Of a DNA stretch of 64,000 nucleotides, positions 1-64,000 are shown one piece after another. The DNA comes from Owenia fusiformis (Eukaryota > Annelida > Polychaeta > Sabellida > Oweniidae). The position numbers and the translations under genes were made by a program. The first letter of the stretch is position 1. Each line of letters starts with the position of its first letter. Below the pieces are notes generated by a model. The model was not told the DNA's origin, did no database searches, and saw nothing but the letters and a program-made list of their open reading frames with translations. The stretch covers positions 12,858,196-12,922,195 of the forward strand of contig CAIIXF020000004.1 in assembly GCA_903813345.2 (NCBI GenBank), in the 5' to 3' direction.

Positions 1-740
1 GACCATTTGACTTAAAGATACATGAAAGGGTTCATAAATAACTGAGATAATTATGTTCTTTCTTAAGTTACATGTATGGATGCTTGTAAAACTCTACATT
101 TATGTTGTATAAAAATACACGGCATTAACATGACAAAATGTCACCACCTAGTTGCTCACAATATTATTTGTTCAAACTTAAGTCAGATTTGAATTTCTGA
201 GAACTCTGTAGATGATTTTGAAAAAATGGTCAATTTGAAACAAGTTTTTTGACCCTGAGAATGTCATTGAAGGTGAAATCAGATTTGAACTTCTGAGAAT
301 TTGAAGAAGATTTTGATAAAAAATATTGGTCAATTTGAAGCAAGTTGAAAAAATACCGTTTTGACCTTGAGAAGGTTATTGAAGGTCAAATTGTTTTTGA
401 CCTTGAAAATGTCATTGAAAGTCAAATCTATATTCAGATTTGAACCTGTTGATGATTTTGAAAAATAATATTGGTCAATTTGAAGCAAATTGAAAAAAGA
501 CCTCTTTGGACCTGAGAAGGTCAAATCTTTTTGACCTTTAAAATGTCATTGAAGGTCAAATCTATATCGAACTTTTGAAAACTTGTAGATGATTTTGAAA
601 AATGGTCAATTTGAAAAAGACCTTTTTGACCTTGAAAGGGTCATTAAAGGTCAAAATCTTACTTGGAAGTTCTAAGAAATTGTTACAGATGCCGATCGCC
701 AATCACCATCCACCTTCACAAAAAATGGTGACCATAACAA
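1..740. repeat. GGTCA-rich degenerate tandem repeat with interspersed-repeat flank
   Basis: About 60-130 bp degenerate units with recurring phrases such as TTTTGACCTTGAGAAGG and TTGAAGGTCAAAT run from about 180 to 660. The left flank (GGCATTAACATGACA near 121) and right flank (near 675-750) recur at 14460-14640, 24160-24185 and 7885-8030, so this is one interspersed family with an internally expanded copy here. Short open frames inside it are low-complexity and not coding. Nothing else is visible in 740-1200. Confidence 0.7.
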
Positions 741-1204
741 TATGTCATCACTTTTTGATAGTAATGCCATAATTTTTGCTAAAAAATTTGTCAACACTTC
801 TGTAATATTCAGTGTTTCCAGTCTGTTTTGTCCATGGTTAGAAGTAAAAGCTGTTAAAATATCAAAGTACGAAAAGGCCATTGGTTGGTTCATTGGCCAT
901 TCATTGGTTGAGGTAAAGTTGAGACACAACGGCAAAAATCAAATAAAAATCAACACCAAAGATTTTGTAAGTAATTTTGTTTGGTACTAGATGATATTTT
1001 TATCAATTTCAAAAGTGGTAGTTATTACTGTAATTTATACCTGATGGGTGTTTTCAATGTGATCAATCGATTAATTCCGAGTCCTGACGGAATGGCTATG
1101 ATTATTAGGTCAGCTCAATCTGTCAATGTTGCGATTGTTTGACTTTTGCCTGTGTCTTTACCATCTCACTTAGCATAGGGTGAATTAGCTTACTAGTAAG
1201 GGAT

Positions 1205-1626
1205 TTAAGGTCAGGGTGCATGATGGGAAATTTTCTGCATTCCTCAATTGAGTCACATGTTATTTTTCAAACAAGAATCACTCCTTCCCCACATTGTCTA
1301 TATCTTCCAGTTTTGCACAAAGAGTGCACTTATGTGCCTAGAAAAGACTTGTGAGAAGAATGTTTTGATGAAGTGTATAAAAAACAAGAAAATTCAGTGA
1401 AAAAAATCAGAAAATTTTCAGAAATCTTTTTCACTGAATTTTCTCGTTTTTTATACATTTCACAAAACAAATCTCCTCACAAGTCTTTTCTAGGCACATA
1501 AGTGCACTCTTTGTGCAAAACTGGAAGATATAGACAATGTGGGGAAGGAGTGATTCTTGTTTGAAAAATAACATGTGACTCAGTTGAGGAATGCAGAAAA
1601 TTTCCCAACATGCACCCTGGCCTTAA
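1205..1626. mobile_element. Foldback element flanked by TTAA (piggyBac-like MITE)
   Basis: A near-perfect palindrome of about 422 bp. The left arm begins TTAAGGTCAGGGTGCATGAT and the right arm ends with its near-reverse complement, GCACCCTGGCCTTAA; the arms are about 195 bp with a short spacer near 1410. TTAA lies at both ends (1205-1208 and 1623-1626), the target-site signature of piggyBac-type elements. There is no transposase frame, so it is non-autonomous. Confidence 0.75.
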
Positions 1627-1704
1627 GTGAAAGTCTCAATGCATTGTTGACGATCCAAAATTTAATCCAGATTTGTGCAGATTGCATTTTTGCAAGGGTT
1701 ATGC

Positions 1705-1838
1705 TTTGCTCCGATTTTCACTACGGCGCCTGTTTGATTGAGTATTTTGTTCAAAATTGAATACAATATTGAACAAAACACTCAATCAGCCGTTCGCCAG
1801 TCGATGGATCGGAGCAAATGTGACCCAGGCATAACCTA
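1705..1838. mobile_element. Hairpin MITE, family H1, copy 1
   Basis: Inverted repeat with arms around TGCTCCGAT and ATCGGAGCAAATGTGACC and inner arms TTGATTGAGTATTTTGTTCA / TGAACAAAACACTCAATCA. A second copy of the same hairpin lies at 58527-58672. It is non-coding. Confidence 0.7.
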
Positions 1839-2235
1839 GATTAAAACTGTGATGTAGGCAATATTGACTTCTTATGTTATACACTCCCTTCACTAATACA
1901 GAAGTTTGAGAAACAGAAGTCTCCATTTTGTAGCATGTTAAAGACAATTATGTTTGAATTTTAATTTTGTTTCCATTTTGTAGCGTGTTAAAGACTAGGC
2001 CCTATTATGTTTGAATTTTAATTAGTTTCTTTTACAATTGGTCACATGATTCAGAAGGGGGCTTAAATTAAATTCGAACATGACTGTATTCATGCCTTCT
2101 ATAAACTGTAAAGTCAACATTTCATCCAGGATATATTCGCGAAGAATACCCCTGGTAATATGTGTAATGTCATAATGGCAGGTTGTAGTAATGGCTGACC
2201 ATAATGAACATTCAAAACATTTTGGTGAGTTTTCG

Positions 2236-2404
2236 TAATATAGACCTCAGAGCAGGGTAATATCGTTGAATACACCCCTTAGGCCTAGGCACAAAAGCTT
2301 TTAAACCCCTCACTCTCTTCGGTCGTTCGGGGTACAGAAAACGTTTGTGCCTAGCCCTACGGGGTGTATTCGACAATATTACCCCTGCTCTTCGGTCTAT
2401 ATTT
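2236..2404. mobile_element. Hairpin element
   Basis: Inverted repeat with ~60-bp arms: the left reads AATATAGACC then AGCAGGGTAATAT and GAATACACCCC; the right carries their complements, ending in GGTCTATATT. The loop holds TTCGGTCGTTCGGGG. No frame and no clear target duplication. Confidence 0.6.
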
Positions 2405-3704
2405 CTTATAAATATAGATTATCAGTAATATAACAAAACAACAATTTTTTCAGTTGTTGACTGTTATATATTTTTAATGTACAATTGTTATACCCAAGAG
2501 AAATACTACTATTAAGAAACTACTTTAAATTAAAATTATTTAAACATAGTTTGTTGTTCATTTTGAATTGAATGGATTTCTCAATTGGAAAATAACATTT
2601 TACTGCTTAGCTAAATTGAAGACAGCTTATTTAATTAATCATTTCTGATTTTTTTGATTAAAATTTAGACTGAATAATTATTAATGTGTTTTTTAATAAG
2701 GAAAGTACATTCTCCTATACCCAGATACAAGGGGAATACATGTAGCCATGATCTAAAATAGGTGAGGAAAATTTAAATAGGTGAGGCAAATTTAGAATTG
2801 GTGGAGGCAAATTTAAATAAGTAGGAACATGTACACTACCAAGGGCTATATGTGTTTCTAAATGTCAACATTCAACAATGATACTTCATAAATAGATACA
2901 CTATAATATACATCAGTAGTGTATGTTTTGTATTTACATGATGGTGACTTATATTGTCCATTGTCTATATCATAGTTACATATTAAAATATAAATGGCAT
3001 GCATTACATGTCTGCTATTGACTCACATAATGTCCTACCAACTTTGAAGTAAAATATAAGGCAACATAGGGCTATCATGCTAGGTTTTAGTGGGAACATT
3101 TCAGTGTCAATCTTTTCTTCCCAGCTCTTTCTTAATGGATTCAGAGGTTTGAGCTCCTGACCAAAAGTTCTTCCAAAATCATGCAGTTTATCAATATTTT
3201 GAGCACTTTTCGTGTGATTTACGCCAATTCTTTTTTAGAAACTGATCCCCCTTTGGCAAAACCTAACGAAAGCCCTGCAATGTATATAAGGTTGACACTT
3301 ATATGATTTCACTACGATATGTTATATAATGTTACTGACCTTTTAATATTTAGCACTATTACAATGTCACTGGTTACAATTTCTTAATTAAAAAAATCTA
3401 CAAAATATGCATACATAGTACACAAGTTCGACTGTTTACAAAATGTTCCATATTTAATCACATGATGAATGTCATTTTGTGCTCAATGTGTCAGGCAATG
3501 GTGAATTTTATTGAACATGCTGAATCTTGTTTGACCAATGTAGTAATTGCTCAACATACTTTTGTAAGTGTTGACCTGAAAGCATAATTTGTTGGCCTCA
3601 GTGCCATTTTGGTCTTATAGTCTATTTCTTTGGTCCAATGCTAACTTGCAAGGCCTACAATTGCAATTGCAGTTATACTGTATTGTTTTTAACTTGCTAG
3701 GCCT

Positions 3705-3960
3705 GTGATGATTTGGGATGTTGCAGTGTTGTGATGGTCTGGTCAATTGTGATGGTTGGGCCAATTGTGATGCTTGGGCCTGTTGTGATGGTTTGGTCTG
3801 TTTATGATTGCTTGGCCTTTTGTGATGGTTGGGCCTGTTGTGATGGTTTAGTCTGTTTGTGATTGCTGGGCCTTTTGTGATGGGGTGGGCTGTTGTGATG
3901 ATCTAGCCGATTGTGATGGTTGGGCACATTGTGATGTTTTGGTCTGTTGTGATTGCTGTG
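3705..3960 (+). repeat. Degenerate minisatellite, ~20-bp unit
   Basis: Roughly a dozen diverged copies of a unit like TGTGATGGTTGGGCCTGT. It is G/T-biased on the plus strand, with no coding sense. Confidence 0.7.
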
Positions 3961-4192
3961 CTCTACTGCTATTCAGTAGTTTTGATTATATAAACTGGCC
4001 CTAGAGAAATGTCTCTGAAAGAATAATAGAACAAACAATTACACCATCATACAATCATTTATACAGATCATTCAATAAATATTAGGAAAAAAAGCATTTC
4101 ATATACTTTGATTTCATTTTCCTAATACTTATTGAACATCATGTACGCTTACAAACAATTTTTACAATGTTGGAAATTGGTTAGAACACATA

Positions 4193-4394
4193 CAGTAAAA
4201 CCCATACAGATATAAGAACACCTCTATACTGAACACCTCTCAATGTGAAAACTTTTTCTAGGTCCAAAATATATCAACTCGACTTACATACATACAGAGA
4301 GAGTATTAAGAAAGCTTTAAATGTGAACATCTGAAATCAAATCTAAAACCTTTTGGCTGGCCCCAGTGGTGTTCAAATTAGATGGGTTTTACTG
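4193..4394. mobile_element. Small MITE with CAGTAAAACCC termini
   Basis: About 200 bp with inverted ends CAGTAAAACCCAT and ATGGGTTTTACTG, each flanked by TA (4191-4192 and 4395-4396), as expected for a Tc1/mariner/pogo-type non-autonomous element. Confidence 0.65.
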
Positions 4395-5939
4395 TACTAA
4401 ATTACATCTACATTTTTTAAATAATTGAAAGCTTAATGAAACCACATACTTGACATTATTTATCTTATTAAATATGTAAAAGAGAACTATGCAAAAAGCA
4501 AGAGTTTACAGTAGGTAAAATCAAATTCTTAGCGCAGTGAACTTCAAAATGACATATCCCATAACCAAATGTTAATAACTGATTGCACATGAAGTAGAGT
4601 GACATAAGTTGTTTTAATTTAATAAGTAAATCTACATATTATAAACATGTTAGTACTATGTTGTAAATTGATTGGCATTTCTGTTAATGAATATTCAAGT
4701 TTTAGTTCATGACTGATCATAAATTTTTTTAAGGTAGCCCAAGAAGAATGAGTGACAAGTCACCATAACGTGTAAACTAGCAAAACAAAAACATGCTCCA
4801 CTGGAACCACTTTAATATTAATTTTCAAATGAATGTTTAGGTATGCCAATTAAAATGGAAATTTTTCCTAATTTGGTCCATTAACATGTAGTTTTTTTAT
4901 ATTTATTTTATGTATTTATTTCCTTAAAGAATATTGTACACAGGTTTGCCTGTTTGCATGCTTATTTCTTTAATTTATACAGGATCTACATGCACATGTT
5001 ATGGCTTTGCAATCGAGCATTATTAGCCACAATTGAATATTAATGAGATTTGAAAAAGAAAGAATGAGAATAAATTTGCAATAAGCAAACCCTTACAGTG
5101 AACCCACGTAGTGCTTTTAAACCCCTTGAATCAGAATAACTTGCGTACCATTTACTATGTAGAGTACCATAGCAGAAGGTGAAGTGTTAATCACATTTTC
5201 AGGTTTTTAGGTCCAATACGACCGACAGTATTATATTTCAAGTCACTCAGGTTTGGAGTACTGGGTATAGTCGTAAGCGGGGAATCTTGGTCCTGCAACC
5301 ATGCATAAATTAGCATATAATTAGCGAGGGATTGCATACATAATTAATGAGGGGTGACAGGGCTATGGGTTAAGACATAAGCAGGGGGTGATGCCTTGCA
5401 ATTGCAACATGCATTGAATAAATTTGAATATATTAGCATAAATAATTCATAAGGTGTGATTCATACAATTCTAAGTAGAATATTGTTCATGCATAAATTA
5501 GCGTACATAATGAGAGAAATGTACATTTAGTAGATTAAGTTTCCAGTAATCAGTAGGTGAAAAAGTCCAGTGAATAAATTTCCTAAAATAATGCTTCTGT
5601 TAATTAAAATAATTAGCACATGAAAGTTAAATAATCAACCTGAGTAACCTGTAAAGTGGAACACATTTTAGATAATCTAAAGATCACTTTACAGGTTTCA
5701 CAGTATAATGCTCAATTAATTGGTATGCCATATTTACACATATATAATCCGTACATTGTGTATGCATACCAGTTAAATTAGTATGGACTGGCTTGTAGTA
5801 TTAGTAACAGTGAAATTCCCTACAAGAATTATATGATACTACAGGGTTATCACCAGAATAAAATTAGAGTATGGCTTAATACATTTTTGCACAATTTTAT
5901 GAAATACAACATAAAATATTTGCTTACTAAGCTTTACAG

Positions 5940-6121
5940 TGCAGTGGTTTCCAAAGGATTTTTTCTCAAGTGGGTGCAAAATTCTCATTGTCACAATTCA
6001 GACCACAATTGGCCAAAATATTAAGTGATTGCAAATGGATTTTCTTGTGGGTGCAAGCATGTTTTCAAAATCGCAAGTGGGTGCTGCACCCACTTGCTTT
6101 AATGCTGGGGAGATCACTGCA
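5940..6121 (+). repeat. Interspersed repeat (AAGTGGGTGCA family), copy 1
   Basis: Contains several AAGTGGGTGCA phrases and ends with GGGGAGATCACTG. A related sequence in opposite orientation lies at 29222-29436, starting CAGTGATCTCCCC. Non-coding. Confidence 0.55.
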
Positions 6122-6252
6122 GTGCACATGAAGATTTTCCAAATTAATCAACTGCAAGTATATGCACTTTGTCACACTCTATTTCACATAGTAAGAACCC
6201 TATAGCAAAATATATACACAAATTCTGGATGAAGTGACGGGGTGATTTTTAC

Positions 6253-6400
6253 CATATACAACATTAGGTTCATTAGGTCTTCGAGGAGGTTTGAAAATAG
6301 TAGATGACTTTTGGGCCATGGATTCCTCGGGTGCCGGTGGGGTGATCTGACCCCTGGATAGATTCACAGGGGAGTTTTGGTAAAGCATGAAGCCATGTTC
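6253..6400 (-). CDS. Unidentified candidate internal exon
   Basis: On the minus strand a 148-bp open segment runs from an acceptor-like CTTGTAG (pyrimidine tract upstream) to a donor GTAAAA. It encodes 49 residues of non-repetitive, proline-rich sequence including RGQITPPAPEESMAQKSS and FKPPRRPNEPNVVY. I do not recognise it. A possible upstream partner exon is 6780-6843, which splices in frame only in its least protein-like frame. It lies downstream of the ECT2 stop codon on the same strand, so it could belong to another gene running off the left edge or be chance. Confidence 0.3.
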
Positions 6401-6779
6401 CTACAAGCAGGCAATTTTAAAAGCATGTGTTGGTCATTGGCCATGTTTGTTGTAAATTTTCAAAAATCCTAAAAAGCAATTCAAAAGCAACTCTTACCCT
6501 ATAGAATTCATGATAGAGATTTTAGAAAATTTTTGAAAATATCAGAAAATATTAAATTGAATTTTAAGATAGGGGGAGGGGGTAATGGGAATTTAATTGG
6601 ATTAAAATAACTGCCTCCCCCTTAACATTATTTCATATGTGGGTAAACATCAACATTTCCGCTTTCTGTCAAACATCTCCATATTTGGATTTTCACAAGC
6701 CTTCTGTCTAATTCGAAAAAACATAAACATGACCAATCCCAGCATGGCAGATAAGCTCCAGTATTTGGTTTACATTTAC

Positions 6780-6843
6780 CACGGAATTTTGTAAACTGTG
6801 CTCTGGGTATTTGATTGTCTGCAGGGTTATCAACATACATATT
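6780..6843 (-). CDS. Unidentified candidate small exon
   Basis: 64 bp between a good acceptor (ATGATTTCAG) and a donor (GTAAATG) on the minus strand. In frame 0 it reads NMYVDNPADNQIPRAQFTKF followed by Arg, which looks protein-like but leaves phase 1; joining to 6253-6400 in the open frame there needs a different phase. No family recognised, so treat as weak. Confidence 0.2.
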
Positions 6844-7884
6844 CTGAAATCATCATGCACATTTATATCATGGGAGGATAGGGTCACAATAAGGTTCAGC
6901 CCTTTCATCTAAAAGTGGCTTGTGGAAAAAGAATATGAAGCTAAATTCTGTAAATTCTACTTTAACATGTCAACACACCTCGCCTAAACCATCCATTCCC
7001 ATTGGTGTACGTTTTCTCTAAAATTTACATGTTTTGCCTGCTGTTGGGGGTTTTAACAATTATACCTTTTTACCGATGAAAAGGCTGAGTTTATAACATA
7101 AAACATTGATTCATTTACATGTATACTTCAAACCTCTAAAACAAAATTCCGTACTGCCAGTCTTCATACATCTAAAATGGAAATATAATATCCCTAACCA
7201 TTGAATATGCTATATGGCAATTAACTAGCTAGAAACTAGAGTAGGGATATAGAATTTGAGGAATTACAAAGGTGCAAGATCAGTGAAGACAGGATGAAGA
7301 CATGAAAGCCTAAGTACGCAGACACTAAAAGTTTGAAACAAAGCAAAGTGAGCTCAATACAAGTTCCAAGCATGCATCTAAAGATTGGGTTGAATGAATT
7401 TGGACAAAATGGAAAATGAGTTGTCAGAAAATATTGAAGAGTGATTTGTAAAGTAGAAGGAGCCTGTATTGACGAGAATGGCTTATAAGAAATGTGTAAT
7501 AGTGTATCGAGGTGGTTTGGAAAATCACATACTTTTTACAAAAATTCGGACTCACTTTTTAAGCCCATTTGAGAAATTTTGAGGACCAAAACTGATTGCT
7601 TTTAATAATTTATTGGGGGATTGTGATATCATCCAGTGAGGGTTGGTTGAATTTGGAGCACAAATCACATGATGGGAGAACTACTGAGATATACCTTTAG
7701 ATCTATGTTGATTGTTTCACTTGAATTGTAGTAGACAGTGGATATTGGACTTGTGCTGCCGCTGTCAATCTAGAGGTATGTTAAATAATAAGTAATACAC
7801 AAAAGAGGGAGGTTATTTGCGTATTATTAAATACAGCGGGTAACATCCTGATCTCAATTTGCTGCCAGTTTGTTTGCAGTATCA

Positions 7885-8030
7885 TAGCAAATGTAAGGGG
7901 TTACAGACACCAAACGCCAACCACCGTCACAAAAAAGTTGGAGACTATAACAATATGTCACCACTTGTGGTAGTGACAGAAAAAATGAGGCCCCTTGTTG
8001 AGCTAGCAACATTATGAGCTAACTAACAAT
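7885..8030. repeat. Interspersed repeat, copy related to 675-750
   Basis: GGTTACAGACACC, CAACCACCGTCAC and CTATAACAATATGTCACCAC match the segment at 675-750 with some divergence. Non-coding. Confidence 0.55.
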
Positions 8031-8063
8031 ATCATGTTGTCATGGATAGGACTCGGGAATATA

Positions 8064-8628
8064 CAAAGGTGGTCAAAAAAACTGGAAACCCTGCATTTTC
8101 CTCATATCTTTGTCATTTTAAGAAATTACTCCCTGATATTTCACACATTTGTAAATCATTCAATTTCCTACTACCGTACCATATTTCATGACCATCAGAC
8201 TGATAGTCACAATTTTCAAGAACTTTGAACAACATGCTTCAGGTTTGGCCATCATCATGCTGTAGGCAAACCTGCACAGTTGTCAATGATCCAAATGCAT
8301 TCCTCAGCAAGTATGGCCTGAATGATGCAGATGATCTCACTTTTGAGGTCTGCAATTGTCCTGAGGTCATTCTTATACACTCTATCTCTGCCATATCCCC
8401 ATAGGTAGGGACATTTTGGACAACATGTGCAGGTTGGTCTTCAGCGCAATAGTGGCCACCGGGGATGTTCTTTAAAGTGCTGTAGCACTGTGACTATCAA
8501 TCAGATGGTCATGAAATATGGTAGGCTGGTAGGAAATTGAGTGATAAATAAATGTGCAAATTTATTTCTTAAAATAATAAAGATATTAGGAAAATGGTGT
8601 AAGGGTTTCCAGTTTTTTTGACCACCCT
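8064..8628. mobile_element. Mariner-like non-autonomous element
   Basis: Terminal inverted repeats CAAAGGTGGTCAAAAAAACT and AGTTTTTTTGACCACCCT, with TA on both sides (8062-8063 and 8629-8630). The arms stay complementary for about 170 bp (for example ATATTTCATGACCATC on both strands). No intact DDE/D frame. Confidence 0.7.
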
Positions 8629-8760
8629 TAGAACCTAAAAATGAACATGCAATAAGAAAATATCCATTCCAGGTGTTGTGATAGTCATTAAAATGTCTTC
8701 AACATGCTTAGGTTCAAGATGCATTATAAAATACCTATAAATCAACATGGCATTAACTAA

Positions 8761-8908
8761 CAGGTCAAATAGGAACATGCCCTAAAATAATAGATCTAAT
8801 AGGAACATGCCCTAAAATAACAGGTCAATTAGAAAAAGGCCCCAAAAACAGGTCAAATAGGAACATGCCCTAAAATATCAGGTCAAATAGGAACATGCCC
8901 AATAAGAG
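8761..8908 (-). repeat. 30-bp minisatellite built from the ECT2 stop-codon region
   Basis: Five units begin at about 8761, 8791, 8821, 8849 and 8879, four at 30-bp and one at 28-bp spacing. The gene-proximal unit contains the final ECT2 codons (Gly-His-Val-Pro-Ile) and the TGA stop at 8883-8885; the others repeat GGGCATGTTCCTATTTGA downstream on the coding strand with a few changes. Confidence 0.8.
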
Positions 8909-11900
8909 TCCGCCTTACAACATCCCCTAGAGATTGCCTCCTTTCAGCCTTAAAACGACTGAAGATAGACTTTCGTTTCTCTGGTTTGGGTATCTTGAAA
9001 CTGACATCAAATGAACTGTTAGGATCCTTTGCATTTTCCATCGGAATCTTGAAACTGCTGTCAAAAGATGGGTCTGATGATTGAGGTAGTGTGGGGATCT
9101 GGAAACTGCTGTCCAGAGTTGATCCTGACTGATTAGCTATGGGTATCTTGAAACCAAAACCAGCTTCAAATGATGCGTCCTCTATTACCTAAATACAATA
9201 ATTAATACAAAATTTCCAGTCAAATCTGTCAAAGGGCAAACTGATTAATCAGTGAATTTTTTTCAAAAAAACCTTTCTTACTAAAGTACTTTCTTACTAA
9301 GCAAATATTTGAGGAATCGTAACGTAAATAAGTAAGCAAAGTGGCTGTTGGAATGGAAAATAAGAAAATGTTCCTAAAAAGCACACGTAATAGTACTATA
9401 CAATTTTAATATTATATAACATACAATAAATAGCACAAGCTAGAAGACCTGCACATACTGACATATAGTGCAGTCAGAATGAGGGTTTGAGCGTGCGTTC
9501 AGAGGGATTTTATGGGACATAATTTTTTATGTTGCTAGTATGATTTTACATATTTTTATGGATTATTAGATCTTAGTTTTTCAGCTTTTAGATTTTGTGG
9601 CCATTTTACCCCCCATGGGCTATAATTTGGACCCCTACTATAAAATTGGGCTAGAACTCCAAAAATACTCAGTAGAATGTTTCCAAATTGCTATGGTATA
9701 TTGGTATGGGCTAACTAAATATACGATAACAATTTCAAGTCACATGTTTAAGTGGTTGCCATGGAAATGGATAAAACATACCCTTCGAGTGTCAATTTTC
9801 AGGCCAAATTTTCAGGAATGATAGAGTCATTTTGTGCATATTTTGTCACCAGTCTGTTAGGAAGGGTTAAAATGTGAATAGAAAACTTTTGTAATATGTC
9901 AGCAACAATCTTATGTAAAGATCAGTCCACAGAATCTCAGATTTTGGCCTTATATGGGTCTATGATTTATACAGGGGCCTATTTCACAGATTCGAACCCC
10001 CACATTGGATGGATGCTATAACTTTTGAAGTAAGGGAAATACAGTTCTCATTTTTTCAGATCTTCATAAATGACTGGTTTCAAGTATTGTATCATACTTT
10101 GGGAGCTGGCATATGATTGGTTGCCATGGTAACCAAGGTTTTATGGAAATTCTGACCCCCACATTGGAATGATGCTATAACATTCGAAATAAGGGTGAGA
10201 CATGTCTCATTTTTTCAGATCTTAGACAATGATTGATTTTAAGTATTCAATCAGACTTTGATAGCTGAAACTTGATTGGTTACCATGGTAACTAGGGTTT
10301 TATTGAAATTTGGACCTCCACAATTGATAAATGCTTTAACTTTTAAATTCAAGCAGATACAGATATCAGCTTTTCAGAACTTAAAAATAATACAACTTGT
10401 GTATTGTCTCTGACTTTGGGGGTTACAATTTACTTGGTTGCCATGGTAACCATGTTTCATTGTCATGGAAACTTCATTTTTGATTTCAGATGTACCTTCA
10501 TTTGAGAATGGTCAATACACAACATAGAACACAAAATTGCTCAAAATTATCATTTTACTCCTAATTTAACATTTTTACATGTATATCTGACAGTATTGGC
10601 TCATTCCATTCTACTAGTTCTCACACATATTCTACTAAGTTGTTTTTACTCATCATTTTATCTATTTTTGACCATTCTGGTATAAAGAATTCCTCGGGGA
10701 ATTCATAGTTCATTCATGCAGTGTTTGGCTTGGTAGAGCTGGGTTTAGGCTGGTGGGAATGTTTCCATACACAGGTTTGATGATTCACCCTCTTCAAATG
10801 TGAGAGAGTTGAAATGTCAATACCTTCATAAGTGAGGGCAGCACTGTTCTGTTTTTGAGAATACTAGTATCTCATGTGAAACAGCTCATCATAGTGGTAG
10901 TTATTTTTGTAATTCAGCTGTACTTTTGCAGGTGAACAATTTAACTTTGGATTTTATGGTATCAGGAATTTCTATATTGTTTCCTATTGAAGAAAACAAC
11001 TTTAAGAATTGTTTGTCTTCAGTTTCAGTTGATTTATTTTTCTTTTGTTCAGATCCAGTAATGCATTGAAGGCTAATATAGCTTCACATAGTACGTCGTC
11101 CTAAGTTTGCAGCTACAGGGGTTTGGTTGAGCTTCTGACATCTAAAGGGACAGAGTTCACATCAGTTGAGGTTCTTAATGTTGTCTTCTTCATAATAGGA
11201 AACAATATAGAAATTCCTGACACAATAAAATCCAAAGTTGAATTGTTCACCTGCAAAAGTACAGCAGAATTACAAAAATACATTTTTTAACTGACATCGA
11301 TAGATTATGATATGAGCTGGTTCACATGATATATTCTCCAAAACAGAACAGTACTGCCCTCACTTATGAAGGTGTTGACATTTCAACTCTTCCCGTCTTT
11401 CAAGATGGGTCCTTGACTGCTTTCATAGCAGCTAATGTAATGCAATGAATTACTTTGGAGCCAATGATGTACTCTTCCACCTTTGAAGAGGGTGAATGAC
11501 AAATCCTATATGTGGAAGTGGAAACATTCCCACCAGTCTCCCAGGGAGTTCACTATATATAAACCTTGAGGGGGATCCTCGGCTCAGGTGGGGTACTTCA
11601 GACATTTGGTATGGCCCAAATAGACCCAAACTTTAGGATCTGATATGAGAAATGAGAATGTTCTTCAAATTATGACTTGAGGTATGGCAATGGTCAGATT
11701 TTTCCACTTACTGGTATGAGAATGGTCTTGTAGTATGGCATTGATCTAGTATATATCCTTAATATGAGGTTGTTTTTGGATTGTTTTCCTCAAAGATCTG
11801 CCTTCTTCTTGGGGCATTAGACATTTTGAATGGCCATGTTTTTATATCTGGATATTTGATATCACATTGATCCTACATTTGGGCATTTGGTATGGCTTTT

Positions 11901-14900
11901 GGGCATTAATTTGGTTGGTATGGGAATACATTCAAATTTGACAGATTGGTATGGGAACATATTGATATCTGAGGGTTCAGCCCAGGACCCCAGCCAAATA
12001 TACAGTGAACCCCCAGGGACCAATCTTAACCCATTCTGCCAAGCCCAATACTGCATGAATGTATGAAATCCCCTGAGGATCCTCCACTCCAGAATGATCA
12101 AAACAAGCCTTCATTCCAACAGAAACGGTTGAAATTTAAATCAAAAGGCAATTGTGCAAAATGAAAAAGTAACGATGAGTACAAATGAACAAATTAGGAG
12201 TCAGAATATTTGTGAGAACTAGTGGTATGGAATGAGGCAATATTGTCAGACATAAATGTACATGTATTGTTTACTAGTATTTAGTATTTTATGAGCCAAA
12301 CAATTTTTGCATCTCTAGTATTAATGAGTCATGAGCATGTAAATCATATAACATAGAAAAATCCCAAAATTATGAATAAAATGGCAATTTGGTATTTCAT
12401 ATCATGTATTGACCTATCTAGAATGAAGGTGAATCTAAAAACAAAAAAGACAGTTACCATGACAATGAAACATAGTAACCATGGCATCCAAGTAAATCCT
12501 AGCTTCCAAAGTCTAATACAATATACACATTTTATTATTATTTTAGATCTGAAAATACTTTACTTTTATCTGCCTGTATTTAAAAGTTATAGCATTCATC
12601 AATTGTGGAGATCTGAATTTTAACAAAACCCTGGTTACCTTGGTAACCAGTCTAATACAAGCTCCCAAAGTCTGAATCAATCCTTAAAATCAATCATTGT
12701 CTAAGACTTGAAAAAATGAGACACCTATATCCCTTATTTTAAAAATTGTAACATCCATCCAATGTGGGGGTCCGAATTTCCATAAAACCCTAGTTACCAT
12801 GGCAACCAATCGCATAACAGCTCCAAAAGTATGATACCATACTTAAAACCAGTCATTTATGAAGATCTGAAAAAATGAGACCTGTATTTCCCTTATTTCA
12901 AAAGTTATAGCATCCATCCAATGTGGGGGTTCGAATCTGTGAAATAGGCCCCTGTATAAATCATGGACCCATATAAGGCCAAAATCTGAGATCCTGTGGA
13001 CTAATCTTTATATAAGATTGTTGGTAATATATTATAGAAGTTTTCTATTCGTATTTTAACCCTTCCTAACACAATGATGACAAAATATGCATGAAATGAC
13101 TCTATCATTTCTGAAAAAATGGCCTGAAAATCAACACCTGAAGGGTATGTTTTATCCGTTTTCATGGCAACCGCTTCACCATGTGACTTGAAATTTTTAT
13201 CATATATTCAGTTAGCCTATACAAATATATCTTAGTAATTTGGATACATTCTACTGAGGATTTTTGGAGTTCTAGCCCAATTTTATAGTAGGGGTCCAAA
13301 TTATAGCCCATGGGGGGTAAAATGGCCACAAAATCTAAAAGCTGAAAAACTAAGATCTAATAATCCATAAGAATATGTAAAATCATACTAGCAACATGAA
13401 AAATTATGTCCCATAAAATCCCTCTGAACGCACGCCCAAACCCTCATTCTGACTGCACTAATACACTTGAAGCTAAAACACATACTTTATATTGATTTAA
13501 CAACAACAAAGGAAAGATGAGGCTTATCTATACATAGATCAAAGATATCAGAAGCTATAAAGCAATGAAGAAACACAAATCATGATTTACAGTTACATAT
13601 GGTTTAAAACATTAATATATTTCACCAAATGCAAACAACATTTGAAACATTACACTCGATAAAAAGCTGAATTTAATTTGAACTTTCAATCCGTCCATTT
13701 GGGTTTTTCTGTCGAAGTCATCAATCAAAGCAACAATTCCAATAAATTTAATTGTACAATAAAATTATCATGAAAAATTCCCACAATTCGAAAATGATCT
13801 TTTTGAAGTGATAAGCTAAAAACTACTTACAGTTAAATCTGTGGTGCTTGCTAATCTCATCCCTTTTAGGTCTCCTCTTGGAGTCATTGTATTGCTATCA
13901 CGCCTGGCAAATGGACTCTGGGAAATACTAGACACTGTTCGTTTCAAGTGACGAGGGGTCTGTTTAAATGAGAAAGCCCTGCTGACTCTTTTCCCAAAAC
14001 GACTAAAGAAATAAGTAAATAAATAATTTTAGAGTGAAGTTAGTAAGTTTACCAAGATAGACAACACATTCAGTATAAGACATTAAATAGTAAAAGGTGG
14101 TTGTAGATTCTTCAGCATGAAAATACGGCTTATCCATACATCCTAGGAAATCAAAATGTTTTCTTACTTATAATAAGCAAAGTTAACGACCCCCAAGTCC
14201 AACTTTTTTTTTGGTAATGATTTGTTAACAAATTATGGAATGAACACTTTATATTAATACAAAGATTCAAATTCTTAAATTCAAAACATATCTAATACAT
14301 ATTTGACATCTTTAAACTTTTGACATTTTTCTGCTAAACAGTAAGGCAATGAAATGTTTGTTTACCTTCTGAGGGACTTCTGACCAATATCTGACAGACT
14401 GATATCTAATGATTGTGCATTCAAAGTTGCCATCAGGTTCTCCTAAAAAACAAACATTATGAGGCATTAACATGACAATATGTCACCACCTAGTTGGTAA
14501 CAAAATTGTGAGCTCAAATCTAGTTGAAAATACCTTTTTGACCTTGAGAAGGCCATTGGAAGTCAAATATCAAATCTAAAGTCAGATTTGAACTTTTGAG
14601 ACCTTGTAGATGATTTTGAAAAAGTATTGAAGTCAGTCTAAACAGACTCTAAACAGTAGCCTACTTGTCAAGTTATTGAAAGTTATCAATACATGTATGA
14701 ATATCCGAATAATTTTGATTTTTTCTGAATTTTTGTTACGCTTGCCTTGTTATTCTTATATAGACAAAGCTGAAATCTTACATAGTCAGCCCTGCATACA
14801 GTGTTAGCCATGTGTTTACATAGAGTCTTTAGAAACTCTGCTTTGTTCACATCTTCGCTCTCAATCAGGAAACTGTACAGCCTCTCTTTCATATCAGTTG

Positions 14901-17900
14901 TAAATCGCCAGACTAGCGCAAACACGTTTTTACAATCTGAAAAATAAAAGCATTATTTGTCATTAACAAATTCATAGTGGACCAGTTTCTAAAATATAAG
15001 ATGACTTGAAAAAGTTTGGAAAAAACAGAAATATGAAACCTCATATTTTCTACTACTTGGAATGTTTTAAGCAAAGTGGATTATATTCCGTTATTTCAAT
15101 ATGAAATCAACAAAATCAAATTAAATTTGTAATTCATTAATTAGAGCAATCATGGTATTCATTTTTAGAAAAATTACATGGAAAAAATGTGATCAAAATC
15201 AAGTACCATAGTACTCTTTTGTACATCAACATATAACAGGTAAAACTCTAGAATGTACATACCCTCTGTTTCAATAATGTCCACTACCCTCTTTATAACC
15301 TGGAGTGGTAGCATCTCTAAGTGTTTATAAGCCTTCTGACTAGGGGCCTTGCTTGTTGGATTGGGACTCTTGGATAGCAAAACCTTGGTTCTCCTTTTAC
15401 AGATCTGAATAAAACATATAAAAACATAGTTAACAATTTACATTCATCCTAAGCTTTTTGTATATTTATAATTGAAACTGTACATTTACAATCTATTCCA
15501 ATCCTTTAAGATTTATTGAATTAACAATTTGCTATACATTTGTCTTTAATGGTCAAAAATGCAGATCCCCAAAATCTCATTAAAAATGAGACTCTGTCAA
15601 CAAGATTTCAAAGCTATTCAAATATTTCCCAAGGCATTTTAAGCTGCTATCTTAATTCAAATTGCAACTTGTTTTCGTAACAAATGCTTGCTCCTGGCTA
15701 GTTTAGCTGAGTATAACCTTTAATGAACAAAAGTTAGAATTTTCTTACCTCTAAGCTATCATTGAATAATGAGTATAACCTTTCCTTTAATGAACAAAAG
15801 TTAGAATTTTCCTACCTCTAAGCTATCATTGAATAATGAGTATAACCTTTAATGAACAAAAGTTAGAATTTGCTTACCTCTAAGCTATCATTGAATAATG
15901 AGTATAACCTTTAATGAACAAAAGTTAGAATTTGCTTACCTCTAAGCCATCACTGAATAATGAGTATAACCTTTAATAAACAAAAGTTGGAATTTGCTTA
16001 CCTCTAAGCTATCATTGAATAAAAACAGTGTGATGTGGTCCCCTTTGCCACTCAGTGAATCAGACAGCTCAATGACATCAACTTTGGCAATGAAAGACCT
16101 ATGGGACGACAATAAATTTGGCTGGAAAATAAAAACAAACATAATATACGGGGTTGAAAATGAACAATACGGATAATTTTAAATATGGCCCATAATGAAG
16201 TCACACATTAAAGCTTACATTGGTTCATTCTAGTTCAAATTAAAAGAAAGTTAATATGTAGTGAATATCACTGATTTAACAATATAAACACTCATCCAGG
16301 AAGCGAGGGGTTGTGGGTTCGATCCCCACTAAGGTGGACTGACCTTTTCACATCAGCCATTAGCTTTAGTTTAGTTTTAGTCATTTACTGTACATTATAC
16401 TTACTGGGCAGTTTTCTATCTCTCCTACAATGTCAAACATTGCTTTCTGGCCATCTGCCTTCCTCTTATTCTCATTGATAAGCCTGTTAATAGAATAGAA
16501 CATAGAATATCAGAGGAGTTTGTCATTAGAGAAATTGAACAGTGATCAATAATACTGCTACCAAGATCTATTTTCATTAGTCTCCTACTGTTAGATTTTG
16601 CAATCTTTGCAATGAACTTTCTCTTGATGTCCATACACCCTCCTGTGATTGATCTTAACCATTTAAGAGACAGAAAGTACATGCTTTTAAATGAAAGCAA
16701 AGATCACAGAAAAACTTACGTGAGAACTTTATTTAGTTGTCTTATGGCTTCTTCTATATGTGAGATGTCTGAATGTCCTTTGCTGGTTCTTTTCAATAAA
16801 TCTAAACAGAATATATTCATTATAATTTCATTGTTCCTGCCAATGTGATTGAGCAAAATATTATATGCAAATACTGAGTGATGAAGAAGGCAATGTATAA
16901 TAGTCAATTTTCTCTGGTTGCTTTTAAAAAAAATTGGCAGTTATTTTGAGGAATTTTGCGACTTTCTGTGTCTCATTTTCAATAATTTTGCCAGTTGTTT
17001 TAAATTGTTTTGCCAGTTGTCAGAAATTCTAATTAAACCATTGCATCATCTCTTGAAGATGGCTCTCGGGTTCATACCTTGAAGGAGTAAGACAATTCTA
17101 GGCAGCCTCTGTACAGGGTTAATAAATAGCTCAGCTAGGGTCTGTCTCCCACATTCTGGTTTACTTTGGCACACCTAAAATAAAATATTGAACCCAGTGA
17201 GGAATGTGATCTCTGGATGTCAACAATATTTATTTTTCATAATTTACCCCCTCGTTGCCTGATAGGGGTGGGGGTCAGAGGCTAAAAATCCCATGAAGAC
17301 CACCCTGAATCACTTGGCCCGATATCATTTTTCACTCAGATCGAGTGTTTCTGCAACTGTGCCAAGTTTGTTACTTTCCTGAAAAAGATGGACATCTGAC
17401 TCTGCTACAATATAAAGCAGTTCAACTAATAACCACACTTTAGTATTTATAATATTTTTCTAGGTTAATTCCTATATAATTTCTGATAAAGACTGATATG
17501 TTTTCTTATCCAGTGATCTCCCTAGGCGGGTTTAGGGTCCAACTAGGCGCAGCGCCCGGTAAAAAGGGTATGGTGAGATCACAGTTATCAATGTTAAAAG
17601 AGCTTAACTCTACAGGCACAGAGTATATCTTACCTTTAGGAAAGCATGGAACCTTGGTATAGTCTGATCACATTGGGTTAAAGTGGCTTTTGTATTCTCA
17701 AAGAAGTTAACAAATGGTGGGTAGGCCTTCATAAGCTCATCAGCCTGAAAGATAAATACAAATACATATATCTACATCTCTAATAACTTTTAACACATCT
17801 ATGTTCCCTTTATATGAAGGATGTAAAGTTAGCTAGGGTCTTTTCTGAGTTATATTTTAAACAAAAAATCTAAAGCAGTTCTGCGAAGGGTCTTGGGTTG

Positions 17901-20900
17901 TTCACGCATACACATACTAAACACATAAAAATACTAAAATGGAAAAATATAAATTTTGAGTATGGCACTATACCAAGTACATAAAAATCAATGCAGATTG
18001 TGACCTATGACCATATCCTTATAAAGGTGAAAAATGGTAGCCTTCTTTCAATCTATTTATTTTGAAAAAGTAGACATCACCTTTAAATACCAATCCAAAA
18101 ATGAATCTTGACATTGTTCTTACATTTTAAATCTACTGAATTTTGGATTGTAAGGAAAAGATGGATAACGTTTAATTTTGAAAGGATAACTGATACCTGT
18201 TCGAGAATTATTTTTCCTATAGAAGCATTTTCATTCCAAGTGGTTGCCAAATCACACAGTTTGTCTCGCATTGTCTCGTGGATTTTGCATATCTTGGGTA
18301 TCGTTCCAAAAATTGTTTTTATATGCTGTGAGGAAAGAAGGGGACCCCCTTGCTGGTCTGGCTTCTCTATATCCTCTTTAATCTAAAATGCAAAGAAAGA
18401 TGTGTTAAAAGCATTGAAGAATTACAAAGGGCAACATTTGTATGTGTACTACATGTTGCAAACACATTGGAAAAGCCAAAACTCCAATCTACTTTCCAGT
18501 CAAAATAATAGAACAGAATAAATATTGTGTTTTTACAATAAATAGTTTACCCATACAGTTCATATTGAACAATAGTAATTATAAATAGGTATTCTTTCCC
18601 ATGTAAGATTGGTTTGGTTAAATAATCAATTTGAAAATTAAATACAATAATTCTTAGAATATATATCAAGGAGTCAAGGATACAATTAAATAATGCGGAA
18701 CTGACCTTGAGAATAGTTTGCAGTATTCCAACATAGTTTTTCTCAGTATGGTACAACTCGTGAACAGTCTGTTGTCTTTTGCATATCTTGTTGGAGTTAG
18801 GTGGGGTGATGGGAGTCTTGGGAACCTCTACAGGTTCTGGTGAATCTAAAATGTAGTATTTAATAAACTTGTTCAAAATCAATCTATAGAATCTCTATTT
18901 CAAAAGCATAACTTGACTGAAGTTTGACAGTAAAAGACTTCTTTTTTTCTCTGAATAAAATAATTGCAATGTTTTATTTAACATTTCAAACAACTTTCAT
19001 GGTACTTCATCTACAATTATGTTCAAATTAAAATAAATTGTTTTGACAATGTATCAAATCAAAAATGAATGATGAATTTTTAAACCAAACTTGAAAATAA
19101 TCATTAACATAGATTTTGAGAAAATATTTCAGGCAAATATTTCACCTCATGAGCTTTCATAGGGAAGATTTTTAACAGATATTACTATACATTCATGGAC
19201 CCTAGTTAGACATTTCTCACATTGTATTATATCTATGGGTTTACACTTTCTACAGGCCTTACCTAATCTTGATACATCACATGTGGCATCAAGGAAAGAC
19301 CCACCACTCATTGACATCCTTCCAAGTTCATTAGAGCGTCGTTTCTGTCCGTGTCCAATAGCAGGCGAATCGACCTCGGCTTCTGAAGCCAATTGGTGGA
19401 GATTATCACGTAAACGCTTCCTCTTACGAGTTTTGGTGGAGCCCCCCATGCTCCCTGGAGTGGCACTACTTGGCGTCCTATATGCATGTCCATCTGCCTG
19501 TAAACAGTTAGATTCGTTTTATGTTAAGTATCAATAGATTTGAGACCCTGAAACTTAAGGTAGTCCTTTTATACCTTTTTATATTAAATCATTTATGTAT
19601 GAGCTAAAGAGTGGCCCAGAACTATGCATAAGTTAAAATAGATTCTTTTTATCTTCATTGCTAAGTATGACTTATCAATTGCTATTTGTTTGTTTTTTGG
19701 GGTCAGAATTTCACAAATTTTACAATATTCATATTCAATATATGATCTAATTAATGCAAGCTCAAATTAAAATAAATAATAAAAAACAACATGACAACAT
19801 TGTCAACATGACAAAAATAAGTTATATACTAATAAAAATCGAAATAAAATAAAATTAATAGAGGAATTACAAACTTAGGAGATTTATTTCCATTTTGTTC
19901 TTGAAATATGGAGTTATGCAGCTTGGCGGGAAAAATCCTTTGATTACTTGAAGTAATGGACATAAAACCTAAGACTCCAATGACAATTGGCAGTATATCC
20001 ACTCTTCTGATCATTGGTTTGATATTATTACTAAACTATGGCAAAAAGTGGCTTTTCTTCTCCGATTATGGGTAATATATGGGTATTGTGGGTATATAAG
20101 AAAATTCCCTATAGTATCAAAATATCCATCAAAAAGTATCTTATATGACTGAATGGGAAAATCAATGAAAATTAAATGAAAACCTGTGAAATGCAAAGAA
20201 TTCAAAAACAACTTCCAAAATGAAAACCTTTATTGAAAATTAAGGTCAGATTGATACGGAGAACTGTGTCTATCTTACATTATCCTAAAACACAAAAATG
20301 CCCTAAGAGATATTGTAACTCAAATGAAAATGAAATTATAAATGAAAAAACAATATAATAACAGAAAACTAAAATTTGAACAACATCTTATCCTATGAAA
20401 CCTGACCATTAATATTCTCCCTGATTTTTTGATGGAAGACAAGCCATTGATGTCTTTTTGATGTTCACTAATCGTTGCCATTGGCGTGACAATTTGACTT
20501 CTACGATTTTTCTTTTTTGTACTTGTTGATACTATTGGAGTACTTGATGACCTTTTGAATGGCGTTTTAAATGGTGTTGCCGAGGTAAACAAATACTGGT
20601 CTTCGTTGCTAGGCGCTTGTGGAGCAACCTTGAAAGGTGTTGTCATGGAAACGTCATTTTCCTGGGAAAATCGATCCATTGAGAAAACTTTAAAATTTAC
20701 AATACCACACATTCCAAAAATTGAAGAGCAGTAAAAGAAATATACAATAAAATATATCACAATTCAATACTTGCAACTTAGTAGACTTTTATGTTTGACA
20801 TTTTGAATTTTCCACATCATCATTCAATCATGCACGAGAATACATGTTGTTTATCTAAAAAAAAGGTTTCTGGTAACAACTAACTGAACATACCGTTTCA

Positions 20901-23900
20901 TATCTGTACATTGACTCAGAGGCGCAAGCATCGATCTGTATACTGCTCCAGAACCACTGAAAAAATATGTAACTCATGAAAACAAACAAATGAAAATATT
21001 CTGACATGTTAAATACAGTGAAATTCTATTTCTCCACAATCGTCAAATGTATCATACTAAAATGTAATATTTTTTTCTGATTTGTTACATAATATGGATA
21101 TTCATATAAACAACCATAACAATTTTTTAATTGCTGAAATCAGCAAATATCTTTAACTAAAATGTAATATTTTTTCTGATTTGTGACATAATATGTATGT
21201 ACTTAGCAGTTATGTCCCTATCATTGAATATATGCCTGAGGTCTGTCACCAATATAGCCCGAGCTTGCGAGGGTTATATTACGACAGACCGAAGGCATAT
21301 ATTCAATGATACGGACATAACTGTTGTATTACATACTTTTATATCAATATCATTATTATATCAATGACGCCACGTGTCTGTGTGCGAGTGAAATTAGGAA
21401 GAAATGAAACATGACGTCCCGATGACGTCATAAGTACAGGAATATATAGCCGACCTTCAGCTCCATTGACTTCAATACAAATGCTTCGCTGGGTATGTAA
21501 TACATGTTCACATAATCATCTATAATAACTTTTGGAGATAAATTACAAGGTTACCTCTGCTTTGACTACTCTCAATTTAGGGTGTGTAATGAATGGTATT
21601 GTTTTAACAGTATGGCCATCCACTACAAGATGTGTACATTCAGGAAAGCCTTGCTCTACAACTCTACCACCTGAAATAATATAATAAAATGTTATTATCA
21701 TGTGAATAAATGACATAAGTGGTTGCTGCACCAACTTGATATTTTAAAACAGACTTGCTCTCATTTGAAAACACTGTAGTATATTACAAAATACTAGAGA
21801 ATGGTCGGTCAAGGTTCGGCTCGATTAACTGCGCTGTTTGGCCCCACGGTTCTACTGGGACTGTCTGATCAACATTAAGAACCGAGCCCAGAATGGACAA
21901 AATACCCTAGGACATGTTAGTAATCAAAAATGTAAAAAGTTACAAAAACTGCATCCTAAAAATATGTAGGATTCTTTTTTTTAATCATCATCATAACTTC
22001 ATTCCAAGAATATAAATGTACACAACTAAATAATTGCAAAAGATGCGAGACATTGAGGACAATTTTGAATGAAACAGACAGGAATATTATGATGTAGGAT
22101 CATCTATATCTCTCAAAGGATAACCAAGATTTCAATGACATTTGGTGGTGTGGTGTCTCACCATTTTGAACAGCAATTTCTTCCATGTGAGAAACCTCAT
22201 CCTTTGAGAAGCCAATGAAGCTAAGGATGCAACTGTAGAATGGCTTGACTTTGTACTGCATCTGAAATACATGCAATAATCATAGTTAAGAACATTTTAG
22301 TTTCCCCAGCTTCCCCATTAGTGCCAATGTTATATAACATCGATATGAAACTTGGCAATTTGAAGAAAACCATCATGTTGACTCTCATAAAATCACTGGT
22401 TTTAAATATCTATTTTATTTGTAAATTTATCAAGTGGAAGAAAGTAGAGAATACAATACATTTTTTTGATAATTCTCTGAAGTTCAAAAATGTATATTGG
22501 ATAAATTGAAGAGCTTAGTAGACCAAAATCCCATCAAGAACACTTTCATAATCATTGAAATCTTAATCATGTTTTAAGTGCATACCATTTCAGAATCTAG
22601 TGAATTCTTCTCAATATCATGTCGGAATGACCAAAGTTTGTTGACCCATTCCTCCATCATGATTGGTGTATCCATACTGGTTGCTAGGCGATACTTCTCC
22701 CCACCAGAGCAATTGGCGATGAGATGTGTAACTTTACTACTGAAGTCTTTGCGGATACTGCCTCCCATGTGATGAACAAGATCTGCCAGTCGCGACTGAA
22801 GAATTTACAAAATTAAAAAACATCAAATCTAATTCATAAATAACAGTTTACAGTTGTTGAGATCTCACCAGAATCAAAACATCTTAAAGTAAGAGGGATC
22901 TAGTCCTTGAAATAAAGTTTTTTTGCCCCTCAAATAGCTGGTGTTCATTTCTTATATTCAAACTCATAATTAAGATTGTTAGGATCTTATGAGAACCAAA
23001 CTGTCAAATCATCTGTCATACTAAGAGTGACTCACTGATGGGGGATTTACTCAGGGTAAACTACTCACCAGATCTTCCTTGACTTTGAACCCAGTGAAGC
23101 ATAGGATGAGGTGCTGCATCAGCATGCAGTATAAGGGACGAGGGTTGATCGGTAGGGGCTAAAATAAAGAGCAAAAATATTTAGTATTATATCTTAATGC
23201 ATATGCAACATGCAGTTTGAAGGATGAGGGTTGTTCAGTAGGGGCTAAAATATACAGTAAAATCTTTTTGTGAAAATGAATATATCTCAATGCATTCATG
23301 AAAAACAATATTGTCATGACTATATCTCATAACCTGGTTACAATTACAAGAATGTATTCCAATCTTCTTTTTTGTTTTAGATAACAGCTACTTTTATGAC
23401 TTCACTGAATGTAATACTCAAGGAAATACACCATGATCAGTTTCAAAATGCATCTTTTACATTCACCTGCTTTTTTAAACTTATTTGGCTTGTATTTCAA
23501 ATCAAAAGTTTTGAAATTTAATAATTGAATTTCATCAATCATAAATTCCATAGAATAAGTGGGCTCATGTGGGCTGTATCATGTCTAAATGATCACTAAA
23601 CTTGGAATCCATGGTAATGTTTGAGTAAAACAATGATATTTTATTTTGAACAGCAAATTACGATCACTCCAAAATGTATTCCTATGTAAAAATAGAGTTC
23701 TACTACTTACCTCATTCAATTTGGCACAGCGTATAATAACAGGGGGACCAATGACTCTTCCTGTTCCTTGTCTATGCACCTTGGAGACTGTCTTAAACAG
23801 ATCACCACTAAAGCTTTCCATGACATAAATATTGTCATATCTTTTATCACTTGTATATTTGTGTACATTGTCCTCTTGTATTTCTTCAGTTTTCAATGCA

Positions 23901-25524
23901 AGCGTCTGAAAATGATGAAAATATTGAATTCAACATGCTCGTTTGATTGAAATAGATTAGCTGATATTAGGGAATTAAAAATAGCTTGCCTAACGTAACA
24001 TGCTGCTGTAATAAGTGTCTTCAAAATAAGTGGCTTAAAGACTCAAATTCAACGCTTGTTAAAAAGTACTAGTGTTTGTTCTTGAAGGATTTTTCAACAG
24101 AGTTTTATAGGCCACGTTACTACAAAAAATCTCAATACGGACAGTGCCCTTGTAACTAAAACAAGGCATTAATATCACAAAAAGTCACCAATAGTTAATT
24201 GACATTACAAGAATTTGTTATAGACACTGGACCCTGAACACTCCACAAATAAGTTTGGGACATATAACAACACGTTGATCCAATTCTTTTCAAACATCCA
24301 CATTTTGGTGGTTACGAACATTATTACGATTACCTGAATGAATTTCAGTAATTAGTCTAATAACCTCACCTTCAGAGCCTGCTGTAAGACTTTATCATTA
24401 TGGCACTGTTCCCCCACTAAAATTATCCTAGTGTCAGCATGGTTTGATTCATGCACTGAAAAGTAGGTTATAAATACTAGAAGCATATAAAACATGTGTC
24501 TCTGGTGATACTAGGTAATGCAAATTTGCTGTGTCTAAATGTGAACCTATTTTCTGTTATAGTCCACGGTGTCACCATGAATTTTCTTTGAGATATGGGC
24601 TAAAAATATGTAAAAAGTCTCAACTTGGTCTTGGAGGCAATTTGGTGTTCCACCATGGGCTTTCTGTTGAAAGCCCATGTCCACTAAAAAATACTAAAAT
24701 CAATAGATTGAATGCCCATGCTAAAATGCACTCAGTTGAGAGCCAGGTTACTGAACACAGCTGGCTCAAAAGCTCGGTAGAGTAATAGCCAGGATAAATC
24801 GCACAATAAGATAAAAAAGTGTGAACTCAATTAAAGCTAGAGTCCATTTCACTGCTTCATTTCATCAGTACAACGGCAAAAATAAGAAATTGGGAGACCA
24901 TTGTGCAATAATATATGGAAAAGTATATTCATAATGTACATGAATGACATTTGTATATCTTGGATTGCTTCTAGTTTGGCTTATAAAGTGTGTGGCCTCT
25001 TATATTTGGATGTTTCTCTGCCATGTTATTTTCAATAAGATTAACATGGCTGAAATTCTTCAAATTACAAGACGGCACAGGCTTATTGCACAAAAAACTA
25101 AAAAATCTGAAATGTACATGTTCATTCATTCATGTACATTATGAATATACTTTTCCATATATTATTGCACAATGGTCTCCCAATTTCTTATTTTTGCCGT
25201 TCTACTGACGAAATGAAGCAGTGAAATGGACTCTAGACAGATCTTTTACCAAACAGTTCTTTTAATTGGAATTTGAGCCAGTATCACTGGGACTGTAAAA
25301 CATGATGTAAACAGCATGTTTGAAATCTAAACCCACCCATGAATTCAAAATGTGTTTACAATATCCTGTAACCGTTTTGAAACATGCCTAAGGTGATTAA
25401 CAGTGATTGTCAATATAAATCATGGCATGTTTTAAAATATTGTTAAAAACAACTCACCATCTCTTTCGTTCTGTCTCGTAACATTTGTATACTCTACTGA
25501 GTACTCTGATCTGCTGTCTGCCAT
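8883..25524 (-). CDS. ECT2: ECT2, Rho guanine-nucleotide exchange factor (22 coding exons)
   Basis: ECT2 activates RhoA at the cell equator for cytokinesis. Exons (minus strand, in order): 25458-25524, 24370-24455, 23711-23905, 23069-23158, 22586-22795, 22162-22261, 21555-21670, 20894-20956, 20407-20661, 19263-19497, 18706-18845, 18197-18382, 17634-17744, 17078-17174, 16720-16801, 16405-16483, 16002-16121, 15263-15404, 14782-14936, 14366-14442, 13831-14002, 8883-9188. All phases join, giving 1027 aa (human ECT2 is about 880-914). BRCT0 lies at ~30-116, BRCT1 ~125-205 (GGSIRKDFSSKVTHLIANC), BRCT2 ~220-309, a basic nuclear signal KTRKRKRLR ~416-424, DH ~495-690 (ELYHTEKNYVGILQTI; NPVQRLPRIVLLL), PH ~715-840, then a basic RVSRAFSFKQTPRHLKR tail. 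Thr-Pro sites in exons 9-11 suit mitotic kinase control. Exon 9 uses a weak GTCAGG donor. The final exon is not recognisably like the vertebrate C-terminus. Confidence 0.95.
9466..13460. mobile_element. Giant (~4 kb) foldback element in the last ECT2 intron
   Basis: The ends are inverted copies: TAGTGCAGTCAGAATGAGGG at 9466 and its complement ending CTGACTGCACTA at 13460. Complementarity continues, with gaps, through both arms (for example 9597-9660 against 13260-13325, and 10967-10993 against 11194-11220), pivoting near 11094. TA at both ends suggests a Tc1/mariner-type target. The right arm is longer because of a nested insertion. No transposase frame; the 60-80 aa open frames inside are not conserved between arms. 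Confidence 0.8.
11568..12095. mobile_element. Insertion nested in the right arm of the giant foldback
   Basis: Has no counterpart in the left arm and accounts for much of its extra length. Ends are roughly inverted: GGATCCTCGGCTC near 11573 and TGAGGATCCTCCACTCC near 12074-12090. Part of it (GGTATGGGAACA, then a stretch ending CAGTGAACCCCCAG) recurs at 32390-32475, so it is an interspersed family. Confidence 0.5.
14460..14640. repeat. Interspersed repeat, copy of the 1-740 family
   Basis: Shares GGCATTAACATGACAATATG and TTTTTGACCTTGAGAAGG with 121-660. It lies in ECT2 intron 19, just upstream of exon 20 on the minus strand. Confidence 0.6.
15715..16022 (-). repeat. 62-bp minisatellite carrying the ECT2 exon 17 splice donor
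   Basis: The end of exon 17 and its donor (AATGATAGCTTAGAG then GTAAGC, boundary 16002) are repeated downstream in the intron. Equivalent boundaries lie at 15940, 15878, 15816 and 15749 (spacings 62, 62, 62 and 67 bp). Decoy donors read GTAAGC, GTAAGC, GTAGGA and GTAAGA. Each unit also holds about 41 bp of intron. Running past the real donor meets a TAG before the first decoy, so decoy use would truncate the protein in the PH domain. Confidence 0.9.
16290..16345 (+). repeat. tRNA-like B-box fragment (possible SINE remnant)
   Basis: GGGTTCGATCCCCAC at 16315-16329 fits the pol III B-box and T-arm pattern, but no A-box, acceptor stem or anticodon arm can be folded around it. It is therefore not called a tRNA gene. 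Confidence 0.3.
17512..17584. repeat. Short hairpin in ECT2 intron 13
   Basis: AGTGATCTCCCTAGGCGGG and GGTGAGATCACA form imperfect arms around AGGCGCAGCGCCCGG. It resembles the ends of other repeats in the window (GGGGAGATCACTG at 6108). Confidence 0.4.
21055..21190. repeat. Two-copy tandem duplication (~110 bp)
   Basis: TAAAATGTAATATTTTTT followed by CTGATTTGT and ACATAATATG occurs at about 21058 and again at about 21160, next to the hairpin at 21206-21327. Intronic (ECT2 intron 7). Confidence 0.55.
21206..21327. mobile_element. Hairpin element in ECT2 intron 7
   Basis: Arms AGTTATGTCCCTATCATTGA and TCAATGATACGGACATAACT continue as CATATATGCC / GGCATATAT and GTCTGTC / GACAGAC. The loop is around GAGCTTGCGAGG. 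Non-coding. Confidence 0.65.
23145..23262 (-). repeat. 86-bp duplication of the ECT2 exon 4 splice acceptor
   Basis: The exon 4 start (boundary 23158; plus-strand GGTAGGGGCTAAAATA) has a second copy with its boundary at 23244 (CAGTAGGGGCTAAAATA). About 30 bp of exon 4 coding sequence is copied with several changes, plus the acceptor and part of the upstream intron. The decoy would be met first during transcription. Confidence 0.75.
24837..25236. mobile_element. Foldback element, family F, copy 1
   Basis: Lies in ECT2 intron 1. Arms of about 130 bp: CTAGAGTCCATTTCACTGC at the left and its complement ending GACTCTAG at the right; inner arms include TGTGCAATAATATATGGAAA. The unpaired core (about 24985-25090) contains GTGTGGCCTCTTATA and TTAACATGGCTGA, shared with the elements at 26026 and 49453. 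Confidence 0.7.
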
Positions 25525-25822
25525 TTTTTATTTTGAATTTCTTCCAAGAAAATAATGACATAGGAATGTCGTCTAATTTAGCCCAACTGGTGCGTTTTGG
25601 TGTAATTCTTTCCAGTATTTGTAATCTATGGTATCTATAGTTTATGTAGTTTGTATAATATTCATCCTAAAGTCTCTATAATATCCATAATTAATCGAAA
25701 TGTGCACTTTTTCGATAAATCCGACGTTTGAAACACAGCGGTAATTCATATAAAATTCCGATGATTTGATTGGCCAATTGATGGTCACGTGAGGGAATTC
25801 CGGGGGAATACCAAGATGGCGA
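25525..25822. promoter_or_regulatory. ECT2 upstream region; possible divergent start
   Basis: Upstream of the ECT2 ATG (25524, minus strand) is a CCAAT box (GATTGGCCAATTGATG near 25768), an E-box CACGTG (25785-25790) and an AAGATGGCG motif (25812-25820) of the YY1/initiator type. The last reads ATGGCGATCGAG followed by GTAAAA, which resembles a tiny first exon pointing right. No partner exon was found, so a divergent transcript is only a possibility. Confidence 0.4.
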
Positions 25823-26025
25823 TCGAGGTAAAATTTTAAAAACTAGAATTCCGGGCTAATATTTCATCAAATCTCTCCATAGGAAGATGTATCAAGTCCT
25901 TTTTGTCCTCCATGGGGTTCTTTGGGAATCCTCACACTCAGTTAGGGTAAAAATTTGAAATAATCAATGATATGCGATTCAGGAACTGGCGAGGATTCAT
26001 GAGATCCGTGATACGATTCGATTAC

Positions 26026-26410
26026 AGTCAAATCATAAATGTTTGGGAGTAGGCTACTTTGAATTTAAAAAATAAGCAATCAAATGACCAAATTGAAACA
26101 GTTTATAAAAATATAGAAACATTTATATTTATCCTAACTTTTGTATATTTCAGATAGTAATGTATAATGTGCAGCAAAGCTGTGGCCTTTTGTAATTTAG
26201 GAAGTTTCAGCCATGATAATTAACATGGCAGAGAAGTATAGAGAAATATAAGATGACACAGATATGATAGCTAAACTACAAAACAAACTAAAATATACAA
26301 AAGTTAGGATAAATATAAATGTTTCTATTTTTACATAAACTGTTTCAATTTGGTCATTTCATTGCTTATTTTTTAAATTCAAAGTACTCCCAAACATTTA
26401 TGATTTGACT
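26026..26410. mobile_element. Foldback element, family F, copy 2
   Basis: Arms of about 130 bp: AGTCAAATCATAAATGTTTG and CAAACATTTATGATTTGACT, continuing through GCAATCAAATGACCAAATTG. The core near 26180-26250 (GTGGCCTTTTGTAATTTAGG, TTAACATGGCAGAGAAG) matches copies 1 and 3, but the outer arms differ from both. Confidence 0.7.
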
Positions 26411-26613
26411 ATAGGCTAGAAGAACTCGCACCAAGACGGCAAGTTTTTGAAAAAAATTTCAGTCGGGCTTGTCAACCTATTTTCTTAGATTCAGCTTGCC
26501 AATAGATTTCCCTTGGCCTATGGCCCCATATAGAGAACCAAAAAGGACTTGATACAATTTTCTGTAAGGCATCACAGTGTGATGTGAATCTCTCATGACG
26601 ATGTAATCACATG

Positions 26614-27521
26614 CTATCTATTGCAAGACTTATACCTGGCACAACTGTCATTATTGTGAAAGCCTGGTATAACCGTGGCAATGCTTCATGTATATTATAT
26701 TGCAAGGCCTGTCATGACTGTGGTAATGTTAAAGCCTGATATGACCGTGACAATGTTATATTATATTGCAAGGTCTGTCATGACGGTGGTAATGTTAAAG
26801 CCTTATATGAGTTTGGCAGTGGTTGTAAGGCCTGTCATGGCCGTGGTAATGTTAAAGCCTGATATGACCATGACAATGTTCACATTCTTGAATGAGATTA
26901 GAACTACATGTACTGTATAATTTGTGGAAATGGATTATGAGTTAAAGTAGTAGTACATGTAGTAGTAGTCTAGATTTACATATTTAAGGTAGATAAACAA
27001 TGAAATTTTTCATTACAGTATTTTCATGCTACTAAATGTCACGTTAATATAACCATTGTCACAGTCATATTGTGCTTTAATATTACCACAGTCATGTCAG
27101 GCCTTGCAACAATTGCCAAAGTAATATCAGGCTTTAACATTACCACGGTCATGACAGGCCTTGCAACCATTGTCACGGTCATATCAGGCTTTAACATTAC
27201 TATGGTCATGTCAGGCCTTTCAATATAGTAGCACTGTCACGGTCATATCAGGCTTTAACATTACCCAATCATTACCAGGGGGCTATTAACAGAAACTTCT
27301 TAAAGATAAGAATTCGTAAAGTACATTGTTCTCTAACTGTGACGTCATTATATCCAGGGTAACAACAATTGATTTACGAATTCATAACTTTATGAAGTTT
27401 CTGTTAATGGCCCCCAGACTATCATGATGACACTACCTACCACGGTCAAGGCAGGATCCTAGCGAAACTTAATAACATGGTGACGGTTGTGCCAGGCATA
27501 AGTCTTGCAACAGATAGGTTA
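26614..27521. repeat. ~900-bp foldback with internal tandem subrepeats
   Basis: Outer ends ATCTATTGCAAGACTTATAC and its near-complement ending GTCTTGCAACAGAT. Each arm contains three or four ~55-bp subunits such as GGCCTGTCATGAC and TAATGTTAAAGCCTGATATG. The frame across it reads as short repeats (RPVMTVVMLKPDMTVTML) and is not a plausible gene. A separate MITE is nested at 27278-27415. Confidence 0.6.
27278..27415. mobile_element. MITE nested in the 26614-27521 repeat
   Basis: About 138 bp with inverted ends GGGGGCTATTAACAGAAACT and AGTTTCTGTTAATGGCCCCC. Inner arms AATTCGTAAA / TTTACGAATT. Non-coding. Confidence 0.7.
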
Positions 27522-27882
27522 GATGTGATAGTATAAATGTATTTTTAAGTAATCAGTTTAATCACATGTAATTTAGAACCCCCATTTCCATAATATTTGA
27601 ACATGTAAGTATTCAACATTCTACTCAAAATAAGTCATGATACATGTATATCGATTGACATTGTCAGAAAATAATGAAATTTACCTGTAAACCAAGGCTG
27701 GGGACCAAGGCTAACATGTAGGCTGGGTGTACGGATAGCGGGTGGTCATACTATAATCTGATTATAATATAAAAGTAATTTCTATTACACTTCTTCATGG
27801 CTATTGTACCATCTGATTGGTCCATTCGTGGAAAACAATTTGGCAGCACACATACAGTAATGTAGTTGTACATGTACATGTA

Positions 27883-28416
27883 CAAGGTGTCCCAAAAGTA
27901 TGGGGCCCCCCTAGGCAGACATATACCAATGCTGTCATAGTATGTGTCATATATCATTTTAAAGTTTATCCAAAGTTACATTGATTTGCCAAGTATCATG
28001 GTTCAACTCTCAAAATGTGAAATGGCATTTCAAAATTTAGTGTTTTGTCAAAATTAAGTTAAATTTTACACCACATTACTAGTCAATATGTCCCCCTTGG
28101 CCATGTTAACAGCAGCAATTATTTTCAGATATGGCCTTAAAAGCCCTTCAAATAGGGGTGTGGAATTTAATAATCCTCAAAAAGAATTGCTGCTGTTAAG
28201 ATGGCCTGGGAGGACACATTAACTAGTGATTTGGTGTAAAATTGAACCTAATTTTGACCAACACTAAATTTTGAAATGCCTGTAATTTTTTCACATTGGA
28301 GAGGCAAATCAATGTAACTTTGGATAAGCTTTAAAATGATATATGACACATACTATGAAAACACTGGTATATGTCTGCCTAGGGGGAAGGGGGGGGCATA
28401 CTTTCGGGACACCCTG
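27883..28416. mobile_element. Mariner-like MITE (CAAGGTGTCCC ends)
   Basis: Ends CAAGGTGTCCCAAAAGTATG and CATACTTTCGGGACACCCTG, flanked by TA (27881-27882 and 28417-28418). Arms of about 200 bp fold back, with CATATATCATTTTAAAG at 27948 matched by CTTTAAAATGATATATG at 28330. No transposase. Confidence 0.75.
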
Positions 28417-28609
28417 TATGTACCGTTTTACCAGTTTGGCTACATATATTTATTTAGGTTCCTTGTGGATATATCATTTCTTTATAATTTTTATTAAACA
28501 TGCTTTTCAGGACAAACAGTGTAAATGATCTTTAAAGTTATGAATAATTTAATCATAGCTCTAGAACATAGTTAAAGTCATCCAATCGAAAGCACCATCA
28601 AGATTTCAA

Positions 28610-31600
28610 ATGGCGACACAAAGAGTGGTCCAGTTAGTACGTCTTGGGCGTATGCCATATGGCACGACCTTAAAAATACAAAATGAGCTGGTACAAAGAC
28701 ACTTGGAAACAAGAGAGCAATCAGTTAGTGCCACAATGGGCAAGTCAAGTGAATTTCAGCAACAATTAAAGCTCAAAAATGAACATGATGAAATATTGGA
28801 CAAATTGATTTTAGTAGAACATGAACCAGTGTACACTATAGGGAAAAGAACTAAGGAGTATACCATTGAGGAAAGACAAAGACTTGAAGCTTTAGGGGCA
28901 GATTTCTACAAGACTAATCGTGGGGGATTGATCACATATCACGGGCCAGGACAACTAGTGGCATATCCTATTCTCAACCTGGCTAACTATAAACGTAGTA
29001 TTAATTGGTAAGACCTTTTCATCATTCAGGGGTTTCACCAAAAAATAACAAAATCCTCCACACAAACAAATCCTGGGGAGAGCACTGAGGTTTTTAGGGA
29101 TTTAAAATAGCCAAGGGTGAAAGGCCATTTTGGGTCCAGAAACAAAGCAGGTTTAATGGCTGAATCTGAAATGCTACAAAGGCACAGTCTTTCCAAACAA
29201 CGTTTTTTTGTAGATATGCTTCACAGTGATCTCCCCAGTATAAAGCAAGTGGGTGAAGCACTCACCTGAGATTTTAAAATCAGGCTTGCAGTCTTGCACC
29301 CACCTGAAAATCAATTTGTTCCCACTTGAAAATGAGAAAAACATGAAATTGGGTACATTTTGATCAATTTTGGTTGGGAGTGTGAAAATGGGAATTTTGC
29401 ACCCTCTCAAGAAAAAAATCCTGTGGAGAACACTGTTTCATTGAAGCTATTTAATTCTGCTGCTGAGCAACAGGGTACATTGAGGAAAATTAAATGAAAA
29501 TTTTCTAAAAATAAACAAGTGAGTACATTTAAAGAAAAAAAGATAACATGAAACTATAATTAAAATCTATCATAGTGGGCCATTGACCCATGAGTATACA
29601 CTGCATATGTGTGATGTAATTTTATTATATTTCAGGTATATGTGCACATTAACAAAAACGATCATAGGCACTTGTAGACAATTTAACATAGAGGCTTCCT
29701 CTTCATCTGATGTAGGAGTGTGGGTTGGGAACAATAAGATATGTGCAATGGGTATGTACTGTACATGGCATAGGTCCAGGAACATGTATATAATTAATGC
29801 AAAATCAAAGTGTCCCATCGGAGCTTGACTGTCCCCCATCTTCATTCACTCGGCTCCAATCGATTGATGAATGCAGTGGAAACTGGATTGTGCAAAGATA
29901 ACTGTAATCTCTTAGGAAACTTTGATTTTCCATCAATTATACATCTTCCTGGGCCTATGGTACATGTACATTTTATTTACTCTTTAAAGGGTTCCGATTA
30001 GCATCCCGTATAAAAACAATATGGCGGCTCCAGGCGAATCAACTGGATCAGTCCATTTTTAAGAAATAAGGGGAGTTCTGTAAAATCCAGTTTATTGAAA
30101 TTGTCTTTGAGATAAAGTAATCCGTTTAAATAATGATTTTGAAAACGTTATCCAAAGAGTGATTGCGTTCAAATAATACATGTACAACAGCCAATATAAA
30201 TTCTTGTATTAGAAACCGGTTTGTCTTGCTTTGTTATCCCATCGAACGAAGTTCGGAGGGATATAGGGAACGCCTCCGTCCGTCCGTCCGTCCGTACGTA
30301 CGTCCGTACGTACGTACGTCCGTCCGTACGTACGTACGTCCGTACGTACGTCCGTCCGTCCGTCCGTCCGTCTGTCCGTCCGTCCGGGCAATAACTCAAA
30401 TACCATTGGCCCGATTTTGTTCATATTTTGTACACATATACCCTATGGGGGTAGAAGTTCTGCTCGATAGCCGATTTTCAAAATGGCCACTCATTTCAAA
30501 ATGGCGGCCATTTTAGTGACGATTTTACAGTAATTTGGGTGCAATATGTAAAACTGTAATAGCAATATGTTTTAAATGTAAAAAAATTATAAAGGACATT
30601 AATAATGCTACAAATGTAGATATTAAAAAAGCACATGGCAGCCATCTTGAAAAATGGCGGGCTTTACTCGTCATTTTACGATTTTTGCTGTAACTCAAAA
30701 AATAGTGGAGCGATTTTGTTCATATTTGGTGTGTGAATATTATAAGCATTGCACACTGTCTAAAGACACTTTTGGTAGAAGGCGGCCATTTTGAAAAATG
30801 GCCGCCATTTTGAAAAATGGCCGCCATTTTAACGTATTTTACTATAACTCGAAAAGTAGTGGAGCGATTTTGTTCATATTTGGTATGTGAATACTATAAG
30901 CATGGCACACTGTCCTATGACACTTTTGGTAGAAGGCGGCCATTTTGAAAACAATTTTGAAAAATGGCCGCCATTTTAACATATTTTACTATATCTCGAA
31001 AAGTAGTGGAGCGATTTTGTTCATATTTGGTATGTGAATACTATAAGCATGGTACACCGTCTATTTCTAATGACGCTTTTGGTAGAAGGTGGCCATTTTG
31101 AAAAATGGCCGCCATTTTAACATATTTTACTATAACTCGAAAAGTAGTGGAGCGATTTTTTCATATTTGGTATGTGAATACTATAAGCATGGTACACCGT
31201 CTATTTCTAATGACGCTTTTTGTAGAAGGTGGCCATTTTGAAAAATGGCCGCCATTTTAACGTATTTTACTATAACTCGAAAAGTAGTGGAGCGATTTTG
31301 TTCATATTTGATATGTGAATACTTTAAGCATGGCACATTGTCTAATAAAACTTTGGGGAGTAGTCGGCCATTTTGAAAAATGGCCACCATTTTTATGTGT
31401 GTTATTTTACAAGTACATGTGCGATTTTTCAAAAATTTTAGAGGTGGCTACTTAAAAGCATATTATTTCTTCTGATGACAACTTGGCTAGTGAGGAACCA
31501 TTTTGAAAATGGTGGCCTTTCAGGTGTGTTGTTTTATGATATTTGCGCTTCGTTTGTAAAAATGCCAGCCATTTCTGTTCGATGGGATTCGCTACGCTTT

Positions 31601-33410
31601 GGCGTTGCCGTTGTTCTGGTTTCATTTGTAGGATATTTCATATGCCAAGCTGTGTGCTATTACTTTATGGGGAAATTTAGATGCCAATTTTTCCTTATTA
31701 TACACAAATAGAAGATCCTGAAACTTCACCCATAAATGTGGAATTGATTTGTCAAAATAAAAATCACCCTTTTATAAATGTGTGACGATCTATAATATAC
31801 TGATGCTATATAACAGTTAGAGGTGTTGACACAACGACCTCGAACCTGTGAACCCTTGAGTATTATTCCGGGATCGGGCCTTTTATACTAAACGGTGAGC
31901 AACACCAGAAACGAGCGTTTGATTTGCTGAACGATATGCGTCACCCTTTAAGTCTAGCTTCAACCATTGTGAGTCTCTCCCCCTTCTACACACCCAAGGC
32001 TACACAACTCCCTTGTGCGAGAAGGTGTGTAGTCAAGTAGTGGGAGGACCAGGGAGGGGGTCTCAGGGGCTTGTAGCTAAACTAAAAGAGCACCTAAAAT
32101 GTACTTAAATTAGTGAAGCTTCAGAATTGGAAAATGCAATGATTGTAGTATAAATACATTGTGAAAGGATTCGTAAGACTTTGAATGAGATTGGTAGTAG
32201 GACATGAGTTCATTCAGTTACCGACAATTCATCAAGTTATGCCTTGAATTATTTTATTGCAAATGCTTTTGTACACAGTCCCCTCAACTGTCAACTTAAA
32301 ATATATGAAATTATGAGTGAAATCAATTTTACTGAAAAAATATATAATGCATATTTGGACAGTTTGTATGGCATTTTGGTGTTATTTTGGTTGGTATGGG
32401 AACACATTGATAGTTTTATCTGAGGATTCAGTCTAGGACCCCTGGCTAATTTTGTATACAGTGAACCCCCAGTACAGGGGTTTAATCATATTGTGTATTT
32501 CATCAATATGCATGGCATAGCCTTGAATTGCAATACTGACATGACATCATTTAATTGTATTGTACCTTGTATTTCCAGGTGTACATGCCAGTACATATGT
32601 AGGTTCATCACTATACATGGAATTGCCCTGAATTGCAACACAGACATGACATGGTTTAATCATATTGTACCTTGTATTTCCAGGTGTACATGCCAGTACA
32701 TATGTAGGTTCATCACTATACATGGAATTGCCTTGAACTGCAACACTGACATGACATGGTTTAATCATATAGTACCTTGTATTTCCAGGTGTACATGCCA
32801 GTAGGTTCATCACCATGCATGGAATTGCCTTGAATTGCAACACTGACATGACATGGTTTAATCATAATGTACCTTGTATTTCCAGGTGTACATGCCAGTA
32901 CATATGTAGGTTCATCACTATACATGGAATTGCCTTGAACTGCAACACTGACATGACATGGTTTAATCATATTGTACCTTGTATTTCCAGGTGTACATGC
33001 CAGTACATATGTAGGTTCATCACTATACATGGAATTGCCTCGAATTGCAACACTGACATGACATCGTTTAATTGTATTGTACCTTGTATTTCCAGGTGTA
33101 CATGCCAGTAGGTTCATCACTATGCATGGAATTGCCTTGAATTGCAACACTGACATGACATGGTTTAATCATATTGTACCTTGTATTTCCAGGTGTACAT
33201 GCCAGTAGGTTCATCACTATGCATGGAATTGCCTTGAATTGCAACACTGACATGACATGGTTTAATCATATTGTACCATGTGGCCTTGTTGGTAAGGGGG
33301 TGACATCTATCAGTCAGGAACTGAATCAAAATGTGACAATTGAGGATGCAGAAGGTCCTTTCCTGAAATCCTTTTCAGACTCTTTTAAATGTGAGATTGT
33401 TGAAATGTAA
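28610..33410 (+). CDS. LIPT2: LIPT2 copy A, octanoyl-[acp]:protein octanoyltransferase
   Basis: Transfers octanoate from mitochondrial acyl carrier protein to the H protein/lipoyl domains, the first step of lipoate synthesis. Exons: 28610-29007, 29636-29751, 33193-33410; phases 2 and 1 join to give 243 aa (human LIPT2 is about 230). LipB/LplA fold hallmarks: [12 protein letters not shown] (~104-115), catalytic Lys167 in NNKICAMG and catalytic Cys201 in [14 protein letters not shown]. Exon 3 gives [12 protein letters not shown], as in human. Position 196 is Asn where human and copy B have Glu. Intron 2 (3.4 kb) carries a CCGT microsatellite, a ~145-bp satellite and six decoy copies of the exon 3 acceptor. 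This is the better candidate for the working copy. Confidence 0.93.
29222..29436 (-). repeat. Interspersed repeat (AAGTGGGTGCA family), copy 2
   Basis: Starts CAGTGATCTCCCCAGTATAA and ends GGAGAACACTG; internal GCACCCAC and CCCACTTGA phrases are the complement of the 5940-6121 copy. Lies in LIPT2 copy A intron 1. Confidence 0.5.
30277..30388. repeat. (CCGT/ACGT)n microsatellite
   Basis: About 112 bp of mixed CCGT and ACGT tetranucleotides, following ATCGAACGAAGTTCGGAGGG. The frames that cross it (repeats of SVRPYVRP or GRTDGRTD) are artefacts. Confidence 0.9.
30600..31400. repeat. ~145-bp tandem satellite with AAAATGGCCGCCATTTT motif
   Basis: Five units recognised by AGTAGTGGAGCGATTTT-like phrases whose GGAG ends at 30710, 30864, 31011, 31152 and 31292 (spacing 154, 147, 141 and 140 bp). 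Each contains a short palindrome AAAATGGCCGCCATTTT. Half-units extend on both sides, to about 30490 and 31520. Confidence 0.8.
32500..33192 (+). repeat. Satellite of LIPT2 acceptor/exon 3 units, array A
   Basis: Six decoy copies of TATTTCCAG followed by GTGTACATGCC lie at exon-equivalent starts 32579, 32684, 32789, 32886, 32991 and 33096; the real exon 3 starts at 33193. Spacings are 105, 105, 97, 105, 105 and 97 bp; the 105-bp form has an 8-bp ACATATGT insertion after GCCAGT. Each unit copies the acceptor plus about 90 bp of coding sequence up to the catalytic Cys codon. A partial unit without acceptor starts near 32500. Confidence 0.95.
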
Positions 33411-33605
33411 ACCAACAATTACATTTTGATAGGCCTTTTTGAACTGGAAAATCTAATTTTTAGGAAGACAGCCACATAATTTGTATTTTAGAAGACAACT
33501 TCACAAACCATATTCAATGCTGTTTTTTCTAATTATTTCTGATATAAATACCAATATATTGCTGATTTGATATTGAGACTGTGATGATATAGTAATTGAT
33601 GATGG

Positions 33606-34175
33606 TGTAAAGTCAGATACCGTTGTCACAAATGGCGGACATAACCGTCGCCTCAACTGTTTAATCACCTGGTCCTCGTTTCATGGGATTTTATTGTTGC
33701 GAATTCTGTGAATTGTATTAAGCTCTTGTGATGATGTATCATATGAAATCCCAATTTCGATCAAATTGTGTCGTCAATCGCCACAATATAGCGTCTTCGA
33801 TATCGTTAATGACAACGGAATCTGAATTTGAAATAATTTACAAAGACAATAGCACATGGTAAGATGTGACAACGGACTATGGTTGATGTATTGCATTGGA
33901 ACATAGGAAAATGACAACTGTTAATAGACATTTTACCGTTGTCTTTACATATACCGTTGTCAAATATTACTGTTGTCACCACGATTTTACATTACATTTG
34001 ACCCGCACATACCGTTGTCATTTATACAGTATCCGTTGTAGAAAAACAATTTGAGTGATTGCTGTACCAAAGGAATTTAATCTAGTCGCTCTTTAAACAT
34101 ACAGTTCATGAAAATCTAACTAAAGCGACGATTATGTCCGCTATTTGTGACAACGGTATCTGACTTCACCGTTGT
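33606..34175. mobile_element. ~565-bp inverted-repeat element rich in CCGTTGTCA
   Basis: Ends AAGTCAGATACCGTTGTCAC and GTGACAACGGTATCTGACTT, then complementary GGCGGACATAACCGTCGC / GCGACGATTATGTCCGC. Inside, ACCGTTGTC or GACAACGG recurs several times. It interrupts DNA 3' of copy A that is recognisable 3' of copy B. Confidence 0.7.
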
Positions 34176-35590
34176 CAGGCTATTCCGGTGTGATATTGTT
34201 ACTGGTATTTGATATTATGCTGATGTCATATTTATCATATAATTGATGCTAACTATGTGATCTGATAATGTAATATGTTGAGGTTGATATTCTTAACAGT
34301 AGACAGTTAAATATTGAATAACTACTTTTAGATAATAAATATTTTAACTATAGTCAATTAAACATGTATGTCATAATAATTAAGAATAATTTCATTATTA
34401 TAATCTTACTTTTTCCGATTCTGAAAAGTGATACTAATAATTTTGCGAGTGTTTTCATTTGGCGAATCAAAAAAATCGCCAAATTAAATTGTCGCCAAAA
34501 TTCCTGGGTATTCGACTTGTCTTTCGTTCGGTGAATTTACGATTACAAGATGCCCGGTGCCCTTTAAATTGTTTGATTTAAAGCATACTTAATTTAAAGC
34601 GTATTTAATTGATCAACAAGAATTAAACGGGATTAGGTTGGAGGGTATAGATATAGATGTAACCCCTTGAAAATCCGTCAGATTAAATAGACGTCAATAT
34701 GTTCGATCTCACAAAATCGCCAATTTAAGTAGCCCAAAAACAAATACAGTAAATAGTTTGGCTTAGTTTATGTATTTATTAATAGTGGTCAGTCTTGCAA
34801 TTCAATTATAAAATATAAAAAAATAATTACAATTTTACCTAGCCCACCTTGGGCTTATTAACCACTGTTAACAATAAGAAAATTGACGAACTCTTAAAAA
34901 GTACCTTTTGTGCTCGATTATGAATATTATTACATATTTATTTATTCTTCAAGTGCATTCACATCCCTTGGGGTCAAGTACATATACAAACAAAAATTAT
35001 AACAATTATAAAAGAAGGAAAAATAACATTTACATGTAAAAAAAACTACATAACTATTAGTATTACTATTAATGATGATGATGCATTGGTGCACTAGAGA
35101 TATAGCTATTGGTACTGGATGTAAATATATACTTTGCTACATTTATGCAGTTTTGATCTTTAACAGACATCAAATAAATAAATGGATTTTCTTGTACTGG
35201 CATTTTCATTTTAGTCAACATTATACTTCTTTGTTTACTATATTTTGTATAGTGAAGAAGATACTGTTCTTCATTTTCTATAATATTGCATGTTTCGCAT
35301 TTTCTCTCCTCCAGAGGTGTCGGTTTGTTCTTGTGTAGCGACCGAGTTCAATTTGGAGATTATGTGCACTTATTCTAAGTTTAGTAAACTCTCAACGCAG
35401 GTCAAAACGTTTTATATAATCTAAATAATTTTCATAGGCAAAGTTACTTTTGAATGTGTTATAAGTTCTTCATTTGTTATTGCACTTTCGTTTTTGTGTA
35501 TCATTAAAGATTTTATTCTTCCAGAATTCATGAAATCGGCTCCTTAGACTTTGCTTGCATTCAGATAATATTAATTCTGGTGTTATATCT
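34176..35590. other. Intergenic, AT-rich; duplicated 3' flank of LIPT2 then no gene seen
   Basis: 34180-34300 (for example ATGTGATCTGATAATGTAAT) is similar to 52010-52130 downstream of copy B, so the duplication included 3' flanking DNA. Around 34440-34740 are short AATCGCCAA phrases of unknown origin. I see no exon or RNA gene. Confidence 0.5.
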
Positions 35591-35599
35591 AGTATTTCT

Positions 35600-36548
35600 T
35601 CAGTATTTCATTAATATTTTAATCAATTTTAAGAACAACGAATACCATGACATGAAATTCTGATTTTTTGTGTTGTGACATGCTTGACTAAGTAACAGGT
35701 TATCAGAGTCCTGAATATGAGCATAAAAATTACAAATTCTATCAAATATGTTTATAAATAGTGGATAACTCCCAAGTTCTCCATAAATAGCCATGTTAGT
35801 TGCCCTTTTCCCAACACCTAGAATATGTTTACAAAAAGATATGTTTAACTTCTCAGACAAAATTTTAGATTGCTTGAGGTATGTATCTTCTAAGTTGTCA
35901 GTTGAGACATTATCAAAATCATATGGCGCCCATATTGCGGCACCATACAGACATGGTGCTATCGTATGGTCAAAAAGGCTTACTGCTAAAGACGGCTTAA
36001 TATTACAGTATTGAAAATATTTCTTAAGTTTAAACAATGCTTTGGATGCTTTTTCATGTAAATAATGCTGGGCAGCCATAAAACTACCCGAACTTTTAAT
36101 GATAATTCCTAGATATTTATATTCTTATATACATTGTACAATCTATTTTATCCTTGTTATAATAAAACATTTCAGTACATGCATTACCATTTTTCTGGAA
36201 CTTAATAATTTTTGTTTTTGAAATATTAACAGATATTTTCCATTCCTTGCAATATTTCTGAAGTGAATTAATCGATGATTGTAAACCATGTTTTGATGTT
36301 GAAAATAATACGATATCATCGGAATACATAAGCATATTTAATTTTTCATTACCTAAAGTTGGACAGTCGTTATCTAAACCAATATAAGAGGGTAAATCAT
36401 TAATGAAAATATTGAAAGCCAAAGGAGAAATTGGGTCCCCTTGCCGGAGGCCTATTGTTACTTGTCTGAAATCAGTGATTTTATTTAGTTTGTTATCTTT
36501 TATACAAAACTGACTTTTTGTATACATATTTTCTAAGATATTTAGCAA
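35600..36548 (-). pseudogene. Decayed LINE reverse transcriptase, fragment 1
   Basis: Two minus-strand frames. 36117-36548 holds RT core motifs GLRQGDPISPLAFNIFIND and MYSDDIVLFSTSK (the YxDD active site). 35600-36079 reads like the post-RT region of a non-LTR retrotransposon (FDHTIAPCLYGAAIWAPYD). The frames are separated by a frameshift or stop and there is no start or endonuclease domain, so it is a dead fragment. Confidence 0.8.
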
Positions 36549-36583
36549 TTTGCCTCGAATTCCTGCTTTTAATAGTTTAAAGA

Positions 36584-37155
36584 TTAATGCTTATGCCAAA
36601 TAGAGTCAAATGCTTTACATATATCATGAACATCTTTGTCAAATCCCCAAACTCCTACACCATAACCTAGTATCGGTAAAACGCATGTATTATATAATTT
36701 TGTGGAGGTTTTATAACCGAACTCATTCGACATTTTGCATCGTTGAATCAAAGAGCCTAGTGCTCGACCAGTAGAGTCAGCCATAGCTGTGGCTGTCTTT
36801 ACAAAGCTGCCATGTCCATTAAAAACAACACCAAAATACTTGCAATCTTTAACAATTTTTAAAGACTTTTAAAGTTTCCAAGTTTAAAGTCGAACTCTGA
36901 CCGTTTCGTGCCTAAAATGTATAATATTTGACTTATCAATGTTTATACAGATTTACCTCCGAGCTTGCTCGCTAGGATCACAATATCATCCGCATATGCT
37001 AATGCTGTAACCTTAGTCACATTTACATCAACTCCAAGCTTTGATTCATTTATCTCCTTTAACAGGCCATTTAAAAACAAAGAAAATAAATTTGGAGATA
37101 ATGTATCACCACACCTTGCAAATGTTTTTTCTGATTTGGGCCTCGTAAAATTCAA
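36584..37155 (-). pseudogene. Decayed LINE reverse transcriptase, fragment 2
   Basis: Frame 36943-37155 has GDTLSPNLFSLFLNGLLKEI and LAYADDIVILASK, a second RT core unlike fragment 1, so a different LINE insertion. 36584-36784 (CVLPILGYGVGVWGFDKD) looks like its downstream region. It is broken by stops. Confidence 0.75.
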
Positions 37156-39779
37156 AATGGCCGCCTTATGCCCAAAGACACTGTATGCAGAGACATCTAT
37201 TTATGTATATAGCATTTATTTTATAGAACTATAATTTTGTTTGTGCAGTGTATACATGATCTGTTGACAAATAAGCATTTTATAGGCATTTTGCTAACCC
37301 CGGGGTGATTTGAATTAGGGTCCTTTGCTTTTCCCGAGAATTGGACATTTTTATTTTCAAATGACAATATTAACTGATATTTAGTGGAGTCCTACCTTAA
37401 AATAGTCGAGCAAACCTGTTTGTAAGAAGGAAATTCTTTTGTTGCCAAAAATCACTGATCCGTAACACACAAGTTTGGCTAATTTGTAGCAAATCTAGCC
37501 GAAAATTGACCGATATGACCAGTATTTCACTGGTTTGCTAACAGTTTATTTCTTTGAATGTCATAATCATAGAATAATTGTGACTTACTTTACACCTATC
37601 GTCAAATTTCACCCGATTGTAGGATTATAAATTCAAATTCAGCCATTCAATTAGTTCAGATATGGTTCATTTCTTAGAAAAATTGGCCTTGTATTGGTAA
37701 TTCTGACATCAAAAAATGTTGCATTAAATCCTATATTGAGCACAATATGGCAAAATTATACAATATTTACTCAAAAACAGTTCACATGCCTCTCAATTAT
37801 AACTTCCCGAAGGTTAACACCATAAACATACTCCATAACAGAAGAGCTCACGTTTGTAAGGCAATCCAGCAATATAACTGACTTAACAGGTCATACCATT
37901 CTGATACACATCGCATCTAAAAAACCGTCTGTGTTTAGTTAATTTATGATGCAAGAAGGTACATGAAATATTCCATAATGGGTCATACTAATCGAATAAG
38001 TCATGTTGCTAAGATTCTAGAACTGGTGTAAACCGGGGCCAGTGTAGACAGTGATCCATCATTTTATGTACGAATGCTGAAGTTCAATGAGCAAAGAGGA
38101 TGTGTGTTCTTCTTTATTGAAAAAGTTTGATAAGGAGACAACGTGGAGCCAGCACTTGACTATTCTGGACCCGTTTAAACAATTCCAAAACTAGAGCTCA
38201 AAATATTTTTCAGATCACATTTAACAGGCCCATAGCCAGGATTTACCAAGGGGCTCACTTTTTGAAAATTCCAGGGGGTTCACTTTTTACAATTTTGGTC
38301 CAAAAATGGCCAAAGTCACTTAAAAGTGCTCAGAATGGTGAAAACTGCATGATTTTGAAAGAATTTTTATGCTCGAACCCATCGAACCCCCTGGCCACGG
38401 GCCTGTTTAATAGATAACAAAAAGGAAAACAGACTGGGATCAAAGAAAACAAAGCAGCAGACTAGACAGAAACATCACCATTCACTAATACGAATACCCT
38501 TATAAATGTGGGGGTCTTCAAATCATCCCTACGACTACTTGTGTAATGAAATCTTACTCTTGAAAAACATTGTCAGTAGCTAACACAAATCTGAATTTTA
38601 TCTAAATAATCACTAATCCAGCTTGTTTTCAACCGCAAGATTTTAATACACAAGCAGCTGTAAAAATCAACCCCATATTTATTGGGGTAAGTAGGAAGGA
38701 AGAATTCCCGTGCACCCGAAAAATATTAATTTTTAATTACAATTTTTTACACCGAAAGGGAGGGGTATACTTAAAGTTTGATTGATGTTAACAATGCATT
38801 CTCATGTCCCATGGTGCCCGTTATTGAGAGGTTATACCCCAACCCTCTGGACGCACCCCTATTATAGGCAATATTGTTATTTCTTCTAACTCCTTGAACT
38901 TTTTATTTCTTATTACATAACATACAGAAATAACATTTATTCATCATTTTAACCAATATGTATGTAAATAGCTCTTACGAAACTTGCTATAAGCAAAAAG
39001 TGGATACCCCAGGTGGCAAAATTTTGAGTTGTTTTCATACAATTTTAGATATAACTTTTTTGATGGGCATTGAACGGTAATTATAAAATTAATGTAAATA
39101 CAAGACAGCCAAGATTTATTTTATATACATGTATGACCCATAGGTTCTTTATCCTTATTTGGGGTTATCATCCAGGGGTACGCCTGAAATGCATCCATTC
39201 GAGAACTCTCATTTCAATATATTTGCATTTTATAAATATTCTAGAAACCTAAAACGTTTTTAAAATCAACATCTAGGTTCAATACTACAAATCCAAATGC
39301 ACACCCTTGAGGGAGCAATGTAGGCCATAGGGGTTCACTCAAGTCCTATTCAAAATCACATCTCTCTAAAATATCCTTTTTTTTAAAAAAGCATAGTTTT
39401 TTTTCAGCATACACTTTAATTTTTTCAGGATTACAAGTTCCACTACCAAGCTCTTTACATACATTTTACCACCTTTCGATGTCTATTAAAAGAGTTATAT
39501 CAACATTTGTATGAAAACTGCTCACAATTTTGCTCCATATAGCAAGTGATTTTAAACGGTCATTTCTTTCACCATGGGCACTTCCTGGCCATAAATACAG
39601 TGGTTTTTATAAAAAAAACAATATGTTATCTTTCAAGTGAAGTTCCCGCAATAGTAAAATATCAATCCAACTCTCTGAAAATTATGGTTGAGGACCTCAT
39701 CTGGGCACTTTTTAAAAAATGTTAGGCTTATTTTCCAAAAAGAGGATCTTGTTTTTCTCGATTTGACCCTATCGAAAAG
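37156..39779. other. Intergenic; no gene recognised
   Basis: AT-rich sequence with no convincing exon. A repeat with CAGGCCCATAGCCAGGA ends lies at 38224-38408; the rest has no structure I can support. Confidence 0.45.
38224..38408. mobile_element. Element with CAGGCCC-TAGCCAGG ends, copy 1
   Basis: Starts ACAGGCCCATAGCCAGGA and ends CCTGGCCACGGGCCTGT as an inverted repeat. A longer relative lies at 58803-59575. Confidence 0.6.
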
Positions 39780-39900
39780 GGGATTGGTATTGAAATGCGT
39801 TAAAGTTTATATGGACCTGCACTGTGGCTGCGGAGCTCGAGAGACAGCCCAACATCTACTCCTGTCCTGTCCTCTGACATATGAGAAACAAATGCGCTAG
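39780..39900 (+). pseudogene. LINE C-terminal fragment
   Basis: Encodes CGCGARETAQHLLLSCPLTY followed by a short tail and a stop. The CxCGxxExxxHxLLxCP pattern is typical of the end of jockey/CR1-type LINE ORF2 proteins. No upstream RT in the same frame. The following stretch to 40200 (ends GGCGGGGCCCGCTCCCCC and GGATCCGCCACTG) is a further repeat. Confidence 0.6.
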
Positions 39901-40313
39901 CAGTGGTAAAACAGGAACTTAACATGGACATAGCTCACTGGCGGGGCCCGCTCCCCCTTTTTAGATGGGCCTAGAATGTTGTTTAGGCCCCCAACAATTT
40001 TGGGTCCAAAGATTTTGTATTACCTCAATAATGAGCCTTTTTGGGCATAAATTGGCCCTTTTCATGCCTAATTATCAAAAATGGGCTTTACATTTTCTAA
40101 ATTTGGGCCCAACTTTTGGTTTAAGGGACTCTTTTCTTGACTTGGAATATACCCCCCTCCCCGCCTTGGTAGCTTCTGGATCCGCCACTGTAGCTACTAA
40201 TGGAACTTTCAAAACCGGGACAGGATGATATTTAAAGTTCTGAATGTTTAATTCATAACTCAAGAAAACAGTTAGTCAGTTCATCAAAAGGAGTAGGCTA
40301 TCATAATTTCAAA

Positions 40314-43300
40314 ATGACATCACAAAGAGTAGTCCAGTTAGTACGTCTTGGGCGTATGCAGTATGGTATTACTTTAAACATACAAAATTCACTTGTACAA
40401 AGACACCTGGAAACAAACGAGCAATCAGCTTTAGGCAAGTCTAATGAACTTCTGCAACAATTAAAGCTAAAAAATGAACATGATGAAATATTGGACAAAT
40501 TGATTCTAGTTGAACATGAACCAGTGTACACAATAGGAAAAAGAACTAAGGAGTATACCCTTGAGGAAAGACAAAGACTTGAAGCTTTAGGAGCAGATTT
40601 CTACAAGACTAATCGTGGGGGTTTGATCACATACCTTGTTCCAGGACAACTAGTGGCATATCCTATTCTCAACCTGGCTAACTATAAACCCAGTATTAAA
40701 TGGTAAGACCTTTTAGTGATCTTTTCAGCATAGATGTTATACTTATAACTGACGTTATACTCTCTAGAGGTTTCTAGAATTATTCAATGGCCGAGGCTGA
40801 AAAACCATCCGGGCCCAGAGAGAAAGAGAGAGAATAGGTAAAATTGCTTCCTTATTTTGACAAAAAGATTAATAACAAAGGATTTTGAGGTGTTACACAG
40901 GCACAAAATCCTTCATTTCAAAGCTTTTGGTAATAAATTACGGTTTTGTAATGAAGCAATCTAACCCTGCCACTGGGTAACAGGCACCATTGAGGAAGAT
41001 CAAATAAAAAAAATTCACCCTGGTAAACAACTAAGCACCTAGAAATAAGTTAAAGCTACGTGTATGCCCACAGAACAAACAGTTAGAATTACAACATTCA
41101 AATTTAAAATTATGTACATTAAACAATTTGGATAAAGGGAAAAAGATCAACTTCCATGACGGTCCTGACTTTTATCGAAAAGGTTAAAAAAGCATTGGTG
41201 GTGTCTTGATCCTATTAAGTAAACTTGAATTTTATAGTATTCTTGGTGTTGCACCCAATTTGATTATCGGCTATTTTACTCAAAGAATTCAGAAAACGTC
41301 ATACAAAAATACTTTATCAGACTCTACATTGATCTATTGTGGGATCCCTCAGGGGTCAATTTTCGGACATTTGTTCTTTATCTTATACATACATGATATA
41401 TATATATTTCCTCTCCACGACTGATTCTATGCTATTGGCGGCGGATAATCCAATTTACTGATTAAAGGGAAATATCTACATGACCCTGCAGTTCTTCTCA
41501 ATACTGAATTACTGAATCGAAATGCGTTGGGCCTATTACAGTTCATTATTGCAAAACAATATATTTGCAGGTTGTTGTCGTTAGTCATGGAACACAAAGG
41601 GGTAAAAGAAAGTGCGTTAGTTCTAGCTTAATATTTAATGTGTGTCAACACTCTATCTTTCAGAGCTTACTTTTCACCGTGATTTCACGACTTATCCAAA
41701 TCCCTATAAGTATTTTGGGGATCGTATCTTAATTAATCAGATGTCTTTATCATTGACTTTTCATCATCACAAATTCTACTTGAATATCAATTTGGAAGTT
41801 CACATGTATATGGTATACATCAGTTAAATATTATAAGGCTTCTTCTTTATCTGATGCTGGTAAACAATATGTGGTAATATAAGTGATGTAATTTTATTAT
41901 ATTTCAGGTATATGGACTCATTAACAGATGCCATAATAAACACTTGTAGACAGTTTAACATAGAGGCTTCCTCTTCATCTGATGTTGGAGTTTGGGTTGG
42001 GAACAATAAGATATGTGCAATGGGTAGGTAATGGGTACTTCTATTTAATTTGGCGGACCCACCAAATTAATAATATGAGAATATTTGATAAATTATGCTT
42101 TATGATTTAAAAGAATAGCACAAATCTTCATAATCAAGGAATGAATTAATGAATTACGAATGAATATTTGATCAATATTTCACAAAGGGAATTAATTCTT
42201 CATAGCTGACTTCTCTGAAGACGAGTTGGTTTCCAACAAACCACCATTTTGGCACGATGCGTCTTATTAGTGTACTTAACTTTTAGCATTTTTCCAGTTG
42301 CCTTGAACTGCAACACTGACATGGTTTAATCATAGTGTACCTTGTATTTCCATGTGTACATGCCATGCCAGGTTCATCACTTGTTTATACATAAAGGACC
42401 TTATACACCCTCCATTGGGATCTCCCCATAGGAAAAAATAATTCATCTGATTTTTCAAAATGAGTATTCTGCTTCAATTATTACATTTATATGCACACTA
42501 GTATCTTGTTTACCTATATTCAGCACTGTATTGATGTATAGGCCACTTATTAGGGTCATAATTCAATCATAAAGTGTAGAGGCATAGATTCCAAACCAGG
42601 AAGTATTTTTGTGTCTGTCAAAATCCATTTACATCCTACGCATCCCTGCATCTTATCCAAATATGTTACTACATAATGAAATATAATAGTATAATCTTTG
42701 GTTTTACAAACTTGTATGATATTTGATAAGTGTAAAGTTGTTTTTGGAGCATTTTTCGATAGCCATTTTGTAGGGAAAAAAATGATGAAAAAATGTACAA
42801 TCTTATAATTTTACGTATGACATGTATGACCTGAATCGATTGCAAACTTCATATTTGCACATTTGATGAGATAAACCATTTGTGTCGTATTGTGAAATTA
42901 TTAGACTCCAGATTGAAAATCTGGAGTCTATTGTTTTTGCCTGTTTTCTTTTTATTAGACTCCAGATGAAATCTGGAGTCTATTGTTTTCGTCAGTTTTC
43001 TTATTATTCTTTTTCTTCTTATTATTAGACTCCAGATGTCAATCTGGAGTCTATTGTTTTTGCCAGTATTCTTCTTCTTCTTCTTATTATTTTTCTTTAA
43101 GAGTTTTTTCAATAACTATAAGGTATCCAGTAAAGACCATTATACAGTTCATTTCGGTTCAGTATCTAGTTGGTGGGAAATTGGGTCAAATTTTTATCTA
43201 GGTCAAAGGTCAAGAACTAGGTCAAATCCAGTACTTTGTCACTTTTTTCGATTTCCTCGGTCGTCCTTCAATATTTTTGATCCGTTTTTTTTTCATTGTG

Positions 43301-46300
43301 TTCCTCATAAAAAAGTAGAAAATCTAGGATCGATTTAGTTTTTTGGTATCTCAAACCGATTTCGAGATATCAGTGTCCGAAAACGAGGTCCAAAAAAAAG
43401 TTCTCCGAATCCAATGTCCAGAATATCAGTCTTATAGGAGATTTTCTCAGGATTCCGAATCTGAAAACCAAATTTCGATTTGACTTCCGGTTCAGAAGTT
43501 ATGGCGTTTTGAAAATTCAAAAATCGCTAAATTTGGTGCCCCATGTTAATTCAATGGGAAAAAATATTTTTTTGAAGTGTAAAATACGAGATACAGACTA
43601 AGCACAGCTAAACATAATGGAAGCCCATAAAAGAAAGGGACCTCAAAACCTTCTTTTCATAAAAATTTGGACACCAAAAAGCCTAGGTCAAAATCTAGGT
43701 CAAATTCAAAGTTTTTCCTTATTTTTGCGATTCTGACACTACAGATTAAATATATTCTCCAAAATTTTGTATACATGTAGCCAAGAGTGTGCTAATAGTG
43801 TTAGCCTTTTGCCGTCAGAAAGTATTTTGCCCCACTTTTGAGATATGGTGTCCGAAAAGTAGGTCAAAATAAAAAATTCTCCAAATTTAACGTTCGAGTT
43901 ATGAATTAAGTATAGAATTTTCTCAGGAATCCGAATCTGCAAATCAAATTTCGATCCGACTTCCTGTTCGGAAGTTATGACATTTTGAAAGCTCAAAAAT
44001 CGCTAAATTTGGTGCCCCATGTTATGTCAATGGGAAAAAAGATTTTTTTGAAGTGTAAAATTCGAGATATAGACTAAGTACAGCTTAAAATAATGAAAGC
44101 CTATGAAAGAAGGGGACCTCGAAGGCTACCTAACTTCAAAATTTGGACACCAAAATCCCCAGGTCAAAATCTAGGTCAAATTCATAGTTTTTCCTTATTT
44201 TTGCGATTCTGACACTATGTTTAAATAATTTGCTTCAAAATTTTGTATACAGGTAGGAAAAAGTGTGCTTATAGTGTTAGCCTTTTGCCGTCAGAAAGTA
44301 TTTCTACCCACTTTTGAGATATGGTGTCCGAAAAGTAGGTCAAAATAAAAAGTTCTCCAAATTGAACATATGAGTTATGAATTAAGGGTAGAATTTTCTC
44401 AGGAATCCGAGTCTGCAAACCAAATTTCGATCCGACTTCCGATTCGAAAGTTATGGCGTTTTGAAATTTCGAGAAAAATTGATCTGATGGTATCCTGATA
44501 GAAAGTCAAGAGTAGAGAAGAAAATATTGAAAAATGCATCCATCCTTCCTTTGTGATCCTATCGTATCCTTCTTATCTACCTTTCCTTCATATCCTCTCC
44601 TTCCTATTCTATTCCTTCTTCATATTCTATTCTATCATTCTTTCTTATTCTATCCTATCGTTCCTTCCTATTCTAGCCTATCCTTCCTTCCTTTTTCATC
44701 CATCCATCCATCCATCCATCTTTTTCTGGATGACTCAGCTTATTTTGGATGACTCGGCTTATTCAGGATGACTCGGCCAAAAAAAGTCTAGATCTGGAGT
44801 CTGAAATTGAACTTCGTTCAATTTCCAAAGTCTAGTTATTATTCTAAGCAAGTTTTCTCAATAACCGTAAGGTTTTCAGTAAAGTCAGTCATTTGGTCAA
44901 TTTAGGTCCAGAATCTAGTTCCTCGGAAATTGGGTCAAATTTTTATCTAGGTCAAAAGTCAAGAACTAGGTCAAATCCAGTACTTTGTCACTTTTTTCGA
45001 TTTTCTCGGTCGTCCTTCAATATTTTTGATCCGGGTTTTTTTCATTGTGTTCCTTATAAAAAAGTAGGAAACCTAAGGTCGATTTAGTTTTTTGATATCT
45101 CAAACCGATTTCGAGATATCAGTGTCCGAAAACGAGGTCCAAAAAAAAATTCTCCGAATCAAATGTCCATGATATTTATCTTATAGGAAATTTTCTCAGG
45201 ATTCCGAATCTGAAAACGAAATTTCGATCCGACTTCCGGTTCGGAAGTTATGGCGTTTTGAAAACTCAAAAATCGCTAAATTTGGTGCCCATGTTAAGTC
45301 AATGGGAAAAAATATTTTTTTGAAGTGAAAAATACGGAAAAAAGACTGAGTTCAGCTTCATATAATCAAAGCCTTTAGTAGAAGGGGACCTCAAAAGCCA
45401 TCTAGCTTTAAAATTTGGACACCGAAATGCCTAGGTCAAAATCTAGGTCAAATTCATAGGTTTTCCTTATTTTTTCGATTCTGACACTACACTCTAATTA
45501 TATTCTTCGAAATTGTGTATACATGTAGCCAAGAATATGCTAATAGTGTTAGCCTTTTGCCGTCAGAAAGTATTTTGACCCACTTTTGAGATATGGTGTC
45601 AGAAAAGTAGGTCTAAATAAAAAGTTCTCCAAATTTAATATATGAGTTATGAATTAAGGGTAGAATTCTGTCAGGAATCCGAATCTGCAAACCAAATTTC
45701 GATCCGACTTCCGGTTCGGAAGTTATGGCGTGTCCGAAAAGTAGGTCAAAATAAAAAAGCTCCAAATTTAACGTATGAGTTATGAATTAGGGGTAGAATT
45801 TTGTCAGGAATCCGAATCTTTCAATCGAATTTCGATCCGACTTCCTGTTCGGAAGTTATGGCGTTTTGAAATTTCGGAAAATCGATCTGATGGTATCCTG
45901 ATAGAAAGTCAAGAGTAGAGAAGAAAATGTTGAAAAATTCACCCATCCTTCCTATCTGATCTTATCCTATCCTTCCTTTCTATCCTTCTTCGTATCTTTT
46001 CTATCCTTTCTTCGTATCTTTTCCTTCCTATCCTTCCTATCCTATCCTATCCTTTCTTCCTATTCTATTCTATCCTATCCTTCTTTCTTATTCTATCCTA
46101 TCGTTCTTTCCTATTCTATCCTATCCCACCTTCCTATTTTATTTATCCATCTCTTTGTAGATGACTCAGCTTATTCTGGATGACTCGGCTTATTCTGGAT
46201 GACTCGGCTAAAAAAGTCTAGATCTGGAGTCTGAAATTGAACTTCGTTCAATTTCCAAAATCTAGTTATTCTTCTTCTTTTTTCTTTCTTCCTCCTAACA

Positions 46301-49300
46301 GATTTTCTCTCCAACTATAACATCTTACTTAATCCAACTTACATGGCTAACTAAAGACTGTATCCGGCTTTCTGGGAAATTAGGTCAAATTTTTATCTAG
46401 GTCAAAGGTCAAGAACTAGGTCAAATCTTACATTTTCAACATTCTTCATCATATCTTCGTCAATATTCATCGTAACTCCTTCATCTTTTTTTCATCATGT
46501 AGCTTAGAAAAAGGCAAATCAAAGATATGACATCAGAATTTTGATTACCGATTTTGAGATATGGCGTCCGGAAAGTAGGTCAGAACAAAAAGTTCTCCAA
46601 ATTCAACATGTGAGTTATGAAATAAGTGTAGGATGATCTCAGGAATCCGAATCTGCAAACCAAATTTGAATCGGACTTCCGGTTCGGAAGTTGTGGCGTT
46701 TTGAAAGCTCAAAAATCGCTAAATTTGGTGCCTATGTTAAGTCAATGGGAAAAAAGACTTTTTCGAAGTGTAAAATACAAGATATAGACTGAGTACAGCT
46801 TAACATAATTAATGCTTATAAAAGAAGGGGACCTCAAAAGCTACATAGCTTCAAAATTTGGACAACAAAATGCCTAGGTCAAAATCTAGGTCAAATTCAT
46901 AGTTTTTCCTTATTTTTACGATTCTGACACTACACTTTAATAATTTACTTCAAAATTTTGTATACAGGTAGCAAAGAGTGTGCTAATAGTGTTAGCCTTT
47001 TGCCGTCGGAAAGTATTTTGACCCACTTTTGAGATATGGTGTCCAAAAAGTAGGTCAAAATAAAAAGTTCTCCAAATTAAACATATGAGCTATGATTTAA
47101 GGGAAGAATTTTCCCAGGAATCCGAATCTGCAAACCAAATTTCAATCTGACTTTCGGTTCGGAAGTTATGGCGTTTTGAAAGCTCAAAAATCGCTAAATT
47201 TGGTGCCCCATGTTATGTCAATGAGAAAAAAGATTTTTTTGAAGTGTAAAATACCAGATATAAACTGAGTACAGCTTAACATTCTGAAAGCCTATAAAAG
47301 AAGGGGACCTCGAAGGCTATTTAGCTTTAAAATTTGGACACCAAAATGCCTAGGTCAAAATCTAGGTCAAATTCATAGTTTTTCCTTATTTTTTGCGATT
47401 CTGACATTACACTTTAATGATTTGCTTCGAAATTTTGTATACAGGTAGCCAAGAGTGTGCTTATAGTGTAAGCCTTTTGCCGCCAGAAGGTATTTTGACC
47501 CACTTTTGAGATATGGTGTCTGAAAAGTAGGTCAAAATAAAAAGTTCTCCAAATTTAACGTAGGAGTTATGACTTAAGGGTAGAATTTTCTCAGGAATCA
47601 GAATCTTTAAACCAAATTTCGATCCAACTTCTGATTAGATAGTTATAGCGGTTTGAAGTCTCGAAAAGTCGATATGATGGTATCCCCATGTTAAGCCAAT
47701 GGAGTCGAAGTTAACATTCTTAAGAGTTCTCTAAATGTCTATATTCTAGCTGACTCAGCTTATTCTGAATGACTCAGTTTACAAGTATTTGGATGACCCA
47801 GCTTAGAAAAAGTCTGAAATCTGGAGTCTTAAATTGAACTTGTTCAATTTACATGTCTAGTTAAGTTTGCAATCGATTCAGGTCATAGTGTATTTTTGGT
47901 ATTTCTGTGATAATCAATGGAAACCAATGGCCTCTATTGGGATCTGCTGATATCCTCATGTTAAGTCAATCGTGCACAGCCCCATGTAAGTCAATACAAC
48001 CTTACTGAACGAAATGATCCCTATCTCAGCTTATGTGTGTCCGAGCACTTTAATATTTTCCTATGTATTATATGACATTTTATTCTTCATGTTACACCTA
48101 CGAATGATTCATTTTGTCCATAGGGATATTTGCCAATAATTGCACCTTGTCCTTTATTCCTTTGGTTAACAATAATAGACATGCGATTGATTGCCAAAGT
48201 TTTATAAAAAACTTTAGCGGCAATTTTAGACAATATGAATAGGAATGCATTAACATTTACAAACTGATCAAAGTAATGTTATAACTCATATAAGAAACAA
48301 TAATCCCACGGGCCAGGGATGAGTTAACACATGCATGCAAAAATTAGCCAAACCGATCAATTTGGCTCAAACTTTGATTCACAAAATGACTCATTAGTTC
48401 TATTAATTTTTCATTTAATGAATTATCTAAATCTTCATCACCATACAAAGGAAACTGAATTTTGTCAACTGTGTTCAAACTCTGAACCAAAAGATGAAGA
48501 TCTAAAGGTTCATCACTATGCATGGAATTGTCTTGAATTGCAACACCGATATGACATGGTTTAATCATATTGTACCTTGTATTTCCAGGTGTACATGCCA
48601 GTAGGTTCATCACTATGCATGGAATTGCCTTGAATTTCAACACTGACATGACATGGTTTAATCATAGTGTACCTTGTATTTCCAGGTGTACATGCCAGTA
48701 GGTTCATCACTATGCATGGAATTGCCTTGAATTGCAACACTGACATGGTTTAATCATAGTGTACCTTGTATTTCCAGGTGTACATGCCAGTAGGTTCATC
48801 ACTATGCATGGAATTGCCTTGAATTGCAATACTGACATGACATGGTTTAAGCATATTGTACCTTGTATTCCCAGGTGTACATGCCAGTAGGTTCATCACT
48901 ATGCATGGAATTGCCTTGAATTTCAACACTGACATGACATGGTTTAATCACATTGTACCTTGTATTTCCAGGTGTACATGCCAGTAGGTTCATCACTATG
49001 CATGGAATTGCCTTGAATTGCAACACTGACATGGTTTAATCATATTGTACCTTGTATTTCCAGGTGTACATGCCAGTAGGTTCATCACTATGCATGGAAT
49101 TGCCTTGAACTGCAACACTGACATGACATCGTTTAAGCATATTGTTAGTACCTCAGTGTAAATACTCGCATCTGATTGGTCAATTAGCGGTCAACATTTT
49201 TGCCTGTACCTCACTTGTGCATCATGGGATATCATATTATTGACCGCGTATGTTACTGTACTACACTTGTGAATTATGGGAAATATGACGTCATAATGTT

Positions 49301-51470
49301 TACAGAAAAAACATGGTAGATGGACATTTTGTAAACGTTGATGCACGGACCTGAAGAAAGTAAAGTCAGTGGTTGATGAAAGTGATATTTTGACTTTACT
49401 AGTCGACAAGTATAGCAAAAATACGAATAGAAACGTAAAATTAACATTTCTTTACTACAGTCTGTTACACTGCTTCAAAGGCAAGCAGTTGAACCTGAAA
49501 ATTAAGAAATCTATAGATCATTGTGCCATAATATATAGAAAAATATATTCATATTGCACACGAATGACATTTGTATATTTCAGATTATTCAGTGTTTAGT
49601 GCAATAAGCCTGTGCCCTCTTGTAATTTTAGGTCTGTCCGCCATGCTATTTTTTTGAGAATTAACATGGTAGAGAAGCATCAAAATATAAGAGGTTACAG
49701 AGTTTATGAGCCAATTTACAAGCAATCCAACATATACAAATGTCATTCGTGTGCAATATGAATATATTTTTCTATATATTATTGCACAATATTATTTAGA
49801 TTTCTTATATTTCAGGTTTAACTGCTTGCCTTTGAAGCAGTGTAACAGACTGTAGTGAGTTTGCAGTGATGTTCCGAAAACAAGAGAGTTTAACTAATAT
49901 CGCTAGCGTGGTTCGGAGAAAAGATTGTGAAATGAAGCCATATGATTGATGATTGTCGTCTGTATGTGTATTATTAGTTTCTTCTGACTAACAAAACAAT
50001 TGTAGACCTCTCCATTCGGTCAACCGTCGAAATCATATACCTCGACTGTAAACCTTGAAACTACTGTTGACCTCGACCTTCGGTCTCTGTCAACAGTAGT
50101 TTCTCGGTTTACAGTCTCGGTATACAATTTTGCCGGTTGACCTCTGGTGAGGTCAACAATTGTATACTGTACCTTGTTTTTCATGGTGTACATGCCAGTA
50201 GGTTCATCACTATGCATGGAATTGCCTTGAATTTCAACACTGACATGACATGGTTTAATCACATTGTACCTTGTATTTCCAGGTGTACATGCCAGTAGGT
50301 TCATCACTATGCATGGAATTGCCCTGAATTGCAACACTGACATGACATGGTTTAATCATATTGTACCTTGTATTTCCAGGTGTACATGCCAGTAGGTTCA
50401 TCACTATGCATGGAATTGCCCTGAATTGCAACACTGACATGTCATGGTTTAATCATAGTGTACCATGTATTTCCAGGTGTACATGCCAGTAGGTTCATCA
50501 CTATGCATGGAATTGCCTTGAATTGCAACACTGACATGTCATGGTTTAATCATATTGTACCTTGTATTTCTAGGTGTACATGCCAGTAGATTCATCACTA
50601 TGCATGGAATTGCCTTGAACTGCAACACTGACATGACATGGTTTAAGCATATTGTACCATGTATTTCCAGGTGTACATGCCAGTAGGTTCATCACTATGC
50701 ATGGAATTGCCTTGAATTTAAACACTGACATGACAAGGTTTAATCATATTGTACCTTATATTTCCAGGTGTACATGCCAGTAAGTTCATCACTATGCGTG
50801 GAATTGCCTTGAATTGCAACACTGACTTGACATGGTTTAATCATATTGTACCTTATATTTCCAGGTGTACATGCCAGTAGGTTCATCACTATGCATGGAA
50901 TTGCCTTGAATTGCAACACTGACATGACATGGTTTAATCATATTGTACCTTGTATTTCCAGGTGTACATGCCAGTAGGTTCATCACTATGCGTGGAATTG
51001 CCTTCAATTGCAACATTGACATGACATGGTTCAATCATATTGTACCTTGTATTTCCAGGTGTACATGCCAGTAGGTTCATCACTATGCATTGAATTGCCT
51101 TGAATTGCAACACAGACATGACACAGTTTGATCATATTATACCTTGTATTTCCAGGTGTACATGCCAGTAGGTTCATCACTATGCATGGAATTGCCTTGA
51201 ATTACAACACAGACATGACACGGTTTGATCATATTGTACCTTGTATTTTCAGGTGTACATGCCAGTAGGTTCATCACTATGCATGGAATTGCCTTGAATT
51301 GCAACACCGACATGACATGGTTCGAGCATATTGTACCATGTGGCCTTGTTGGTAAGGGGGTGACATCTATCAGTCAGGAACTGAATCAAAATGTGACAAT
51401 CGATGATGCAGAAGGTCCTTTTCTCAAATCGTTTTCAGATTTCTTTAAATGTGAGATTGTTGAAATATAA
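40314..51470 (+). CDS. LIPT2: LIPT2 copy B, octanoyltransferase paralogue with altered HGPGQ motif
   Basis: Tandem duplicate of copy A in the same orientation. Exons: 40314-40702, 41908-42023, 51253-51470; the phases join to 240 aa. Strong similarity to copy A throughout, with catalytic Lys164 (NNKICAMG) and Cys198 ([11 protein letters not shown]) kept and Glu193 as in human. However the near-invariant RGGxxTYHGPGQ motif reads [12 protein letters not shown] (Leu108, Val109), replacing the conserved His and Gly of the acyl/lipoyl pocket. Intron 2 is 9.2 kb, filled by an exon 3 acceptor satellite split by two large insertions. The frame is intact, so it is either recently decaying or altered in function. 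Confidence 0.88.
41190..41430 (+). pseudogene. LINE reverse transcriptase fragment in LIPT2B intron 1
   Basis: Plus-strand frame 41206-41424 contains [20 protein letters not shown], the jockey-type RT motif (usually GIPQGSILGPLLF..YIND). It is truncated on both sides. Intron 1 of copy A, 628 bp, has no such insertion. Confidence 0.7.
42296..42385 (+). repeat. Degenerate outlying LIPT2 exon 3 unit
   Basis: TTGCCTTGAACTGCAACACTG, then GACATGGTTTAATCATAGTG, TATTTCCATGTGTACATGCC and AGGTTCATCAC. The acceptor AG is lost (CCATG). Only one unit lies here, 6 kb from the main array, showing the array was split by insertion. Confidence 0.8.
42902..43060. repeat. TAGACTCCAGAT...ATCTGGAGTCTA palindromes
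   Basis: Three consecutive short palindromes (about 42902, 42957 and 43026) of TTAGACTCCAGAT / ATCTGGAGTCTATTGTTTT. Partner half-sites TCTGGAGTCTGAAATTGAAC occur near 44794 and 46222, and a variant near 47819. They look like nested element ends. Confidence 0.6.
44537..44790 (+). repeat. CT-rich microsatellite plus 24-bp GATGACTCGG repeats
   Basis: TCCTTCCTATTCTATCC-type pyrimidine runs (44537-44725), then three ~24-bp units GGATGACTCGGCTTATT (44727-44780). The same pair occurs at 45938-46210, and the second part alone at 47748-47810. Confidence 0.75.
45938..46212 (+). repeat. Second CT-rich microsatellite plus GATGACTCGG repeats
   Basis: Pyrimidine-rich TATCCTTCCT runs (45945-46140) followed by three GATGACTCGGCTTATTCTG units. 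It sits at the same place in the larger module as the 44537-44790 copy. Confidence 0.75.
49146..50165. mobile_element. 1-kb insertion within array B
   Basis: The satellite stops after CATATTGT (about 49144) and resumes at GTACCTTG (about 50169). The insert carries a family F foldback (49453-49857) and a hairpin at 50005-50150 (CTACTGTTGACCTCGACC / CTGTCAACAGTAG, with outer GGTTTACAGTC complements). Confidence 0.65.
49453..49857. mobile_element. Foldback element, family F, copy 3
   Basis: Arms CACTACAGTCTGTTACACTG-like at both ends and GTGCCATAATATATAGAAAA inside. The core (GCAATAAGCCTGTGCCCTCT, TTAACATGGTAGAGAAGC) matches copies 1 and 2. Inner arms match copy 1; outermost arms differ. Confidence 0.7.
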
Positions 51471-51654
51471 GTTCACTATTGAAATACAAATTCACTATTA
51501 CATTAGAGTAGGCCTATGTGATTGTTGTTGTATTGGATTTAGGCTAGAACTGGAAAATCTAACTTTGTTAGAAGATCACAATCCATATCCAATGCTGACT
51601 TTGATCCCTGATATTGATGCCAATATGATGATTTATCCGATGCCAAGTAGAGTT

Positions 51655-51990
51655 TTAGGGAGATAAGTTGATAAGATATATCCCGTATCCTGATTTTGAG
51701 GTTTTCATATCCTGAACCTCCATATCTCCCGCTCCAGGGCATATCTTCCAGCTTCGAAAAAATAGAAAAAATAAGTAAAACTTGAAAAAATTAAAAATTG
51801 AAAAAAAGAAAAAAAATAGAAAAATTTGAAAAGAAATTAGAAAAATGAAAAAATTGAAAAAATAAAAATATTGAAAGAAAATTAGAAAACTCTACTTGGT
51901 ATAGGATAAAGCAGGTATGTACGGTCGGTTTGGATATTGGGTTCATCCCTCTGGATAAACCCCATATCCCAAACCTCCCAGTACATAACC
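51655..51990. mobile_element. Repeat element P, copy 1 (3' of LIPT2B)
   Basis: Runs from GTAGAGTTTTAGGGAGATAA through an A-rich middle (GAAAAAATTGAAAAAATAAA-like, 51760-51890) to CCTCCCAGTACATAACCCTT. The same end sequences occur, inverted, at 53818-54215. It interrupts the 3' flank shared with copy A. Confidence 0.6.
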
Positions 51991-52172
51991 CTTATATATT
52001 GTCGATTTGACATTGATGCTGGTATGATGTATTGATGCTAATATCATATTTAAGCTGATGTCGAATATTGATGCTGGTGTTAAATCGATGCTGACAATGT
52101 GATCTGATAATATGTTGAGGTTGATGATGTTAGGAAGACAATGCTTATTGTGCTCAATTCTAGAATTAAAAC

Positions 52173-52178
52173 AATAAA
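52173..52178 (+). terminator. Possible polyadenylation signal of LIPT2B
   Basis: AATAAA in ACAATAAACTGGG, about 700 bp after the copy B stop codon. Position is plausible but unproven. Confidence 0.3.
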
Positions 52179-52592
52179 CTGGGACACCATATTTTATTTT
52201 TACTACTTATTCCTGAATTATTTAAGGATTTAAGCCCTTGACTCAGTGCATTGATTGCAAAACTTTGCATGACCGCGCAGCGGGAATGCAAAGTTAAGGA
52301 AACAACCCCTGAGTGGAATGAAGCAGCTACAATGCATTGAGTCTTGGGTTTAAATTCTTTTCACACATTGCAACTTTTTCTTCAAAATCATCCAAAAGAA
52401 ACGAAATCACTAAAAGAACACATTTCAATTAAATTTTCGATTTAATTATTAGATTATTAAAATTGAATATATTTATGTATCAAATTTTAATACATTTAAA
52501 AATCGATAGGCAATTACGCAATTCCAAATTATTGAATTTTAAAACATTTCAAAATTAATAGGCGATTTCGTAATTCCACATTGACGTATTTT

Positions 52593-55500
52593 CTATGCGC
52601 TACACCCTGCAACAGCGTTATTGCTGTTCGTACAGATCCATTGTAGATAGGTGGCTGTTCTGACGTACACGCTTGGCATACCAATACACCCAACAACACC
52701 CCAGCTGGTAATCCCAGCGACCACATTTTGACCATTCAGATCACAGCTCATTGGGCCGCCACTATCACCCTGTGAATTAATACAAATATTCAATATCACT
52801 ATTCAGTGGCCAGGTTTTCAGGTTTAGCGGTTTTATTTCATGTTGAACTCTTTTTTGCAACCGTTTTGAAAGAATAAAAGAAATGGCCTGGTCGCTGAAT
52901 CATTAGGGAGTTTAAGCTTGCATATAAAATCGAAACGCCAACCTATACGTATGACCAATCGCCCATACATATGCATCGCTTAAATATTTCTGTTGACGCT
53001 TAGGTTGTGAAAAACATTGCATGCTTAAACTCCCTAATTTCTCCGAAATACGGTCAATTGACCACATAAGGGCCCTACCTGACAAGATCCCTGTCTGCCA
53101 GTTTCATCATATATACATATATGTAAATCGGCATTAGCTTGTGCCCAAAAGCTGGTACATTCTTCTGGTGATAGTATAGGGAGGGTGGCCTTCTTCAAGA
53201 TATCAGCTGCTGTCCCATCTACAATAAAACCAAAATTGTAAAATAACATCACAAAAACAATATTCTCCGTACGACATACATTTTAATAACTTAAACCAAT
53301 TTTCTGTCAAATCTTTGAAGAAATGAAACGTCATGATCTATAATGATGCCGTACATACAGTATAATTAACGCCCGTGGGCTCTTTGAAGGATGATTCTGA
53401 AAACAGAATCTCTGGTCTCTTTGACATAGTTAGCCATTGGGTGTTACCCCAGACATAAGTCAGGCAAGACATTTTACAGAAATATATTTTAGACGTAGTT
53501 TTAACCTACTGTAGGTTTAACAAAAAATGCGGAAATGAAATCCACATACCTCCTCACCACTATATTTGCTCACTCGTTAATTTTTGCCTCGCAATTTTTG
53601 ATCCTGTTTGCCATGCTTACTTTATTTTATACCTCTATCCTTGACCGAGGCTGTGTCTTTTTTCACAGTATATGATTTAGCCTTGCCCAAGTCGGTTTCT
53701 TTTACTTATCTTGCATTGATTTCTATGATGGCGGTAATAATTCAAGATCAGATAAGTAAAAAATACAGACTTGGGCAAGGCTATATATAATTGAAATCCA
53801 GATAAATAAATAAATAAATAAGGGTTATGTACTGGGAGGTTTTGGATATGGGGTTTATCCAGAGGGAGATATGCATATCTACCTGAGGGACCGTAGGGAC
53901 CGAAGGTAGATGTGCATACGAGGGATGAACCAAATATCCAAACCGACCGTACATAACTGCTTTATCCTATACCAAGTAGAGTTTTCAGGGGCATGTGGCC
54001 ATTTCAATAGTACAAGGTGTAAAAATAAACAAATCATTCATATGCAAAGTCATTTTATTGCATTTCCACTACTTACCGGAAGCGGGAAGATATGCACGGA
54101 AGCGGGAAGATATTCACCGAAGCGGGAGATATGGAGGTACTGGATATGGAAACCTCAAAATCAGGATACGGGATATATCTTACCAACTTATCTCCCTAAA
54201 ACTCTACTTGGCATAGGATAAAAGATAATATTATATATGTCAATACTTTGACAAGGCTATTCATACCTCCAGCTGATGTGTCTCCCCATCCAGTAATGAT
54301 GCACCTTTGGCCAGCAAACGTCGTCTGGTTGTTTGGAGGGAGAGGAACAACGGCTTTTGTGGCTGCATCAATAGTGATTGGGCTGGAGAGATTAAGGAGT
54401 GCGATATCATTGGGGAATCCTACTGAGCCATCTTGGATGAAGTCCTCATGCTGAAATGTAATGAAATGGAATACTATGTATATAGTACAACTTTGAATTA
54501 TACATTTTAGATCAGATTGTTCATTTGATATTAAGGTCCTGATTTCAATACACTGAGTCACACGATTTGCCTTATCCTCCGAACGCAGGGATCCAGACAT
54601 CATCCACTACGTTCCTTCCTTCCTCCTTTAGAAGGAGGTACGAGTTCAGGAGGTCTGTGTTCGGAGGATGATGTTGGCCATGCCTCAAACAAAGTTAAAT
54701 AAATTATTTTACGGGATTGATGAACAATTTCACGACCCATCGTGTATGAAATAGTATGACATTCAACTTTAGTATTATTTGTATATAAATCTTAGATATT
54801 GCCCTTTAATCTCTAGTCGACGACAATACTCATTAAATTTAAAGTAGAATACGCAAGATTTCTAATATAGATTTTTCTATGTTGAGCAGTAGAGATCAGA
54901 TCTGCGGATCTTCCAGACAAAATTTTCTGCAACCTTGACAAATCCGGTGACACCGCGCGCTCATGAACGACCTGTTCCACACCCGTGAATCTTCAAAAGG
55001 TATTACCTGTATAATGGAGCTCACAGGGATAACTTCTTCAACACCCGTGACGTCAACCCTATTCCTTATATGGGCGCCGGCCACTATCCTGTAATCCGTA
55101 GCAGCGCTGCAAATGTCAACGATAAATTAATTTACATCAATTGGAAGGGTATCCTATGATGTATGAGTACGGGATATCACTTTTATTCAACAAGTTAATC
55201 ATAGTGAATATATTACGATCGGCCATACATCAAACTGCACTGATACTTTTGAATAACATAAACTTTTGAACATAGTCCATTTCAATTCTGAGTCATGCGT
55301 CGATAAAACATAAAGAAGCAATCAAAAGACCACAATGCATTATCGTATGGAAAAATACTTTCATATTTTACACGCAAAATATTGTATGTTGGACTATTTG
55401 TTTGGCTTAAACACGTGTGGGACATCCGACCCCCGTAGACGGTCTGCACTTTCATTCCCATAGTAGTGCAATACCCTGGAATCCTTGAAATCCATTAGCG

Positions 55501-57013
55501 CATTACAAGAGAGGTTAAGCTACACGTTTTTATAGGAACGTGTACGTCAACGTGTAATATCATTACTACCCCCCCCTCAATGGTTATTTTCCTGGGACCT
55601 CATTACAACTTTTTTCTTCATACCTTATACATTTAAACTTAATTGTGCAAGTAAATACCACAAAGGGGAGAACTGATCTCACGAAGACCATGATTTTACA
55701 CGTTTACGAACAAAATCTCTTATAAACGTTTATTGATGCTATCTATCTATTACCCATTAACGCAATGTGCTGCTGTGAGGATAATGCTAGGATTAATCAA
55801 AACTGCGCCACAAGTATGTCTCCATCCATCAAAGAAATCATCTACCTGAAATAAAACACAAAATCGACATCATCAATGATTGCAGCAACGGAATGGAGAA
55901 ACGTCGGCGATCTATGACGAGTTCGCAATTTTGACAGGCGCCAGGTGAAAATACGTTGCGCGTGATAATGTCGTGGGTGAAAAGTCATCGACAGAGATAA
56001 ATCATCGTAGAAGATCTCATTGTCCTGCGATCGGAACTTATTACAGTCAGCCGAAGCTTTTGACACGCCTACATCTACCATCTTATTCCGAGTTCTGGCC
56101 GTAACCACCAAATTCAGTGAAACACGAAAAACAAGGACATTTTAAAGTGAATTAGTATAAAGGAACAAATCTCAGAGTCATGGGGGTATGTTTAACAAAT
56201 CGTTTGCTCTTTCATTCGATTGGTCTGACCCGGCGCGTCATTGCTACTTGGGTCCATCGCGAGAGAATGATTGCAGTTATAGACGTCGATCAGGGACGTG
56301 AACTGCAGTTATGGTCAGGTTAACAAATATAGATAACATTTGCTCAGATTTTTAACATCAGGTTCTGTCTGCGTTAAAATGGGATCTGGGTGGAAACAAA
56401 AATATATTCGTAGATCGTTTCGGGTAAGGATCTTCCGGATAATTGCGTTTGCACATATATACTTACTTGAAGTGAAAGCTGGTACGGGAACTCGTGTTGT
56501 TCACATCTGTCGCCATTCACAATGCTTGGGACAGGTTCATATAAGGCAGCGATTGGGTCGGAGGGCGCCCCTTGCACTGGAAACAAATAAAACGCGTGAA
56601 TAATATGTTTCACCTGGTTCTATAAACAGACGATTCCAATGAACCCTGCCATCTCTTTGCACACCAAGAAACCCAACATTTATTGGTTAGATATCATAGG
56701 TCTTATATCACCAATAAAAAATAGGATTTATATATTGCTAGTTTTGAACGTTTTCTTCACCACAAAAAATGTAACATATTACGTCGAACACACCAAACGC
56801 TGGTCACAAAAACGTTGTTAAAGCAATCACCCCTACTCTTGGTATAGTAACTACATTTCAAAATGGCGTTAAAACAAAACATGTTCTCGGTTTTATAATA
56901 GTATTGGAATGAAAATGGAACTCTTAAGATTTATGTGTAATTTAAAAAAATTTGAATATAAGAAATTATGAACGTTTACCTGCTAGCACAAACGATAACA
57001 GGATCACAAACAT
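52593..57013 (-). CDS. Secreted S1-family serine protease (7 exons)
   Basis: Exons (minus strand): 56980-57013, 56467-56576, 55754-55845, 55007-55106, 54267-54450, 53079-53218, 52593-52769; all phases join to 278 aa. A signal peptide (MFVILLSFVLAVQGA) and short propeptide precede the mature N-terminus IVNG (30-33). Catalytic triad: His75 in LTAAHC, Asp127 in NDIALL, Ser223 in CQGDSGGP. GWGDTS, SWG and VYVR segments are as in chymotrypsin-fold enzymes. Residue 217 (chymotrypsin 189) is Gly rather than Asp, so trypsin specificity is unlikely and a chymotrypsin- or elastase-like preference is inferred. The cleavage site follows Ser, not Arg or Lys. Probable digestive or immune role, not assignable from sequence. 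Confidence 0.93.
52903..53039. mobile_element. Small MITE in protease intron 6
   Basis: Inverted ends ATTAGGGAGTTTAAGCTTGC and GCATGCTTAAACTCCCTAAT, about 137 bp. It ends 40 bp from the downstream end of exon 6. Confidence 0.65.
53818..54215. mobile_element. Repeat element P, copy 2 (protease intron 5)
   Basis: AAGGGTTATGTACTGGGAGG at the left and CTTATCTCCCTAAAACTCTA at the right, inverted relative to copy 1 at 51655-51990. The middle differs: it has a small hairpin GGTAGATGTGCATACG and GAAGCGGGAAGATAT repeats. A hairpin of TTAGCCTTGCCCAAGTC / GACTTGGGCAAGGCTA lies just left, at 53671-53790. Confidence 0.6.
54571..54668. repeat. Hairpin in protease intron 4
   Basis: ATCCTCCGAACGCAGG and CTGTGTTCGGAGGAT form the outer arms, with CTTCCTCCTT / AAGGAGGTAC inside. 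Element type unknown. Confidence 0.5.
55310..55395. repeat. Solo arm of family F-like foldback
   Basis: ACCACAATGCATTATCGTAT, GGAAAAATACTTTCATATT and GTATGTTGGACTATTTG resemble one inner arm of the 24837 and 49453 elements, without the second arm. Confidence 0.45.
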
Positions 57014-57565
57014 TGTGCGTTCGTTGATAAAAAGAATGAGAATGAACGGCTCATGCGTTTTAACCTCGTACACTATTATGAGAAAGAACAGGTTTTTACA
57101 ATTTGTTAAGTTGAAGGAGTGTTAAAACATCCGCCATTTTTATCACACTCGAATCATTTTGTAATAATTAAGTATTAATTATTAATCATACGAGATCTAA
57201 GTACAAAGTAGGTATCAGAAAGACGCTATAATCAACTCCCATAAACAATATCAAATCATCGAACTAAAAAGGTAAAAAGGCTTGGCCTATTTCAGAACAT
57301 TACATGCTGTTTATAAAGTTTCTTTGAAAAATAAAACAAATAAAACGGACTAATATTATAAGAAAAAAAAAATATAACATGGGTATGTGGTACCATGAGC
57401 GCAGAGTTTAGTTACATAAAGACGAAGCTCTCTTTTGTGAAGCGAAGTCAAACGAATGCAAAGGGTATATATATCAACGTCAACAAGGATCATTTTGTTG
57501 TTTATGCTATGTTAACTTATGAGAGTCGAATGTTTTGAATACAAAATAGGATGATGATGCAAATA

Positions 57566-58119
57566 CAGGGTGACACATAAACACCAGCCACTAATTTTGA
57601 TATAACTCTCTCAGTAATTACGGAATCTTTATGATTTTGTATTTGTAGATATACCGTAAATGCCCAATGGAAAAAAGATTGGAATGCTTGCCTAGCATCA
57701 ACAACTTAAAAATTAAGAGATATCTAATTTTCCGTGTAGGCATGCTCTGACACAAAATCACTCAAAACTGTAAATAAGAAAATCTGTACTTTTTAAAATT
57801 TACCCGATAAGCGAGTCAGTTGGTCAAATTTGACAAAATTATTTATGAAAAGCGGATATTTATTACAAACTATTGATACTATTTGTGTGAAGTAGTGAAA
57901 GCAATCCAGAAATGACTAGAATAATCGGAAAGACTGAAATCTCGATTTCAGAAAATTTAATTTTTTACATTTTTTGACCATGCCTGGACATAAAACGTGA
58001 TATCTCTTTTGAAAGTTGTTGATGCTATCCAAGTACAACAATCTTTTGTCCATTGATCACTTATCTACACAAGAAAATACATAGATTCCGAAATTAGTGG
58101 GTGTTTTTGTGTCACCCTG
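57566..58119. mobile_element. Mariner-like MITE (CAGGGTGACAC ends)
   Basis: Ends CAGGGTGACACATAAACACC and GGTGTTTTTGTGTCACCCTG, flanked by TA (57564-57565 and 58120-58121). The arms are complementary for over 100 bp (TGGAAAAAAGATTG near 57668 against CAATCTTTTGTCC near 58029). No transposase. Confidence 0.75.
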
Positions 58120-58526
58120 TAAAACATAAATATGTGACATAATCAGGTGTCTTGGTGATGTAAATACCTGTATGTTTTATGATATTGACATGGTTTTATT
58201 ATGTGTTTCTATGTCACACCCTCCTTGGTGCACAGTAAAACAGTCACGTTATCATACTCCCCTTAGGTTTAAGTTTCCCTACATGTGAATAAACGTGTAT
58301 TTTGTTTTTCTATCCTTCAGAGAGATGAAGAGTTAAACATTCCATGTGTTCATTTGAGTGACTCCTAGTTCACTTTCTAGATCAGTTTGTCCTAATTACA
58401 TATGTTACGTATGTCATCTATCTGATGATACTAGATCGCAATGGTAACCAACTAAATCAGAGAATATTTCTCGCTAGTTAACAGGGGCTGTACCAAATTA
58501 AGTGTGACAGTTAACGTGCAGGGTAA

Positions 58527-58672
58527 TGTCTTGGTCACATTTAATTGCTCCGATTTTCACTACGGCGCCCGGTCGATTGATTATTTTGTTCAGAATTGAA
58601 TACAATATTGAGCAAAACACTCAATCGGCCGGGCTCCGGCCGATGGATCGGAGCAAATGTGACCCAGGCATT
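58527..58672. mobile_element. Hairpin MITE, family H1, copy 2
   Basis: GGTCACATTTAATTGCTCCG at the left and CGGAGCAAATGTGACCCAGG at the right; inner TCGATTGATTATTTTGTTC / GAGCAAAACACTCAATCG. Closely related to 1705-1838. Confidence 0.75.
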
Positions 58673-58802
58673 AGGTACATACACGAGGGCGATGAAGATT
58701 TGGAAACAACACCTTCATGGTATGATTCACCAACAATGCAAACAGTGAGTCCAGAGCTTAAATCCTTAATCAAAATTCCATGTGTTGTACTTTACCATTA
58801 CT

Positions 58803-59575
58803 CAGGCCCGTAGCCAGGAGGGGGGGGGGGGCTCGGGAGGCTCGTGCGAGCCCCCCTCCCAGATATCTCCTAAAATAATGTGGACCTACCTTTTTTGCTT
58901 TCTTGAAGAATTTCCTGACATTTCGAGGTAGAAGGTAACATTTGGTGACATATGTAGGGTGTATATTGATGTGATTGCCCCTTTGTTTTATAAAATTCTA
59001 GAATATAACTAGAATAGCGAGGCAACTAAATGATTCGAAAATTAATCATATATTTTGATCTTTTAATCGCTCAGAAGGTGCCAAATAAGCCTAAATATTC
59101 AATTTTTATTTAAATACATTAATTATATATTTTGATCCTCGAATTGCCCAGAACGCAAATCAGCCCAAAAATCTTCACTTTTTCAGGGGAGCATGGCCCT
59201 GATTTTTTAATAAATCATATATTATGGTCCTAGAATCGCCCAGAACGTGTCAAATACAGTAAGACTCACAATTCGATTTTTTAAAATACGTAAATCATAT
59301 ATTTTGATCCCTAGAACGACCAAAACGCATCAGAATCGCCCAGAATGCGCTAAAAAAGCCTAAAAATTCATTTTTAAATACGTAAATCATATGTTTTTAT
59401 CCTAGAATCGCTCAGAATGCACCAGAATTGCCCAGAATGCGCCAAATAAGCCTAAAAATTCAATTTTTTAAATAAGTAAATCATTTATTTTGATCCTAGA
59501 ATCGCCCAGAACGCACTACATGTAAATCAGCCCAAAACTCCTAAATTTTCCAGGAGAGCATGCCCTCTGGCTACA
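58803..59575. mobile_element. Element with CAGGCCCGTAGCCAGG end and internal tandem repeats
   Basis: Left end CAGGCCCGTAGCCAGGAG followed by a G-run; right end CCCTCTGGCTAC. Inside are about five ~110-bp diverged units containing TTTTGATCCTAGAATCGCCC. Related ends occur at 38224-38408. Confidence 0.6.
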
Positions 59576-60361
59576 TTACTCACAAGGTATTATTTTACAG
59601 GCCATGATAATTAGGCTCGAATTTTGTTCCGTCTAAATCAAATAACTAGTCATTTTTAACAACATTAGGGAATTATTGGGCATTTTTCAAAATTTGTGCC
59701 CTTATTTTCTTCTGAATAAGCGCGAAAATTTTGAGGTTCCCTCCCTTGTTTTCGTGGCCTCCCCTGGTGTCTTGTTAATAACACGTACCCTTTAGTGGTC
59801 ACAATGTGAAGTTGGTTAAGCATGAAAACATTTTTGTGTGTGGATGGGGGGGGGGGGGAAGGGGTTCGATCCCCCCTAACCAAAACCTGGCTAAGGGCAT
59901 GATTACTGGCATTATACCGTATACTACATTCGGAGTTTGTGTATGTATATGTGTAACTATGAAATTCACTGTCTAGGATTTTGCTACAGACATTTACTTA
60001 CAAAAATATATAGAAACTGGACCAGATCTTTGGGAAACGATGAAAACATCGATTTGCTCAAATTTTATCACCCGCATGTTGTACCATACCCCGTGCGTTC
60101 AACTATGCGCTTGATTTGGTTCACGCCCCGAGTAGTCGAAGGCAGAAAGACGCGATGAGTATCAGAATGCCCCCTCCCCTTCGGTTCTTACAACTGACTA
60201 CACTTGGGATTGTATTTCCCATGAATTATGTAATCATGGATCAGTGAATAATCAACCCCAATTACCATAATGATGAATCAAACTGCATACCTGTGATCAA
60301 CCCTTGCAATTGCCTTGGTTTTTACAGTCGTGCGCCAAGCTCTGGATATTGGCGAATTCAT

Positions 60362-61395
60362 CAGGGTGGTCCAAAAAAAAGTGAACCCCTGCAACTGGCC
60401 ATATTTCCCTTATTACTTGCAGGAATTCTTTTTTATTTTCACATGTTGTAGAGGAAGGTCTAAAATTTATGTTGGTACCATACATTTTTCTTAGTCTTGA
60501 AATTTGCAGAAATTATAAGCCCTAACCAAACATTACTGAAAATGGACAAATTGTGATTTTCAATATTCGCGATTCTTCAACCCTTTAACACCTTTCCCTT
60601 GAGAATTTTTTAAGCTGCAATCTTAAAGAACTAATATTTTCTGACTTTGTTAAATTTTAAATCCTGCACATAATAGCTTAAAACTAGCATCCTACATTTG
60701 TTAGTTGCAAAGTTATTGTGATCCAAAGAGATGTGCTAAGCTTCCAAAGACAAAAACATTTTCCAGTGAAATCATGAACATACCCCTATATGATCTTGAA
60801 ATGTCAATATCTTCACTAATCATGGACCAATTCTAATGATATATGGCTCAAAACATTGAATATTGGTTTTCTTTTGATATTTTAAAGATATTTGATGATC
60901 AGATTCCTGGTCACAGGGGGCAACTTCCTTCCATAAGAGGCCCCCCTCTAACAGGTACGAAAAATTTCGAACGTACATTTTTTTGCGGCGTTCGTATTTT
61001 TGCTGCGTAGACGATCTTTTTTAGAAATTTTTCTATAGAAATATTTTTGCTTGACAATTACCAGGTAAAATGCGTATTTGCGTGACATTTTCTGTCACGC
61101 AAAAATAACTGGCGTGACTTCAAATTCTTCAGCAAATGCGTGACAAATACGCAAATTGCGGGACAGTTGACAGGCCTGCATCCAATGTGTTTCAATAATT
61201 TCCGTGAATCACATTTGTAAAATTTTGTACAATATCTAATTTCCAGGCATGTTTGTTAAACGCTTGTAATTTCTTCAAAATTTAAGACTGAGAATAAATT
61301 AATCTCTACAACATGTGATAATATGATCCAATTCATGCATGTATTAAGAAAAATGTAGCCTGTTGCAGGGGTTCACTTTTTTTTGGACCACCCTG
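60362..61395. mobile_element. Mariner-like element, ~1 kb, decayed
   Basis: Ends CAGGGTGGTCCAAAAAAAAG and CTTTTTTTTGGACCACCCTG, with GTTGCAGGGGTTCAC complementarity next to them. About the size of a mariner, but no DDE/D frame can be read. A second repeat (61040-61185) lies inside it. Confidence 0.65.
61040..61185. repeat. GCGTGACA-type repeat, copy 1
   Basis: Contains GCAAATGCGTGACAAATACG and GGACAGTTGACAGGCCTG. The same sequence in reverse begins at 63943 and runs off the window end. Internal TGCGTGACATTTTCTGTCACGCA is a perfect short hairpin core. Confidence 0.65.
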
Positions 61396-61804
61396 TAAAT
61401 TATATAAGGAAAATATTTGCGAAGGTCGTAGTAAAGACGTTTTTTACATTATACAATATAATCTCGATGGGATACTATCACTACTTACTCAACCTTTTCT
61501 TGGAAATAAACGGCACCATAAACGTCGTCCTTTTATTTTGTAAACATATTATGATAAGTCGACATAGATTGCTGGTGATCACATACATTTTGTAAGGGTT
61601 AGTCATTGACTGAATAATGCCCCATGGTCAATGTAACCGACCTTGCAAATAAAACGGCGGCATTGTACACATCATTGCGGAAAAATAAACAAATGACAAC
61701 ATAAATAAAATCACTGACTTGGTAAGTTGAAATTTATGTAAGAAGATTTGAAAAAATTCCGGAAAATTGAGGAAAAAATAATAAAACGTACGTCGTACTT
61801 TTTG

Positions 61805-61990
61805 CAAGGGAATTGGTTTTCCCTCGGATAGGTTCAAACTGAGTTGTATTGAATCACCCCCATTGTGATTAGTCCACTTCCCATTTACCATTATATTTGT
61901 TACGGTTTTAAGTGCGAGGCACCTAACGGGGTAGTTTCGACATGGGGAAATATTATATTTAGTTGTATATTTGAAATTATCGGCAATCAT
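61805..61990 (-). CDS. Unidentified candidate first exon
   Basis: Minus-strand ATG at 61990 opens a frame of about 62 codons (including YPVRCLALKTVTNIMVNG and GDSIQLSLNLSEGKPIPL) ending at a possible donor GTACGA. It looks less repetitive than its surroundings, but I recognise no family and find no second exon. Confidence 0.25.
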
Positions 61991-62214
61991 CTTCGCTCAA
62001 CTTTTTAGGTGAAGTATGGTTTGAACAATTTGAATCTAAGAATCACTATTGAAAATGTATTTGACAATATGTTTAATGTCATAACATTGGCTCACATCGC
62101 ATTAAGCAACATATTTTGAAGAGCAATTTAGAATATCCTAACATATATTGTATTTACATATCTTTCGAGTTCTTGATTTCGTTTGTCCAAAAGAAAGATT
62201 CATCTGTAATCACC

Positions 62215-62368
62215 AGCGGATCTAGACGGGGGCGCGGGGGGCGCACGCCCCACTCCCCTAAAAAGTCGGAAAATTCGTGTTTTGCCTCATCGCTTTTTAC
62301 AAAATTTGACTTCGCTCACAGTTATTATCACACGCCCCCCTAACACAAAATCCCGGATCCGCCCCTGG
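62215..62368. mobile_element. Hairpin MITE (CAGCGGATCTAG / GGATCCGCCCCTG ends)
   Basis: Ends CCAGCGGATCTAGACGGGG and CGGATCCGCCCCTGG; middle GGCGCGGGGGGCGCACGCCC. Similar GGATCCGCCACTG ends occur near 40180. Confidence 0.6.
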
Positions 62369-62550
62369 TAATGATGGTACTTTGATAGTTATTATTAGTG
62401 GTAGGTAACAGTAATTGAGCCTTTAGGAATGTGTTCCGATCTTGAAATCAGTGGTAACATGAATTGGGTTCAAATAATGCATAATAAAAACTAAAAGGAA
62501 ATCATTTGACCCAGTTATATTATACGCTCTCATAAATTGAACAAATAAGC

Positions 62551-62723
62551 CCGGTGTAAAAGGGTAGGAGGTCCTATCAAATTAGGGTCCTACTTTCCAT
62601 TCATTTATATGGTGACCTAAATACAACTCTTTCCCTTATTATCGTATCCACAATCAGGGCCAGTAAGGGCCTTTAAGAAAGAGGACCATAATCCACAGGG
62701 ACCATAATTTCTTTTACACCGGA
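62551..62723. mobile_element. Small inverted-repeat element (CCGGTGTAAAAG)
   Basis: Ends CCCGGTGTAAAAGG and CTTTTACACCGG, about 170 bp, with GGTCC phrases in both arms. Nothing coding. Confidence 0.45.
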
Positions 62724-63060
62724 TTGCTCAAGGGATTGCTACTCAATCATAAAAATTAAACGCAGGTATTAGAGGTACCCCCGTCGGGTGCCTCGATGAG
62801 TCAACTATTCAACTTCTAAATTATTTCGCACGCCGAAGTATGCACTTATTTCAATATTGAAACAGAGGACGGCGAGAAAGCAAGTTTGTTGACAAACGAT
62901 TGAAAGTCTCAAACACAGAATTCACGACACACGCACACACATGCTATTTATTGGTGCCATTACATATATGTTTTAGCAAGGCGTACAATTGAATGGTGAC
63001 AACAATTCATAATTTTTAGTTTGGATTTCTTAGTAACTCCGCATTTTCGGAAACGCCAAA

Positions 63061-63075
63061 ATGAGTGAGAAATAT
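63061..63075 (+). CDS. Possible first coding exon (MSEKY)
   Basis: ATGAGTGAGAAATAT is followed directly by a strong donor GTAAGTACTG. A possible 20-bp second exon follows a TTTTCAG at 63148-63154 and ends at another GTAAGT (about 63175). Very short; the rest of any gene would have to lie beyond the window or be a non-coding transcript. Confidence 0.2.
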
Positions 63076-63774
63076 GTAAGTACTGAACTGTATTACCATT
63101 GTATGTATTATTGTTTTGTTATCATTCAGTTTTTCCTATAAAAATTAATTTTCAGAAAATAAGGACATGTTCATCGTAAGTAAGTTTTACTTGTTGAAGT
63201 GGTCGAATGGGGAGGGGAGGGAGGGGTAACTTTTAAACAAACTTCAATTTTAGAAATTATAGTGGGCAACTTGGAAAATAGTAAATACATTCCCTAAAAA
63301 GATGACAAAACTGGAAAACTGAACGAAATGTCGTTATTGTCTGACATTAGTAACTGGCTATAAATTCCAAGTTAGCGATCCAGAAGATGTCAACCAATAC
63401 AACGATCATGTCAGTTTCTTTCAATTTCAGCCGAGCACAAACTCTTATTACTCTGAGGTAAACTATGTTTGCAAATTGCATGTGTGATGTAATAAACCCT
63501 GCATGAGAAATATGAAACTTGCATTGCATGACACGCCTCAGTTGCTTGAAGTACATTTACCTTGCATGATGTAAAAAAGTCTTGATTGAAGTACAGTACC
63601 ATGATTGGTAACTGATAATTAAGTTGCATGTCATACAAAAATAGTTTTATATCAAGTTCCCATACCCTGTCCATTTTATAGAACGATAAAGTAGAGAGAT
63701 ATTGGAAATATGCGGGCTTGATGTGAGACTATGTAAAAATGATGATTGATATTGTATGAATTGTTTGAAACACA

Positions 63775-63930
63775 ATTGCTTGAAATCTAATAAGTTGCTT
63801 GAAATCCAATAAGTTACTTGAAATACTATAAGTTGCTTGAAATACAATAAGTTGCTTGAAATACAAGTTGCTTATAATTACAACTTGCTTTGAATACAAA
63901 CCTCTTAAAATATAAGTTGCTTGAAATATA
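63775..63930. repeat. ~20-bp minisatellite (AAGTTGCTTGAAATACAAT)
   Basis: Seven or eight diverged units of AAGTTGCTTGAAATACAAT. The open frames on the minus strand (repeats of SNLLDFKQL or YFKQLIVFQ) are by-products. Confidence 0.75.
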
Positions 63931-63942
63931 AGTGAGATATAC

Positions 63943-64000
63943 AGGCCTGTCAACTGTCCCGCAATTTGCGTATTTGTCACGCATTTGCTGAAGAATTTGA
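63943..64000. repeat. GCGTGACA-type repeat, copy 2, cut by window end
   Basis: CAGGCCTGTCAACTGTCCCG through GTCACGCATTTGCTGAAG is the reverse complement of 61130-61185. The element continues past the window. Confidence 0.7.

Follow-up and report, generated by a model that had tools for sequence, protein, structure and literature searches.

Tandem repeats of an intron-exon boundary in two neighbouring LIPT2 paralogs of Owenia fusiformis

Mirages are minisatellite-like tandem duplications of an intron-exon boundary that evolve in concert within clusters, and the available text of the papers that describe them reports cases in the amphioxus genes Adh3, BflGb6 and BflGb9 (both globins), troponin C and PGBD5 (PMC3087553, PMC3902484). 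The authors of these papers propose that mirages do not perturb splicing, and RT-PCR supports normal splicing there (PMC3087553, PMC3902484). Every case that our literature search found under the name mirage was from amphioxus. Other described repeats also touch splice sites: in the portions available of the respective sources, a minisatellite gives multiple splice donor sites in human IFI6 (6-16) (Turri 1995, cited in PMC4526556), introns are gained when a segment that contains AGGT is duplicated in tandem (the Rogers model, ATP2A1 and potato RdRp, the last with a duplicated intron-exon structure; PMC4974935), and genes of human segmental duplications carry internal tandem repeats at exon-intron boundaries (PMC2812944).

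We analysed a 64,000-nucleotide stretch of the O. fusiformis genome (the window; assembly GCA_903813345.2, contig CAIIXF020000004.1, positions 12,858,196 to 12,922,195, forward strand), in which the end of an intron and the start of the following exon are repeated many times ahead of the real splice acceptor in two LIPT2 genes. An earlier note on this DNA knew of no described satellite of this kind; the amphioxus mirages are, as far as the accessible text of those papers goes, a published precedent (PMC3087553, PMC3902484).

The LIPT2 gene pair and its boundary arrays

LIPT2A and LIPT2B are neighbouring tandem paralogs on the forward strand, with LIPT2A upstream, and both encode full-length LipB-type enzymes. 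The exons of LIPT2A lie at 28610..29007, 29636..29751 and 33193..33410 (exon 3, including the real acceptor), and those of LIPT2B at 40314..40702, 41908..42023 (followed by the donor GT at 42024) and 51253..51470 (exon 3, including the real acceptor and encoding the complete C-terminus). The two proteins score 161.8 and 155.8 bits against PF21948, the LipB catalytic domain (cut-off 27), and 164.5 and 159.2 against TIGR00214 (cut-off 83.55). The PCG Cys is present in both, and the HGPGQ motif is retained in exon 1 of LIPT2A only, LIPT2B having LVPGQ in its place. All 31 matches from a search of the assembly with LIPT2 protein fall at LIPT2A or LIPT2B.

At the end of LIPT2B intron 2 there are 18 acceptor-equivalent positions between 48589 and 51253, i.e. 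17 decoys and the real acceptor at 51253, and their 17 spacings are 97 bp (fourteen), 92 bp (two) and 1122 bp (one, containing an insertion). The earlier note had counted the same 18 positions, mostly at 97 bp, with a single one lacking an acceptor and about 16 usable decoys, and this count holds: AG is kept at 17 of the 18 positions (16/17 decoys), and 50186 (TTTTTCATG), which adjoins the insertion, is the decoy without it. The repeat unit consists of the intron 2 acceptor and ~89 bp of exon 3, up to and including the Cys codon, and in nearly every unit GTGTAC immediately follows the AG. Unit boundaries were set wherever GTGTACATGCC occurs exactly; this sequence lies within the invariant run described below, and the regular spacings show that no array unit was missed in this way.

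The upstream half of this array (48507..49145, forward strand) opens with a partial unit and has its decoy acceptors at 48589, 48686, 48778, 48875, 48972 and 49064, and the downstream half (50164..51252, forward strand) contains 11 decoy positions in 97-bp steps, from 50186 to 51156. Tandem Repeats Finder (threshold 50) scores the upstream half at 1101-1203 in three rows and the downstream half at 2041. Between them lies the insertion (~49146..50163, forward strand), with two inverted-repeat pairs; for a 152-bp piece of it the assembly gave 302 candidates, with 40 scored matches at 99-100% that include the piece itself, and the insertion is probably a mobile element.

The boundary array of LIPT2A (32482..33192, forward strand) starts with a degenerate unit, and its decoy acceptors lie at 32579, 32684, 32789, 32886, 32991 and 33096, spaced by 105 and 97 bp; AG is present at all seven positions before exon 3, the real acceptor included. 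A relic unit is located early in LIPT2B intron 2 (~42298..42384, forward strand, right edge set by eye), with AT instead of AG at the acceptor.

A further boundary array, on the donor side, is found in an ECT2-like neighbouring gene on the reverse strand (15708..16022), where the real donor GT at 16001 is accompanied by decoy donors at 15939, 15877, 15815 and 15748 (spacings 62, 62, 62 and 67 bp). We also looked at 44 loci outside these genes (2 linker, 12 globin and 30 kinase), and in none of them does a repeat whose period is at least 25 lie within 100 bp of a matched end; these loci are best matches and not a random sample, the ends of the matches do not mark exon ends exactly, and many of the kinase matches lie in long open frames. 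Boundary arrays are thus not a feature of every gene, and no rate can be derived from this sample. The assembly has three annelid erythrocruorin linker domain matches over the cut-off, with four globin matches adjoining. The best solved relatives of one such match are giant-haemoglobin chains, and a search of solved structures with a single linker exon gave no match. A search for the GFP family, made to see whether the host might be an amphioxus, had no match, but neither did its controls, so that it carries no weight; COX1, sought for the mitochondrial code, was not matched either.

Origin of the units and exchange between paralogs

The LIPT2 array is very probably a mirage-type, intragenic boundary minisatellite. 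In both paralogs the repeat unit crosses an intron-exon boundary of its own gene, AG is found in many but not all units (17/18 in LIPT2B, 7/7 in LIPT2A, none in the relic), and the unit is private to the LIPT2 loci, a property that we took as a criterion because the mirage papers imply it. Indeed, all 29 matches of the 97-mer in the 498-Mb assembly lie inside the window, in LIPT2A, LIPT2B or the relic, a count that is a lower bound, in an assembly search with gaps; within the same scope, no copy was seen at an unrelated locus, nor the genome-wide satellite that, according to the earlier note, would speak against a host-gene origin. Of that note's central proposal, a satellite built from the acceptor and exon of its own host, the derivation therefore stands and the novelty does not. 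As every match found belongs to the LIPT2 paralogs or the relic, the gene most likely gave rise to the satellite and not the reverse. The opposite course, the capture by LIPT2 of a pre-existing satellite, is next to impossible: we found no point in its favour and discarded it, since the unit encodes conserved LipB residues up to and including the Cys and all detected matches sit in LIPT2. Copy counts of tandem arrays can go wrong, and a single assembly was used, but we give hardly any credence to a copy number inflated through misassembly, given the individual differences among units, the distinct unit types of each paralog and the insertion that breaks one array.

An array of this type would have begun with an early tandem duplication in LIPT2 that placed exon 3 sequence ending just past the Cys codon (ACC[A/T]TGT) next to intron 2 sequence starting ~8 nt upstream of the AG; TGT may have provided microhomology at this junction. 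Unequal exchange and gene conversion would then have multiplied the 97-bp unit and transferred units between the tandem paralogs.

Divergence among units bears on the last step. Unit counts were made on 22 of 27 units, after dropping A0, B0 and B6 (partial or interrupted; A and B denote the LIPT2A and LIPT2B arrays) and the two real exons. On average, decoys differ by 4.2% inside the A array and by 5.3% inside the B array, and an A decoy differs from a B decoy by 5.2%, the largest distance being 10.3%; by eye, the edge units A0, B0 and B16-B18 look more divergent. A6 is identical to B14, and the first 89 bp of LIPT2A exon 3 are identical to A6, B14 and B5, the 5-bp deletion of B5 being excluded from its comparison with the exon and with A6. 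Since decoys of the two arrays are only ~5% apart despite a dS of 0.30 between LIPT2A and LIPT2B over exons 1-2, the divergence values indicate that the arrays exchanged sequence after the gene duplication. The real exons differ at 4 of 93 coding bases in the unit part versus 64 of 627 elsewhere (p = 0.085), and LIPT2A reads Asn-His-Ile-Val-Pro-Cys, the same as most decoys, where LIPT2B has Glu (residue 193 in LIPT2A). These comparisons are suggestive of a LIPT2A exon overwritten by the array.

Decoy acceptors and the choice of splice site

When the 16 AG-bearing LIPT2B decoys were joined in silico to exon 2, ten were predicted to read through the Cys codon and seven more codons (I-S/P/F-R-C-T-C-Q) to a stop, two had Tyr for Cys, three stopped earlier, and one ran into the insertion and lost the Cys. 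The ending Ile-Ser-Arg-Cys-Thr-Cys-Gln-stop that the earlier note had proposed for a decoy-spliced message thus applies, with its variants, to those ten and not to the other six.

Change in the exon-derived part of the decoys is, judged by its pattern, near-neutral. Over 22 decoy units we counted 10 synonymous and 24 nonsynonymous distinct changes, i.e. 29% synonymous versus 24% expected without selection (a value that depends on the transition weight we chose), and we dismissed selection on decoy codons, no codon constraint being visible in these counts. For the acceptors, the chance of zero AG changes over 22 unit-end acceptors (20 decoys and 2 real) is 0.29 at mean divergence, a test that omits the AG-less decoy 50186 because the exclusion of unit B6, split by the insertion, removed it; given this chance, AG retention requires no selection. 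The longest invariant run covers 17 columns across AG|GTGTACATGCCAGTA and exceeds that of shuffled columns (p = 0.014), and variable columns are fewer on the acceptor side (7/39 vs 26/58, p = 0.008, for regions picked after the data were seen). The low variation around AG could reflect weak selection on the decoy acceptors, but with AG retention not significant and this signal weak, we did not retain selection as what maintains them. The array itself is most likely without function.

Note that local sequence hardly designates the real site. In LIPT2A, the 40 nt upstream of the real acceptor are identical to those of two of the six decoys; in LIPT2B, comparison of the real acceptor with the 16 AG-bearing decoys, one at a time, shows differences at 3-7 of the 40 upstream bases, so that local context is not entirely alike there. 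A yTnAy motif at -25 is present in all six A decoys and 13 of the 16 AG-bearing B decoys, and the branch site of the real acceptor would now lie within the exon-derived part of the last decoy, which carries this motif. By analogy with amphioxus mirages, from which we take normal LIPT2 splicing, the real acceptor is presumably still the main site used. Because local context barely separates it from the decoys, we infer that it is picked by context outside the repeat, namely the non-repeated part of exon 3 together with the 3' end.

Alternatively, decoys might be used, some pre-mRNA being converted into messages for truncated enzyme or with long 3'UTRs, which would lower or tune LIPT2 output by unproductive splicing. 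The AG in 16/17 LIPT2B and 6/6 LIPT2A decoys, their yTnAy motifs, their shorter distance to the donor compared with the real acceptor, and the AG|GT core as longest invariant stretch are compatible with such use; however, AG retention is as recent homogenisation would give (p = 0.29), the decoys lack visible codon constraint and, in the available text, amphioxus mirages are suggested to be harmless to splicing, so we consider it unlikely. A more elaborate version is a little less likely still: in active exchange, decoys would convert the real exon by the catalytic Cys, move between paralogs and supply the true branch site, with low, regulated decoy splicing and a copy number that tunes LIPT2 output and protein lipoylation. 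The succession of AG and GTGTAC in nearly all units also recalls recursive splice sites, or zero-length exons, at which AG|GT would act as acceptor and new donor, the intron would be removed stepwise and decoys would be harmless. The donor consensus is GTRAGT, from which GTGTAC deviates by eye at +4, +5 and +6, and TGG|GTGTAC, formed after joining to exon 2, appears weaker still; as the donor half, judged by eye, fits poorly, we consider this scheme very improbable.

Comparison with known systems

The LIPT2 arrays, read as boundary minisatellites of the mirage kind, resemble BflGb6 in that intron end and exon start are repeated, the ECT2-like gene resembles BflGb9 in the duplication of an exon 3' boundary, and in mirages as in LIPT2 the AG/GT signals occur in many, not all, units (PMC3087553, PMC3902484, available text). 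The arrays exceed the BflGb6 example in copies: the accessible text gives 6 and 3 units of 150-160 bp for its two haplotypes, versus 7 and 18 sites, mostly at 97 bp, in LIPT2. Unlike the mirages described there for amphioxus, a cephalochordate, the LIPT2 array is common to two paralogs with exchange between them, in a genome with annelid-type haemoglobin genes; normal splicing is backed by RT-PCR in amphioxus, and the LIPT2 arrays are described here from genomic DNA.

With IFI6, LIPT2 shares a tandem repeat that multiplies the gene's own splice site (PMC4526556, in part). The IFI6 repeat is on the donor side, two of its units serving as alternative donors, and the LIPT2 repeat is on the acceptor side, with a 97-bp unit that includes coding sequence. 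The IFI6 unit is short (12 bp). As in AGGT-mediated intron gain, the duplicated unit contains AG|GT (PMC4974935, in part), but the extra LIPT2 copies lie within an existing intron and do not imply a new one. Human segmental-duplication genes likewise have boundary minisatellites in recent paralogs, varying between paralogs (PMC2812944, available text); those repeats alter transcripts with RNA support, while LIPT2, a different host with a different repeat, is documented at the DNA level.

Overall, the LIPT2 loci offer a natural test of duplicated splice sites, with 7 and 18 near-identical acceptors per transcript of which the last alone leads to the whole enzyme, and could reveal how the right acceptor is chosen where local sequence hardly helps. 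Together with the ECT2-like array, they extend repeats of the mirage kind to a genome with annelid haemoglobin genes: the type of repeat was already known from amphioxus, and what is new is its size, its host, the exchange between paralogs and the donor-side array in the ECT2-like neighbour.

LIPT2 genes and their acceptor arrays

Two tandem genes of the LipB-type lipoyl(octanoyl) transferase family (LIPT2) are present on the forward strand of the window: LIPT2A (exons 28610-29007, 29636-29751 and 33193-33410; 243 aa) and LIPT2B (exons 40314-40702, 41908-42023 and 51253-51470; 240 aa), both predicted from our own reading of exon ends in the sequence. Both score far above the cut-offs of Pfam PF21948 and TIGR00214, and all 31 matches from a LIPT2 protein search of the 498-Mb assembly fall at these two genes. 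Exon 1 of LIPT2B (40314-40702) encodes LVPGQ in place of the HGPGQ of LIPT2A and of the three solved LipB sequences found; given this replacement, LIPT2B activity may be lost or changed.

LIPT2B intron 2 ends in a tandem array; its unit comprises the acceptor and ~89 bp of exon 3, stopping just past the codon for the PCG-motif Cys. The array is real and was well described by the earlier note: 18 acceptor-equivalent positions, including the real one at 51253, are separated by 97 bp in 14 of 17 spacings, and 17 of the 18 keep the AG. Two other spacings are 92 bp and the last, 1122 bp, holds an insertion. It resembles a young mobile element: of 302 candidate matches to a 152-bp piece of the insertion in the assembly, 40 were scored, all at 99-100% and one being the piece itself. 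A broken relic unit lies near the start of the same intron. Absent from the earlier note, LIPT2A carries the same array, with seven positions, 105 or 97 bp apart, that all keep the AG. The 105-bp units are a multiple of three, and frames stay open across several of them (32424-33111, +); two such frames (32424-32804 and 32773-33111, +) repeat the Cys-containing stretch. The region 42897-47860 of LIPT2B intron 2 is repeat-rich, with TTAGACTCCAGAT...ATCTGGAGTCTA motifs seen by eye near its ends and internal duplications of period 476-477.

Origin of the unit and probable exchange between paralogs

Had the gene captured a genome-wide satellite, as the earlier note considered, the 97-mer should recur at unrelated loci. 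All 29 matches found in the assembly, a lower bound in an assembly that may contain gaps, lie inside the window, spread over both arrays and the relic, and because they fall nowhere else the satellite was most likely made by the LIPT2 gene. Within the unit, exon sequence ...ACC[A/T]TGT joins intron sequence ...ATTTCCAG, where TGT may have provided microhomology.

Distinct changes in 22 decoy units, copies upstream of the real acceptors, are 10 synonymous versus 24 nonsynonymous, near the share expected without selection. Mean decoy distance is 5.2% between the LIPT2A and LIPT2B arrays, versus 4.2% and 5.3% within them, respectively, and one LIPT2A unit is identical to two LIPT2B units (to one of these except for a 5-bp deletion). 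As dS between the two genes is 0.30 over exons 1-2, and a similar divergence would be expected of unconstrained sequence that had separated along with them, we infer that the arrays exchanged sequence after the gene duplication. Over its first 89 bp, LIPT2A exon 3 is identical to decoy units and shares with them an Asn codon at a position that is Glu in LIPT2B. This suggests that the array has overwritten the exon; a comparison of difference rates is no more than suggestive (p = 0.085). At this position, human LIPT2 has Glu and the aligned solved LipB sequences have Thr.

Acceptor context and predicted decoy splicing

The 40 nt upstream of the real LIPT2A acceptor (33193) are identical at two of the six LIPT2A decoys, and AG-bearing LIPT2B decoys show 3-7 differences from their real acceptor over the same length. 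Since the join lies ~8 nt before the AG, acceptors preceded by a complete unit, including both real acceptors, have their pyrimidine stretch and likely branch site in exon-derived sequence. A candidate branch site, matching yTnAy at -25, is found at 6/6 LIPT2A decoys, 13/16 AG-bearing LIPT2B decoys and both real sites.

Joined in silico to exon 2, 10 of the 16 AG-bearing LIPT2B decoys would put seven residues and a stop in place of the final 42; with the remaining six the protein would end earlier or differently. The earlier expectation of a message ending soon after the Cys is borne out only in part. For LIPT2A, a stop would come before the Cys with four of the six decoys and after it with one, while decoy 32789 would stay open across in-frame 105-bp units and yield 278 aa. 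A function for the decoys is unproven and seems unlikely.

A donor-side array and known boundary repeats

An ECT2-like gene on the reverse strand repeats the end of one exon and its donor five times (16022-15708; spacings 62, 62, 62 and 67 bp). Of the five donors, 16001 is the real one and the other four are decoys; all start GTAAG or GTAGG. All five assembly matches of its unit fall at 15708-16022 (-). A BRCT0 domain occupies an open frame 7.5 kb upstream, which we infer to form one gene with the other ECT2-like exons, and a RhoGEF match is below cut-off. A 30-bp repeat (8744-8900, -) spans the stop codon that ends open frame 8883-9188. This frame may be the final exon of the ECT2-like gene, in which case the repeat would be one of the coding/3'UTR boundary. 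A trypsin-domain open frame (54196-54606, -) lies downstream of LIPT2B. Among 44 other loci, none had a boundary array near a matched end. On assembly contig C6, at 27.03-27.08 Mb, three exons with matches to the annelid haemoglobin linker domain lie together with extracellular globins of the annelid giant haemoglobin type, which makes an annelid the most probable host.

Searches of the open-access literature, in which subscription papers are mostly absent, showed no boundary arrays beyond the following. The earlier note knew of no described satellite of this kind; PMC3902484 already describes it in amphioxus, as mirages, i.e. tandem duplications of an intron-exon boundary. In humans, a donor minisatellite is reported in IFI6 (cited in PMC4526556), and minisatellites at exon-intron boundaries alter splicing in paralogs (PMC2812944). 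The ECT2-like array mirrors the donor-side mirage of the amphioxus globin gene BflGb9, and an annelid host would extend mirages past cephalochordates. The LIPT2 array is thus not new in kind, and is notable for its copy number, its host and the exchange between paralogs.
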